From Neckera pumila (taxonomy: Eukaryota; Streptophyta; Bryopsida; Hypnales; Neckeraceae): a DNA stretch of 64,000 nucleotides. The translations under genes and the position numbers were made by a program. The notes under the pieces are model-generated. The model made no database searches. It worked only from the letters and a program-made list of their open reading frames with translations, and was not told the origin of the DNA. Positions 1-64,000 of the stretch are shown in pieces (positions within the stretch are counted from its first letter, which is position 1; each line of letters begins with the position of its first letter). The stretch is from the NCBI GenBank assembly GCA_963969595.1, contig OZ018417.1, positions 2,544,501-2,608,500 of the forward strand, given 5' to 3'.

Positions 1-58
1 TTATTGTGTTGTGTTAAGTTATATTGTGTTAAGTTGTGTTGTGTTAAGTTGTGTTGTA
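1..58. repeat. Short low-complexity tandem repeat
   Basis: Reiterated TTGTGTTGTGTTAAG-like units run from the window edge, so the array probably extends upstream. No function is implied. The small frame that reads through it is a repeat translation, not a gene. Confidence 0.6.
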
Positions 59-1929
59 TTCACAGATTTTATAATCAATTTGAAGAGACTAGAATTGTTT
101 TCAGAATGCTTGTAAAATATTCCAAGTTAATCTTATATGAGAAAAAAGAAAACATATGTAAAGATAATAAGACAACACCAAGGAAGTAATGTCATTGCTT
201 AAAATTTTTGCATATTAGATATTCCATTCTTTATCATTTATTTGACCTTTTCTGGTTTAAGAGAAGATAAAAGATATCTTTAGAAATAGTCCAAAAAATC
301 CCACCCTCCTTCCCGTGAAATTAATTTAGGTTTATGATAGCATCTGATGTATCTTATTAAATCAAGCAATTCGACTATACATTAACAAAGCACATAATGC
401 AATACAGCTAATTTTTCCAAATCTCTTTGAGGTTTTCTTAAAACAAAATAAAGAAGTAGTTGAACCTTTAATATTTTAGGGCTTGTATCAATGTTATGGC
501 CGGCACTTTGATTTCAAAACAACTAGAACAATTATTTTGTATATTTTTCATCTCCAAGGATGAATTTTTATGACCGAATTGTTTTTATTAAGCTTGCCCA
601 TATACAATCTCACTGGGATGTGATCTAGATTCTGTTGTGTATAAATAAAGTAGCCAGAATTTTGAGTTTTTGACTTGAGGTTTAAGTTACTGGTGATGCT
701 ATAGCTTTGGTGGATAGAGATATTTGGTTGGCTGATGGTTTGTTGGATGTTGGGCAAAAACTTGAGTAATTTGTTGTAGACATTTTGGGAGGCTTAGAGT
801 TGTGTGGGGATATATTATTACGTTGTGATTGGAAATTCTAACAGACATGGCGACTTCTTCATGTTCCACCACAGGCTTCTAAGTTAGCAAAATGAAGGTA
901 AATTCCCATTTGTCTTGAAGTTGGCAGTTTTTGTCAGGAAAGTGACCTGTAATTAAGCAGCAGTTCACACCAGCGGCAGTCATTACTCACCAAGACTACG
1001 TGGGTAGTGATTTGGAGCCTTGGAAAGAGCGGTGTTATGACTGCTTATGGATAGTATTTTTTTTAAGAATAGGCAGTATTGATGTAGTTGTCAATCTTGT
1101 CGAAAAAAAGATTTCAAAGGTGTAGGCCCGGTCTTTCGTACTTGAGCTCAAGGTGGCGCATTAAGAAAGAGTGGTCACGAATTATGAGTCGCCAATAGCA
1201 CCTAAATAGAGAATATCTTTTCCTTCCAACTTTTATGTGAAGAAGACATCCTTGCTCTGGCTTTTCTGTCGTAGTATCACCTGAATTTGTTGCATCAATG
1301 AGAAGTGCGGAGCCAGCGAGGAGCACAGTGCTTGTCATTGCATCACGTGTTACTAATTTCATGAGTTGTTTGTCAACGAGGTGAGTTTCTTTAATTGCAC
1401 GTGCTGAGGTGTAGGAATTCATGATTTACATGAAGTGGAAGTCATAGAAAGTGCTGTTCTCGGTAATTTGTGATGGCTTGTTTTGCTAGAATGGAAAATC
1501 TGTATCGTTTTCAACTTCCTTGATTGATCATGTGTTCTACTAGTGCCATGACAAGTTTACAAGACAGGTACTTCTAACTGCAGTGCAGTCAAGCTGCTTC
1601 AACCAACGTCCTTACAATTCAAATGCTTGCAATTAAGTTTGCAAATCAAGCGTCAATTTCTTGTCTGTAGGCTGTGCATGGTGAAGTTGGATGTGGCATT
1701 GGTAGTTTGGTTTTGAGCAATGTTCATGTGCAGGTTACTTGGAAACGTACCTATGGAAAAATTTCAAGCTTTGCAGCATCAAGGAGCGCTTGCGCGTCCT
1801 ATAGCTAGAGTCACCTTAGGTTACTTTCAGATTCACTTGAGCTTGCTTCACATTGCCTGTTCCACTGCTGCCATTATTGCTTGAAATTATGTACCACATA
1901 TCCTGCAAAACCACAACACACACTCCAAT
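59..1929. other. Intergenic, no recognisable gene
   Basis: About 1.9 kb of moderately AT-rich sequence. Frames on both strands are short (longest about 100 codons, minus strand near 1114-1422) and match no family I recognise. I saw no tRNA-like fold, clear terminal inverted repeat or strong tandem repeat. Spliced exons cannot be excluded. Confidence 0.5.
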
Positions 1930-2456
1930 TAGGATTGTCATAACAGGCGAATCAGGGTCATTGGACCGGACAGGCGGACGGTCCGGGCGACTTTCAATTT
2001 GTAGATTTTAGAATTTTTTCAAGATAGAAAAAGTGGATTGTAAATGACACGTTATCATTCCACGCTAGCTTGATTATAAATTGAATCCGGATACGGAGTT
2101 AGAGTCTGTCCGTGCCCTGACAATACGTCCTCGCCCGTCCGTCCCCGCCTGACCTTACGTCTGCGCCCCTCTGTCTGCGCCTGACTTTACGTCCGTGCCT
2201 GTCCGTCCGTGCCCTGATCTTACGTCCATGCCCTAACCTTATGTCCGCGCCCCTACCGATTCCGTCTGTGCCTAAAGTCTCACTTAGCAGCTAGGTGGCG
2301 TTGACGTGGTAACCACGTCGCCCTTTTTTTCTTTACGAAAAAGTCAATTATGTGTTGACTACATTGGACGGGTGGGAACTCTATCAGACGGCACAAGCGG
2401 ACGGACGGGCAAACCAGACGCCCGCCCAGTATGACAACCATGACTCCAATGCTTGA
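1930..2456 (+). repeat. GC-rich dispersed repeat, family E copy 1
   Basis: Stretch rich in GGACGG/CCGTCCG words with internal ACGTCCG...CCCTGA reiterations. It is collinear with 14112-14400: both start with a GGGTCAYTGGAC-type block, and both later carry AAAGTCAAYTATRTGTTGACTACATTGGAC-type sequence in the same orientation. Its right edge is the insertion point of element B1. Nature unknown. Confidence 0.6.
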
Positions 2457-2944
2457 TGTGGGAACACGCAATATCAATATTTAGAAATCCGGATTAGTTT
2501 AGGATCAATTCCATAAATATTTTCAAAAATTTGTAGTAGTGAAGCCGGAAACCAAAACATTTAGTAGAAACTAGGTAGTCAGGAAGTTCCGGCTTACAAA
2601 AACTTGTAGAATAGGTAAGAAACGGACTTTAGCTAGAATTCAAAAACCGGAATGGGATCCGGAGTTAGGCAACCTACGAACTAGGGGTCCGGCCTATGAA
2701 AATTAGGGATCCGTTTGCAATGGCGGCGCATTAAATGGCCGAACCAACGGGTGTCGGTCACTGGCCGGGTACTTAAGCAGATGGGCCTTTTGTTTTTTTC
2801 CTTCTTTCTTCCGCTCGAGGAGGTGTGTGTGCTTGCAGGTTTTGGAACGCGTTTTTTTTAGAAGAGGGAAAGAGTGGTGAGTTAGGCCGGATAGGAAGAG
2901 AAGGAAAGGAGGATGCCGATTGCACCGGATTGTAGGTCAAGAAG

Positions 2945-3781
2945 ATGGCGGAATCATCGGCGCAGGGGTAGAAGACTATTCCCTCTGTCAAGCTCCTGTA
3001 CCCGGTCATTTCGTCGAACTCTGCTGAGCGCTTAGAGTTAGAGAAAGATCTCTTTAAATTAGAGTGTATTGGGTTCATCCGGCACCCCTAGACAGTTTGA
3101 AGTGAAGATTTTCTTCGTAAGCTGGTTATGGGAACGCCAAACTAGTCCGAGCCGACGCCAAGAGGTCGGTGGGCCTCTTGGACTGAAGGGATGTGGGCGG
3201 AAACTTACGGGTTGAAGCAATCCGGATCCGGAAATGCGACCCGGACGGATAAGTTTTATGAAAACAAGTTCAAGAAACCGCCGCATTACAAGGAGGGTTT
3301 CACCGTTAGTGATTGTATTAATGAGTGCCATAGGCAATTACTGAATTTCTTGATTCCCATCGTATATCCGGAAAAGCCAACTAGGGTTACGGTTATAGTG
3401 GCAAATACGATTTTTAGAGCAATCGAAAGTCGGGTCGTGAACTGGACGACCATAATTCATCAGAAGGTCAAGAAGATGGCGGTGGCTATCAACAAGGCCA
3501 AGCAGAGTCCGCTCACCACTTACTTGTTCCACATGTATCATCATTTTGATTTCATGATCCCACAAGAACAAGTTGCCTATGAGACCGGAATGCAGATCCT
3601 GAAGTACGGATTCACGGAAGAGTTGAAGCGGACGGGAGAAGTGGCACTAGAAGAAGAAGAAGAAGAAGAAGAGGATCTGGAACTAAAGCCGCTGGAGAAG
3701 AAGAAGCGACAGAAGACCACCAATCCGGACGTACAAAGAACAAGTTTGGACGTGCCGGAACCAAATCTGTACCTGACCCAG
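2945..3781 (+). pseudogene. B-family element protein, 5' part (copy B1)
   Basis: First part of the B-family protein, cut at 3781 by insertion of D-minus and resumed at 11326. The ATG at 2945 matches the start in B2 (7027). A stop codon follows at 2969-2971, and others lie near 3090-3105. Several correspond to CAG or TGG codons in B2, consistent with C-to-T decay. The conserved core from 3191 on remains open: WAETYGL, a KFKKPPHYKEGF motif, LNFLIPIVYPEKP, then VVNWTTIIHQKVKKM. An acidic EEEEEEE tract and a basic KKKRQK patch follow. The core is loosely reminiscent of the 'putative plant transposon protein' domain, but this is not verified. Confidence 0.7.
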
Positions 3782-4877
3782 TGTCGTAGCACAGAAAGCA
3801 CAAAATCCTTCTCTAAGGCCTTAGTGGACCCTAAAGTGACTCGTGTATCGTTCCGCAGAGATCTCGGTGTAATTCTTCTAAATGACCGGAATGAAATGAG
3901 TTGATATACCAAAACAAACCTCAAGTACTAGTCTAGACCGGTTCCAATTCCAGTAATCCGGAACCGGAAACTCCTTTTCCACATATATATCTATCCGGTC
4001 TAGAGTATTCAACTATGTAATAAATTCGAGTTTAATCTCTGGACCAAGAGGGATCTGCAACTTTGGGCTTCAGGAAGGACGCTTAACTCCTACCCTCCGA
4101 GTTTTAACGTGTCAGAAGATCCACGATATAAACTTGAAAAAAAAACTTTGACAAGAACAACAAGAAAGAGACCTTCCTCACAACTAGACCGGATGGACTA
4201 CGCAGGTTAGCAGGTCACGCAAGAAAGTCTGAATTCTCCTAACAATTACTACAACGATAGACCACAAGACAATCCACGGCCTAGATAGAGAAGGGGCGTC
4301 AGGAAAACATAGGAGAGCTATAATACTTCTTGACAAAAGCAGCTTCTTGACAAAAGCAAGTTCTAATCCTTGCAAAGAAATCCTGTGGTATCCTGTCTAA
4401 CACGCAATCTCTCCAGGGACCGAATACTTCCTGTATTCGGGTATCACTTCCTCCTTATCCAACTCTGCACAATCTCACTGCTCTCACAATAACACGGACA
4501 AGTGCTAAAAGGTACAGCTCACGGTTGTGAATTGAAAAACTTCAATGGTATTTGCAGAAAAACTGGGAATACAAAGTATGAAAATGCTACCCGGATTAAA
4601 CCTAAAATCCGCTTTTAAATACTAAACTACCCTTCAAACTCAAAAAGCGCCTAAGGCCAAAAACAGCCAACGGAATGACACATTTCATTCCTAACTTCCT
4701 ATCAATTTTAGGCAACCTAAGCTACAATCAAAAAGCTTCCACTTAATGTAGATTTTGAATCCTAAAAATCCGGACTCAACTTGAGTCCTAACTCCTTTTA
4801 CACTAAAAATATTCCAAGTCAACTACTTGTCAAAAAATCTAGGTATGCAGCCCTACAATCACTGCCAGAACCTTCAC

Positions 4878-6539
4878 CTACTTTCTAGTCTTCTTAACTG
4901 GAGAAAACCCCGCCTTTACTGGTACCTTCCGGGCCACGGGCTTCTTTCCGGTTTGCTGTCTCGCCATCTGTTTAGACCGGACTTTGGCCTTCTCTCTGGC
5001 CGCCTTTGCCTTCGTTGCTCGGATCTCTGCCAGGGTCTGATCGGGATCTGAATACGGCTCAGAATCCTCATCGGACCCGGATTCCACTTCTTCATCATCG
5101 AAATCCTCTTCATCTTCTTCCTCTTCCTGAGCCTTGGTGAATTTCTTCTTAGCCGATGGTGGCTCAGGAATCTTTCTCTTCTGCGGGACTGGAGCAGGTC
5201 TGGCCACCTTGCTCTGAGGTGTTGCCTCTTCTCCAATCGATTTCCTGATCAGACCACTACTGGGTGAATCTGATGAAGTCTCGCGACCGGCTCCAACCTC
5301 CATCTTCACCACGGACTGCATCAGGGCCATCATCTTCTCTGCCTCGCCAAACTGCACCTTCTTCCCCGGAGTCTTGGGAGAAGACTTGGAGGGTGAGAGA
5401 CTGCTGATATTCTTCGTCTTGGTTCTCTCCTCTGGAGTAGACCCTCCTGGTCCTGTTGCCGGTTCCGATCTATGTGCCTTGGCTGGATCCGGTGCCGTCA
5501 CCTTCGTAATCTCCAAATCGTCATCCTCCGGAATTGGGTCGGGTACCTTGGTGCTTTCCACCTCAGTCTGCTGCTCCTGACTCGTCTTGGTTTCCTGGTG
5601 CTCCTTAGGTACAGCTAAGGTAGGTTGTTCGTGAGAAGTCTCACCTTTACCTGTGTATTCTGCTGCCGACTGCTGAACTGGCTCTTGATCCAGTTCCGGT
5701 CTTGGTGCAGGCACACTGTGAGGATTCACCTCACGCATCACTTCTCGCAGCTGCTCCAGCGTCGACTCCATCTTCTTATGGTAAGTGATCATCGCCAGTA
5801 GGAGCTTCTGGTGCAGCTGTCTTCCCTCCGTCATCACTTGTTGGTCAAATAAGTTAGCCTTGTTGACCACTTCACCCGGATGGGTGATAAATTCCCGGAT
5901 TCGGGAAAGGGCATCCTTCGTCTACTTGGAGAACGTCCTCTCCATCTCTACCTCTTCCGTTTTCTGGTGCAACTCTTGTTTAAGAGCAGCCACTTGGCCG
6001 GAAAGCTTCACCAATTCCTCCTTACTCTCATTCTTTTCCTTTTCCCGGTTGAGCCGGATCACTCGAGTTAAGGCTTGTGCTGGGTGGTCAACGCCCACCG
6101 TGGTGCAGATGGTCTGCATTGCACCTTGTACCACCATGTATCGTTTCCTGAAATCACTCAGATCTCGGGTGATCCTGTCCAAAGGCTCTTCCCCCCAGAC
6201 CGGATCGGTATCCTTAGTCTCTTCTCTCTCTACCGGATCCTTTCCTCTCGTTTCCTCACCCTTGTCCTCAACTTCACTCTTGTCCTCCTCCTCATCAGAC
6301 TCATCCTCATCATCTTCATCGGAGGACTCTTCCTCATTTCCGATCTCCTGATCTAAGTCAGGGACCTCAAATTCTACTAGTGCTGCGGCGGCCTCATATT
6401 CTACCTCTTCCTTTTTTGTCATCACCTCCTCCGAATGATACAGGTGATAGAGGAACGGACAGATGGCGGAAGGCTTAGCCTTCCCGACATTGTTGACTAT
6501 TTTCAACACTTGGTTCTGAATGACCAAATCCCAATCTAC
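4878..6539 (-). pseudogene. D-family element protein, 3' part (copy D-minus)
   Basis: Continuation, after the B2 insertion, of the reading frame that starts at 10654. It keeps the end of the conserved core (VIQNQVLK, then CPFLYHLYHSEEVM). A long Glu/Asp/Ser-rich stretch, a predicted coiled coil near 5925-6060 (LSGQVAALKQELHQKTEEVE) and a basic C-terminus of Lys/Arg-rich words follow. A single in-frame TAG at 5922-5924 splits it; D-plus has CAG there. The distal frame is open for 330 codons from 5870 to 4878. The acidic middle and basic tail would suit a nuclear or nucleic-acid-associated protein, but no catalytic motif is visible. Confidence 0.65.
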
Positions 6540-7026
6540 CTTCGTGTGGGAGCACGCAATGTCATTATTTAGAAATCCGGATTAGTTTAGGATCAATTCC
6601 GTAAATATTTTCGAAATTTTGTAGTAGTGGAACCTTGAAACGGAACTTTTAGTAAAAATTAGGTAGCCGGAAAGTTCCGGCTCACAAAAGTTTGTAGAAG
6701 GAGTAAGGGACGGACTTTTACCGGATCCGGAAACCGGAAGGAGATCCGGATTCCAGCAAACCTACGAACTAAGGGTCCAGCCTACGGAAAGTAGGGATCC
6801 GTTTGAAAAAGGCGGCGCATTAAATGACCGAACCAACGGATGTCAGTCACTGGCCGAGTACTTAAACGGATCATCTTCTCATTCTTCTCCCTCTTTCTTC
6901 CGCTCGAGGAGGTGTGTGTTTGCAGGTTTGGAGCGCGTTTTCTCGTAGAAGAGTGAAAGATTGGTGAGTTAGGCCGGATAGGGAGAGAAGGAAAGGAGGG
7001 TGCCGATTGCACCGGATTAGAGTTCA

Positions 7027-9069
7027 ATGACGGAAACGTCAGCGCAGGGGCAAAAGACAGTTTCGTCTGTCAAACTCTTATATCCAATCATTCCATCTGA
7101 TCCCGGGGAACGTTTAGAGTTAGAGGAAGATCTGTCCACAATAGGGTGTATAGGGTTCATCCGGAAACCCTGGACGGTGAGGAGTGAGGACTTTCTTCGG
7201 GAGTTAGTTTTTGGGGCGCTGAACCAGTTCGAGCCGACACCAAGAGGGCGGTTATTGTCCTGGACGGAAGGGATGTGGGCGGAAACTTACGGGTTAACGC
7301 AGTCCGGATCCGGAAGCGCAATCCAGACGGATAAGTTTCATGAGGGGAAATTCAAGAAGCCACCGCACCACAAGGAGGGCTTCTCCGTGAGTGACTGTAG
7401 CAATGAGCGTCATAGGAGGTTACTGAATTTCCTGATCCCCATAGTATATCCGGAAAAGCCCATGAGAGTTACGGTCACAGTCGCGAATATTATTTTTGGA
7501 GCGTTGGAAGGCCGGGTCGTGAATTGGGCAAGCCTAATTCACCAGAAGGTCAAGAAGATGGCAATGGCGGTCGAGAAGGCCAAGCAGAGTCCCGTCAGTA
7601 CGTACTTGTTCCATTTGTATCATTATTATGATTACATGACCTCGCCGGAACAAGTTGCGTATGAGACCGGAATGCAGATCCTGAAATACGGATTCACAGA
7701 GGAGTTGAAGCTGACGGGAGAAGCAACCGAAGAAGAAGAAGAAGAAGAGGAGCATCCGGAACCGAAGCTGCTGGAAAAGAAGAAACGACATAGGTTAACC
7801 AATCCGGATTCACGAAGAGTGAGTATGGACGTGCTGGAATTGAATCCAGCCCTGAACCAACCGTCGCCGGAGTATACCAATGTCTCCGACTTCTATGATG
7901 CCGGAGCCAGGTGGATGGCACAGTGTCGGAAGATGCACGCCGAGATGGCATGGGTGATCACGGGCGTCGCCAACGAATTGAATGTTGAGACGGATCAGAT
8001 CTTCAGCGAAATCCGGAAGAGACCTGATCCGGCACTACTCCAGGAGAAGGACAAAGAGATCGCACTGCTGAAGGCGGAACGGGATAACTACAAAAACAAG
8101 TTTCACTGGACGAAGGGGCAGTCGATCTCAGCCCAGAAGAAGGAGACGGATGCCCTGAAGCTCGTCCGAGATTTGAAGGGGTTGGTAGAGCAATCGGAAC
8201 ATTTGATCATCCGGTCTACGCTCTTCACAAAAAAATTAGATACCGATGGCATTGTCACCGGATCTCGAGTGTTGCAGGTCTTGGTCGATTACGAGGCCAA
8301 GATGAAGATTGTTTTGGACGAGATGAGGCAGCTGCTGAGACCTCTGGATGTGGCCAAGGACGAGTTCGGGCCGCTTCCGAATATCTTCATGGAGTCACCG
8401 GTCAAGTACAGAGCCGGAACTTCCGGAACAAAAGAAGACCCGGGTTTGAAGTCTCTCTTCAAGCTGCCCTAGGTACCTCTCTCAGATCAATTCCCGAAGT
8501 GGGAAACCGTGAGTAATTTTAGTCCTTCCTCACAGTCTCCAACGTAATCCGGAAAGATAGGGCAGAGATTGCCAATCCGGAGGAATCTCTTAGAAGGTAT
8601 GGGAACGATAAATCCGGCAAGGGAGCATCCGGATAAATTCCCCCACATGGCGGAACCATCACCAGCACGGGGGACACAGTTGATTGATTTGGGAGATCCG
8701 GCTCCAAAGGCGAGACCGGAACTCAGGCCGGAAACTCGGAAGAACACGAAGACGGAAATAGTGGAGGTCGAATTCTCGGATCCGAATGAAGAACTGGAGA
8801 TGATAGAACTTGGGAAGCAACTCAAACTCCGGAAGTCGGAGAAGCGGAAGCCGGAAGGAAAGAAGCCAGCAAAACAAGAGATCGAGGACTCTGAATCCAG
8901 TGAGTTTGAATCTGCTACTGATTCTGATGAGGATACAAATGAAGAGGAGACGTCTCGTGCGACCCGGCAGAATCCGCCTCGGGCTGCCAAGATGACGCTA
9001 GCTAAGGGTTCCGGTAAATTAACCAAGCAGGGAGCTGGGAGTTCAAAGAAGTCTCGGATGACCAAGTAG
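7027..9069 (+). pseudogene. B-family element protein, about 680 codons with two stops
   Basis: Best-preserved B-family frame. ATG 7027 is followed by 481 open codons to TAG 8470-8472. The same frame resumes, meets TAA 8545-8547, and then runs to the natural stop at 9069. B1 has sense codons at both positions, so one protein of about 680 aa was ancestral. Layout: N-terminal segment, conserved core near residues 80-230 (WAETYGL, LNFLIPIVYPEKP, VVNWASLIHQKVKKMA, STYLFHLYHYYDYM), Glu tract near 235, coiled-coil-like stretch near 335-440, acidic Ser-rich part, and a Lys-rich C-terminus ending SSKKSRMTK. C and D proteins share the core. Function unknown; possibly related to the putative plant transposon protein family or a Gag-like product. 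No zinc knuckle or DDE triad was seen. Confidence 0.7.
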
Positions 9070-9264
9070 TTCAAAGGGGATTACTTGTAGTGGTGGATTA
9101 GAATTTAGTTAGTTAGGTCCGGAACCGGAATCCTAGTGTGGGTCCGGGTTCCGGAAGTTTAGGGATAAGGACTTTCCGGTTAAATCGGGATTTCCTTGGT
9201 GTGTGTGTGTGGTTGCCCTGGTTTTGGGCTGCCCTTTGTTGTTTTTAGGGTGTTGACTTTGGTT

Positions 9265-9285
9265 TTGATTTGGGTTTTTAAGGGC
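9265..9285 (+). promoter_or_regulatory. TATA-like motif in 3' region of B2
   Basis: GGGTTTTTAAGGGCGGGC lies about 0.9 kb before the 3' end of B2, downstream of the coding frame, and is repeated in B1 near 12750. C-minus and D-plus carry TATATAAG and TATTTAAAGG at comparable distances from their 3' ends. A shared second promoter-like motif here is what an LTR with a U3-encoded ORF would need. No promoter activity is shown. Confidence 0.3.
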
Positions 9286-10166
9286 GGGCAAGTTAGTTGC
9301 CCCTCATTCCCTCCTAGTTGATATTCATTTGTATTTCATTCCCTTTTCGAAATCTAAGCTCTCGGGTATGCAGTTTGGCTTTATTAGTGTATCCAAATTG
9401 CGTGAACTTGTGGTCTGGGTGTTGGAAGGAAAGGACGGGTGAGGAGGAATCTGGATTTAGGAGAATACGGTCTAAGTCGAGAGTGTGCTATTGTAATGTT
9501 GTTGGATTGTTGACTTAGGAGCTGCGCACTGTGTCTTTAAATTACTACTAGAGTAGTCCGGATCTGAGTAGCGGGGAAGCGAGTCCGGTTGTCAAGCCGT
9601 GCGGAGGTAAGCATCCGCCCAAGGAAGTTTCCACCTGTCCGGAAGATCTGCCAACCTCAGAATTCATCCAACCTCTAGAAAGATCGCACTCCCTTATACT
9701 TAACTCTGAGATCTGTCGTTGTAGTTAGGGGGAGTGAAGTATTCCTGAGTGACATGCTTTCCGGAATTACCATCCGGGAGCTGTGAGGATCCGGATCTTC
9801 TCATCTTGCTACAACCCCTTTGAGTACTTGAGGTGTTTTGATTTGTGTTTGTTAGAATTGTAGGAGAACAACGAATGGTGAGTCCCTACCCCTCTACAAG
9901 ACCAATAGTGGACCCTTTGATGGTAAAACAGAGGTATAGAAAACCGGATTGGAAGCAGAGACGTAAACCGGATTCCGGATAGTTTATGATCCGGATTGTG
10001 AAGGAAGCCGGAAAGAGAGAAAGTAAGTGAGAAGAAAAGAAAGATAGAAAAGCCGGACAACTAGAACATACTACATAGAATCCGGAAATTCCCTGGGACG
10101 ATATTTTGTGTTATCTTGGCACATTTTTGTGTTAAGGATACTTACGCCTAGATTGCACGTACGACA

Positions 10167-10654
10167 CTTCCGGTCTCCTGACAACGCGCCAAAGACTGTA
10201 TTGGCGAGTGTCAGAGAGACCCGGCTTGGCCTTTCCGGGTTAAGAATGGCCAAGACGTATTGCAACAAACGCCTCTCTCTCTCATTGACGCAATCTGTAA
10301 CCGCGAATCCATCCTTCTTGCTAATGGGGGTATGAAACTTACCCACCGTGAATTGGTCCTTCCGGGATGCGTTGCCTTCGCCCTCCCAGTCGAACCGGTA
10401 CCCCTCCTCCACATCTCCGCCGTCTACTTCTTGGGTTTTGTACGGACCGTGGTTGCGGCTTGAGCCGGTGCTCCCGAACTCAACTCCGCCACTATTGCTT
10501 CACTCCGGAAATCCCACGGTCTGATCAGGAAGCCGGCGCATCCCATTTGCTCCAAGTCCTCCTTCAGCTCCGCCATCTCCTTGTCATCCTTGGGTAATCG
10601 CGGCGTCACGTAGCGCAGCGAGATGGTCGCTCCTCTGCTGTGACTTGCGGCCAT
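10167..10654 (-). pseudogene. D-family element protein, 5' part (copy D-minus)
   Basis: Start of the D-family protein on the minus strand, ATG at 10654 (MAASHSRGATISLRYVT). It stops at TAG 10424-10426 in a context identical to the TAG at 16321 in D-plus. A 1-nt deletion relative to D-plus near 10400 shifts frame, after which the conserved core follows (KFHTPISKKDGFAVTDCVNE, LLQYVLAILNPERPSRVSL). The frame is then cut by B2 at 10166 and resumes at 6539. Comparison with B and C proteins places a Trp codon at the shared TAG. Confidence 0.65.
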
Positions 10655-11325
10655 ATCTCTCGTCGATTAGATGGAACCGGTCTACTGTCGGGTGTTGGTA
10701 AGACTAGTGATCCTCACGGCTCACTCTCTCTCTCCTTTCAGCTGGAAGGTATTAACTCTAAGCTCAGGCGCCAACAACCTTCTCTCTCTCTCAATAACCT
10801 TCCAGCACTCTTGTCTGCAGTCTTGTCAACTCAAAACACCAATACTACCTCTCAGACCGGAAATCAATAATCGCGTACGCTGTACAATTCTCCGTCAGGG
10901 CAGGAAATCACAAGTGACCAACCTTTGGACAGATAGGATCTAAAAGAGTCAATCCCAGCAGCTCTTAGTAATTACCCTAATTAAGGCTTTGCCCATTAAT
11001 TTTGCCCGTTTAGGATCCCTGTTTAACTAATGATTAGAACGTTCCCGTTGTTCCCTATGGTTAAGTAGGTCACCGTTGGATGGCGGTTTCCTGTTATCCT
11101 TTTCCTGACCCGGTCTAAGCAAAGTATAATTCCGGTTCCTTGTTTCCGGTACATTTAGTTGGCCTTTACATTGATTCCGGATCAATCCATTTTCGGTTTC
11201 CGGTTCTAAACATTAGACGGTCTATAACTATCTAAGAATCGAAAAAATTTACTACTAAGAAGAATATTATTCCTTCATTTATATTCTAATATAGTAAAAC
11301 TAGATTTTCATGTTCCGACACCCAG

Positions 11326-12537
11326 CCATCACCGAAACCTTCCAATGTATCCTACTTCTATGAGGTCGGAACCCGGTGGATGGTGCAGTGCCGGAAGATG
11401 CACGCTGAGATGGCAGAGGTGAACACGGGCTTCGCTAGGGAGTTAAATGTTGAGACGAATTAGATCTTCAACGAACTCCGGAAGAGACCAGATTCGGCAC
11501 TACTCCAAGAGAAGGACAAGCAGATCGAGCTGTTTAAGGCAAACCGGGATCACTACAAGAACAAGTTCTACTAGATGGAGGGGCAGTCGCTCTCAGCCCG
11601 GAAGAAGGAGACGGATGCCCTGAAGCTAGTTAGGGATTTGAAGGTGTTGGTAGAAGAACCAAAACATCAGATCATCCGGTCCGCGCTTTACACAAAGAAA
11701 CTCAAGAATGACGGCATTGTTATCGGATCCAAAGTGCTGCAAGTCCTGGTCAATTATGAGGCCAAGATGCAGATCGTTTTGGACAAGATGCGGCAGCTAC
11801 TGGGTCATTTGGATGTGGCCAAGGACAACTTCGGGCTACTTTCGGATATCTTCATAGAATCCCCGGCCAAATATGGAGCCGGAACTTCCGGAACAGAAGA
11901 GGACCCAGGTTTGAAGTCTCTGTTTAAGATGCCCAAGGTACCTTCCTCAAGTTAGTTTTTGAAGTGGGGCACGGTAAATACTTTTGTCCCTTCCTCACAA
12001 TCTCCGAGTGAAACTGGAAAGGCTAGACAGAGATTGCCAATCCAAAGGGATTTGTTAGAGGGTTTGGAGACGATAAATCCGGCAAGAGAATACCCGGAGG
12101 GATTCCCTCATATGTGGCAACCGTCACCAGCCCGGGGTAAAGAAGTGATTGACTTAGGAGATCCGGCTCCAGAGGCGAGACCGGAACCCAGGCCGGAAAC
12201 CCGGCTGAACAAGAAGACGGAAATAGTGGAGGTCGAAATCTCAAATCCGGATGAAGAACTCGAGATGATGGAACCTGAGAGGCAACTGAAACTCCGAAAG
12301 TCTGAGAAGCAGAAATCGGAAAGCAAGAAGTCGGTGAAGCAACAGATTGAAGGCTCCGAGTCTGGTGAGTTTGAGTCAGGCTTAGAATCTGAGGAAGATA
12401 CGGAGGAGGAGGAGACGTCTCTTGCGACCGGTCAGAATCCGCCTCCAGCCTCCAAAATGACGCCAGCAAAGAGTTCCGGTAAGCCAACAGCCAAACAGGG
12501 AGCCGGAAGTTCAAAGAAATCTCGGATGGCCAAGTAG
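11326..12537 (+). pseudogene. B-family element protein, 3' part (copy B1)
   Basis: Resumes the B1 frame after D-minus. It is collinear with B2 from about codon 280 to the C-terminus, which ends SSKKSRMAK. Stops at 11461 (TAG for CAG), near 11573 (TAG for TGG) and 11953-11955 break it. The segments 11575-11955 and 11959-12537 lie in one frame and were originally continuous. The coiled-coil-like region, acidic Glu-rich tract and Lys-rich tail match B2. Confidence 0.68.
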
Positions 12538-13637
12538 TTAGAAGATGACTACTTGTAGAGGTGGATTAGAATTTGGATAGTTTTGTCCTGGAACCGGATT
12601 CCAAGCGTGGGCCCGGTTTTCAGAAACTTAGGGATAAGGACTTCCCGGTTTATTCGGGATTTCCTTGGTGTGTGTGTGAGGTTGCCCCGGTTTGTGGGTA
12701 GCCCTTTTTGCTTTTAGGGTGTTGACTTTGGCTTTGTTTTGGGTTTTTAAGGGCGGGCAAGTTAGTTACCCCTCATTCCTTCCTAGTGGATATTCAATTG
12801 TATTTCATTCCCTTTTTGAAGTCTGAGCCCTCGAGTATGCATTTTGGCTTTATCAGTGTATCCGAATTTTGTTGATTTGTGGTCTGGATGTTGGAAGGAA
12901 AAGACGAGTGAGGAGGAATCCGGATTTAGGAGAATACGGTTTGAGTCAAGAGTGTGCTATTATAATGTTGTTGGATTGTTGACTTAGGAGCTGCATAGTG
13001 TCTTTAAACTGCCAGAAGAGTAGTCCGGATCACAGAGTAGCAAGAAAGCGAGTTTGGTTGTCAAGCTGTGCGGAGGTAAGCGCCCACCCAAGGAAGCCTC
13101 CACTTGTCCGGAAGATCTGCCAACCTCAGGATTCATCCAACATCTAGAAAAATCACACTCCCATATTTATTTTGGACTCTGAGATCTGTCGTTGTAATAG
13201 GGGAGAGTGAAGTATTCCTGAGTGACCTGCTGTCCGGAGTTGCCATCCAGAAGTTGTGAGGATCCGGATCTTCTCGTCTTGCTGCAACCTTTTGAATACT
13301 CGGGTGTTGTTATTTGTGTTTGTTAAAATTGTAGGAAGAACAAGAGTGGTGAAGTCCCTACCCCCTCAAAAGATCAACTACTGAACCCTCTGAAGGTAAA
13401 ACAGAGGTATTGAAAACCGGATTGGAAGAAGAAACGTAAACTGGATTCCGGATAGTTTATGGTCCGGATTGTGAAAGGATCCGGAAAATGTTGAGTAGGT
13501 GAGAAAAAAGAAAGATAGAAAAGCTGGATAGCTAGAATATGCTACATATAATCCAGAAATTCCCTGGGATGATATTTTGTGTTATCTTGGCACATTTTTG
13601 TGTTAAGGATACTTACGCCTAGATTGCGCGTACAACA

Positions 13638-14111
13638 CTTGATTTAGCGGAGGATTGTTAAAAATTCAGAGTGTTTTAGGTACCAGTAGAGGGACTTACA
13701 TGAACTAATTTTCAGTGCAATCCTACGTAGCAACGTCCAATGGTTTTATTGAACATCATTGTTGACATAAAAATATGGGTTGTCAACTATAACATCCACA
13801 GAAATACGTTCCAAAAAATAGTGAAACCATCCCCTAAAACACGGGTTTCTTACAGTGCATTTTCAACGCCTTTGTCCAACACTTGTTCCTACGTGAATCA
13901 CGCACTTCCCATCCGCCTGCTATGCCATATCATCAGTGGCCACGCATTTATGAAATCCTAGGCAATGCAAATCAATTACTACGTAGGTCATCCATCCATT
14001 TGACATTGAAAATAATAGTACTAACCTCCTCCGCCTGCTGCGCTCTCTGCACTATCGACACTCTTGTCAGTTGTCTATGTTCAAGTGCTTGCGCTCAAGA
14101 ATGTCACTGAC
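13638..14111. other. Intergenic, nothing recognised
   Basis: Begins with the right-hand CTTGA duplication of B1. The rest has only short frames on both strands and no repeat or RNA gene I can support. Confidence 0.5.
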
Positions 14112-14400
14112 TTCAGGGTTGTTACATCAAGCGTTCCAGGGTCACTGGACGTCCCGGACGGACGGACAGTCCGTGTCGATTTGCACAGAAATCAAAACCA
14201 TGGAGCTGGGCGATTGGGCGGGGACTTAAACTCTTAAAGGATTGGGCGGGGACTTAAAGACGGGGCGTGGACTTAAGGGATTGGGGCGTGGACTTAAGGG
14301 CGGGGACATCAAGACAAGGCGGGGATTTAAGGATAAAGTCAACTATATGTTGACTACATTGGACAGGCAGAACCTCAACCGGACGTCTTGGACGGATAGG
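14112..14400 (+). repeat. GC-rich dispersed repeat, family E copy 2
   Basis: Second copy of the repeat at 1930-2456, same orientation. It adds a local reiteration of GGGCGGGGACTTAA-type words near 14215-14330. Its right edge is the left end of element C-plus. Two separate TG...CA elements therefore sit at the end of E copies. Confidence 0.6.
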
Positions 14401-14674
14401 TGTCACAACCGGATTTTTGGTTTTCCTTTGCTTACCTAAATATTGGAACGGAAACAGGTAATTAGGATCCGGATCCTATTAGAGGGGCAAAAGAAAACTG
14501 AAGATAGACAACACTAATCCAGTAAGGAGAAAAAATGGATCTGATCCGGTCAGAACGTTAGTGTTCAGGAGCGGAATCACATCCGGATCGTACCTCAGAT
14601 CGGATTAGGGTTGGACCAGATTGATATAGACTAGACCGGAAAAGCTCATGATGACCAGCCAGGGGTTCTGGAAC

Positions 14675-14682
14675 TATATAAA
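14675..14682 (+). promoter_or_regulatory. TATA box of C-family element
   Basis: TATATAAA about 275 bp from the element's 5' tip, upstream of the reading frame. The matching sequence in C-minus is TATATAAA on the minus strand at 40111-40118. Both are followed by a pyrimidine-rich CACTCCTTTACT stretch, consistent with a core promoter. Sequence-based only. Confidence 0.5.
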
Positions 14683-14977
14683 GGTTGGTCGTCCTCATTT
14701 TCACTCCTTTACTTCCCTCAAGTTCTGGAGCTGACTTTGAGCACTTTTACGCCTCCGTTTGCGCCAGAGCCGTTGTGTGTGTGTGAACTTCAGGTTGGGT
14801 ACGTCAAAGTGTGTAGGAGACGTAGAGATTGTGTGGGTTGCAGGTTTTGTGTTGTTTTTCGATTGAGATCGGACGAGAGGAAGTGAGGATCGGGACGTGC
14901 GGCTAGGAGAGAGTGAGGTAGCGACCTCTAAGGATCTAGTAGCCGGTTGTGTCCAGGCCTTAGCTGCATAAGAGTAG

Positions 14978-15426
14978 TCCGGGAGCGCCCAGTTCCTCCT
15001 TCGACGTCAAACTCCAGAATGTAGTTCCGGTCATCCCTACCGCGGAACCGGCAAGGACCAAGCTCATGGACGATCTCAACGCGATGGGCTGTCTGGTGTT
15101 GATGGATAACCTTGGGGATTTAGGGTGGAGCGGATGGTAAGACAGCTGAAGTTCAAGGTGTCGAATGAACTCGATAAGACACTCTGAGGCCACCCGATCG
15201 AATGGGAAGAAGAAAGGTGGAGGGAAGTTTACAACTTCCGGATGGGAGGTTCCGGCATGGCTGGACGGAAAGCCGAATTCATCCATGACAAGTTTCATGG
15301 AGAGCTAAGCAACAAGGATGAATATGCGGTCGCGGATTGCAAGAGCAACCGGCACCGCCATCTTCTTGAGTTTTTGATTTTGATCGTTCACCCGGAGAAG
15401 CCTACGAGGTTGATGATGACCATCAA
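14978..15426 (+). pseudogene. C-family element protein, N-terminal fragment (C-plus)
   Basis: Collinear with the C-minus frame. It has the pieces LMDDLNAMGCLVLMD, a WREVYNFRMGGSGMAGRK stretch, and HDKFHGELSNKDEYAVADC, followed by FLILIVHPEKPTR. Frame is lost near 15110 and again near 15190 (TGA). Truncated by D-plus. Confidence 0.6.
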
Positions 15427-18400
15427 TGTCGGAACATGAAAATCTAGTTTTACTATATTAGAATATAAATGAAGGAATAATATTCTTCTTAGTAGTAAAT
15501 TTTTTCGATTCTTAGATAGTTATAGGCCGTCTAATGTTTAGAACCGGAAACCGAAAATGGATTGATCCGGAATCAATGTAAAGGCCAACTAAATGTACCG
15601 GAAACAAGGAACCGGAATTATACTTTGCTTAGACCGGGTCAGGAAAAGGATAACAGGAAACCGCCATCCAACGGTGACCTACTTAACCATAGGGAACAAC
15701 GGGAACGTTCTAATCATTAGTTAAACAGGGATCCTAAACGGGCAAGATTAATGGGCAAAGCCTTAATTAGGGTAATTACTAAGAGCTGCTGGGATTGACT
15801 CTTTTAGATCCTATCTGTCCAAAGGTTGGTCACTTGTGATTTCCTGCCCTGACGGAGAATTGTACAGCGTACGCGATTATTGATTTCCGGTCTGAGAGGT
15901 AGTATTGGTGTTTTGAGTTGACAAGACTGCAGACAAGAGTGCTGGAAGGTTATTGAGAGAGAGAGAAGGTTGTTGGCGCCTGAGCTTAGAGTTAATACCT
16001 TCCAGCTGAAAGGAGAGAGAGAGTGAGCCGTGAGGATCACTAGTCTTACCAACACCCGACAGTAGACCGGTTCCATCTGATCGACGAGAGATATGGCCGC
16101 AAGTCACAGCAGAGGAGCGACCATCTCGCTGCGCTACGTGACGCTGCGATTACCCAAGGATGACAAGGAGATGGCGGAGCTGAAGGAGGACTTGGAGCAA
16201 ATGGGATGCGCCGGCTTCCTGATCAGACCGTGGGATTTCCGGAGTGAAGCAATAGTGGCGGAGTTGAGTTCGGGAGCACCGGCTCAAGCCGCAACCACGG
16301 TCCGTACAAAACCCAAGAAGTAGACGGCGGAGATGTGGAGGAAGGTGTACCGGTTCGACTGGGAGGGCGAAGGCAACGCATCCCGGAAGGACCAATTCAC
16401 GGTGGGTAAGTTTCATACCCCCATTAGCAAGAAGGATGGGTTCGCGGTTACAGATTGCGTCAATGAGAGAGAGAGGCGTTTGTTGCAATACGTCTTGGCC
16501 ATTCTTAACCCGGAAAGGCCAAGCCGGGTCTCCCTGACACTCGCCAACACAGTCTTTGGCGCGCTGTCAAGAGACCGGAAAGTAGATTGGGGTTTGGTCA
16601 TTCAGAACCAAGTGTTGAAAATGGTCAACAATGTCGGAAAGGCTAAGCCTTCCGCCATCTGTCCATTTCTCTATCACCTGTATCATTCGGAGGAAGTGAT
16701 GACAAAAGAGGAAGAGGTAGAATATGAGGCCGCCGCAGCACTAGTAGAATTTGAGGTTCCTGACTTAGATCAGGAGACCGGAAATGAGGAAGAGTCCTCC
16801 AATGAGGACGATGAGTCTGAGGATGATGAAGATGAGAGTGAGGCTGAGGACAAAGGTGAGGAAACAAGAGGAAAGGATCCGGTAGAGAGAGAAGAGACTA
16901 AGGATACCGATCCGGTCTGGGGGGAAGAGCCTTTGGACAGGATCACCCGAGATCTGAGTGATTTCAGGAAATGATACGCGGTGGTACAAGGTGCAATGCA
17001 GACCATCTGCACCACGGTGGGCGTTGACCACCTAGCACAAGCCTTAACTCGGATGATCCGGCTCAACCGGGAGAAGGAAAAGAATGAGAGTAAGGAGGAA
17101 TTGGTGAAGCTTTCCGGCCAAGTGGCCGCTCTTAAACAAGAGTTGCGCCAGAAAACGGAAGAGGTGGAGATGGAGAGGACGTTCTCCAAGCAGACGAAGG
17201 ACACCCTTTCCCAAATCCGGAAATGCATCACCCATCCGGATGAAGTGGTCGACAAGGCTAACTTATTTGACCAACAAGTGATGACGGAGGGAAGGCAGCT
17301 GCATCAGAAGCTCCTACTAGCGATGATCACTTACCATAAGAAGATGGAGTCGACGCTGGAGCAGCTGCTAGAAGTGATGTGTGAGGTGAATCCTCACAAT
17401 GTGCCTGCACCGAGATCGGAACTGGATCAAGAGCCAGTTCAGCAGTCGGTAGCAGAATACACAGGTAAAGGTGAGATTTCTCACGAGCAACCTACCTTAC
17501 CTGTACCAGAGGAGCACCAGGAAACCAAGACGAGTCAGGAGCAGCAGACCGAGGTGGAAAGCACCAAGGTACCCGACCCAATTCCGGAGGATGACGATTT
17601 GGAGATTACGAAGGTGACGGAACCGGATCCAGCCAAGGCACATAGACCGGGAACCAGCAACAGAACCAGGAGGGTCTACTCCAGAGGAGAGAACCAAGAC
17701 GAAGAATATCAGCAGTCTCTCACCCTCCAAGTCTTCTCCCAAGACTCCGGGGAAGAAGGTGCAGTTCGGCGAGGCAGAGAAGATAACGGCCCTAATGCAG
17801 TTCGTGGTAAAGACGGAGGCTGGAGCCGGTCGCGGGACTTCATCCAGTTCACCCAGTAGTGGTCTGATCAGGAAATCGGTTGGAGGAGAGGCAACACCTC
17901 AGAGCAAGGTGGCCAGACCTGCTCCAGTCCCGCAGAAGAGAAAGATTCCTGAGCCACCGTCGGCTAAGAAGAAATTCACCAAGGCTCAGAAAGAGGAAGA
18001 AGACAAAGAGAATTCCGATGATGAAGAAGAGGAATCCGGGTCCGATGAGGATTCTGAACCGTATTCAGATTCCGATCAGGCCCTGACAGAGACCCGAGCA
18101 ACAAAGGCGAAGGCGGCCAGAGAGAAGGCCAAAGTCCGGTCTAAACAGATGGCGAGACAGCAGACCGGAAAGAAGCCCGTGGCCCGGAAGGTACCAGCAA
18201 AGGCGGGGTTTTCTCCAGTTAAGAAGACTAGAAAGTAGGTGAAGGTTCTGGCAGTGATTGTAGGGCTGCATGCCTAGATTTTTGACAAGTAGTTGAGTAG
18301 GAATATTTTTTAGTGTAAAAGGAGTTAGAACTCAAGTTGAATCCGGATTTTTAGGATCTAAGATCCACATTAAGTGGAAGCTTTTTGACTGTAGCTTAGG

Positions 18401-19333
18401 TTGCCTAAAATTGACAGGAAGTTAGGAATGAAACGTGTCATTCCTTTGGCTGTTTTTGGCCTTAGGCGCTTTTTGAGTTTGAAGGGTAGTTTAGTATTTA
18501 AAGGCAGATTTTAGGTTTAATCCGGGTAGCATTTTTCATACTTTGTATTCCCAGTTTTTCTGCAAATGCCATTGAAGTTTTTCAATTTACAATCGTGAGC
18601 TGTACTTTTTAGCACTTGTCCGTGTTATTGTGAGAGCAGTGAGATCATGCAGAGTTGGATAAGGAGGAAGTGATACCCGGATATAGGAAGTATCCGGTCT
18701 CTGGAGAGATTGCGTGTTAGACAGGATACCACAGGATTTCCTTGCGAGATTAGAACTTGCTTTTGTCAAGAAGCTGCTTTTGTCAAGAAGTATTATAGCT
18801 CTCCTATGTTTTCCTGACGCCCCTTCTCTACTTAGACCGTGGATTGTCTTGTGGTCTGTCGTTGTAGTAATTGTTAGGAGAATTCAGACTTTCTTGCGTG
18901 ACTTGCTAGCCTGCGTAGTCCATCCGGTCTAGTTGTGAGGAAGGTCTCTTTCTTGTTGTTCTTGTCAAAGTTTTTTTTCAAGTTTATATCGTGGATCTTC
19001 TGACACGTTAAAACTTGGAGGGTAGGAGTTAAGCGTCCTTCCTGAAGCCCAAAGTTGCAGATCCCTCTTGGTCTAGAGGTTAAACTCGAATTTATTACAT
19101 AGTTGAATACTTTAGACTGAATAGATATATATGTAGGAAAGGAGTTTCCGGTTCCGGATTACTAGAATTGGAACCGGTCTAGACTAGTACTTGGGGTTTG
19201 TTTTGGGGTATCAACTCACTTCATTTCGGCCAATTAGGAGAATTACACCGAGATCTCTGCGGAACGATACACGAGTCACTTTAGGGTCCACTAAGGCCTT
19301 AGAGAAGGATTTTGTGCTTTCTGTGCTACGACA
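15427..19333 (+). mobile_element. Element D-plus, complete TG...CA element
   Basis: Starts TGTCGGAACATGAAAA and ends TGCTACGACA, matching both tips of D-minus in opposite orientation; about 3.9 kb. The left neighbour is C-plus sequence and the right neighbour is a tandem repeat. The immediate flanks (ATCAA and CATAG) do not form a duplication, so the junction was rearranged after or during insertion. It encodes the D-family protein (16093-18238) in sense and has about 1.1 kb of 3' non-coding sequence. Confidence 0.8.
16093..18238 (+). pseudogene. D-family element protein, about 700 codons, broken
   Basis: ATG 16093. In-frame TAG at 16321-16323, shared with D-minus. TGA at 16972-16974 stands where D-minus has an Arg codon. 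A 1-nt insertion near 17650 shifts frame until about 17760, after which the C-terminal part runs to TAG near 18236. The order of parts is conserved: N-terminal segment (LEQMGCAGFLIRPWDFRSE), core (KFHTPISKKDGFAVTDC, VDWGLVIQNQVLKM, CPFLYHLYHSEE), very acidic Glu/Asp tract near residues 225-275, coiled coil, Gln/Glu-rich part, and basic tail ending SPVKKTRK. No enzyme motif is visible. The basic tail and acidic tract are reminiscent of a nuclear or Gag-like protein. Confidence 0.68.
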
Positions 19334-20259
19334 CATAGTTTAAAAAGTTAGTTGCACACTAGTTGCATACTAGTTGTATTTAGGTTAAAAAATTAGTTGC
19401 AAACTAGTTGCATACTAGTTGTGTTTAGGTTAAAAAATTAGTTGCAAACTAGTTGCATACTAGTTGTATTTAGGTTAAAAAATTAGTTGCAAACTAGTTG
19501 CATACTAGTTGTATTTAGGTTAATAAATGAGTTGCAAACTAGTTGCATACTAGTTGTATTTAGGTTAAAAAATGAGTTGCAAACTAGTTGCATACTAGTT
19601 GTATTTAGATTAAAAAATGAGTTGCAAACTAGTTGCATACTAGTTGTATTTAGGTTAATAAATGAGTTGCAAACTAGTTGCACACTAGTTGCAAATATAT
19701 ACCAAAATGAGTTGCACGCTAGTTGCAAGTAGGTGCAAAAGTAGTTGCATACTAACTGTATGATAGTGGCTTATTAGTTGTATAAAGCTTATAACAAGAT
19801 GAGTTGCATACTAGTTGTTTATTAGTTGCACATTAGTTGTATAATAATCCTAACTGCATTTGCTACATGAATTGGGTACTAGTTGCATATTAGTTCTAGG
19901 TAATCCAAAGAGTTGCATATTAGTGGCATACAAGTTGCATACAATTGAAAATAAAAGTTGAAAATTAGTTGCAAAGTTCAAATTTGGTTCAAATACATTA
20001 ATTACTAAGAAGCGCCATGAGAAGAGGTGCAGTTATTGAGTTTATTGGTCTCATGGGGCACAGTGTAAATTTATTAGTCTTAGCCGGCAGTGCATACCAT
20101 GTCAGAAGACTTTGTAGATGAAATTTCAGTAAGTGATATGCAACAACTGCATTGCAACTAGTGCAACTTGTCCACTGCAACTAGCGGCTCTAAATTGTCA
20201 CAAGCCGCAGATGTCCTATACAACTACAAAACTAGTTGCTGTGTGTAGTCGCAGAACCC
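19334..20259. repeat. 59-bp tandem repeat grading into degenerate copies
   Basis: Units of about 59 bp built from CTAGTTGCATACTAGTTGTA and a TTTAGGTTAAAAAAT linker repeat clearly from about 19340 to 19730. They decay into scattered TAGTTGCA words until roughly 20240. Open frames on both strands read Leu/Val/Cys-rich repeats only because the unit carries no stop. Not CRISPR: units are contiguous, without unique spacers. Confidence 0.75.
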
Positions 20260-21046
20260 TTCGTTTTCTTCTAGTGGTGCGAGTGTACAGGGGTGAGGAG
20301 GAATCCGGATCTTAGGCGACTAGGCCTGATTGATAGTGAGCGTTTGTGTGAAAGTTCTGGATTTGTGAAAGACAATTAGTGCACTATGCCTTTAAACTGC
20401 TGGAATAGTAATCTAGAAAGAGCGGAGTGGATGTGAGTTCAAAATCTAGGGAGGGTTTTGTGCAGAGATAAGCAACCACCAGCGGAATATCCCCACCATT
20501 CGGAAGGCTTGCCAAGTACCGGATCAGTCTAGATTTTAGAACATATGCGTCTCTGTCGATTCCAGAAGTCTTGATCTATTGTTGTAGTAAAGGAAATAGG
20601 ATGTGGTTCTGAGTGACCTACTTTCTAGATTGGCCATCCAGAAAGTTGTGAGAATCGCTACCCTCTCTTTCTCTATTACAAACTCTGTTTGGATTGTGTG
20701 TGTTTGCTTAAAATATTAGTGGAGAGAGTGAAGATTATGAGTGGTGAAGTCCCTAACCCTCTAAAAGATCAACAACAAACCCTTGAGGGTGAAATAGGGG
20801 TATATAAAACTAGAGTGTGACTAGACGAAACCAGATTCTGAGCAAGGACGGATCCGGATTGGATTCTGGAAAAGTAGTGTTATCCGAAAAGAGAAAGAGT
20901 AAAATATTTGAGTTACGGATTGCTTGGGGTTTTGTTTTGGAGAGATATCCGAATAGCCTTAGTTTGCAATAACACCTAGAATTCCCTAGGACGATATTTC
21001 GTGTTATCTTAGCACATTTTTGTATTAAGGATACTTACGCTTGGAC
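20260..21046 (+). mobile_element. Truncated B-like element, 3' part
   Basis: Collinear with the last 0.75 kb of B1/B2: GTGAGGAGGAATCCGGAT block, AGTGGTGAAGTCCCTA, GATCAACAAC, and near the end AATTCCCTAGGACGATATTT followed by GTGTTATCTTAGCACATTTT. The terminal TTGCGCGTACRACA is missing; satellite begins instead at about 21047. The 5' part and coding frame are absent. Confidence 0.6.
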
Positions 21047-22218
21047 TCTTGGTAGGCAACTGCGGGTTTGGTGTGACCTTGGATCTAAGGAGAACACAGG
21101 TCAAGGAAGTGGTTGGCTTTTCTTTGGTTCTTAGAATTTGATTTTGTTTGGGAGCGACCGCGGGTCTGAGGAGAATGCGGGTCGGGTGCAACTTCAAGTC
21201 TCAGGAGAATGTGGGTCAAGGAAGTGGTCTCTTGTTTCCAAAAATTGTTGCCACTTTTGGAGCAACTTCAGGGCGAAGGGGAGTGCGGGTAGCTGGGCAA
21301 CCGCGGGTCTGAGGAGAATGCGAGTCTTAGCAGAATGCGGGTCAAGAAAGTGGTCATCCATTCTCTAGTTTCCAAAAATTGTTGCCACTTTTGGAGCAAC
21401 TTCGGGTTGAGGGCGACTGTGAGTAGTTGGGCACTTGGGCGACCACGAGTGGTGTAACTAGACAACAATTTAGGATGGCAAGAAATTCATGCTCCTAGTA
21501 GATGACTGCAGGTCTGGTGTGACCTCGGGTCTAAGGAGAATGCGGGTCAAGGAAGCGGTTGGCCTTTTTTTGGTTTCTTGAACTTGCTTCTGTTTGGGAG
21601 CAACCGTGGGTCTAAGGAGAATGCGAGTCGGGTGCGACCTCAAGTCTCAAGAGAATGCGGGTCAAGGAAGTGGTCTCTTGTTTCCAAAAATTGTTGCCAC
21701 TTTTGGAGCGACTTCAGGGCGAGTGCGAGTGCAGATAGCTGGGCAACCGCTGGTCTCATGAGAATGCGGATCTTAGGAGTATATGGGTCAAGGAAGTGGT
21801 CATCCATTCTCTGGTTTCCAAAATTGTTGCCACTTTTGGAGCAACTTCGGGTTGTGGCCTTGTGGGTGAGTGCGGGTAGTTGGGCGACCGCGGCTCTGAG
21901 GAGAACGCGGGTCTTAAGAGAATGCAGGTGCTGTTTGGGAGCAACCACGGGTCTGAGGAGACCTTGGGTCTCAAGAGAACGCGGGCCTGGTTTCCAAAAA
22001 TTGTTGCCACTTTTGGAGCAATTTCAGGTCAAGGGTGAGTGCGAGTAGTTGGGTGACCGCGCCACCGCGGGTCTGAGGAGAACGCGAGTCTTAGGAAAAT
22101 GCGGGTGCTGTTTGGGAGCAACCATGGGTCTGAGAAGACCTTGGGTCTCAAGAGAACGTGGGTCTAGTGCGACCTTGGGTCTAAGGAGAATGCGAGTCAA
22201 AAAAGTGGTTGGCCTTTC
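21047..22218 (+). repeat. Mosaic satellite, left segment
   Basis: Irregular array of modules: GACCGCGGGTCTGAGGAGAA, GAATGCGGGTCAAGGAAGTG, TTGTTGCCACTTTTGGAGCA and CAACTAGACAACAATTTAGG. Modules recur in varying order and spacing. The array continues at 40394 on the far side of C-minus, and related blocks lie at 42715-43520 and 58013-58207. Frames through it are repeat translations. Confidence 0.75.
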
Positions 22219-23182
22219 TGTCGCAGCACAGGGCAAGCAATTTCCCAGTTATACTACCAAAAATCACTTTAAAGTATAACAAAGTGACTCTAAAGATCAA
22301 ACCCGCGAGATTCTGTGAAGTAGATAGCCTTATTTAGTCTCTACGCTAAGTCAGTACCTATATTTCCTCTTCCGGTTCAAACACAACAACCGGAAATACA
22401 ACAACAACAAGAACTATAATCAGACCCTCTTCTCTTTCTCCGATCCAGTCCACTTTCCGATCTGGTCTGATCAACTCACATCCACTCTTACTACCATCCG
22501 GTTTAGTTTTACCTCTGTTTCACCATCAGAGGGTTTGCCCCTTGTTTTTGAGAGCGGTAGGCCCGCCGCTCCTTCCGTGAATTATAGTGGCTGAAGACCC
22601 ACTTTGTCCTTCTCCAATTCTCTATACTAATCCGGACCCGGTTTGATCCTTCACAACAACCCAGAAAACTCTCCGGATTACCGGTCACACAAGGACCCCC
22701 TGTACGATCCTTCCATACTACAACAACCTTAGCGCCACGTTTCGTCTATGCGAAGCCAGGCGGCTGCAAGTGAGCCCATCCGTTCCAACATCCACTAAAG
22801 TTCTTCCGTTTGCCCACTGAGGCAGCGAGTTCTCTCAGGAGATCGAACACTCAACCGGATTTACCACCCAAGAGTTCTAGCACGACTAAGGAATCCCTCC
22901 CTATCCGCCTAGCCTAACAACGACTGTCTCGCCCGGAATCCTAAACTTTAAAGCTGCTGAGGAACTGGAATCCACTCTCAACACTTTCGCAACCCGCTCA
23001 CCTACACATAAGATCAAAACAAGAACGCCAAAGGGAGAAATCACACCCACACTAACAAGCGCCTTCCTAACTCCTCACCACACAACCCTGCCGCACACGG
23101 GAGAGACACGCAACAAGAGGCCAAGAGAAGACGTATGCGAAAATGAGGTGAAAAAAACTCCCAGCTCCCAAGCAGGGGCTGA

Positions 23183-23190
23183 CTTATATA
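23183..23190 (-). promoter_or_regulatory. TATA-like motif in 3' region of C-minus
   Basis: TATATAAG on the minus strand, downstream of the coding frame and about 0.97 kb from the element's 3' tip. It is followed by AGTCAGCCCC and a CT-rich stretch. Its position parallels TATA-like motifs in B2 and D-plus. Confidence 0.35.
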
Positions 23191-23331
23191 CCACTTGACT
23201 ACAAAGCAAAAAGGACCTCGGAAATCCGCGCTGGACATCCGGATCCGATCCTAACCGGCCAGACCGGATAAACATCCGATCCGGTCCTAACTATCTTATA
23301 AATACTTTACATTTCTAACTAACTTCCTACC

Positions 23332-24949
23332 CTACGCTCCAATTCCCCCGCCCAATGTAGGACTTCTAGGTTCCTCGGGCAGTTGGTTGAACGCATCCGC
23401 CAAGTTCTGGCTCCGCTCCTCGATAGCTGGATCCGGAAGATCTGACCCGGGCGATGAATCTAACTGAATTGGTTGCCCCGGCCCAGGTCTCCGGTTACTC
23501 TTCCTTGACTTGGGTGTCTGATCCTTACGCTCCCCCGGATTCGATCCTCCCGCTGCAAACAAATCCGGCAGCGAAATGTCAGAGAGGTGGATTTTCGGGA
23601 AAACAAGGATTTGGTCAGCTTCCAACTGCTGACGTCCATCCGGTCGGCCGCCTCTCGTGCTGCCACTAAGGATGCTTCCACCCGATCGGTGAAGTTACTG
23701 AGGATCCGAACTATCCGGGAACCGGATACCTTCTTCTCTTCATGCACCCCTTTGTCAAATAATGCCGCCTTGACTTTGGTGGATCCGGACTCTCCAAGAG
23801 TGCCCTTCACCGACTCAGCCACCTTCCGGGTTGCCTCCGCCATCTCTCGGACTGCTGCCTTGTCTTCCCTAAGGGTTACCATGTCAGCCCTCAGAGCGTC
23901 GACTTCCCCCTGAAGCCGACGGATCTCTGCTTCTTGTTATCGGTTCTCATCCGGATCGGCCAAGAATTGCCCCACCTTACCCGGCAATTCACTATCGACC
24001 GGTGCACCCACCAGCTCCCCGATAGTGATGAGAGTTCTCCGCTTGACCTCCCAGTCCGCTCGTATCCCATCCAGGACAACCATCAACTGGTTGAACGGGT
24101 TAGTTGGATCCTCAAGATCCGGCATCTCAACATCCGGTCCCTGTTCTAGTGTGGACCGGGGGTTCGAGGGGGTTCCTCTCTTCCGAGGAGGCGTCGTCTT
24201 CTATCGCTTCCTTTGCCGGGACGGCTCCTCCTCTTCCTCCTCTTCTGTCCCGAGTTCGGATCCGGTTTGCTCCTCCATCTCGTCATCCGAACCCAACTCT
24301 CCGTACTTCAGGATAGACTCCTAAACGCTCCACGTCTTCTCCTCCGTTTGAATGAGGAGTTGGTTCTGCCGGTAGAGGTGGAAAAGGTAGGGACTCAAAG
24401 GAGTGGCCCTACTCTTTCCGATCCTCGTCACCAACTGGGACACCAGATCGGAAAAGATCCGAGCCCAATTTACCTTCCGTTCCCCGCTCAGGGAACCGAA
24501 AATGGTATTGCCGAAGAACATTGTCACCCTCGTCGGCTTCTCCGGGTGGACGATCGGAACCAGGAACTGGAAGAGGTTACGATGCCGGTCGCTCTTACAG
24601 TCTGCGACCACGTACCTGTCCTTGTTGCTCAGCTCCCCATGAAACTTATCATGGATGAACTCGTCCTTCCTTCCGGCCATACCGGAACCTCCCATCCGGA
24701 AGTTGTAAACTTCCCTCCACCTTTCTTCTTCCCATTCGGTCGGGCGGCCCCGGAGAGTATTGTCGAACTCGTTTGACACCTTACACTTGATCTCCCTAAC
24801 CATCCGCTCCTCCCAAAATCCCCAGGGTTTATCCATCAGGACTAGGCACCCCATGGCGTTGAGATCCTCCATGAGCTCAGTCCGGGCCGGTTCCTCCATA
24901 GGAATGACCGGAACTATCTTCCGGAGCTTGACGTCGGAGGAGGAACTGG
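23332..24949 (-). pseudogene. C-family element protein, main part
   Basis: Minus-strand frame entering from 39803+ and broken at 24949 by the CACTA insertion. It has LMEDLNAMGCLVLMDKPWGF, a WEEERWREVYNF motif, HDKFHGELSNKDRYVVADC, FLVPIVHPEKPTRVTM and VNWARIFSDLV. Acidic and coiled-coil-like stretches follow. The same frame crosses TAG 24321-24323, a TAG near 24195 and TAA 23937-23939. A 1-nt shift appears to occur in the tail, which ends in a Pro/Gly-rich segment at 23332. In the part right of the CACTA element the frame is open back to TGA near 39876 without an ATG, so the start is unclear. It shares its core with B and D proteins. Confidence 0.6.
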
Positions 24950-24961
24950 CACTAGTAGAAA
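24950..24961 (+). repeat. CACTA left terminal inverted repeat
   Basis: CACTAGTAGAAA, exact inverse of 39788-39799. The similarity weakens after 12 bp. Confidence 0.9.
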
Positions 24962-25600
24962 AGGGGGTGTTTTGTAATCGGAGAAACAATGACTATCTCT
25001 CTTGTATGACTGAATAGTGACTCCGGGCATACAGAAGGGCTTTGAAAAAAACTGACCCAGTAATACAGTCATATAGTAGTCATAGAAATGAGTGCTGGAT
25101 GAAGAATGGATGAAAGGTAGGACAATAAGTTCTTCACTGACAACTATTCATATACCTCCTACCAGCATTGATGATGTGGATTCAGTATTTTAGACTGTAG
25201 TTGTTGAAGGATGAGGGGAATTGATATATGTCTACTAAATAACTATGTTATGACTGTGTGAATGACAACGTGGAATTTAAGGAAAATAGTGACATTTCTT
25301 TGTCCAGCTGGGCATTTGTGACTAGGATTATTAGTGATGTAGCTTAGTTGTTAGTCCTTTTTGTAGTGGTTATCCTTGTACGACCAGAGTCATGTGGGAC
25401 TAGATGTGCTACAATAATCACTGCAACATAACTGCACTTCAGTCATTCTTGAGTAGTTATGTGTTGAATAGTGGATTTAGAACATTTGTGACTAAAGCCA
25501 TATACAAATAGAATACGAGTACATAGAAGGTAATTTTGAGCATTTATATTATTGTCATGGTATTAGATGTAAGCTGAAATGTTGTCTGTATTCTATGCTT
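24962..25600. promoter_or_regulatory. CACTA left subterminal region
   Basis: About 0.6 kb without coding features, with scattered short TGACT/AGTCA words in both orientations (ATGACTGAATAGTGACT, ACAGTCATATAGTAGTCATA). In En/Spm elements such subterminal repeats bind the TnpA-type protein. Matching words are dense at the right end (39640-39790) and in the internal MITE. Binding is inferred by analogy. Confidence 0.5.
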
Positions 25601-25635
25601 ATAAGATATGCACATATATAAAGGCCACAACAGAC

Positions 25636-26367
25636 TTAATATTCAGCAGATGCTCGAAGATGATCTTCAGCAGACAATTCAATGGCTCCTACCAAAGAAA
25701 CGGTTGTAGGTGGGGTTGGAACAATTACTGGAGGGGTAAGACCGCTGCACTCCACCGTTGTGGTGATGAATGCATCTTGCGTGTCCAATACTTCCCTTTG
25801 TGATCGTGCCTCTTTGCGCAATACTACTTTCCAACCTGGCTTCTCTATAACATCTGAGAAGAACACTTGGGTTGCTTGGCTGGAGAAGATGAAAGGCTCC
25901 GCCATGCGTGGCAGCTTGTGTCGGAAGTTGACAACCAAGAAGCCCGCCTCATCTCTAATGTATGTTGGGTTTCCTTGATTGTCTTGCCTTTTCAGCCATT
26001 CACATCGGAAAAGCACTATTGGTGCATGCAGAGGACCATAATCAAGGTTGAAGATGTCCTTCAGGACGCCCACATAGTGTACAGCAACATCCGTAGCATC
26101 AGTAGTTGGCACTTCAAATGCAGACGCCACTCCACTATCATATGTTACCATGTGCATGGATGCTTCATCCTCCACTCGGTAGTGGTTTCCAAATGCCCTC
26201 ATCTTTGTATACCGCATTGCTCTTTGGGAAGGTCTATTGCAGAGCAACAATCTATCCATGTCCTCAGCATTGTTGACATCCAATTCTATGCTTCTAGAAT
26301 ATTGTATCAACCAATCCTCCAGCCCCTGTTCAGTACCATTTGACTCCCGTTCTGCCTCCCACTTCCT
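25636..26367 (-). CDS. Transposase exon with DUF4216 domain
   Basis: Reads WEAERESNGTEQGLEDW, then the DUF4216 hallmarks LDYGPLHAPIVLFRCEWLK, RDEAGFLVVNFRHKLPRM, PFIFSSQATQVFFSD and GWKVVLRKEARS. Terminates at 25636. The acceptor near 26367 is preceded by a weak pyrimidine tract. Confidence 0.85.
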   Translation of the reverse strand, partial: RKWEAERESNGTEQGLEDWLIQYSRSIELDVNNAEDMDRLLLCNRPSQRAMRYTKMRAFGNHYRVEDEASMHMVTYDSGVASAFEVPTTDATDVAVHYVGVLKDIFNLDYGPLHAPIVLFRCEWLKRQDNQGNPTYIRDEAGFLVVNFRHKLPRMAEPFIFSSQATQVFFSDVIEKPGWKVVLRKEARSQREVLDTQDAFITTTVECSGLTPPVIVPTPPTTVSLVGAIELSAEDHLRASAEY

Positions 26368-26702
26368 GCATGATTATGACATGGATGATTAGTAGTGAAG
26401 GTGTAGGAAGTGGAAGAGAAAAACATAGACATACTATTTGTGAAAACAGCAATTGCTAGCTCTTTCTTCGGTACAGAAGTGGTATACACATGACTAGGCC
26501 ACTTCTTTGATTTCTTCGTAGTTTGGACAATCAATTCTATACATCAAGATTGACAAATGACTAGCCACTACAATGTTAACAAGAAGGACTAGTACAATGA
26601 ATCCCTTGCAATCACGGACATGTGCATATTCTCATTTAAAATGCAAGGACGCGCATTGAAAGTCTCTATACACTTTCATTGACATTAGCATGCACAAACT
26701 CA

Positions 26703-27602
26703 CCGCAACCAATCTCCTATTACAGTTGCATTTTTGCAAATATACTGGTGCGCAACATCTCGTAGTGCACTTGTCATCATGTATGGTTTCCCTGCACCCT
26801 CTAAAACCTCTTCTGCATCACCGCATTCTTCTTCAGCATCCCAGACTCGCTTCTGGACAGTGTCAAAGCTCTGTAGGTATTCCGTGACAAAGCCAATACA
26901 TTCATCCTTTAAGTAACCTTCAGCCATGGATGCTTCAGGTCTAGCCATGTTGCGCACATACTTCTTGAGGGTCTTCATGTACCTCTCAATAGGGTACATC
27001 CACCTGCTTGCCACAGGGCCACAAACATCCAACTCCTCTACCAAATGATAGGGTAAGTGAGTCATTATGTCAAAGAAGGATGGAGGAAATTCCATCTCTA
27101 GGAGGGCCATGCTCTCCGCCACATCCACTTCTAATGAATGAAATTCACTTGGATCATACACATTTGTGCAAAGTCTGCGGAAAACCTTGCACATCCTCAT
27201 GACCGCCATCCTTGGACCTGGTTTCAGCAAGCCATGCAATGCCAATGGCATTAGCTGCTGCATGAGGACATGATAATCGTGTGATTTCAGCCCTCCAAAT
27301 TTTTTATTGCGGATGTGCTTTCCCATTGAAGACGAGTATCCAGATGGTGTCTTCAAGGATTCTAATGTCTTTGCAAATATGTTGAATTCTATATCAGATA
27401 GCACGTAAGGTGCTGCAGGTTTCATCATTCTGCGACCCCTTCTTGGATTCACTGTGAGCCATAGATGGGGCCGAATGTTCCTCCTCTGCAAATCTCGTCT
27501 CACTTTCACTGTGTCCTTCATCCCTCTTATTGTCTTCAGAAAATTCTTTGCCAAATTCATTTTGAAATGCATGGGATCTAGCGTGTGTCGAATGAGTAAT
27601 TC
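26703..27602 (-). CDS. Transposase exon with DUF4218 domain
   Basis: Begins ELLIRHTLDPMHFKMNLAKN. Continues with LKSHDYHVLMQQLMPLALHG, FRRLCTNVYDPSEF, MEFPPSFFDIMTHLPYHLVE and GPVASRWMYPIERYMKTLK, all typical DUF4218 blocks, and YLKDECIGFVTEYL. No stop or shift inside. Confidence 0.88.
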
Positions 27603-28108
27603 CTGTACACAAACATCCGCTTAGTCCACTTCAGTGCTTTGTCATATACATCACTTTCATTTAATTCCATTAACAAGGGTGTCATGTATCAACCTCTGCA
27701 TGATTGTCTTCCTATTAAGAAAGTTCTAAGTGATGCTCAATCATGAATTCTGATTGTCATTGCATTGTTCTCAGACTTTAGCCACCTAATGACTATGTGT
27801 TGATTCATGGCTGAGTAATACATGTGTAATATGGAAGTGATAGTGAACTGGTCACTTGTAGAACGTAGAGAATGACTTGAAAATGACACGAAGATGGTGG
27901 CATTGAAGTCATTTCAGGGCTTCAACTCAACTATGTATCCCATATAGACAATCAGCACTAAAAATCACTTTCCACAGCTACACAGATAGCATAACAGCTA
28001 AAAAACATTCAAAAACTCTGTGTAAATTGTATTTCATTTTGTTTTTTGGACAGCCTTCACTTCTACATTGAACAAAAACGTAAGCCTCAATAAGTGATGC
28101 GCACTTAC

Positions 28109-29773
28109 CGTCCAATAAGGCAAAATGTGAAAGACAGTTTTCCGTTTCACTCCATGCACTTTTGAAGGATCTCCAATCCCACCTTCCCTGTTCCCCAAGG
28201 CTTTCCATGCCTCATATTCTTTTGCATACTGTAATTGTTGATGTACTGATACAACTTCTGGCTTACCTCGACTCTCGACTTTGCTGTTGAAGTGTCTCTT
28301 CATTGCTTCTGACCTGTACTTGTGGTTCTGTAGTAGCCACCTCCTTATTCCACCATAAATTTGCTTGCATAACTCTATTGAGTGCTCAGCCCCTAACTCA
28401 CATCCACAGCTTGTACAGGCAGCAAAGCCTTGGTGAGAAAATCCTCCCACTAAGCCATATCTTGGATAATCATGAATCGTCCACAATAGAACTGCTCGCA
28501 ATGTGAACGCTCTGCTACCTGTGGGTACTGTGACATCGTACGCCGGAATACCTCTCTATAGTTCTAGAAACTCTTGAATGAGTGGCTCCACATACACGTC
28601 AAATACTTCAAAAGTGACAGATTGTTTACCTGGAATGAATAATGCTAGCTGCACAAAAAACTTCTTTATACTCAACCATGGAGGTAAATTGTAGTTCAGG
28701 AGCAGAACGGGCCATGTCGACCATGTTGACCGCATCTGCTTGAAGGGATTTACACCGTCTGCGGCCAAGGCAAAGTGAACATTACGCGGCTCTCTTCTAA
28801 ATGATGGATCCACTTCTGTGTGAAAATGATGCCACGCCTTCAAATCGCATGGATGTCTCACCATGTTGTCTCCACCCTGGCAATTGCTTTTGTTCTGGGA
28901 ACGCCATGTCATGAGCTCTGAAATGGCAGGATTGCGAAACATTCTTTGTAATCTAGGAATAATTGGAAAGTGTCGCAACACTTTCAGTGGAACTTTTTTC
29001 CGCTGTTCATCTTTATACCTCTGTCCATTACAATGGGGGCAACGTAAGGCATCTGCATATTCACCTCTGAAGAGCACACAACCATTCCCACATGCATGAA
29101 TGCTGTTGTATGTGAGCCCTAGCTTTGTGGTCAATGTCTTTGCAACATAATGATTTTTCGATAGATGATTCTCTTTTGGAAGTAGGTGGCCTTGCAGCAA
29201 ACTAAGCAACTCATCTGCACAGCTATTACTCACACCATGCACAGTACACAAGTTCATTATCAAAATAGTTGCTGCCAACGTATTACATTTTGCTCCGGTG
29301 TACAGTTCTTGAAGAGCGTCTTCCAATGCGGAAGCATCAAAGCCAGCATCCACTCCACAGTCTTCCTTGTCAGCAGGCTCATCTGATTCAAGGCCAGCAC
29401 TTTCGTCTGCAACGTTCTCACCTCCATTGTCACTTCCCATGCATTCTTTGTGAACCTCATCGGCAATAGTGAAAATCTGTAAAACATCATCACGAGCTCT
29501 ATCCTCCATTGTCTCAACATTTTGTCCTTCGTGCAATGCATCATGCACCATTTCTCGCGTAAGCACATGTTCATCAAGCACAACTTCTTCTCCTCCTGAG
29601 CAATTCCAGAATGCCTCCTCCCACTCTTCGTCTAAAGACTCTCTTTCTCCAGGACCTCTCCACACTCTGAATTGAGAATGCCGTCCACTCCGTACAAGGT
29701 GATGCCTAACAGTGGACACCGAGCACTTCCGCTGACCCTTGCACTTCACACAAGGGCAGTGTGCATGTGTCAA
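28109..29773 (-). pseudogene. Transposase exon with tnp2 (PF02992-type) domain, one stop
   Basis: N-terminus THAHCPCVKCKGQRKCS resembles the zinc-finger-like transposase-associated region. An acidic spacer is followed by tnp2 blocks: YNSIHACGNGCVLFRGEYAD, CPHCNGQRYKDEQRKKVPLK, LRHFPIIPRLQRMFRNP, HFALAADGVNPFKQMRSTWS, TWPVLLLNYNLPPWLSIKK. TAG at 28556-28558. The frame then resumes with GIPAYDVTVPTGSRAFTLRA, LLWTIHDYPRYGLVGGFSHQ, ACTSCGCELGAEHS and VFHILPYW before the splice donor at 28109. The ATG at 29773 may not be the true start if an upstream exon exists. Confidence 0.85.
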
Positions 29774-31262
29774 ATGTTCAAGAAATGAGCTCTGCTCACT
29801 TCACGAACCCATAGACGATCATCACAAAGATGCTGCCTTTGTGCCGCAGACAAGGGCATTGACACGGATTGCTGTCCGCTCATCTGAAAGGACTCTCATT
29901 CACTGCAAAGCTAGAATAGTCATTGGAAATGGCGTTTTGAACTATTTTCAAGGCTAGTGAACATCTTGTTATACTTAAGTATCGAACAAATGTAAAACAA
30001 AATCAGTGCAGCATTCGGAGGGAATTGTGATTGTGTGCTCAGCCAACATGTGTATCCTCATTTGGTAAAATAAGCATGTGAGGAAGTTGCAGTCTTATAA
30101 TGAAGGCCTCATTGAACGCTTCAACATTTAGCATGCAAGATCATTTAAACAGTCTCCAGTGATAAAGCAATGACATTTTGCACTTGCTACATCAAAGAAG
30201 TGGATTCCTTTAATCATTTAGAAGTATTGCCCTAGTCCTACTTAGGTGCACAACTTCTGGATAGAAGTTGTCTTCTGCCTATGTATTCCTTCTAATTTGA
30301 ACCCAATGTCCTATTTTCTTTGATTTTGTTGTAACTCATTTGACTTTTATACAATGAAAAAACCCCACACAGATCAGAGCCTCTCAAAATGAAGAGTTTC
30401 GAGATCATTCTGACTCTGTTAATTAGGAAGGCATATTTGCTTTGGCAAGGTCATTTTTAGTGATAAGCTTTGTATTGGAGACACATCCAGCACTAGTCTT
30501 CAAGCCAGAAGTACATCATTGACCCTCATTTCCTTATGGAGGGTGCGCTCATGGAGGTTCTACTATATTATCATGTGAACATTTCATACTATTTCCCAAG
30601 ACTATATACAATTCTCTAATACAGCAAGCACGTCCATTCAGTTTGGTCAACACTATCATGCATGCCTTCATTCCTTTCAATCATTTTCTGCTGCATATGT
30701 GCTATAAAAAAATATTGGAAAACAAGTGAGGCACAAGCGACGTTCTTCAAGAAGGGTTTCATAGCCAATATGCAACTTCGTATACATTTAAATTAGCATC
30801 TATTTACTAAATTATGTATTTCTGTACTCATAATATTCCCTGAAAACTTCTACAAGCGTATTTCCACTATTTCTCTTTCAATATTGCAATTTCTCAACGA
30901 TCCCAAATTTGATGCAAGTCTTTCCTAAAGCTAGTATATAGCTCCAAATTCCACAAAATAGTTCCCACATGACTATTGTTCACAGTCCTATTTAGGGCAA
31001 ACTGCACCCACTTCTCTTAATGTGCAATTAATGCAGTCCCATCTCTGTAAAAAAGGCACCTATATATGAAATGCAAACAAGATGACAGCTTCTATTCCTT
31101 TCCTGGTGTCTTACCTTTGATGGCTGCTTGAATGTTTGCACATTTACTGTGCACCACCCTCTGTCAATTCACCTTGTCATGCAGTGCACCTCCGTCTTTG
31201 CCTTCACAACCACGAAGTTCTAGTGTACATCCGCAGTTTCTGGAAAGCTTCAGCTGCACAGC
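29774..31262. promoter_or_regulatory. Central spacer between divergent CACTA genes
   Basis: About 1.5 kb with no long frame, between the 5' ends of the transposase gene (minus) and the second gene (plus). Its position implies it holds promoters for both, possibly a bidirectional one. No single motif is decisive. Confidence 0.4.
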
Positions 31263-31807
31263 ATGACTGCCTCAAGTGGAGAAGAGAAGACATCATACAA
31301 ACAAGCACGTGACGCCCGTGTGCTAGAGCTTGCCAAATACTTGGAATCCCTGCAAGTTCTTGCTGTTGGTCTGTGAGTACCTTCTACCCATGCCTCTTGA
31401 ATGCACTTCGTTTTTCCAGGAAATGTGTAGTCCTACAAGTGGCGTCTCCATAGGTTTCTCTTTGAAATAGTATTATAGGGGTAGACCTCCAGCACACTGC
31501 ACAGAAGTAATTGGACAGTCATATGTTAGTGCCGTCATAGTCATTTACTCACGAATTGCTATGACCACAGTTCTGCTCTTGTCATTTCTGAGAGTCGGGC
31601 ATTTGTTAATTCAAAGACTGCGCCTTCACAGCTAGACACATGGCTTGAAAACATTAAATGCAACCTTCAAGAAAGGGCGGCCTCTGTGAACCCTAGCTCT
31701 ACGGAAGGCCTACATGGCGGCGCTGTTTTTTCTCTTCACCGTTGTTGCTTGCGAGTCTCCTGTCCTGTACCTCCTCCTCATTCCGGTTGCTCTGATTGCT
31801 GTGCAAG

Positions 31808-32057
31808 TTTCCATCTCTGGCAACGGTGAATGGGAGGCACTCCACAGAAGCGGTGGACCACAAGACTGCGCGTGCTGCTGCGCAAGCTTCTACAACGCCA
31901 GTATTACGTAGGAGCATCCCAATCGAACAGAACGAGAGACGGGCAGGCGGGAGAGGAAACCCAAGTCCTGGAGCGCCTCGCATTTCCAAGCAACCCAACA
32001 TGAGCATGAATTCAGGGTCTGATGATACTAGGACGGAGGACAACCTTCCACAAACAG
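31808..32057 (+). CDS. CACTA second gene, upstream exon
   Basis: Open frame containing TEAVDHKTARAAAQASTTPV, RRSIPIEQNERRAGGRGNPS and ISKQPNMSMNSGSDDTRTED, then donor CAG|GTATGC at 32057. Pro/Ser/Arg-rich and probably disordered. The left border is approximate. Confidence 0.4.
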
Positions 32058-34577
32058 GTATGCGGTCTTTGTTCTTTGTCACTTGACTTGGCTTGTATCC
32101 TCTTCGGGAAAGGAAAGCGCTTGCTTGATTGACAATATTAGCAATAGTTGTCCCTGTACGTGAAGGCAATCAAAGTGTCGGCATTGCAGGACATCTTCAT
32201 CAATTTTATGGGGGTCAAGTTTTTCTTCACTTTTTCAAAGTAGGAAGACAGTCGGGCAAGTGCACTGTTCAGGTTGACTACGCTGTCCACAGCAGTAGAC
32301 CTAATTTTAAGCACTTCTCACACAAGAAGCACAGCTTTAGAATCTGAAGTCAGCACAGAGCTTTAGATTCAATCGATCTATCGCATGTAGTACTGTAATC
32401 AAGCTGTATATATTGAAATTCTGCACAGAGAGGAAAATTAATGGTTTGTCCAAGCTCCAGCTAGTTTGCAAACAGCAGCATCTTCACATGTTGGACCTCG
32501 GGCTCGCGCAGTAGTCTCTGTAGCTCCTCTCACGCTTTCAGATCGTCTCCCTGTCATTGCTGTCCACCACGAAGATTATCCGTAGGTTTCTCTTTGAAAT
32601 ATCGCCATAGACTGCGGCATCCGAGAGTTTGCATCCTACATTGTGAAGGTCACATTGTCAACTTCGATTGATTCCACATTGAAATTAATGCTGACACAGT
32701 GTCTACCCTAACTCCGAGCTTGAAGTGGTATAATGAAGTCGTCTTCCCTGCATATCAAGATCGAGCTGCAAAGCATAAAAGTCTCAGAAGATTGAGTCCA
32801 TGAAAGCGCATTGAAATTAGAAAAGAAGCTAAGGGAGGGCGTTGTCAAGCCCCAACATGATGCTTGCCCACTTCTTGTTTCCCCAGATCACAGTGGACAG
32901 AAAGTTTGCAATGATTTGGCTGTGTGTCTAAAGTAGAGGCACCCATACTCACGGCGGACCCATCCTGTGGATGTTTGTTTCATTTTCTAACTTGTATGCT
33001 AGCATTTCTAAGTCGAAAATCGGAAGCATGTGGTTTGTTTCTTTCAATGCCTTCAATGGAAGTAGTAAATTGCGATTTTGTTATGGTTGTGCAAGAAAAA
33101 GCAGTACCCAAGCATTGCTTCAATTAGTGAATGTCACATGGTCGTGAGCAGAGGAAGTTAGGGCTCTCAGGACGACCAAGGATTTCCTCTATGAAGAAGG
33201 GACCAGTTACTCTGGAATAGTGGAAGTCATTGTATTGGTTCATGAACTTTCGTTTTTGAATTGTGAGATGATGTAAGCTTTTGGGGCGCCGTGGAATATC
33301 TTTTTTTTTTTTATTTAAATCGATTAATGAGAGAGCAGTTACGAGTAAGTTTTCTAGCATTCTTGATGTTGTCTATTTGTTTTGAAGTGCATGCACGGCA
33401 CAAATTTTATGCTTTTTATGCATTGGAAGCTTCTTCATGGATTGGGACAATCAGTGCAGGAATTCTTGCTGTACTTGTGCATGCTCTATATTACAAAGTG
33501 AACCAGGCAATGAATACAAAAGGTGGGTACTACTGAGTTGTTCTTGTGAAGTTAATGTGGATATATTGAGCACAATTGGATTGGATGAAGAGTCTTCTAG
33601 AAAACAGAATGTCCATCTCCAAGCAAGTTTGCTGTTCTTGCTATGTCAACAATGACTTGAAATGCTAGTGTACATGCCTTAGCATAATTTTGTACCATAA
33701 GTGCAGCATTCTTTGACTGAGGTCAGGCCTTTGCAAATGCCCAGGTTAGGACGTTCAGAAGTTTGGGTAAGAATTACTGGCCATTTCCTATGAGGGTTCA
33801 CATGAATGTATGCTGTTAGGTTAGGTCGATGTTATGTAGTCATTTATTTGAATACATGTATTCTGCAGTTCGCTGTTTGTGAAGGTACTACATGTGGTTT
33901 AGGAAAACAGATTGTTGAGGATGGACAAGTCTTGTAGTGCAACCTTCATGTGTAGGCATTGTCTTCTCACATTACTTGCAAGTGCATATATATTGTTATA
34001 TGTCATGTACTTTATAAAGAACAAGCAGTGTCTTTGAAAATAAATGGGTTGAAGTTGCATTGAAAGTAGAGTTCATATTCTTTGGTAATTAGGAAGTAGG
34101 TACTTCTTCTCAAACTTTGTTGCACTGTAATTGATAGCCATGGCAGTAGTGATTTTGATGATTGGCAGTACTTGGTGTTGTAGGGAAGTACACTTTACTA
34201 TTATGCTTTCAAGCAAATGTTTTTGGAATGTCTTTATTTCTTTCCAATGTTACAACCAAACATTTTTTGAGGGAATGGAAGCAATACATTCAGTTGTTGT
34301 TGGTTTAGCACATGTACATTGAAACAATGTACGCTTCTTGCAATGTCTGAATTTATGAATGTTGACCTTTGCAGTAGGCTACCTGCTGCGACTCTATGAA
34401 TGATTAATGTGTCACAGGGGAGATGTAGTGCTTTAGTTATGTTTCTTAGCAATACTAGAGTCGTGTTCATTCATTTACCATTTCAATTTTCATGCTTACT
34501 TGGTAATCGCAGTTACTTGAAGTGATTTTCAGAATGCTTGTATTAACCATATTGATGTTTTTTGAGTATGTGTGTAG

Positions 34578-35425
34578 GTATAGGTCGTGGCAAGCATGAC
34601 AACTTCTCTGATGAAAATATGGTGGAGCATTTGCCAAAGCCAAAACCAAAACGATTGAGGATGCAGCTTGTTGTTCCACCAGTATCGCCTGCAATAGTTC
34701 CATCTCGACAGGTGTCTTCGCGTTTGCAATCTGGGGGCTATGTTTCACCGTGGCAGTGGATGCAACCAGGCTGGATGCCACCGCAGCACATGCAACCCCC
34801 GCCATGGATGATGGGAGGACCGTCAGCTTCTAATGCATATGGGGGGCCGTGGGATGGACCATGTCAGCCTACAGAGCCATGCTCTCCTGACAGTTTAGGC
34901 AGAGACTCATGAAGAAAAAGGCGTCAAGTTTATGATAAAGAAAGTGCAGACCGCAGCACTGTGGGGATGAAACCGCACCAGCTGCGTATCCTTGCTGGTG
35001 GTGAAATTGATAGTGCATGTGATGGAAAGAATGCATGGGATGATAGTGTGCGGACTTATGTTCCACGCATGTTGGACCTGAGTGTGCTGGAGTGGGAGGG
35101 CCAGAAGTCAGAGGCAATACATTTACTGCGAAAGACTTTGGATGATGAATTTGAATATATTGGGTATCCTATGAGCATGCTGGGATTTCGTAATGCAATC
35201 AAGCGATATATGAAGGCTGAGAGGTCCAGGCTGAAGACCAAGTTCATGGCTAGCACGGAGTATTGCCCAGTACATGTGGAACCGGGGCAACGGAAGAAGC
35301 TGAAGGCATATTGGAGAAGTGAATTGCAGCAGGCTAAAGCAGCAAAAATGGTGAGCGCCCGTGCGCATGTCACAAATTACACAATGATGGGAAGGAAGGG
35401 GAAGGTCGGAAAGGAGGCAACATTG
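34578..35425 (+). pseudogene. CACTA second gene, central exon with conserved block
   Basis: Acceptor GTGTAG| at 34577. Pro/Met/Trp-rich segment (SPWQWMQPGWMPPQHMQPPP), TGA at 34910-34912, then a well-kept block: MKPHQLRILAGGEIDSACDG, WDDSVRTYVPRMLDLSVLEW, LRKTLDDEFEYIGYPMSMLG, IKRYMKAERSRLKTKF and YWRSELQQAKAAKMVSARA. The TGA fits CGA-to-TGA. The donor is near 35425 (TTG|GTAAAA). The block has the look of the conserved part of CACTA second ORFs. Confidence 0.6.
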
Positions 35426-36146
35426 GTAAAATTGCATTGAAGGACTCTTGCCCTTGTATTGTAGAAGGTGTGATTGAATTTGGGAAGTGATAAGGCATTT
35501 GTAGTGTGCATGCTTTCTTATCATTGTCTTCTGTGTATAACCTGCAGACGGTGGCAAAGCAAGGCAATGCGGACGTCACTCCAATGGCCCCAGGCATACA
35601 GCAATTGAACGCAAGTGGACCTCTAGCATCGGTATGTTTTGCTGGGCACAAATCCATGCATTTCAATTGAACATTCTCTGGAGAGGATTGCAGGGGTCAA
35701 GCATTTTCCTAATAACACAAGTATGAGGAAGCCAATGATAAAAGTTATCCATTTTAAAGGTTGTCAACAATGTGTGATGCAAGGATTCTGTACAGGCAGT
35801 CGTTAGCCGGAGACACTTGAAATATCTGAAGTGCAATTGTAGTTATTTTTTTCCCATGCAGTCATTCATGAGTCAATATTCCATGTGAAATGCAGCGGTG
35901 GAAGCCATTCATTTCACATGATCTCATATAGAGTGATGGAAGATGAATACATACATTGTTGCAGTCATTAGTCATTTCAGAGTTATTCGTAGTGATCCTT
36001 AATTTGTAAGCAATTATTGAAGACTGATGTAGTCATTCTTTAGAAAGTCTGCAGTCATTTCCTGAGAGGTTCCCACTTGCGAAGAGAAATGACTTCGTTC
36101 TGTAATGAATGACTAAGAATCCCAACCTCTGGGGTGCTGCATGCAG

Positions 36147-37069
36147 GCTCTCACTGTGACATCTGAATTGCAAATCTCCACATTGGAAACCTGAGAGAAT
36201 GACAGGGACAATGAGTACCGTGAAATGCGCCATACCCAATCTGAGATGAAGGATGCTTTACAAGAGATGAGGTCCATGTTGTCAGTATGCATGGCAAATT
36301 GGGGGGGAATGATGAAGATTACAATGACACATTGAAGTCTGCTATGAAGCCAGCCTTGAATGGACCTTCTGTTGTACAGGTGATGGGAAAATAGCCTACC
36401 TCCAATTTCAAGAAGACCAAACACTGTGAAGCTACACGCAGTCATACGAAGGAAAGTGACGGTCATGATTCTCCAGAGGTGACCAATGCTCCTCCTGCCA
36501 AGGATGCAGCAGTCATAGTCACATCTCAGAAAATGCACTAGGAGGAGATGAAGGAGGACCCACAGAAGAAGGTAATGGACACGTCAGCTGCAAAGAAGTC
36601 TGTCCGAACTATGGGATCTATGGATGTAGATGCAATTGCTCATGTTCACAAAATGGGAAAAGAAACCACAGCAGTAGTGGAGGTGAGCAATGACATTGAA
36701 GAAGGAGTGGACGTGGGGAAGGACATGAGCGTGCAGTGCGACTTTGATGAAGGTGGCAAAAATGAAGGGATTCAGAAGGCTGGAAACATGAAGCAGTTGA
36801 AGTGTCTTGCTGGCCTAGATCCTCTTCTCAACAAAGGCAAAGCAGCAGCATCAAACAAGGGAGTGCCCGTACGAAAGTCGGCAAGGACGGTTTCAAAGAA
36901 GACTGAACTTTTGGCGAGTGCATCAGTGATCGAGGCAGCAGTGGGTTTGGTGGCAGCCTCTAAAGCAGCACAAGAGAGAGGTGGAGTTCCACGTCTTTTT
37001 GCGTCTCCAACTAAGAAGAGGGGTCAGCCAAAACCTACTGTGAAACTTTTAGCACAAGATGCAGTGGAG
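36147..37069 (+). pseudogene. CACTA second gene, coiled-coil and Lys-rich exon
   Basis: After acceptor GCAG| at 36146 it reads LTVTSELQISTLET, TGA (36192), then REMRHTQSEMKDALQEMRSM, a coiled-coil-like stretch. A run of seven G shifts frame. TAG at 36392 and TAG at 36539 follow before 176 open codons (KVMDTSAAKKSVRTMGSMDV ... RLFASPTKKRGQPKPTVK). Donor GAG|GTAAGA at 37069. All stops fit C-to-T changes. Confidence 0.55.
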
Positions 37070-37598
37070 GTAAGATGATGTAGTCCTCATATGTTTGTCA
37101 TATGTCTTCATGTATTGAAAGGTGCATAGCAGTTTCTCATTTTTCAATTTCAAGTGATATGAGTGCATGCAAGTTCATTGGAAGGAATGAACTGTCACAG
37201 TACTATGAAGAAGACCTAAAAAATAAGCTCTTCTACCATGTTTCATAAGCCTAGCTTGTAAGAATAGCAGCAGACATATTTCACAATTTAGCATGTTGCA
37301 TGATTTGGTAGGAAAACAGTAGTTCCATGTCAGAAATGTTGACTATAATGCTAGAAATGGTGAAGACTCACAAGCTTCTTGGTTCTCTCTTCATGTGCAC
37401 ATGTTTGCAATGCTAACTTATTGAGTATGAAAATAGATTTCCAATACTATGGAAGAAATTGTAAGAGAACGTACTTAGTACATGATGTACATATAAGAAG
37501 TCTAACATTATAAGAGTAGAGTAGTAGAGCGCATGTCTTATAGGGTGGGACCTTGCCCTTGTGCAAATGTCATTCTCTCGTTGTACTTTTATGTGCAG

Positions 37599-37974
37599 CT
37601 ACTTGAAAAAATTGGGGATCCATACGACTTCTCAAAGTCAGCCTTCTCAACGCAGTTGCACACATCTTCAACTTCTGCAAGCATCACTGAAAACATTGAG
37701 TCTTCCATGCAGACGTTTGTGGAAACTAAGAGCACTGATTTCCCACTTCTTGAGCACACCGCTTCCACAGCCACTGAGCGAGCCACTGAGACAAACTTGC
37801 AAGGTGAGGGGACTTGTGGACCTCGTGGTTCATTTTGGCAATTGTCCCCTCACCTTGCTTTGAAGTATGACTCTGAATTGTTCTCTTCTAATGTGCAGAG
37901 GACCTTGGCAAAATGTGACAGCCGGACAAAAGCAGTAGGGGAGAAGAAGGTGGTTGCTTCCAAGGTAAGAAATA
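37599..37974 (+). CDS. CACTA second gene, penultimate exon
   Basis: Acceptor GTGCAG| then LLEKIGDPYDFSKSAFSTQL, a Ser/Thr-rich part and ALKYDSELFSSNVQRTLAKC. Ends KVVASK with donor AAG|GTAAGA at 37974. Open throughout. Confidence 0.5.
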
Positions 37975-38019
37975 ATTCAGCGTGAAGTATGCACTGCCCT
38001 ATACCTTCTTTGGTCTAAA

Positions 38020-38173
38020 CACTAGTAAAATACAAGCCATAAATAACTTGTCTACAATGACTGTAACAGTCATTGTGACAGTCATTTAAGACAACAGTGA
38101 CTACAGAATGATTGCAAAATGATTGTTCTAGTCATTGTAGACAAGTCATTTACGACATCATTTTTTACTAGTG
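38020..38173. mobile_element. 154-bp CACTA-type MITE inside the large CACTA element
   Basis: Ends CACTAGTAAAA and TTTTACTAGTG, closely matching the host element's tips, flanked by AAA on both sides (38017-38019 and 38174-38176). The interior is made of AGTCATT/AATGACT words like the host's subterminal regions. It lies in the presumed last intron of the second gene. Probably an internal-deletion derivative mobilised by the same transposase. Confidence 0.85.
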
Positions 38174-38517
38174 AAATCTCTCCTTCCACTACTTTGCAAT
38201 GACTATGCTGTACTAGGAGTCCGAAATCACTTTGTCCTTACTAAACAATTTGTAGGATGTATGCTTCTGTAGTCATTAAGTATACTTGCTTTTAATTGTA
38301 CTAAATGCCTAAATTAAGGTCATTTGTAGTCTTTTGTCGTTTATGTCAGTATCAAATGACTATGAAATATCTGAGTAATGACTCCTTGGCAATCATTTGC
38401 ACTCATTTCCAGCGTTGGTTCCTTGCCTTTGTTGTTCAATATGAAGCACCATCCTTGCTTTTTGCTTATGCCCATTTTCTGACTTTCCCTGACGTATACT
38501 TTTGTATGTAGTTTCAG

Positions 38518-38778
38518 CTGGGTCAGCAAGTCCTCCTCATGAATCCAGAGGACTCAAAGCAAGCTGTGGCTTCAGGTGTGATCTCTGGATTAGGGGGATA
38601 ACATGAATACCATTTCATAAGCATTCCCACCTCGTGGTTCAAGGTGGATGTGAAGGAGGCAATCTGGCCGCACGTGTCGCTCATGTTTGCAAACGAAAAT
38701 GCAGAGCAGGTGAAGCTGAAGGATGTGGTGAAGTCCAATACACTTTGGGATGGCAAGTTCATCAAAATCGTAAAGTGA
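38518..38778 (+). pseudogene. CACTA second gene, last exon
   Basis: After acceptor TTTCAG| it reads LGQQVLLMNPEDSKQAVASG, VISGLGG, TAA (38599-38601), then HEYHFISIPTSWFKVDVKEA, IWPHVSLMFANENAEQVKLK and ends IKIVK at 38778. The motif order (VA.G.I...GG.HEYH, WF.V.V..A, WP) resembles the C-terminal domain of second ORFs in plant CACTA elements. The TAA fits CAA-to-TAA. Confidence 0.65.
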
Positions 38779-39249
38779 AAGCTCCTTTTCATGTATGTAA
38801 GCTTGTATGTAGCTAGTTTTGAGGGTTTTCTATCTGGTGAGATCCATACTACATATACATTGCATATGTTGCAGTTTTGGTAAATTGTTTTCTCTGCAAG
38901 CAAAGACAACTACACAAAGCATGTTTGCATACATATGGGGGTCAATGCTCCTGTATGGCCACGATCTTATTTGAGTCATTTTCTACTAATAAATGACTAC
39001 TTGCAATCCATTGTGTCTTGCTTGTAATTAGTATAGTCCTACTTCTTTGTGTTTGCATACTGTCATTTAAAAGAGCCTCCTTCTCTCAAAATGTTGTCGT
39101 CTGTTTTTCCTCAGTTATTTCCAACTTGTAGAAGTCATTAAAAGCTAAGAACCACCTCTTGCATTCTTTGTACTATTGGACCCTATCCATTGACCAATGA
39201 CTATGGTCTCAGTAGCCTCCACTGCTAAGATGTCGACCTGGTCTACTCA

Positions 39250-39787
39250 CGACTTCTCAATAACTACCATATGACTACTACAATAAAATATTAATGGAAT
39301 TGGAAGCAAATACATGACTACAAACAATGACTAGTTTGAACCTATTGTAGTAGTCACTATCTATTGGAGGACCAATAATTCCTTGCCATGTTAGTTTGAA
39401 ATAGGGCCTACCAAATTTAGAACATGCAACTATGACTGAACAATGAATACAAACATACTTGCCACATGTAATCTTCACTGACAAGTCAGCGTTAATTTAA
39501 ATATAGAGCTTTCCATGTCAGTTGCCACGTTGTCCAGTCCAGTACATGTCAACAATGCACCGTCACTGACTCTGTCCAAGTAAGCAAGCCAGTCAGCAAC
39601 TCTACAGATGAAGTTCCAAATCAGCTAACGGATGACAAAGAATTCCTTTGTCCAGAATGACTGTAATGACCGAAATAACTGGTCCACAATGACTTGAAAT
39701 TGAAAATGCTATTGTAGTCATTCTGTAGTCAAATATGTCCTAAATTACTGCGTTTTCAGTCATATTACTTAGTTATTTACAGCCCAA
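39250..39787. promoter_or_regulatory. CACTA right subterminal region
   Basis: Non-coding and dense in TGACTA/TAGTCA/AATGACT words (for example near 39255-39350 and 39655-39780), mirroring the left subterminal region. Presumed binding sites for element-encoded protein, by analogy with En/Spm. Confidence 0.5.
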
Positions 39788-39799
39788 TTTCTACTAGTG
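39788..39799 (-). repeat. CACTA right terminal inverted repeat
   Basis: TTTCTACTAGTG, exact inverse of 24950-24961, followed by the TGG duplication. Confidence 0.9.
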
Positions 39800-40110
39800 T
39801 GGGCGCGCCCGGTCTGGTCTTACGCAGCTGAGGTATGGACACTAGACAACCACTGGACCCTTTCCAATCGTTACCTCACTCTCTCCTAGCCGCACGTCCC
39901 GTTCCTCACTTCCTCTCGTCCGATCTCAACCGGAAAGTACACACAAAACCTGCAACCCACACGTTCTTTACTCTTTCTACACTCTCAGACCCACCCAGCC
40001 GGAAGCGCACATACATACAACGCCTTTGGCGCGGACGGAGGCGTAAAAGTGCTCAAGGTCAGCCCCAGGGCTCGAGGGGAGTAAAGGAGTGAAAATGAGG
40101 ACGACCAGCC

Positions 40111-40118
40111 TTTATATA
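40111..40118 (-). promoter_or_regulatory. TATA box of C-minus
   Basis: TATATAAA on the minus strand, about 275 bp from the element's 5' tip, matching the motif at 14675 in C-plus. It would drive the C-family frame, now cut off from it by the CACTA insertion. Confidence 0.5.
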
Positions 40119-40393
40119 GTCTCAGGACCCCTGGCAGGTCATCATGTCCTTTTCCGGTCCAGTTCTCTATCGATCCGGTCCAGCCCTAATCCGATCTGAG
40201 GTGAAATCCGGATGTGATTCCGCTTCTGAATACTAACATTCTGACCGGATTAAATACAGTTTTCTCTTTACTGGATTATCGTTGCCTATCCCTAGTTTCC
40301 TTCTGCCCCTCTAATCGGATACGGATCCTAATTACCTATTTCCGTTCCATTATTTAAACAATTAGAAGAAAACCAAAAATTCCGGTTGCGACT

Positions 40394-40780
40394 TTTTCTC
40401 TAGTTTCCAGAACTTGTTGTTGTTTGGAAGCGACCATGGATTTGAGGCAAACGCGGAGTAAGGTTTATGTGGATCAAAGAAGTAGTTGGCCTTTCTCTGG
40501 TTTCCTAAAACTGTTACCACTTTTGGAGCAACTTCGGGTCGAGGGCGAGTGCGGGTAGTTGGGCAATCGCGGGTGGTGCAACTAGACAACAATTTAGAAT
40601 GGCAAGAAATTCATGCTCCTGGTAGACGACTGCGGGTCTAGTATGACCTTAAGTCTGAAGAGAACACGGGTCTAAGAAGAACACGGGTCAAAGTAGTGGT
40701 TAGCCTTTCTCTGGTTTCCAAAAATTGGCGTTGTTTGGGAGCGACCGCGGGTCTAGTGCGACCTTAGGCTTTTGCAAGGT
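40394..40780 (+). repeat. Mosaic satellite, continuation right of C-minus
   Basis: Carries on the array broken at 22218, with the same modules and orientation (TTGTTTGGAAGCGACC, GCCACTTTTGGAGCA-like, CAACTAGACAACAATTTAG). It ends in a GACCGCGGGTCTAGTGCGAC module near 40770. Confidence 0.7.
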
Positions 40781-41212
40781 AGGTTGAAAATTGGCAAAAT
40801 TATAATAACAAAATTCCATTTCAATTTTTGCATATGACCTCTAAATTTGTTCGTTTTTTTCTATAATTTCTTTGTAGTGTAGTAAAGCCAAAGATGAAGA
40901 AATTTCATTGAAATTTCTTTTGTGTATTTATTGAAAAAACTTCAAAGATGACATTAAATTTTGATTTATTTCAATAAATTGTAGAATTGACTACAATGAA
41001 AACTAACTCTATTGAATATTAAGACACTCTTAGAAATACTTATTACAATATTTTGATCAAATAGATTTGTGTAAAGTTGATTTTAACTATGTCTAATGTA
41101 CTTCATAAAATCATTAATGTTTTTGCTGAAACAATGATGTACAAAAGTCCTTTCTTCAAAAAACAAAATATAAACTTTGTTAATATATAAAACAATCAAT
41201 ACCTTAAATGAG
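40781..41212. other. AT-rich spacer, nothing recognised
   Basis: AT-rich sequence without long frames, inverted repeats or known motifs. Confidence 0.5.
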
Positions 41213-41312
41213 GCTGTTTGTTTGTTTGTTTGTTTGTTTGTTTGTTTGTTTGTTTGTTTGTTTGTTTGTTTGTTTGTTTGTTTGTTTGTTTGTTTGTTTT
41301 GTTTTGTTTTGT
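41213..41312 (+). repeat. (TTTG)n microsatellite
   Basis: About 24 uninterrupted TTTG units. The 'protein' in it is an artefact of translation. It sits directly before a dispersed repeat (family F), as do shorter (TTTG) runs at 46690-46710 and, inverted, at 57578-57600. Confidence 0.95.
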
Positions 41313-41660
41313 TTGTAGCATAGACAACTTCTTGACCGTGCGTCCCCCAGTCGCATGCTTGGTACCGTCGGAAAGCTCTCGCCGAGGAGGGGTGCACCCG
41401 CTTGGTTTCGTGGCGTTTGGAGCGGTGGTGCAAAAGTTATTGAATTTCAAAGTATTTATTGATTAAAAAATTAGAAAATTACTTTTACTTTGATTTTGGT
41501 GGCGTTCTTGCTACTAGGAGTGGAACCGAGAGTTAGAAAATTGCTTTTACTTTGATTTTGGTGGCGTTCTTGCTTCTGGGAGTGGAACTGGGAGTGGAAT
41601 CGAGCGTTAGAAATTTACTTTTCCTTTGATTTTAGTTGTGGCAACAACACAAGGCACACT
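41313..41660 (+). repeat. Dispersed repeat family F, copy 1
   Basis: Contains the conserved GC-rich block CGTGCGTCCCCCAGTCGCAT, a GGTACCGTCGGAAAGC motif, then an AGTTATTGAATTTCAAAG and ATTACTTTTACTTTGATTTT tail. A local 65-bp tandem duplication occurs at about 41471-41600. Related copies are at 46412-47060 (+) and 57355-57800 (-). Nature unknown. Confidence 0.6.
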
Positions 41661-41879
41661 AGTTCCATTTACAACAACATTTGTTCATAATCTTCAAGCA
41701 TCAAAAAATTATTTATATTCTTGAATGAATTCAAGAGTCAATTCATAAAAATTAATGGACTATGATAGTCTTCAAAATGAAGAATAAATAGTCCATAACA
41801 TTTAAAATACTAAAAATTTATTTAATTCACCTATAGAGTGTTGTAATATATTAAATGTATAACATATAAATAAGTCCTT
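41661..41879. other. AT-rich spacer
   Basis: No gene, repeat or motif supported. Confidence 0.4.
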
Positions 41880-42625
41880 TTAACCCCTAAAGGACCAAGC
41901 TGTGTTTTTTGGCAACATAGCGATTTTGGGCAGCTCACTATGAATGGAGTTTTATTTTTTTTCTTTGAAAATTTTACATAGCATATACCCAAGGAGGAGC
42001 TTTAAGGCCCAACAACTTTTGTAACTTTTGACTACATAGTTAAAAAGTTATTGCATGATATGTGATTTTCTTTGAACTTTGGGCAGTACGGGCAGCTTAA
42101 AACATTTCTTTAAAAATAACTTCTTAAAAAAATAAAAATTTGAAATTGGTTCTTTAGATTTATATATACATGAAAAACTTTGAATCATTTAATTTCAATC
42201 TATGAGTCAAAAGTTATGAGGAGTTTTAGTTTGCGGGTGGTTATGGTTTTCAAAGACTTCATACCTACCCTCAAACTTAAAATCCTCATAACTTTTTATT
42301 CATAGATTGAAATTGAATGGTTCAAAGTTTTTCATGTATATATAAATCTAAAGAACCAAATTTCAAATTTTTATTTTTTAACAAAGTCATTTTTAAAGAA
42401 ATGTTTTGACCTGCTTGTGTTGTCCAAAGTTAAAAGAAAATCAGATATCATGCAATAACTTTTTAGCTATGTAATCAAAAGTTACAAAAATTGTTGGGCC
42501 TTAAAGCTCCTCCTTGGGCACATGTTGTGTAAAATTTTCAAAGAAAAAAAATAAAACTCCATTCATAGTGAGCTGCCAAAATTGCTATGTTGCCAAAAAA
42601 CGCAGCTTGGTTCTTTAGGGGTTAA
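41880..42625. mobile_element. Foldback element with TTAACCCCTAAAGG ends, 746 bp
   Basis: The two halves (about 350 bp each) are inverted copies around 42240-42270. The left half runs AACCCCTAAAGGACCAAGC and on through GGCAACATAGCGATTTTGG; the right half is its imperfect complement ending CTTTAGGGGTTAA. TTAA lies at both tips, as expected for a TTAA-duplicating (piggyBac- or Kolobok-like) MITE. Related elements: 58218-59150, a half copy at 56117-56480 and an end at 46404. Confidence 0.82.
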
Positions 42626-42714
42626 TTACAATCATACCATATGTTTTTTTAATTTTCAAAAATGAATGTAAAACTAAAAAAATAAGACCTATTCCAATCT
42701 TTTGGGATCATATT

Positions 42715-43520
42715 AGCTTGCAATTGCCTGAGAATGTGGGTCAAGGAAGTAGTTGGCCTTTCTCTGGTTTCCAGAAGTTGGTGTTGTTTGGAAGCAACCA
42801 CAGATCTGGTGCAAACTTGGATCTGAGAAGAACACGGGTTTGGTGCAACCTTGGGTCTGAGAAGAATGCTGGTTTGGTGCAACCTCAGGTCTAAAGAGAA
42901 TGCGGGTCAAGGAAGTGGTCGGCCACCGTCTGGTTTCCAGAAATTGTTGCTACTTTTGAAGCGACTTCAGGTCGAGGGCAAGTGCGGGTAGTTGGGCAAC
43001 CGCAAGTGGTGCAACTAGACAACAATTTGAAATGGCAAAGAATTCACGCTCCTCCGTAGGTGACTGCGGGTTTGGTGCAAACTCGGCTTTGAAGAGAACG
43101 TGGATCAAGGAAGTGGTCGACCTTTCTCTGATTTCCAAAATTGGTGCTGTTTGGGAGCGACCATGGATCTGATGCAAAATGTTCTGAGGAGAATGCGGGT
43201 CAAGGAAGTGGTCGGTCTTTCTCTGGTTTCCAAAAATTGATGTTGTTTGGAAGCGACCGCAAGTCTGTTGTGACCTTTGGTCTGAGGAGACTGCGGATAT
43301 GATGCAACTTTGGGTCCAAGGAGAACACTAGTGAACAAAGTGGGCGATAGTCTTTGGTTTTCCAAAATTAGTACTGTTTGGGAGCGACAGCGGGTCTCAA
43401 GAGATTGCGGGTGGACAAAATGACCAATTTCTTTGTCTTGCTCACAATTGGTGCTGGTCCAGGGCAATTTTGGGTCGTTGGTGACCGCGGGTGCAAGACA
43501 CAGCAAGTGCTCGGGGAGGG
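42715..43520 (+). repeat. Mosaic satellite, third block
   Basis: Same module set and orientation as 21047-22218: GAATGCGGGTCAAGGAAGTG, GGCCTTTCTCTGGTTTCC, GGGAGCGACC, and CAACTAGACAACAATTTGA at 43010. Stops near the CACTTGGTTC stretch at about 43520. Confidence 0.7.
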
Positions 43521-45404
43521 CACTTGGTTCTACTACTACAAACCACGTGCGAACAAGTGGTTTCTAATAAACTATAATTTCAACCTAAAATTTTGAGCAT
43601 TGTTTGGTAATGACTATAGGTTTCTATTGCCAAAATTTCCAACTCAAATGAAATATGGAATGATTTCTAGAAGAGGTTGAACATGAACCTAAAATGGCAT
43701 ATTTTTCAACTCAAATATTTATAGAGAACACATTTAGATGACTATTGCATCAATATTCAACTCAAAATGAGCTTTCAATAGAGAATTATTTTTAGGATTT
43801 TTTTGTTCATTTTTTAGACAATTTTTTAGGATATAATATAGGGGTGTGAAAGTTATTTTTCAGTTCTGCAGTGTATCTATTTACTTCAAAAATTTGTAAC
43901 TAATTATCATTAGCAAATAAAAATATCAATAATTCAAAACATAAACTTTCAAATTAGGAGAATATATTCATATTTTTTTTGTTTTCATTTACTTAAATTT
44001 TAGGATATAATATAGGGGGTACAAAGTTTTGTTCGCACGTTGTTTGGATTAGATACACTAAGTGCACCCCCCGAGAGCAAGTGCATGGAATATAACATAA
44101 AGATAATAAAGTTGGAACAAACTCTGACGATTCCATCAAAGGGCAATCTAAGTGGGACAAAGAATCTTTTAAGTACCTCGAAGGGATGGCTGTAAGTGTT
44201 TGGTTTATGAGGACTCCTTTCACTTCCCTCCGATCTATGGTTAAATTTCCATTGGCATCATTTGGTTTGTCTATAATTTCTGTGCTTTTTTTTTCTAAGT
44301 GAGTGAAGTGACTCAAGATTTATAGGTAAGTTACTTTTGACTATTATGCAAATTTCCTAAATTTTTTCCAGAATTTTCAAAAATATTTTATTGTCCCAAT
44401 ATAGCCCCAAGTTTTATATCTCACTTTCCAATTTTGAGGCTTCTTAGTACTATTCATTATCTAATTAATCAAATTTCAAGATTAAAATACGGAGGAATGG
44501 TCTTATAGTAGCCCGTTACAAGTACCGTACCGAAGTAATCCAATAAAAAAATTAGTTGTATGTGGTGAGGAATTCAACAAAGTGAGTTTTGTTTATCTTG
44601 CATCTTGTAAAATCTTAAGTTTTCTTTTTGCTTGTTTTTAGGGTGAATGACCATCTCCATAGAGATGTTGGAAATGCCCCTTTTTATTTTGTTTGTTTCC
44701 ATGTTTCCTACATCTAATTAATTGAAACATCTAAGTATGTCTTTTCCAGCGATCTAGCACTTTTTTTGCTCTTATATTACAAAATTGAAGGTAAGGAATT
44801 CCGTTGGTAATTACCATTATCTAAAAGTTTTGTAAAGTTAAATTTTTAAAGAATTATAAATCCAATTTTGAAGTAACAATCTAAGAAATCATGATACTTT
44901 TTTAAATGCAACAAAAAGAGTAGGTACTTCTTGCAATCGCCTACTTTTTTAGAACCATTCATACTAAGATTCATACAAGAAGTACCAATTTTTCAAGCCA
45001 GCGTATTGCTGTTTTAATACATCCTACGCTTATATCCTTTTTTTTGGGGGGGGGGCCCAAAAATAGAGGCAAACCATTGCATTTATCAACACTTATGAAC
45101 ATTCAAAAATCCCACAGTATGGACTGCAAAACATTAGCATCTGAATAGACAAAAGTCCCTTTTTAGGGTCCTTCAAAACGCACTTGAAAAGGTCACATTT
45201 GTATGAGAAAAATGGCCAAAAGGATGTAGCATATTTGGATCCATTTTTGGAGGCAAATTTGCTACATGTATCCAAAATTCCAAATGATTTGGAATTTTAT
45301 AAAATTTAGTTCAAAAATAATAAGTACAATGAAATAGAAAATGATTCAGAAGAGTAAATACAAAAGAAAATCGTAATTTGTTTTGAAAATGTTAACACCA
45401 ATGC
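43521..45404. other. AT-rich region, nothing recognised
   Basis: About 1.9 kb of AT-rich sequence with homopolymer runs (a T-run, G-run and C-run at about 45040-45060). No long frame or RNA gene is supported. Confidence 0.5.
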
Positions 45405-46407
45405 TTGTTAGGTTCTAACTCCTAAGGAACAAACTCCATAGTATGATTTAACTTGTCTCACCAAATGTTGAAAAGTGAATTGATCAAACTTGTTTGACGG
45501 TAGCCTTTTATTTCACTATAATTCCTAAAGTTTCTTTGTGTTGGAAGGCCTTTAAGTGCTTAGTAATACTAGTCACAAAGGCAAGGCCCAATATCTTATT
45601 AATATTTATATTTTAGAAAATCTAATTTTAAAGAAGAGCCTAAAGAAGTATAGACTGATTCAAAATTCAAAGTTTCAACATGAAGTCAGTGCAACCTCTA
45701 ATATGTAGATGACTAACAAATAAAAACTCAAGTATCATTCTCATTACTGCTTGTATGTCATTCATCCTAATTATTGGAGGTACTTTATGAAGTTGTTGTA
45801 AATCTGTAGTATATAATGGTTGGATTTGGTGTTAATAGAGTATATGTTTTTCTATGGGTTTAGGGTAAGTGGTTGACTATGCCAACATTGCATTGATTCT
45901 AGCTAAAAACAGGATTTGCAAAAATGAAATCATACATTTTAACAACCAGAGAAGCTTGTTAAATCACCATATAAAAAAAAACTTTCTTCAAATCCATTGT
46001 AGCCAAATTATTAAAACAAAAATTATATTGTACTTGTAATTGAATTTAGAATGAATTTAGAATTTTTCGTTTAGAAATTATAAAAGCAAATTTCAGGGTA
46101 CCTCCAAGGGTTGTGAAACAGCCCTTGATAGGCATGAAATTTCCTCTAATGTGGTCCCTTTGCTCCAATTTCATCGCAAAGAAATCAAAATATAATTTTT
46201 TATAGGGTTTTTATTCTGCCTTATTAGTTGCTTTTTTGACTTTGGGTGGCATAACCTTTGCTCCTAGGCACCAATTGAAAAAAAATTGTAATTTAGAAAG
46301 CTAATGTGATTTCCTATTTTTCAAAAAAAATTCAAAAGTTCAGGTCACACGAGCCTGCCCTAAATTCCAAGTGTCCCCCGAGGGGACTTTGGGCCTTTAG
46401 GGGTTAA
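45405..46407 (-). mobile_element. Possible TTAA-type element, degenerate
   Basis: The right end (CCCCGAGGGGACTTTGGGCC then TTTAGGGGTTAA at 46407) matches, inverted, the left end of the element at 58218. It includes the paired CCCCTTGGGGG-like block. The left limit is a guess from a degenerate TAACTCCTAAGGAAC at about 45412. Confidence 0.35.
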
Positions 46408-46411
46408 GATC

Positions 46412-47060
46412 TCCCAGACTGTGCGTCCCCCGGTCGCGTGATTGGTACCATCGGAAAGCGCTCGGCAAGGAGGGATGTACAAACTTTATTTTGTGACATT
46501 TGGATCTATAGTGTGAAACTTATTAAATTTTGAAGATTCTTATATGAATAAAATAAGTTCTCCTTTTGTATTGGTTGTAGCAAAGACACAGGGTATACTA
46601 TTATCCAAAAAATTTGGAAGCCTTTAATCCATCCATTCCATCCATCTATTAAGTTAGGTGGTTTGTCTGTTTTGTTTTATTGTGTTTGTTTGTTTGTTTA
46701 TTAGTTATGTTGTGATCTTTTGGATTGTGCATCTCCTAGTTGTATGCTTGGTATGGTCGGAAAGCCCTCGGCAAGGAAGGATGCATGGGCTTTGTTTTGT
46801 AGCGTTTGAACCTACTGTGGAAAAGTTATTGAATTTAAAAAAAAAATTGGCTTAAAAATTAGAAAGTTATTTTATTTTTATTTTGGATACTGCAATGTCA
46901 TAGGGCACTTTATTTTGACTGTGGCAACGACATAGGGCACACTATCATTTGAAAGTTAATGAATTTTGAAGGTTTTATGAATAAAAAAAATTAGAAAATT
47001 ACTTTTGCTTTTGTTTTAGTTTAGTTGTGGCAACGGTGGCAGGGCATACTACTGTAGTGT
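46412..47060 (+). repeat. Dispersed repeat family F, tandem copies 2 and 3
   Basis: Two direct F units: 46412-46600 (TGTGCGTCCCCCGGTCGCGT, GGTACCATCGGAAAGCGCTC) and 46690-47060 (preceded by a short TTTG run; GGTATGGTCGGAAAGCCCTC). Both share the GGCAAGGANGGATGNA motif, the AGTTATTGAATTT word and a CAGGGCACACT-type 3' block. Confidence 0.55.
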
Positions 47061-47959
47061 TTTTTTATTGTTTAAAGAGTTCGTGCTTGAAAGTTTAACA
47101 TAAAAGACAGAGCTTTACAATTGTACCATTTTTTGTTCAAGGTAATCTAGTGGTCATCACAAACGTATTGCCATAGAATGGCGCTGCCCTTCCGTGGTGA
47201 TCCAATGACAATATTGTAATATTAAAAGACTTCAAAAGCACTTGTTCATCCATATTTTTCTTCTTGACCTTTCATGGTGGGTTATGAAGAATTTTCAATT
47301 GAATTTGTAGTCTTGCAAGTGTTTGTCTTCACATAAACAAGAAGTTAGTAAAAATAAAAGGATCATAGAATATGTTATTTTAGTGTATTTTGGGAGGTTG
47401 TTGCTCTTTGCTCTAAATCTAAAATTTCTCCACAAAAATGATATTTTTTGAACTTGAGTCCAATCAACAAAATGAAGGTCATCTTCTCTAGACTCTACTC
47501 CAATTTGAGTTTTGGAAAAATTTCTAATAGAATATTTTATTGCAATTTGAACTTTGGATGTATTTTCGATGTTTATTATTTTCTAATTATAGAATGATAC
47601 AGAAATTGCATTTACACCATATTGATTGTCATTGTAACATACACACAATCACACATGGTGAAATTTTCAAACTTTTTGAAATAATTTTCTATTTGATGTG
47701 ATTTTTCTTCACTTTTTCTTCAAAAATTCTCAAAAAATCAATTTTCCACAAAAAAATCAATTTTTTTTTGTGAGGTACAGAAAACATGTATTTTCATCTT
47801 TGAAAAATAAATATAAAAATTTCCATACATATCTAGTTGCAAAATGGTAGCTAAATGAGTGATGGACAGTGAGGTTTGAAATCAATGGTCATGGGTACGT
47901 CATTTAAGGGTTAGTCAATAAAGGTCGGGGAAAAGGTGATTTTCAGTGACGACTAGCTA
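47061..47959. other. AT-rich spacer, nothing recognised
   Basis: No long frame, inverted repeat or family match supported. Confidence 0.45.
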
Positions 47960-48385
47960 CAAGGTTCACCAAAAAAGTCTAGCCTGATATGAAGTTGTCG
48001 GTACAGGAAACGCGTTTCGATCATGGCAATTGAAATGTTTAAAAGTCTTGCGTGGGAGCACGTATTGGTAGGAGTACAACTTGGAACCCGAATTTATTCG
48101 ATCCTTAACGTGCACCGCAGTCTCAGTGTAGACCTTTACGACGACATTTGAGGACTTTGATAGATACTGGAACCAGGAATTATTGTAAAGAAGTCTTACA
48201 ACCTTTATGTATGCAACTTGTATTCTATTAAGTGCAAAAAATCGTGATTTCAATTCATCATTCAGTGTTATTTTTCATCCGTTTGTGCTTATGAAACCCG
48301 AATGACTTCCCCTCAGCTTCTCATTCAATTATGAAGCTTTGCAGGTTGAGAAAACGTTTTCGATGGGAATGCATGCAATGCAATG

Positions 48386-48449
48386 TCAATCGTTATGGCA
48401 AATTTCATTAAAATGGCATGTCAATTGTTATGGCAAATTTCATTAAAAT
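48386..48449 (+). repeat. Short tandem duplication at MITE edge
   Basis: ATGTCAATCGTTATGGCAAA and a second ATGTCAATTGTTATGGCAAA occur about 31 bp apart, both continuing TTTCATTAAAATGGC. This duplicates the outer part of the left inverted repeat of the MITE at 48431. Confidence 0.7.
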
Positions 48450-48761
48450 GGCGGTATTCCCAGTGCCATATTTTCCTTGTGTCATATTCCTTCCGCCATT
48501 TTTTTAGACCGTCCGCTCTGAACATTTAGAATTGGTATAGATTCTAGACATCTAAGACTGTTGTAGATTTCAAACATCTAAGAACTATATAGATTTTAGA
48601 CTGACTGTTCTAAAAAATCTAGGATTGGTATAGATTTTAGATATCTAGGAAAGGTGTAGATATTTAAAATCTACCACTATTGTAGATTTCAGAACGGCCG
48701 TTCTGAACTGACATAACGTGCCATTGTAATGGAATGCCGCCATTTTAACGAAACTCACCAT
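48431..48761. mobile_element. MITE family A, copy 1 (AAAATGGCGG ends)
   Basis: About 330 bp with terminal inverted repeats including CATTAAAATGGCGGTATTCC on the left and its inverse on the right (GGAATGCCGCCATTTTAACG). The interior has repeated TATAGATTYTAGA and CATCTAAGA words. Collinear with 51222-51551. Outer limits approximate. Confidence 0.75.
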
Positions 48762-48918
48762 CGTTGTAATATAGCACATTTATGTTATACAGTCTAAATC
48801 TATATTGGGACATATGTTCGCACTGCAGCTCTTTGAAATAAGTAGGCCTGATTTCAGGTTACGAGTGCATATTCATCGCTGCACCAATTCATACTTTTGC
48901 ACGCACACGTGCATATAT

Positions 48919-49179
48919 CACTGGAAACTTCTGCCACTTTATGCCGGACCTTAAGGGGGGCCTAATGTGCATCTCTGGTTCGGGCTGAGGTTCGGAAGAC
49001 CGCAGGAACCTGAGTTCCGCGCACTTTTAGCGTCAATTGAGGCCTAATGCGTACAAAAATGGGCCTAAAGGGGAGCAAAAGTTTCGCACCCCCCACCTTG
49101 GATTTGTACAAAAATGGGCCAAAAGGGGGGCTAACTCTTCACGAGTTAGCCCAGCATAAAGTCTTCAAAGTTCCCAGTG
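48919..49179. mobile_element. MITE family G, copy 1 (CACTGGGAAC ends), 261 bp
   Basis: Ends CACTGGAAACTT and AAGTTCCCAGTG-like, flanked by TAT on both sides (49180-49182 on the right). The unoccupied site is seen in the tandem gene copy near 50400 (GGCACATTTCGG). The 3-bp duplication and CACTG tips fit the CACTA superfamily. Nearly identical to 52606-52868. Confidence 0.82.
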
Positions 49180-49919
49180 TATTTCGACAACGGTGAGACT
49201 GAAGCCAGCAGCCTGGCCAATATTCGTAGACGGGTGCCAGCCAATGATCGATGTGCTTGTCCGCAGTAACTAAGACCAAGAGAAGAAAACTATTTCAAGC
49301 TGATCGATCGATTTCTAGAAGTGAACGCTTCAATGATATTTGGAGATCTGACTTTCGAAAGGTATGTAAATTTTGGTAAATTTCACCAGGTTCGAGAGCA
49401 AGTTCGAGTGGATTTTAGAACGTTCTTTAACCTATATCAGCCTCGGAGCTTAAATTTTTTTAGGATAGGTGTACTGTAGATCTGATATTTCCGATGCTTG
49501 TCCTAAATAGATTTTGTTCTGGCTCGAGTCCTCTAAGCCGTCCTCTAAGCCGCTTTAATGCTGATGACCCCTACGTTTAATATATGAGTTGCGTACCTCG
49601 GGATGAACCTCACTAAAGCAAATTGTTCATCACTTTGGAATTTGGAAAGCTTAGGGGTTAAACTTTCCTTGTGAAATGTCTTCAAGTTTACACCGTATAG
49701 ACTTCTCGTGCCAACGAAATCAACAATATATTAAAGCTCGAAGAATTTTCCTTGAAAACTGTATTTAACTCCTTGAATTTGTCGAAACACCGACTTCTTC
49801 ACAAACTCGAAATTACTGTCAAACTTCCTTTGGCCACATATGCGACTGGAACAAAAATCAAGGCGGAAGTATAGGGCGTCGAAAGATAATTTTTCAGTGC
49901 CGAGTGCCGACTGCCCGAC

Positions 49920-50870
49920 TACAGCCACGCTGCCACGGGGTTCACCAAAATCAGGAATGTAAGTTGTCTGTACACGAAACGCCTTTCGATCACCGAATTA
50001 ATAATGTTAAGGCTATATACACTGATGGGGGGGGGACACTGCCTGGTTTCATAATGTGATGCAGAGAACAATTTCTAGTTTCTAAGGTGCCCCCAAAATA
50101 ATAAAAACAAATACACTGCTGCACTAGTAGGACCAAAGCTCGGAACCCAAATTTAGACGATCCTTAACTTGCACAGCACTCTCAATGTACAGACATTTAC
50201 GACGACACTTGAGGCCTTTAATCCTGTAGCCAGGAATAGTATTATTCTTACAACCTCGATCTAGACAACATATAAATGTGAATTCGGACTTAAGTTCGTA
50301 CTGCAGATCTTTGATTTCAGTAGGCTCCGATGTCAGGTTAAGAGTGTACGTTTGCAGTGAACAATTACAGATGCATGGTACCAATGATTTTGAAGGCACA
50401 TTTCGGCAAAGGTGGGACTGAAGCGAGCAGCCAGATCAAATGAATGCTGAGCTTCTAGCTCACTGACGAGTGCCAACCATCCATCAATGTGCTTGTCCGT
50501 AGCAACCAAGGCCAAGAGTAGAATACTAAGTCAAGCGGACTAATCGATTAGCAGACGTGAAAGCTTCAGCTTCACTGAAAATTTGGAATTTTGACTTTTG
50601 AAAGGTACGCAACTTCATATTCGTTCAGTTGATCACTTCATATTCAGCGATTCACGTCCGTCCAAGTCTGTGATGAAAACTTGCAAGTCCGAGTGCTACT
50701 GATCGAAACTAGCTAGATAGGCTTGGTTATTAGTTCCTTAACTGAAGCTTGTCTCATATCTCAGATGCTTGTCCGAAACATCTCCGGTTCTGGCATGAGT
50801 GGAGTCTCAATTAAACCGCTCGATTTCATATTTGAGAGCTCTTTTAACGTCAATTTCATTAAACTGGCTG
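49920..50870 (-). pseudogene. Unknown gene, tandem copy 2, minus strand
   Basis: Better kept copy. A frame at 50333-50515 reads ALVATDKHIDGWLALVSELE then AQHSFDLAARFSPTFAE. A frame at 50124-50399 reads EIKDLQYELKSEFTFICCLD, RIKGLKCRRKCLYIE and VQVKDRLNLGSELW. The two frames overlap, so either an intron lies between or the copy is decayed. Not recognised; no catalytic motif seen. Upstream homology to copy 1 extends to about 50870. Confidence 0.4.
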
Positions 50871-50873
50871 TGA

Positions 50874-51150
50874 TCCATATCCGATCCCTTACTTTACAAC
50901 CTTTCAGAAGGTGTCATTTGAAACATAAGTCCATTCCTATCCTAGATTTAAAACCTTTCTGTACAATCATGCACCGGTGCTAATTTAACAAAATTATCTA
51001 TTTCTCAAATGTAAAATTACTACTACTGAACAGTCTGAACTAACCATAGGTTAAGTTCACTTTCAAATTCTTAGAACTTGCAGCTCCATCTGTTCAGAAT
51101 TTGAAATGAAGTTCTTAAAAGTTAAAGTTGCGTACTAACTATATCATGTA
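50874..51150. repeat. 277-bp tandem duplication, unit 1
   Basis: TCCATATCCGATCCCTTACT to CTATATCATGTA. Unit 2 (51151-51762) is the same length once the MITE and its 5-bp duplication are removed. Not coding as far as can be seen. Confidence 0.85.
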
Positions 51151-51762
51151 TCCATATCCGATCCCTTACTTTGGCACCTTTCAGAAGGTGTCATTTGAAA
51201 CACAAGTCCATTCCTATACTAAAAGCAAATTTCGATAAAATGGCGGTATTCCCAGTGCCATATTTTCCTTGTGCCATATTCCCCGTGCCATTTTTTTAGA
51301 CCGCCCGTTCTGAACATCTAGAACAGATATAGATTCCAGACATCTAAGAATTTTGTAGATTTCAAAAATCTAGGAACAGTATAGATTTCAGACCGACCCT
51401 TCTAAAAAATCTAGGACTCATATAGATGTTAGATATCTAGGACAAGCATAGATTTTTAGAATGTACTACGAATGTAGATTTCAGAATGACCGTCCTGAAC
51501 TGAATAACGTGCCATTGTAATGGAATACCGCCATTTTAACGAAATATGCCATACTAGATTTAAAACCTTTCTGTACAATCATGCATCGGTGCCAGTTTAA
51601 CGAAATTATCCATTTCTCAAATGTAAAATTACTATTACTGAACAGTCTGAACTAACCATAGGTTAAGTTCACTTTCAAATTCTTAGAACTTGCAGCTCCA
51701 TCTGTTCAGAATTTGAAATGAAGTTCTTAAAAGTTAAAGTTGCGTACTAACTATATCATGTA
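51151..51762. repeat. 277-bp tandem duplication, unit 2, carrying a MITE
   Basis: Same 277 bp as unit 1, interrupted by the MITE at 51222-51551. Because unit 1 is uninterrupted, the insertion point and target duplication are defined exactly. It ends 60 bp upstream of the ankyrin gene ATG. Confidence 0.85.
51222..51551. mobile_element. MITE family A, copy 2, 330 bp
   Basis: Flanked by TACTA on both sides (51217-51221 and 51552-51556). The empty site in unit 1 reads TATCCTAGA, so the duplication could also be counted as shorter (TA, CTA or ACTA). Inverted repeats are about 30 bp and contain AAATTTCGATAAAATGGCGG and its inverse. No coding capacity. Confidence 0.82.
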
Positions 51763-51822
51763 TACAGTGTCCCCAGCGTGTAATATAGGAGCTTCGATCC
51801 ATTGTCACCCCCGAGCTGATCG

Positions 51823-53492
51823 ATGGCGTCAATATTACTACCTCCGGATGCAACCCTGGAGGCTTACGCTCACTGTTGCACGGCGTCCCAAATTCAAGAG
51901 CTCTTGACACGCACACCCAGGGAGCGGCTCAGAACGCATGGACACATCGCCGTCGCTCGCGCCATGGAGTTCAACAAGGATTCTCTCGGCGTCATGCGAG
52001 TGTTGCTGGAGCAGCCCGAAATCCAAGTGAACTTGCGTGCATTCGGCGGTGAAGAAGGGAACACCCTCTTGCACTTGGTAGTATACGTGTTGCTGCACGA
52101 TGAAGACGAGAGCGAGGAGAACCGCAAGGGTGCACTGTTACTGATTCTGAAACGGCCTGACTTGGATCCCAACGTGGGGAATAGCAAGGGAGACACTCCA
52201 CTGCACTCCGCCGCGAGAGCTTCATCTGCATCCTGTGTAGACATCCTCCTGGATGATCCACGAGTCAATATAGCAGCCGTGAATTACAACAAGCAAACCG
52301 GTCTCCACGTTACTTGCGACTCGAGCTCGAAAGAGACCAGTGTTAACGTTCAAATTGCACGAAGGATCATCGATTCGGCGACGTCGAAAGTCAGAAGCAT
52401 TTCCCAGTTTCTGAGGAAGCATGATCGGTTCGGCAATACGGGACTCCATTACGCAGCAGCAACGGGTCTTGATGCTTTTTTCGAGGCCGAGAGTTTGGAT
52501 AACAAGCATGAGCTTGCTGTGAAGCAAAACCATCACGGCAACCTCGCTATCCACTTAGCAGCGAAAAATGGTCACCATGAAGTCGTGAAGAGAATGCTGG
52601 GTCTTCACTGGGAACTTTTGCCACTTTATGCCGGACCTAAAGGGGGACCTAATGTGCCTCTCTGGTTCGGGCTGAGGTTCGGAAGACCACAGGAACCTGA
52701 GTTCCGCGCACTTTTAGCGTCAATTGAGGCCTAATGCGTACAAAAATGGGCCAAAAGGGGGAGCAAAAGTTTCGCACCCCCCACCTCGGATTTGTACAAA
52801 AATGGGCCAAAAGGGGGGCCTAACTCTTCACGAGTTAGCCCAGCATAAAGTCTTCAAAGTTCCCAGTGCTTGTCGACGACAGTCACATCAACGAAGTCGT
52901 CCTCAACATCGAAGACCAGGACGGCTTTGGGTTACTGCATCACGCAGTGCTAAGTGGGTGCAAGGAAATCCTCCAACTCTGCATGAGCTATCGTCTCCCA
53001 AAGCTCACCAAGCCCACCAGATATCGATCTACCTTCGACTTCTACATAGACCTTCTAGCTAAGGCTCCTAACAAGAACATCGCCGACTTCTTACTCCAAC
53101 GTTTGAACGACGACGAAACCGTGACGAATTCGAAGGGCAAGAAGGACGACTATCTACCGAATCTCTTGCACTTTGCAGTGTCAGAAAACCGTGAAGCTCT
53201 AGTCCAGCTTATAGTGAAGTGGCATCCCGAGCAAGCCGTGGTCGCCATGCATAAAGCCATGGAGCAGCGAAACGAAACCATTCGGGCAGTGCTGAGGGAC
53301 CACTCTGAAGTGAAGCGGGACTTCGAGAAAATGCGCAAGGCGTACGCTGACTACGTGAAGGCGGCGAATGCGATTCTGGTGGTGTCGGTTTTGATAATAA
53401 CGTTGACCTTTGGCCATTGTTTGACGTCCGTCGAAGCGGCGCAACATCGGAAGGACATTATTGACTTGAAGGAGTTCGGAGGGCCTTTGTAG
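51823..53492 (+). CDS. Ankyrin-repeat protein with PGG-type membrane segment
   Basis: Exon 1 runs 51823-52600 and exon 2 from 52867 to TAG 53490-53492; together 467 codons. The GT (52601)-AG (52866) junction keeps phase. Ankyrin motifs in order: EEGNTLLHLVVYVLL, SKGDTPLHSAARASS, KQTGLHVTC, RFGNTGLHYAAATG, HHGNLAIHLAAKNG, QDGFGLLHHAVLSG, LPNLLHFAVSEN. A hydrophobic helix ANAILVVSVLIITLTFGHC follows near the end, as in plant ankyrin/PGG proteins that sit in membranes and often act in defence or stress signalling. The intron consists of a MITE (52606-52868) plus 5 bp of former exon. If unspliced, the frame ends at 52732-52734 with 303 codons. The donor GTCTTC is weak. A continuation exon may exist at 53973. 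Confidence 0.8.
52606..52868. mobile_element. MITE family G, copy 2, inside ankyrin coding sequence, 263 bp
   Basis: Tips CACTGGGAACTTT and AAAGTTCCCAGTG; inner inverted similarity CTTTATGCCGG versus CCAGCATAAAG. The duplication CTT is exact (52603-52605 and 52869-52871). Taking out the element and one CTT gives an uninterrupted ankyrin frame (LGLVDDSH). The AG of its right tip serves as the predicted 3' splice site. Confidence 0.88.
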
Positions 53493-53540
53493 GTTTATAC
53501 CATGTGGTCTTAAATCTATAGCAGTCCTAGAAAATAGATG

Positions 53541-53574
53541 GAAAAATGGCGGAAGAACATCGCCATTTTAACTA
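53541..53574. mobile_element. MITE family A remnant: tips only
   Basis: AAAAATGGCGG and CGCCATTTTAA separated by 7 nt. Both MITE A inverted repeats are joined with the 300-bp interior lost, and the adjacent AAATAT also matches. It lies about 50 bp downstream of the ankyrin stop. Confidence 0.6.
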
Positions 53575-53972
53575 AATATCCGTTGCACGTTCTCAAATTC
53601 TGAAAGGTGTCAAAGAGTGGTGGCCAAGTATTACCACCAACTCAATGAAATTGACGTTGCAGAGTTCTTAAAAAACGAATATATATAAGTCTGGTGTAGC
53701 TAGGTTTGACTGTTTGAGGTGCCTGATGGAGAACAGGAATAGCTAGAGCCAAATGAATTTGATCGATGAGGTCTTCCCACTTGCATAATTCAACGAATAC
53801 ATGACGATCAGTTTTGTTTTCAAAACTATCGTTTTGGTTCTTTTGATGTACTCAAATATACATTTATTTCGCGTACTAACTTCATTTTACACTGTTTCTT
53901 TTTACATGTGTGTGGCTGACAAACTTGATGAATATTAAAATATCTAACCGTCCCTAGCCTGGGTGTCTGCAG

Positions 53973-54356
53973 TTGAAGCAGTTGCTGTGCAGGACCCGGG
54001 TGCTGATCGTGGCAGCTTCGTATTTTCTTGTGTTGTCCCTCGAGTCGCTGTTCTTCAGCTTCGTGTGCTCGCAGTTCATCGCCCCCAACGTCAATAACCG
54101 GTGCGCTCTTGCGTGTGAAGTGGCCCTGAGCGTGTTCGTGCTTTTCGCCACACTGTTCTTGGGCTTCAACTTCGTCCATTACTGGAGGCATAGAACGAAC
54201 TTAGGTGACAAACAAGTGGGACAAGTGGAACAAGTGGCAACAAGTGGGACAAGTGGCCCGCAAGGGGCCAACAAGTTCACTGAGATGAGTTTACAGTGTG
54301 ATAGAAAAGTGACAATGTGTGATAGAAAAGTGGGACAAACTTGGTGTTTTGTTTGA
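53973..54356 (+). CDS. Possible terminal exon of the ankyrin gene (two membrane helices)
   Basis: Follows CTGTCTGCAG|. Reads KQLLCRTRVLIVAASYFLVL, SLESLFFSFVCSQFIAP and ALACEVALSVFVLFATLFLG, two strong transmembrane stretches expected for the C-terminal half of a PGG-type protein, then a reiterated GQVEQVATSGTSG part from a CAAGTGG microsatellite. GT-AG joining to exon 2 does not keep phase: the only donor, TTT|GTAGGT at 53488, leaves phase 2, while all acceptors are phase 0. The gene may therefore end at 53490 and this exon be lost, or a rarer junction is used. Confidence 0.4.
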   Translation: MKQLLCRTRVLIVAASYFLVLSLESLFFSFVCSQFIAPNVNNRCALACEVALSVFVLFATLFLGFNFVHYWRHRTNLGDKQVGQVEQVATSGTSGPQGANKFTEMSLQCDRKVTMCDRKVGQTWCFV

Positions 54357-56116
54357 GAGGATGAAAATCATCTATTACATTCTACATCCAAATACTTGTA
54401 CACCATTCAAGTTAAACTCCATGAAGTGGGTTTTGTGTTTTGAACAAGGGATTGGGAGAACCAGCGGCTACACTCTTAATTCTGTTCAGTGTCGTCCACA
54501 CAAAATAAACAACATCACAATTATATTTGAGATAATCTTGTTTAGTGTTGCTCCCATGATTTGAGGAATCCACACTCCTTTGAAGTGAATATTCCAGACA
54601 ACATTTTCCTGCAAGTGAACAAGGAAGCCCAAAGCATGCATTCAATTCCGTAGCAGGAATATCTTTCAAGAATTTTCAGAAATAGAATTCGTTGCTTGCC
54701 AATTTCAGAATTGTTGGTGTAAAACTCACGAAATCACAATTGAATTAAGAACTCCAACGTGCAAATTCTCTCCACATTTGAGGCGAATCAGTGGCTGTCG
54801 TCAGGCAGGGCACTAATTACGATAGTCCTGGTCCCTTACAGTGACTTGCTAACAGAAAATGCTTCTGTTTACAGAAACCAGGAACATCTTGTTTATGAAG
54901 CTCCTGCAAGCAGAGTAAAGAGTTGCAATACTGACCTTTGTGAAGTGCCTCGCAATAACAGTAGGCAGCTCTTCCTCTGGATCGCGGAGCCAGGAGGGAT
55001 TTCAAACAAAATCTCCGCCTTTCCTCATCCGTTTGTAGTTCCCGGATTCCAGCACCTCCAACAGGTCTTCTCAATCTTACCACAAATAACATCCTGCACA
55101 CTTCCACCTCCAGAGATGAGTGCAAGCCCATGCTAAAATTCACAGAGTAAAAAAACGAAGGCTTAGGGTAACACGTGAACATACAGGAGTTTTCGTCACT
55201 GATCCGATTCAAAGTTATCGTAATCCGCAGTTGCGCAGTACTTGTAAGGATTTCAACATTATAAGCATGGACCTCCAAGTGTCATCAAGACTTCCTACCT
55301 TCTGTGATTAGCAAGGACATGTGATTTGCAAATTCCCAAATCAACTGGTCATATTGTGAAGAATATCATTTAGAGGGTGCCAAATTCTATACAGAGAAGA
55401 TTATTCCGATTTCTGTAAAAAACAAAAGAAAGTCTTCATACTCACCACAGACACGAGGTTCAATCTGCGCTTCTTGATTCTCTAGGGATTAATCAACCCT
55501 AGGTAGCAAAAAAATGTGATTCTAAAATCTACGTGCGAACTTGCACAGGCATCAGGCAATCTCTCAATCACAATCATCCTCTCGATTGCCAATTCGGAAA
55601 GCAGAAATCCGCACCGCAAATTTGAAAATGGGTAGTCGGCAGTGAGGACCAGAACTCCCACTCATCGCAATTTTGGAAAGCAAACTCTGTCTTTCCTACG
55701 ACGCCTAGCTTGCAAGCTAAACCCTAAAAAAGATTAAATTCCGGGACGTTTTCTTCACTGGATCACACCAGGGCTTTTTGGAGGGGGTTTTTTAGTGCCA
55801 GATTGCACCAGAAAAATTTAATTTGGCTAAGAAATGGCAACAACCTGTGAAGTTTTTCACCATAAAACTTCAAATTAAAAAAAAACACTTGGATGAAATT
55901 GATGGATTGTGGATGAAAAATAGAACTAAGGACATCTAACATGTGCAAATGTGATCATTTCTATCCAATATGTGGATGAATGTTGAAATTTCGAGCACCA
56001 CTAGTATGTTTTTTCACCACTCTGGCACTTCATAAAAAATGAAAAAAAAAAACCTGGATCACACCATAACTTTTGGAGGCAACAACAGCAAGGGAGTTTT
56101 ATAATTCAATCCAGTT
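54357..56116. other. Intergenic, no gene assigned
   Basis: Scattered frames on both strands (longest 153 codons, minus, 54817-55278), none like a known family. AAACCCTAAA words near 55725, in a plant promoter-like (telo-box) form, would suit a minus-strand promoter but no gene is evident. A CTGGATCACACCA word occurs at 55756 and 56052. Confidence 0.4.
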
Positions 56117-56480
56117 AAACCCTAAAAGCTCAAACACCAGTTTTTGACAATATAGCGATTTTGGGTAGCTCACTACAAACGGAATTTTTTTTTTCTCTTT
56201 GAAATTTTCACACATGTGCCCAAAGAGTAGCTTTAAAATCCAACAATTTTTATAACTTTTGCTTACAAGGTTAAAAAGTTAATGTATGATATGTCATTTT
56301 CATTGCTTAGCGAGCAAACTGGGCAGTTCAAAAGAATTCTTAAAACATCACTTTTTCTTTTTTAAAAATTTGAAATTGGTTTTATAGATTTATATATGTA
56401 GAAAGCTTTGAATCATTCCATTTTGATTAATGAGGTGAAAGTTATAAGGAGTTAGTTTGTAGGTGGTTAAGGAATTTCTA
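56117..56480 (+). mobile_element. TTAA foldback element, left half only
   Basis: Begins GTTAAACCCTAAAAGCTC, then follows the left arm of 41880-42625 closely (ATATAGCGATTTTGGGTAGC, AAAATTTGAAATTGGTTTTA, AGATTTATATATG). The right arm is missing, so it is truncated or recombined. Confidence 0.65.
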
Positions 56481-57354
56481 CTCTAAAATATACTTTGAAG
56501 TTTTTAAGTTTTCAATATTTTTGGAAAATAATAAAAGCATTGGGTGTAGATTTTTTATTACAAGATTACAACCATTGTGATTGGCATTTCTTTAATTCCA
56601 TAACTAAATTCTTGACAATTTAGTACTTTGAATCGTTCTCTAATTCTTTCTACTTTCAATTTTTTCTAATATGTTGTACAATTCCAAATGATCTGAAATT
56701 TTTTAAGCATGTAGCTAACTTGCCTTCAAGAGTGAATTCACAAAGTAAACATCATTTTAGACATTTTTTCATACAAATGTGACCTTGTAAGGTGCAACCA
56801 CCTGATTTTTGCAGGGAAAAAAAAAGATTTTTGTCAATTCAAATGCTAATATATTGCAATGTACACAGTGAAAATTTTTGAATTTTTTTTCACATCTTCT
56901 CAAACCAACGTACTACAAGATCCTACAATTATATGTGTCCAAACATGTTTTTCTTTTCTAGTATTTGGTACTTGTATTAGAAGTGGTAATTTTGGAGCGT
57001 TTTTTTGGTGAAAACAGCATAAAAAACTTTCAGGGACTAACAAACTATGTTTGGTCAAACATACTTGGAGTTGAAACCAAATATGGAGTAAAACGTGCAC
57101 ATTGGCTAAAATATCACAAACCTATACATTGTGCTTTTGAATTATCAAACATATTACAATATTCAAGACAATCTTTTTAGTTTGGTTTAATATAACATCA
57201 AATGTAGGAAAATGACAATTTGAAAAATGTCCAGTTTTTCAAAAACGGAAATAAAGTTAATTTTTGCAAACTAGTGCACCTATAGGTGCAACCTCTAGCT
57301 ATAGGGTTGTTGTGGTAATACACTACCTGCTGCCATAATGGATTCAACTTACTT
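56481..57354. other. AT-rich spacer, nothing recognised
   Basis: No long frame or repeat family supported. Confidence 0.45.
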
Positions 57355-57800
57355 TAATGCATGATTGGTGTGCCCTCTTCCATTGTCACAACCAAACTAA
57401 AAGCAAAAGTAATTTTCTAATTATTACGTTTATAAAAACTTTGAAATCCAATATCTTTTTTATTGTATATTGGAACGCCACAAAACCATGCCCGTGCATC
57501 TATCCTTGCCAAGAGCTTTTCGATGGTACCAATCACATGGCCGGGGGGGACGCACGGTCCGGAAGATCTCACTATAACAAACAAACAAACAAACAAATAA
57601 CCTATTTTCAGGTATGGATTAGTGTGCCCTGTACCATTGCCACAATCAAAAACCAATGTATAAGTAATTTTCATAATTTTTTCATTCAAAAATAACTTCA
57701 ACATTCAATAACTATTCCATCATAAATTGGAACACTACAAAACAAAGTCTATGCACCCTCCTCGCCAAGGGCTCACCGACGGTAACAAATACGTGACCGG
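57355..57800 (-). repeat. Dispersed repeat family F, inverted tandem pair
   Basis: Two F units on the minus strand: 57355-57575 (GGTACCAATCACATGGCCGG, GGACGCACGGTCC) and 57601-57800 (GCACCCTCCTCGCCAAGGGC). An (AACA)n run at 57578-57600 lies between them. Same block order as the plus-strand copies when inverted. Confidence 0.55.
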
Positions 57801-58012
57801 GGCAGGATTTTCTTGTCAGACAAAATTTTGGGGTTTTTTGTCTAATAGACGTGTCGTGTTGCATGTCGTGTTGACCACGTGTCGATTACGCTTGACGAAT
57901 TTGTTGGTTAGAAGATTGGGGGGCTTTTTCTTTTTTATCCCGGGATATATGGAGTTTGGTGACGTGGCTGGTCCGTAAGAGTGACGTAGAAAGGTCATTA
58001 TGGGCGACTACA

Positions 58013-58207
58013 GATTGAGGGGCAACCGCGGGTCCACAGAATGGGCGACCGCGGGTCCACAGAATAGGCGACCGCGGGTCCCAAGTAGGGGCGATCACAG
58101 GTCCAAGACAAGGGCAACCGCGGGTCTGAAACCAGGGCGACTTCAGATCCAAAATGAGGACAACCGCGGGTCCTGAATGAGGCAACCGTGGTTTAGGGTG
58201 GCAACCG
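58013..58207 (+). repeat. Short tandem array of the satellite core
   Basis: Consecutive units of about 28-30 bp around GGGCGACCGCGGGTCCACAG, degrading rightwards to GGCAACCGTGG. It is the isolated GACCGCGGGT core of the mosaic satellite, and ends just before a TTAA element. Confidence 0.75.
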
Positions 58208-58217
58208 TGGTTATTGT

Positions 58218-59150
58218 TTAACCCCTAAAGGACCGCTTGTCCCCTTGGGGGACAAAATGGGTCCGGGACAGCGGGCAGGTTTCTATGGTCTCAATATGAA
58301 ATCAGATTTTTTGGGATTTTTGGAGGTAGTGTATTTTTCCAAGAGCTTCGCAGATATATAATTTTTAATTTATTTGATGCTCATGAGCAAAAGTTATTGC
58401 ACAATAAGCAAAAATAGAGTTTGGCGGGCAGCACACAAAAAATCACAAAAAGTCAAAATCAATTTTTTTCAAATTTTTTTCTCAAAGATTAAATTTTTGT
58501 CTATATGTGAAGCTTTGTTTCATTCAATTTGGACTAAGAATGAGAAATTCATGGACAATCTAAGCATTTTTTTGAAAAAATAAGTTGTAGAATTCATTTT
58601 TGAATTCAATTTTTAGAATTTAAAAAAAAAAAAATGTTAGATAAGATTAGATTTTCTTGCTAAAACAATCTCACCATTGGGATTATAAGATTATTATGAT
58701 TTCAATTCCATTTAAAAGCTATTAACAATTTTGTTTTTTCTCCAATCTTGAACCTACCACTAGTTAACAATTTTTTAATGAGTGAAAATTAAGTGACTTT
58801 TTTTCTAAATTTTTGTGGTAGACTGTCAACTCAACTACTTAACATAAATAAGTAGAAAATCAAAATCATTAGTGTAAAAAGTTTGAACTAAAAAGATTCA
58901 AAGCCAATAAATCTAATCAAGTGAGGTGCAAAAAAATTTGTTTTCTTCACTTTAAATGCATATATCTAACAATCTACATGGTCAAAGTTTCTGAAATTTC
59001 TCCTATGTATTTATATACAAGTCAAGTATAAGATCTTACGATTGGATATGCAAAAAAATAAATAAATTTAAAGTTCTTTTCTCTTTGCAACGAAATGACA
59101 GTTTTGAATAGTTTTTGATAGGAAAATCACCTTGGTCCTTTAGGGGTTAA
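58218..59150. mobile_element. TTAA-type element, 933 bp
   Basis: TTAACCCCTAAAGGACC at the left and GGTCCTTTAGGGGTTAA at the right, an inverted repeat of about 17 bp including TTAA. The interior is AT-rich and non-coding and differs from the 746-bp foldback, but its left subterminal CCCCTTGGGGGAC block matches the end at 46404. Likely a non-autonomous member of the same superfamily. Confidence 0.75.
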
Positions 59151-59839
59151 ATGCTACATAATGATATAATAATAACACGTGATATTAATAGTAAATATAA
59201 GTCAATATAATTTTGCAATAGAATAATACAATTTTCACATACACAATTATAGTCAATTCAATAATAATAGCAACAATAGCAATAATATTATTTATAATAA
59301 ATAGATAATATTAGGGAATGTATATGTCAATTGAGTTATCACATTAACATCTCTAACAAGATGCCACCCTGTACTCAACCGTAGTCCCTGCCTAAATCAT
59401 TTGGCCAAAAAGCATTTACTTCAAAATATAGGAAAAAACCAATACTATTTGAATCCTTTGACTTCTACAGTTAACATCATATTCATTAGTTTGGGAGTTT
59501 TCCAAGGAAATGGGAGACTTGGAAACTACTTTAAAGTTTGAAATTCAAAGAATTCTTTATTTATAGTTGCCTGAAAGCATTGCAATCAGAAAGAAGCTAC
59601 ATATTTAAATGCAAAATAAGCAATGCAATGACACACAAAGCACACAATCAATAGCACAATTTTCCAACACCGTGTAGTATTTTACAAATGACATTACAAT
59701 TTATTGAAATGAAATGAAGAATGTATATGCATTTCAAATATAATTGTACAATCACTATGAAATGTGACTTCTCACAAGTAAATGAATGTATAAGCTGTTC
59801 CAATCCTAATAGTAAAGTACATTGTCTTTGGAGTGAAAA
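59151..59839. other. AT-rich spacer, nothing recognised
   Basis: AT-rich with (AAT)-like words near 59260-59310. No gene or repeat family supported. Confidence 0.45.
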
Positions 59840-60226
59840 TGTGTTGGAGACATCACCACCATTACAAGCCGATTGCTAATGAAGAGTCAACTTCAATGTT
59901 TGAAGAATGAAGTAAATAGTAATCTTTCAGCGACAACTAATTCCACAGTGAATAGGGACCGAGAAATCGCAGCAAGAGAGAGACTTGTAGAAACAGGGTA
60001 TTCCACTCTCCTTGAAAAGTACTCTTATAAACCGCAATGTGTAAACTGCAATCTATAAGGGTACTTGCCAAGGAGTTTGGAATACCTTGTTTCTACAAGT
60101 CTCTCTTGCTGCGATTTCTTGATCTCTATTCGCTGTGGAATTAGTTGTCGTTGAAAGAATACTATTTACTTCATTCTTCAAATACAAGCCATGAACTTTG
60201 TAATAATGGTGATGTCTCAAACATAG
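59840..60226. repeat. Long hairpin-forming inverted repeat
   Basis: Arms of about 180-195 bp (59840-60036 and about 60047-60226) with a loop of about 10 nt (ATGTGTAAAC). The arms pair closely: TTTGAAGAATGAAGTAAATA, ATCGCAGCAAGAGAGA and CTTGTAGAAACA recur inverted. A transcript from either strand would fold into one near-continuous stem. It resembles a young inverted-duplication locus (proto-miRNA or hairpin-siRNA precursor) more than a TIR element, as the arms reach the loop. The 61-codon frame in the left arm (NEVNSNLSATTNSTVNRDRE) may be a scrap of the parental gene. Confidence 0.8.
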
Positions 60227-61008
60227 TCTTTAAATCACTCATTAATATTTGAGTAACTAACCAAAATTTTATACCACTCTAATGAAGAGAATAAAATGTC
60301 CTCTATGGTCTTCATCTATGTACTACAAGGACAACCTACTCTTCAACAACTCCATTGCCTTCAATATATCCGGCCCTAGACTATAACCAGTACTACTACC
60401 AGATCTTACTTGTACAATCTCTCGTCGTTGTTTTCTTAAAGACCTTAGATCCCAAGTGACCTCAGATACCAATGTGTGTTTATTTATCATTTCACCAACA
60501 ATGTACAAATAGAGTACATTTCAGGAGGTGGATGCTTTTAGTGACCAATGTGTTTCAAATTCAAAACTCACAACTAATTCCATTTGTCATTTCATATTGA
60601 AGCTCCAAAACAATATGAAATGACTTGGGTTAGATGCCAATTCCATTTGTCTTTCAAGGATAATTTTCTGAAAAATGAATTTCAAGTAAATTAACTTAAA
60701 TGGGTGCTTTAGGGTCCTCCCACCTTACACTCTTCTGAACAATACAAGATAATGGAAGGCCATGGAACTTGCCTACTCTACTTTAAAGGTAGTACAAATG
60801 TACAATAGGATTTTAAAAACTTGGTTACACAAGCTTAATCCTGATTATGCAATGACTGACCAAACAACAACTTAACTTGCAAAACATGTGGGTAGTTTAA
60901 GGAAACCATCAAGGAAACTACACCTCAAATTATCCAAACTAGTGTCTGAGCATGATTCTTGTTATTGCCTTATTTTCCCTACAGTACCATTGGATTCATT
61001 CTACTCAC
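60227..61008. other. Spacer, no gene assigned
   Basis: A minus-strand frame at 60323-60508 (TWDLRSLRKQRREIVQVRSG) looks slightly protein-like but is unrecognised. Otherwise nothing supported. Confidence 0.4.
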
Positions 61009-61192
61009 CGTCCCAATTTTTTCCACTTTAGCATGGCTCTTGATAAGAGAGGCGTGTTGGCTCCACAACTCTGGATCTCCAACTACTTTCTCAGTTTCCT
61101 CCAACAGTTGGACCGGTGTCATCCTCGCAAATTTAGTTACTCGATCTTGAGGAAGAAACTGGAAGAGAAAACTTACAGCTTCATCAAATGAA
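61009..61192 (-). CDS. Probable 3' exon of the FCP1-like gene
   Basis: Minus-strand segment between an acceptor CATTCAG| (61193) and a donor ACG|GTGAGT (61009). Reads SFDEAVSFLFQFLPQDRVTK, MTPVQLLEETEKVVGDPELW and SQHASLIKSHAKVEKIG, without stops. It lies 48 bp beyond the FCP1-like exon. Phase with that exon depends on which donor is used and I could not settle it. Confidence 0.4.
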
Positions 61193-61239
61193 CTGAATGG
61201 CAAAACAAGAAAAATATGAAAAAAAAAAAGAAACATTAC

Positions 61240-62167
61240 GCTCCTTGCGCGGCAACGGATCGGACATGGCACGAGGAGGCAGACAGAGACGGAAATAAAT
61301 GTCTCGTAGCCTAAGTTCCTTGCCAGAAAAAGTGGACATTTGGGGAGAAACGTAAGGCCCACTGTTGCTGACACTCCACTCATCGTAAAAAAAATCGGAG
61401 AGCTCCAATGCCCTAGCAAAGTCATTGTACTTGACCATGTCAAGTTCACTCATAAGGTGGACGCCTCCAAGAGCATTGTCTCTACGAGAAGAATTCAACT
61501 CCCATGGCCTCTCTACGTGCAGATTCTTAAACCACGGGAGAAGCTCATTTATGAGGAATCCATCTGTGGCTCCGAGACCTTCAAACAACCACGGATCCAA
61601 GAGCACCACATTCGTAGGGTCATTCACGAAGTGCATCTCCGGCTTGACGTCCACAACAATTGTGGTCTTTATGGTGAACATGGAATCAATCAAATTGTGC
61701 AGTTTTTCTAATGGCTTTATGTAGAGGACTCTGTCCGACCCTTTTATCTTGTAGTCCTCTAGCCTTTCGTTCCTCCCTTTGCGTTTCAAAATGTTGCATT
61801 GCTCTTGGCCAAGAATGTAACACGGGGATTCTATGCCATGAAATAGAAACTTGCAAACGAGTTCAGCATAGGATCTCTTCATGGAGCTCCAGATGTGGAC
61901 GTATGCAATGGAGGACAACTCTTGCAAGAAGCTCCTGACATGGGGCCGACAAGTGACCCTCTTAATTTCCAAGGTCTTGTGCTCTACATCAGGGACTACC
62001 TCACCAGGATCGCAAAACCTCCCTTCCTTCAAGTGGTACCTCACAACGTCACACACGCATAGAAGTCCATTCAGATCCAGGATGATGTTGAGCCATTTCT
62101 CTGTCAGCCTGGAAGTAAATGGAGGAAGATTGTGGCATTCCGCCTCATGGGATCTCTCACTGCTATC
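61240..62167 (-). CDS. FCP1/HAD-like (NIF-type) domain protein, main exon
   Basis: Acceptor GAGCAG| at 62168 opens about 309 stop-free codons. The HAD-like core starts LTEKWLNIILDLNGLL, which aligns with motif I (DxDxT) of FCP1/SCP phosphatases but has Asn for the second Asp. Then VTCRPHVRSFLQELSSIAYV, HIWSSMKRSYAELVCKFLF, a Lys-containing stretch and VLLDPWLFEGLG, where active enzymes have Asp-Asp. Two changed acidic residues suggest a non-catalytic or altered member, as in some plant FCP1-like families. The tail has YNDFARALELSDFFYDEW. It may join 61009-61192 downstream and charged exons upstream. Confidence 0.65.
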
Positions 62168-62339
62168 CTGCTCATGACGAAAAGAGAAAAAGTGCAAATT
62201 AAAAGGATGCACTTTGGACTACAAAATGGTTACTCCACCCGTGCTTTCAAGATAATGAACCACATCCACAAAGGGGAGAAAGCAAAAACAAGAATGCCAG
62301 GTAGAAGACCACAGCAAGGACACTCAAATACACACATCA

Positions 62340-62651
62340 CTATGTACATAACGCGTCCTGGACCCTGGCAACTAGAGATGCTGTAGTTGTCTCGACCAGG
62401 GTATGCGACGAAGGCATTTTTGACTGAAAAGGAGGATTGTCTGGATTGTCCATCAGTAACCCGACGTCTCCACCATCAACAGTATGCTCCTCGACATTCT
62501 TTCCCTCAGCAGATAACGAAGGAATCTCCAGCACTGGATCACCACTAACAGCAACAGACACGTTGAGCACACATGCAAGGGGAATCTCCGAATCCACAGC
62601 AACATTTTGAGAATTGGATGCCATAGGGAGAGCAACAATTTCAGACATCAA
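62340..62651 (-). CDS. Possible upstream exon, acidic/hydrophilic
   Basis: Minus-strand frame with ATG at about 62648 (MSEIVALPMASNSQNVAVDS), then EHTVDGGDVGLLMDNPDNPP and a TAG at 62340. No family match. It lies directly upstream of the FCP1-like exon and could be its N-terminal exon or the end of the preceding gene. Confidence 0.3.
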   Translation of the reverse strand: MMSEIVALPMASNSQNVAVDSEIPLACVLNVSVAVSGDPVLEIPSLSAEGKNVEEHTVDGGDVGLLMDNPDNPPFQSKMPSSHTLVETTTASLVARVQDALCT

Positions 62652-62861
62652 CGAGCTTGTGGCTGCGCCACATCAAGTAAAGAAATGATGTGTGAGAAAA
62701 AATTATATATATTACAGTTTCTCGCTAGGAGATGAAATGTTACATTATATACAGCGCACTAGAAAAGTCTAGCCTATGAGCCTACTCCTGCAATCTGAAA
62801 CGCCTACAAACGTGGAAAGGGAATTCAACTCGAATCGAGTTGAAGAGGAGGCTGAGAGAGT

Positions 62862-63430
62862 CACAGGGAAGAACCTGGAGGAATCTCAGTCACAGGCCCC
62901 TGTGACTGCTCGGCCTCTAATCCCTGTTCGGTGACATCCGGCGGGACGAGGTCGGTGTTGGTGTCCGCAGCAACATCCTCGACATCCTCCTCATCCTGCG
63001 CTGGAACATCCTCCACTTCCTCCAGACCTTACTCGACAACGACTTCATGGAGCTAATCTGTGCAAGTCTCCGGGGCAGCGCAATCTTGCTCCTTGACCTG
63101 CAAAACTGGATTCTGGTCCTGTGATCCTTCGGTCGCAGCTCGTAGAGCATTGCTAGATGCCGGGGCAGCATCATCAGTTGCCGCATCTCGCCGAACTATA
63201 TCCACCTCCATACTGTCGGGACGCCGGTCGCATTCAACCTGGTTCGGATTGGAACCTGCCGACGATTGGGCCAGCATGTTCTGGGATGTCGATGGCACCC
63301 TAGTGAGGATCTCCAACCCTGTGCGAGCTTGCCTGGCACTATCAATTGACCCCTGGGGATGATTGGCGATTGCCAGTTGAGGAGTTCCTACAACCGGGTC
63401 CAGGGACATCAACGGTCTTGCACTGAACAT
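62862..63430 (-). pseudogene. Unknown charged protein, C-terminal part, two stops
   Basis: Frame starting MFSARPLMSLDPVVGTPQLA, reading to TAG near 63053. It resumes with LHEVVVE, TAA, then GLEEVEDVPAQDEEDVEDVA and ends IPPGSSL near 62862. The two stops fit CAG and CAA decay. Very acidic and probably disordered. It may continue the 63481-63996 frame after a frame shift. Confidence 0.4.
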
Positions 63431-63480
63431 CGGTTGCTCACGGTTGTCGCTGCCACCTTGGAGACAATCTCGGGAATATT

Positions 63481-63996
63481 CTACATGATCTCCTTGATCA
63501 TGTTCTTGTTCTCCCGACGCGCCCGCTTGTTTTCCTTCCTTTGCGCCTCACGCTCTTCCTTACGAGCCCTAGCCTCATTCTCATTGTTCTTTTGAATGAA
63601 GTCCATAATCCACTCCTGCGAGAGTGGAGTGGTCGGGGCTGGTAAGTCGGGCTTCCTCTTTGATGGGACATGCGGACGGGATTCTGGAGTGATATTATGT
63701 CTACCAGACGAGCCGGATGATCCCCGCATGTCACTACCCTCAGGCACATGCGCCAACTCGCCAACTGCTCCCGGCGTCAACTCCAAAACATCATCAGTGT
63801 CTGCACCGATGTTCACTGGAACAAAACTCTCAGACCCCCCAGGAATCTCGATGCAGTCGTCATCGGCTGGTTCCTTCTCCCTCCCGGACACAGACGGCCC
63901 CTTCGCCTCTGAGGTGGATATACCTTTCTCCTTACTTCCTTCATCTTCGTGCTCTTCGACAAAGTATGCCGACTCAAGGAAATCATCCTTGTCCAT
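63481..63996 (-). CDS. Unknown charged protein, N-terminal part
   Basis: ATG at 63996 (MDKDDFLESAYFVEEHEDEG). An acidic/Ser-rich stretch and a Pro/Lys segment (HVPSKRKPDLPAPTTPLSQE) lead to a long Glu/Arg/Lys helix (EWIMDFIQKNNENEARARKE, EREAQRKENKRARRENKN). TAG at 63481-63483, after which the same frame stays open about 20 codons more (NIPEIVSKVAATTV). Not recognised; the coiled-coil plus charged layout could be a transposon-encoded protein. It starts 4 bp from the window edge, so the ATG may not be the true start. Confidence 0.4.
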   Translation of the reverse strand: MDKDDFLESAYFVEEHEDEGSKEKGISTSEAKGPSVSGREKEPADDDCIEIPGGSESFVPVNIGADTDDVLELTPGAVGELAHVPEGSDMRGSSGSSGRHNITPESRPHVPSKRKPDLPAPTTPLSQEWIMDFIQKNNENEARARKEEREAQRKENKRARRENKNMIKEIM

Positions 63997-64000
63997 ACTC

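What the first reader, a model, noticed from the sequence alone, without database searches (positions are those of the whole stretch)
2457..19333. Three related families of TG...CA elements that carry a large sense ORF but no LTR pair, polymerase or transposase
Seen: families B, C and D (3.6-3.9 kb) have TGT...ACA tips, 5-bp duplications (CTTGA, CCCAG, CTTCS, YTTTC), a 5' TATA region, one 680-715-codon frame with a shared core (WxExY..., LxxLIPIVxPEKPxRVT, VNWxxxIxxxV), an acidic middle and basic tail, then about 1.1 kb of 3' non-coding DNA. Known: 5-bp duplications with TG/CA tips mark LTR-retrotransposon integration, and TGT tips also occur in Ginger-type DNA elements. Inference: they may be solo LTRs of a large retrotransposon whose U3 carries an accessory gene, or non-autonomous elements of an undescribed type that encode their own structural protein.
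Basis: partly seen in the sequence, partly recalled or inferred. Interest (0 to 1): 0.88.

Follow-up and report, generated by a model that had tools for sequence, protein, structure and literature searches.

The report
Solo LTRs carrying a conserved gene
These DNA elements, probably from a plant, are leftover end repeats of Ty3/gypsy retrotransposons, and unusually the repeat itself carries a large conserved gene of unknown function, so many copies of that gene, intact or broken, stay behind when the rest of the retrotransposon is lost.

Summary
B, C and D are TGT...ACA units of 3.6-3.9 kb, nested in one another; a fourth family, E, is also in the window. They are LTRs. For C, genome-wide patterns gave 375 LTR starts, 43 polypurine-tract/LTR and 32 LTR/primer-site junctions (reversed controls 1, 0, 0). 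Two-LTR elements were found for C (three, two with a shortened LTR) and E (two), with gag and integrase, and in C also RT and RNase H, between the LTRs. Of 20 C copies read in full, 18 stand alone and two are the LTRs of one element. Seven of seven D copies checked have 5-bp duplications, but no D with a polymerase was found. The LTR gene is under purifying selection (dN/dS 0.19-0.23 between B and C), clear in variants shared by copies and weak in singletons. E LTRs hold two TATA boxes, before and after the gene, so the gene probably lies in U3 with its own promoter (inferred). The protein's helical core models confidently, without a Pfam, PDB or viral-fold match; at least 880 relatives exist. 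Layout resembles MMTV sag; function is inferred, not shown.

The parts
2457..13637 (+). B solo LTR (pieces 2457-3781 and 11321-13637), interrupted by D1; duplication CTTGA at 2452-2456 and 13638-13642
3191..3904 (+). B LTR-gene frame, 237 codons as listed; its last part (from 3782) runs into the D1 insertion
3782..11320 (-). D1 LTR copy (pieces 3782-6544 and 10167-11320), interrupted by C; duplication CCCAG at 3777-3781 and 11321-11325
6545..10166 (+). C solo LTR, 3622 bp; duplication CTTCG/CTTCC
7027..8472 (+). C LTR gene, 481 codons open here (686 and 680 codons from the ATG in 2 of 20 other copies)
6859..6866 (+). C candidate promoter P1 (TACTTAAA), 168 bp before the ATG
   Evidence: motif and conservation with B only
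9275..9282 (+). C candidate promoter P2 (TTTTTAAG), about 0.2 kb after the ORF stop, inside a 30-nt block identical in B
14401..15426 (+). E LTR, 5' part, cut off at D2; gene starts at about 15.0 kb
14675..14681 (+). E promoter P1 TATA box (TATATAA), present in 4 of 4 copies that cover it
15427..19333 (+). D2 LTR copy, 3907 bp, no target duplication
16333..17859 (+). D2 LTR-gene frames (213 and 292 codons)
22219..24980 (-). E LTR copy, 5' truncated; gene core in the frame 24321-24989
23184..23190 (-). E promoter P2 TATA box (TATATAA) after the gene, 2 of 2 copies that cover it
39800..40392 (-). E LTR 5' part, 83% identical to 14402-14991

Best explanation
B, C, D and E are LTRs, mostly solo where checked, of one lineage of Ty3/gypsy retrotransposons with about 3.3-3.9 kb LTRs and a 5.9-6.0 kb gag-pol internal region. 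SHOWN for C and E: two-LTR elements exist, with 5-bp target duplications, primer site, polypurine tract, gag and integrase (RT and RNase H shown for C only; no protease hit was found). B follows as C's close subfamily; D is assigned by likeness. SHOWN: the LTR carries a sense gene of about 560-690 codons that was under purifying selection in the replicating lineage. INFERRED: the gene sits in U3, driven by its own promoter P1, while P2, after the gene, makes genomic RNA starting in R. Reverse transcription copies U3 to both ends, so each insertion has two gene copies, and LTR-LTR recombination leaves a solo LTR that still holds the whole gene. INFERRED, weakest: the protein (helical core, acidic disordered linker, long helices of coiled-coil type, basic tail) is an accessory nucleic-acid- or chromatin-associated factor that helps the element in trans.
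For: Two-LTR element on C6: L023 and L025 differ by 0.9% against a 5.2% mean between copies, share a deletion of about 70 bp near LTR position 137-207, and have outer duplications ACTTT/ACTTT. L023 is followed by TGGCGCCGCTGCCGGGG. Pfam hits between them: Retrotrans_gag 1.5e-9, zf-CCHC 1.2e-6, RVT_1 3.9e-20, RT_RNaseH 2.3e-34, Integrase_H2C2 6e-13, rve 6.7e-13. Second C element, C3:45.3 Mb: primer site, about 5.95 kb internal, polypurine tract; the 3' LTR matches for 1137 bp at 96.0% and then ends. Third, C3:31.27 Mb: shortened 5' LTR, primer site and tract. E element, C2:40.27 Mb: LTR 3321 bp, internal 5901 bp, GCACT on both sides, gag 64% and INT 73% identical to C; another at C1:6.4 kb with primer site and tract, outer duplication not established. 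Genome-wide C: 375 starts (up to 1 mismatch), 43 PPT/LTR and 32 LTR/PBS junctions (up to 3 mismatches); reversed controls 1, 0, 0. Single copies: 15 of 20 C copies have perfect 5-bp duplications, one has one mismatch, two are an inverted pair with exchanged flanks, two are the C6 element. D: 6 of 6 by script plus one read from the same output. Selection: dN/dS 0.19-0.23 B versus C-type copies, 0.25-0.28 within C. Shared variants per site-copy at codon positions 1/2/3.0153/.0143/.0413; singletons .0080/.0069/.0101; Fisher P 0.003. Promoters: strict sense TATAWAW in E pieces occurs only as P1 (4 of 4 pieces) and P2 (2 of 2), shuffle mean 0.1-0.4 per piece.
Against: No D copy with primer site or pol was found: the one candidate D pair (C8:10.86 Mb) proved to contain a solo copy and did not verify as a pair, and the D junction search did not complete. 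In B, C and D, P1 and P2 are weak TATA variants. No transcript ends were available, so the gene could instead lie in R or U5. Singletons are not fully neutral: third positions carry 160 of 389, P 0.0015 against one third, though C-to-T and G-to-A changes dominate singletons. Between B/C, D and E synonymous sites are near or at saturation, so most of those dN/dS values could not be computed. No function was tested, and the core matched no known fold.
Confidence: 0.85

Rival explanations
1. The gene is in the R/U5 part: a single promoter near the LTR 5' end starts the genomic RNA, and the gene is the first cistron of that RNA, upstream of gag.
For: A TATA-like motif precedes the gene in all four families; the plant survey describes 5' forward extra ORFs in some lineages (PMC6317226, passages).
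Against: A second TATA box follows the gene in E, with weaker equivalents in B/C and D.
Confidence: 0.2
2. Independent single-gene DNA transposons (Ginger-like or new) whose TGT...ACA ends and 5-bp duplications only mimic LTRs.
For: Most copies checked are single with perfect duplications and encode one protein; Ginger ends follow TGTNR (PMC2836005, passages).
Against: Paired copies around primer site, gag, integrase and polypurine tract in C and E; only about 5 bp of inverted ends, whereas Ginger1 TIRs are about 40-270 bp and Ginger2 TIRs about 50-180 bp (PMC2836005); no transposase match for the LTR gene.
Confidence: 0.04
3. The LTR gene is a recently captured passenger without a role in the element.
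For: No known domain in the core; most C copies are broken.
Against: Purifying selection along the mobile lineage; shared by four families here and by at least 880 relatives elsewhere.
Confidence: 0.06

Closest known systems
MMTV sag (superantigen gene in the LTR of a mouse betaretrovirus)
   Same: A sense accessory gene carried in the LTR, hence present at both ends of an insertion (PMC11998498 calls Sag LTR-encoded; passages seen).
   Different: Unrelated host, element class and protein; no homology claimed. MMTV's U3 and promoter layout is recalled, not tested.
Plant Ty3/gypsy OTA superclade (Athila, Tat, Ogre, Retand)
   Same: Large LTRs and extra ORFs are common there; 5-bp duplications are the rule in plant LTR elements (PMC6317226, passages). 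The primer site looks like the tRNA-Asp type (recalled).
   Different: [quoted passage not shown] here the ORF is inside each LTR. No additional RNase H hit between RH and INT. Lineage not tested by a tree.
Phygy (Physcomitrella Ty3/gypsy clade)
   Same: Polyprotein coding sequence fills nearly the whole internal region (PMC6317226, passage).
   Different: The survey describes Phygy elements as rather short with an NCGN insertion preference; here LTRs exceed 3 kb and the duplications vary.

Membership tests
Ty3/gypsy LTR retrotransposon (families C and E; B as C's subfamily) | Two direct LTRs, TG...CA, flanked by target duplication | tested here: met
   C6 pair ACTTT/ACTTT; E pair on C2 GCACT/GCACT
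Ty3/gypsy LTR retrotransposon (families C and E; B as C's subfamily) | Primer site after the 5' LTR and polypurine tract before the 3' LTR | tested here: met
   complementarity to a tRNA was not tested (tRNA-Asp recalled)
Ty3/gypsy LTR retrotransposon (families C and E; B as C's subfamily) | gag, RT, RNase H and integrase, with INT after RT and RNase H | tested here: met
   met for C (no protease hit); for E only gag, zinc-knuckle and INT pieces were tested
Ty3/gypsy LTR retrotransposon (family D) | Internal gag-pol with primer site and polypurine tract between D LTRs | tested here: inconclusive
   one candidate pair did not verify; junction search unanswered
Solo LTR | Single LTR with matching 5-bp duplication and unrelated flanks | tested here: met
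   B, C (one mismatch) and D1 in the window; 15 of 20 C copies; 7 D copies of 7. Not met by D2 in the window
Ginger-type DNA transposon | Terminal inverted repeats of 40 bp or more | tested here: not met
   ends read by eye share only about 5 bp
Chromovirus | Chromodomain at the integrase C terminus | tested here: inconclusive
   L025:2763-3182 has no Pfam hit at E <= 0.01, but PMC6317226 warns that plant chromodomains are poorly covered by CDD profiles (passage)
OTA superclade (Athila/Tat) | RT-RH-INT phylogenetic placement | not tested
   no reference set at hand
Transposase_28, Athila ORF-1 or putative-plant-transposon-domain protein | Pfam match of the LTR gene | tested here: inconclusive
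   none of these listed for the 14 members of A1 at E <= 10, nor among the 25 families shown for the 40 members of A3 at E <= 1 (31 matched, 6 not shown); a resemblance of motif order to the plant domain is recalled only

The most novel reading that the evidence does not exclude
A plant Ty3/gypsy lineage has moved a complete gene, with its own promoter, into U3, so each LTR-LTR deletion leaves a working gene behind. Hundreds or more of solo LTRs would then form a dispersed supply of a new protein family acting in trans (for example against silencing, or in nuclear import or integration) for the few remaining full-length elements.
Probability: 0.35. Interest if true: 0.8.

Novelty: new variant of a known kind. 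Interest (0 to 1): 0.6.

Why it matters
LTRs are usually treated as regulatory DNA and solo LTRs as inert scars. Here the LTR itself encodes a selected protein family with no recognised fold, and 24 of 150 scored E matches list an open frame of 546-563 codons with no stop in the matched part (whether those 24 are solo or paired was not checked). If solo copies are expressed, deletion of the retrotransposon body would not remove its accessory function. Such elements could also be mis-annotated as host genes or as unknown DNA transposons.
Full report
The window lies at G000:C10:2544501-2608500 in a 339.5 Mb genome of 18 contigs. Its CACTA tnp2 transposase (3.4e-33), DUF4218 and ankyrin proteins suggest a plant; the species is unknown.

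Anatomy. Self-comparison and junction reading give nested insertions. B (2457-13637, duplication CTTGA) is interrupted by D1 (minus, 3782-11320, CCCAG), which is interrupted by C (6545-10166, CTTCG/CTTCC). D2 (15427-19333) lies downstream without a duplication and cuts off a copy of a fourth family, E (starts 14401; other copies at 24980-22219 and 40392-39800 on the minus strand). D1 and D2 are 99.5% identical over the first 1 kb and about 95% over the rest, a mosaic that suggests gene conversion.

Are they LTRs? A DNA search with the C ORF scored 40 of 429 candidates. In each of the 20 the targeted copy is a unit of 3.55-3.65 kb; several lie in or beside further C fragments. Fifteen have perfect 5-bp duplications and one has a single mismatch. 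The script misplaced two ends and counted 13; reading one search gives 15. L019 and L021 are an inverted neighbouring pair with exchanged flanks and 99.8% identity, as expected from an inversion or conversion between them. L023 and L025 are the two LTRs of one element: they differ by 0.9% against a mean of 5.2%, share a deletion, have outer duplications ACTTT/ACTTT, a primer site after L023 and a polypurine tract before L025. A further C copy, L020 (duplication AAAGC), is nested in that internal region. ORFs between them match gag, zinc knuckle, RT, RNase H and integrase. L026 shows the same integrase end next to a diverged LTR start, 71% identical to C.

Two more C elements came from pairs of starts: C3:45.3 Mb (about 5.95 kb internal; 3' LTR matches for 1137 bp at 96.0% and then ends) and C3:31.27 Mb (5' LTR shortened to about 0.6 kb, then primer site and, 6 kb on, the tract and a second LTR start). 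Genome-wide patterns gave 375 LTR starts (up to one mismatch), 43 PPT/LTR junctions and 32 LTR/PBS junctions (up to three mismatches), with 1, 0 and 0 for the reversed patterns. The different mismatch limits make any ratio rough. Of the 100 starts listed, 90 were not yet in hand and I read the upstream flank of 60 of these, on C1, C2 and part of C3: 1 of 60 had the polypurine tract (my script turned L068 the wrong way, and its flank has no tract on reading). That is lower than 43 of 375; 23 of the 43 junctions lie on contig C11, which the 60 do not sample. Either way most C units are not next to a polypurine tract.

Family E. A protein search with the E core scored 150 of 2283 candidates, 86-92% identical apart from the query itself; 24 of 150 rows list an open frame of 546-563 codons without a stop in the match. 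By eye I noticed two same-strand pairs 9.22 kb apart. The C2 pair shows LTRs of 3321 bp, an internal region of 5901 bp, a primer site, a polypurine tract, gag and integrase 64% and 73% identical to C, and GCACT on both sides. The C1 pair shows the primer site (one letter different) and the tract; its right end was not found in the stretch fetched. An E copy in L012, with a C copy nested in it, stands alone with flanks GTAAG/ATAAG, one mismatch.

Family D. 40 of 332 candidates were scored. Six of six copies checked by script have perfect 5-bp duplications, and a seventh (C8:10.86 Mb) reads ACAGA on both sides; the same-strand neighbour that made it a candidate pair did not verify. D is therefore assigned by tips, duplications and gene only.

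The gene. Core identity between families is 35-42%, except B/C at 74-76%. dN/dS is 0.19-0.23 between B and C-type copies and 0.25-0.28 within C; E against two C copies gives 0.24-0.31 at dS of 2 or more, and the other between-family values are saturated. Among 21 C copies, variants shared by at least two copies sit at third positions far more often (.0413 per site-copy) than at first (.0153) or second (.0143); singletons are much flatter.0080/.0069/.0101. Counting events after dropping L025 and L021: shared 66/62/144, singletons 123/106/160, Fisher P 0.003. Selection acted on the replicating lineage and is weak after insertion, as expected for a mobile-element gene rather than a host gene.

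Promoters. In E, strict TATAWAW occurs on the sense strand only at about position 275 (4 of 4 pieces covering it) and after the ORF (2 of 2 pieces); shuffles give 0.1-0.4 per piece. Weaker equivalents exist in B/C and D. The model of a U3 gene with P1 and genomic RNA from P2 is my inference.

The protein. A 14-row alignment gave an AlphaFold2 model of the core at pLDDT 85.5, pTM 0.82, with no PDB or BFVD match at E <= 0.001. A relative of 560 residues shows core, disordered linker, long helices (299-454) and disordered tail, mean pLDDT 66.1, pTM 0.45. The profile search found 880 relatives at E <= 0.001; of the 120 listed, 119 carry no Pfam annotation and none has a name other than 'hypothetical protein'.

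Literature. A plant survey (PMC6317226, passages) places extra ORFs 5' or 3' of the polyprotein and reports 93.4% 5-bp duplications. PMC7251063 (passages) notes high solo/full ratios in Physcomitrella and solo LTRs with or without duplications. MMTV Sag is described as LTR-encoded (PMC11998498, passages). The seven answered searches named in Tried and rejected showed me no plant case.

Noticed in passing
G000 contig C11 (12.3 Mb, 3.6% of the genome): Family C is strongly concentrated on this small contig: 15 of 40 scored C copies and 23 of 43 PPT/LTR junctions, binomial P about 4e-12 and 4e-22. It may be a sex or other low-recombination chromosome that keeps full-length elements.
   Followed up: partly
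L019/L021 (G000:C5:25.95 Mb): Two C copies in inverted orientation, 99.8% identical, with exchanged flanks: probably an inversion by recombination between solo LTRs.
   Followed up: partly
window 3782-11320 and 15427-19333: D1 and D2 are 99.5% identical over the first 1 kb and about 95% afterwards: a sharp conversion or recombination boundary.
   Followed up: partly
window 19291-19785: Array of 45-bp tandem repeats directly after D2.
   Followed up: no
window 21046-22210 and 40360-43412: Dispersed family of degenerate 60-300 bp direct repeats with a recurring GAGAATGCGGGTC motif.
   Followed up: no
window 26700-29773 (minus): CACTA-type DNA transposon remains: tnp2 Transposase_21, weak Transpos_assoc and DUF4218.
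   Followed up: no
window 61184-62212 (minus): NLI-interacting-factor-like phosphatase gene (PF03031, 5.5e-14).
   Followed up: no
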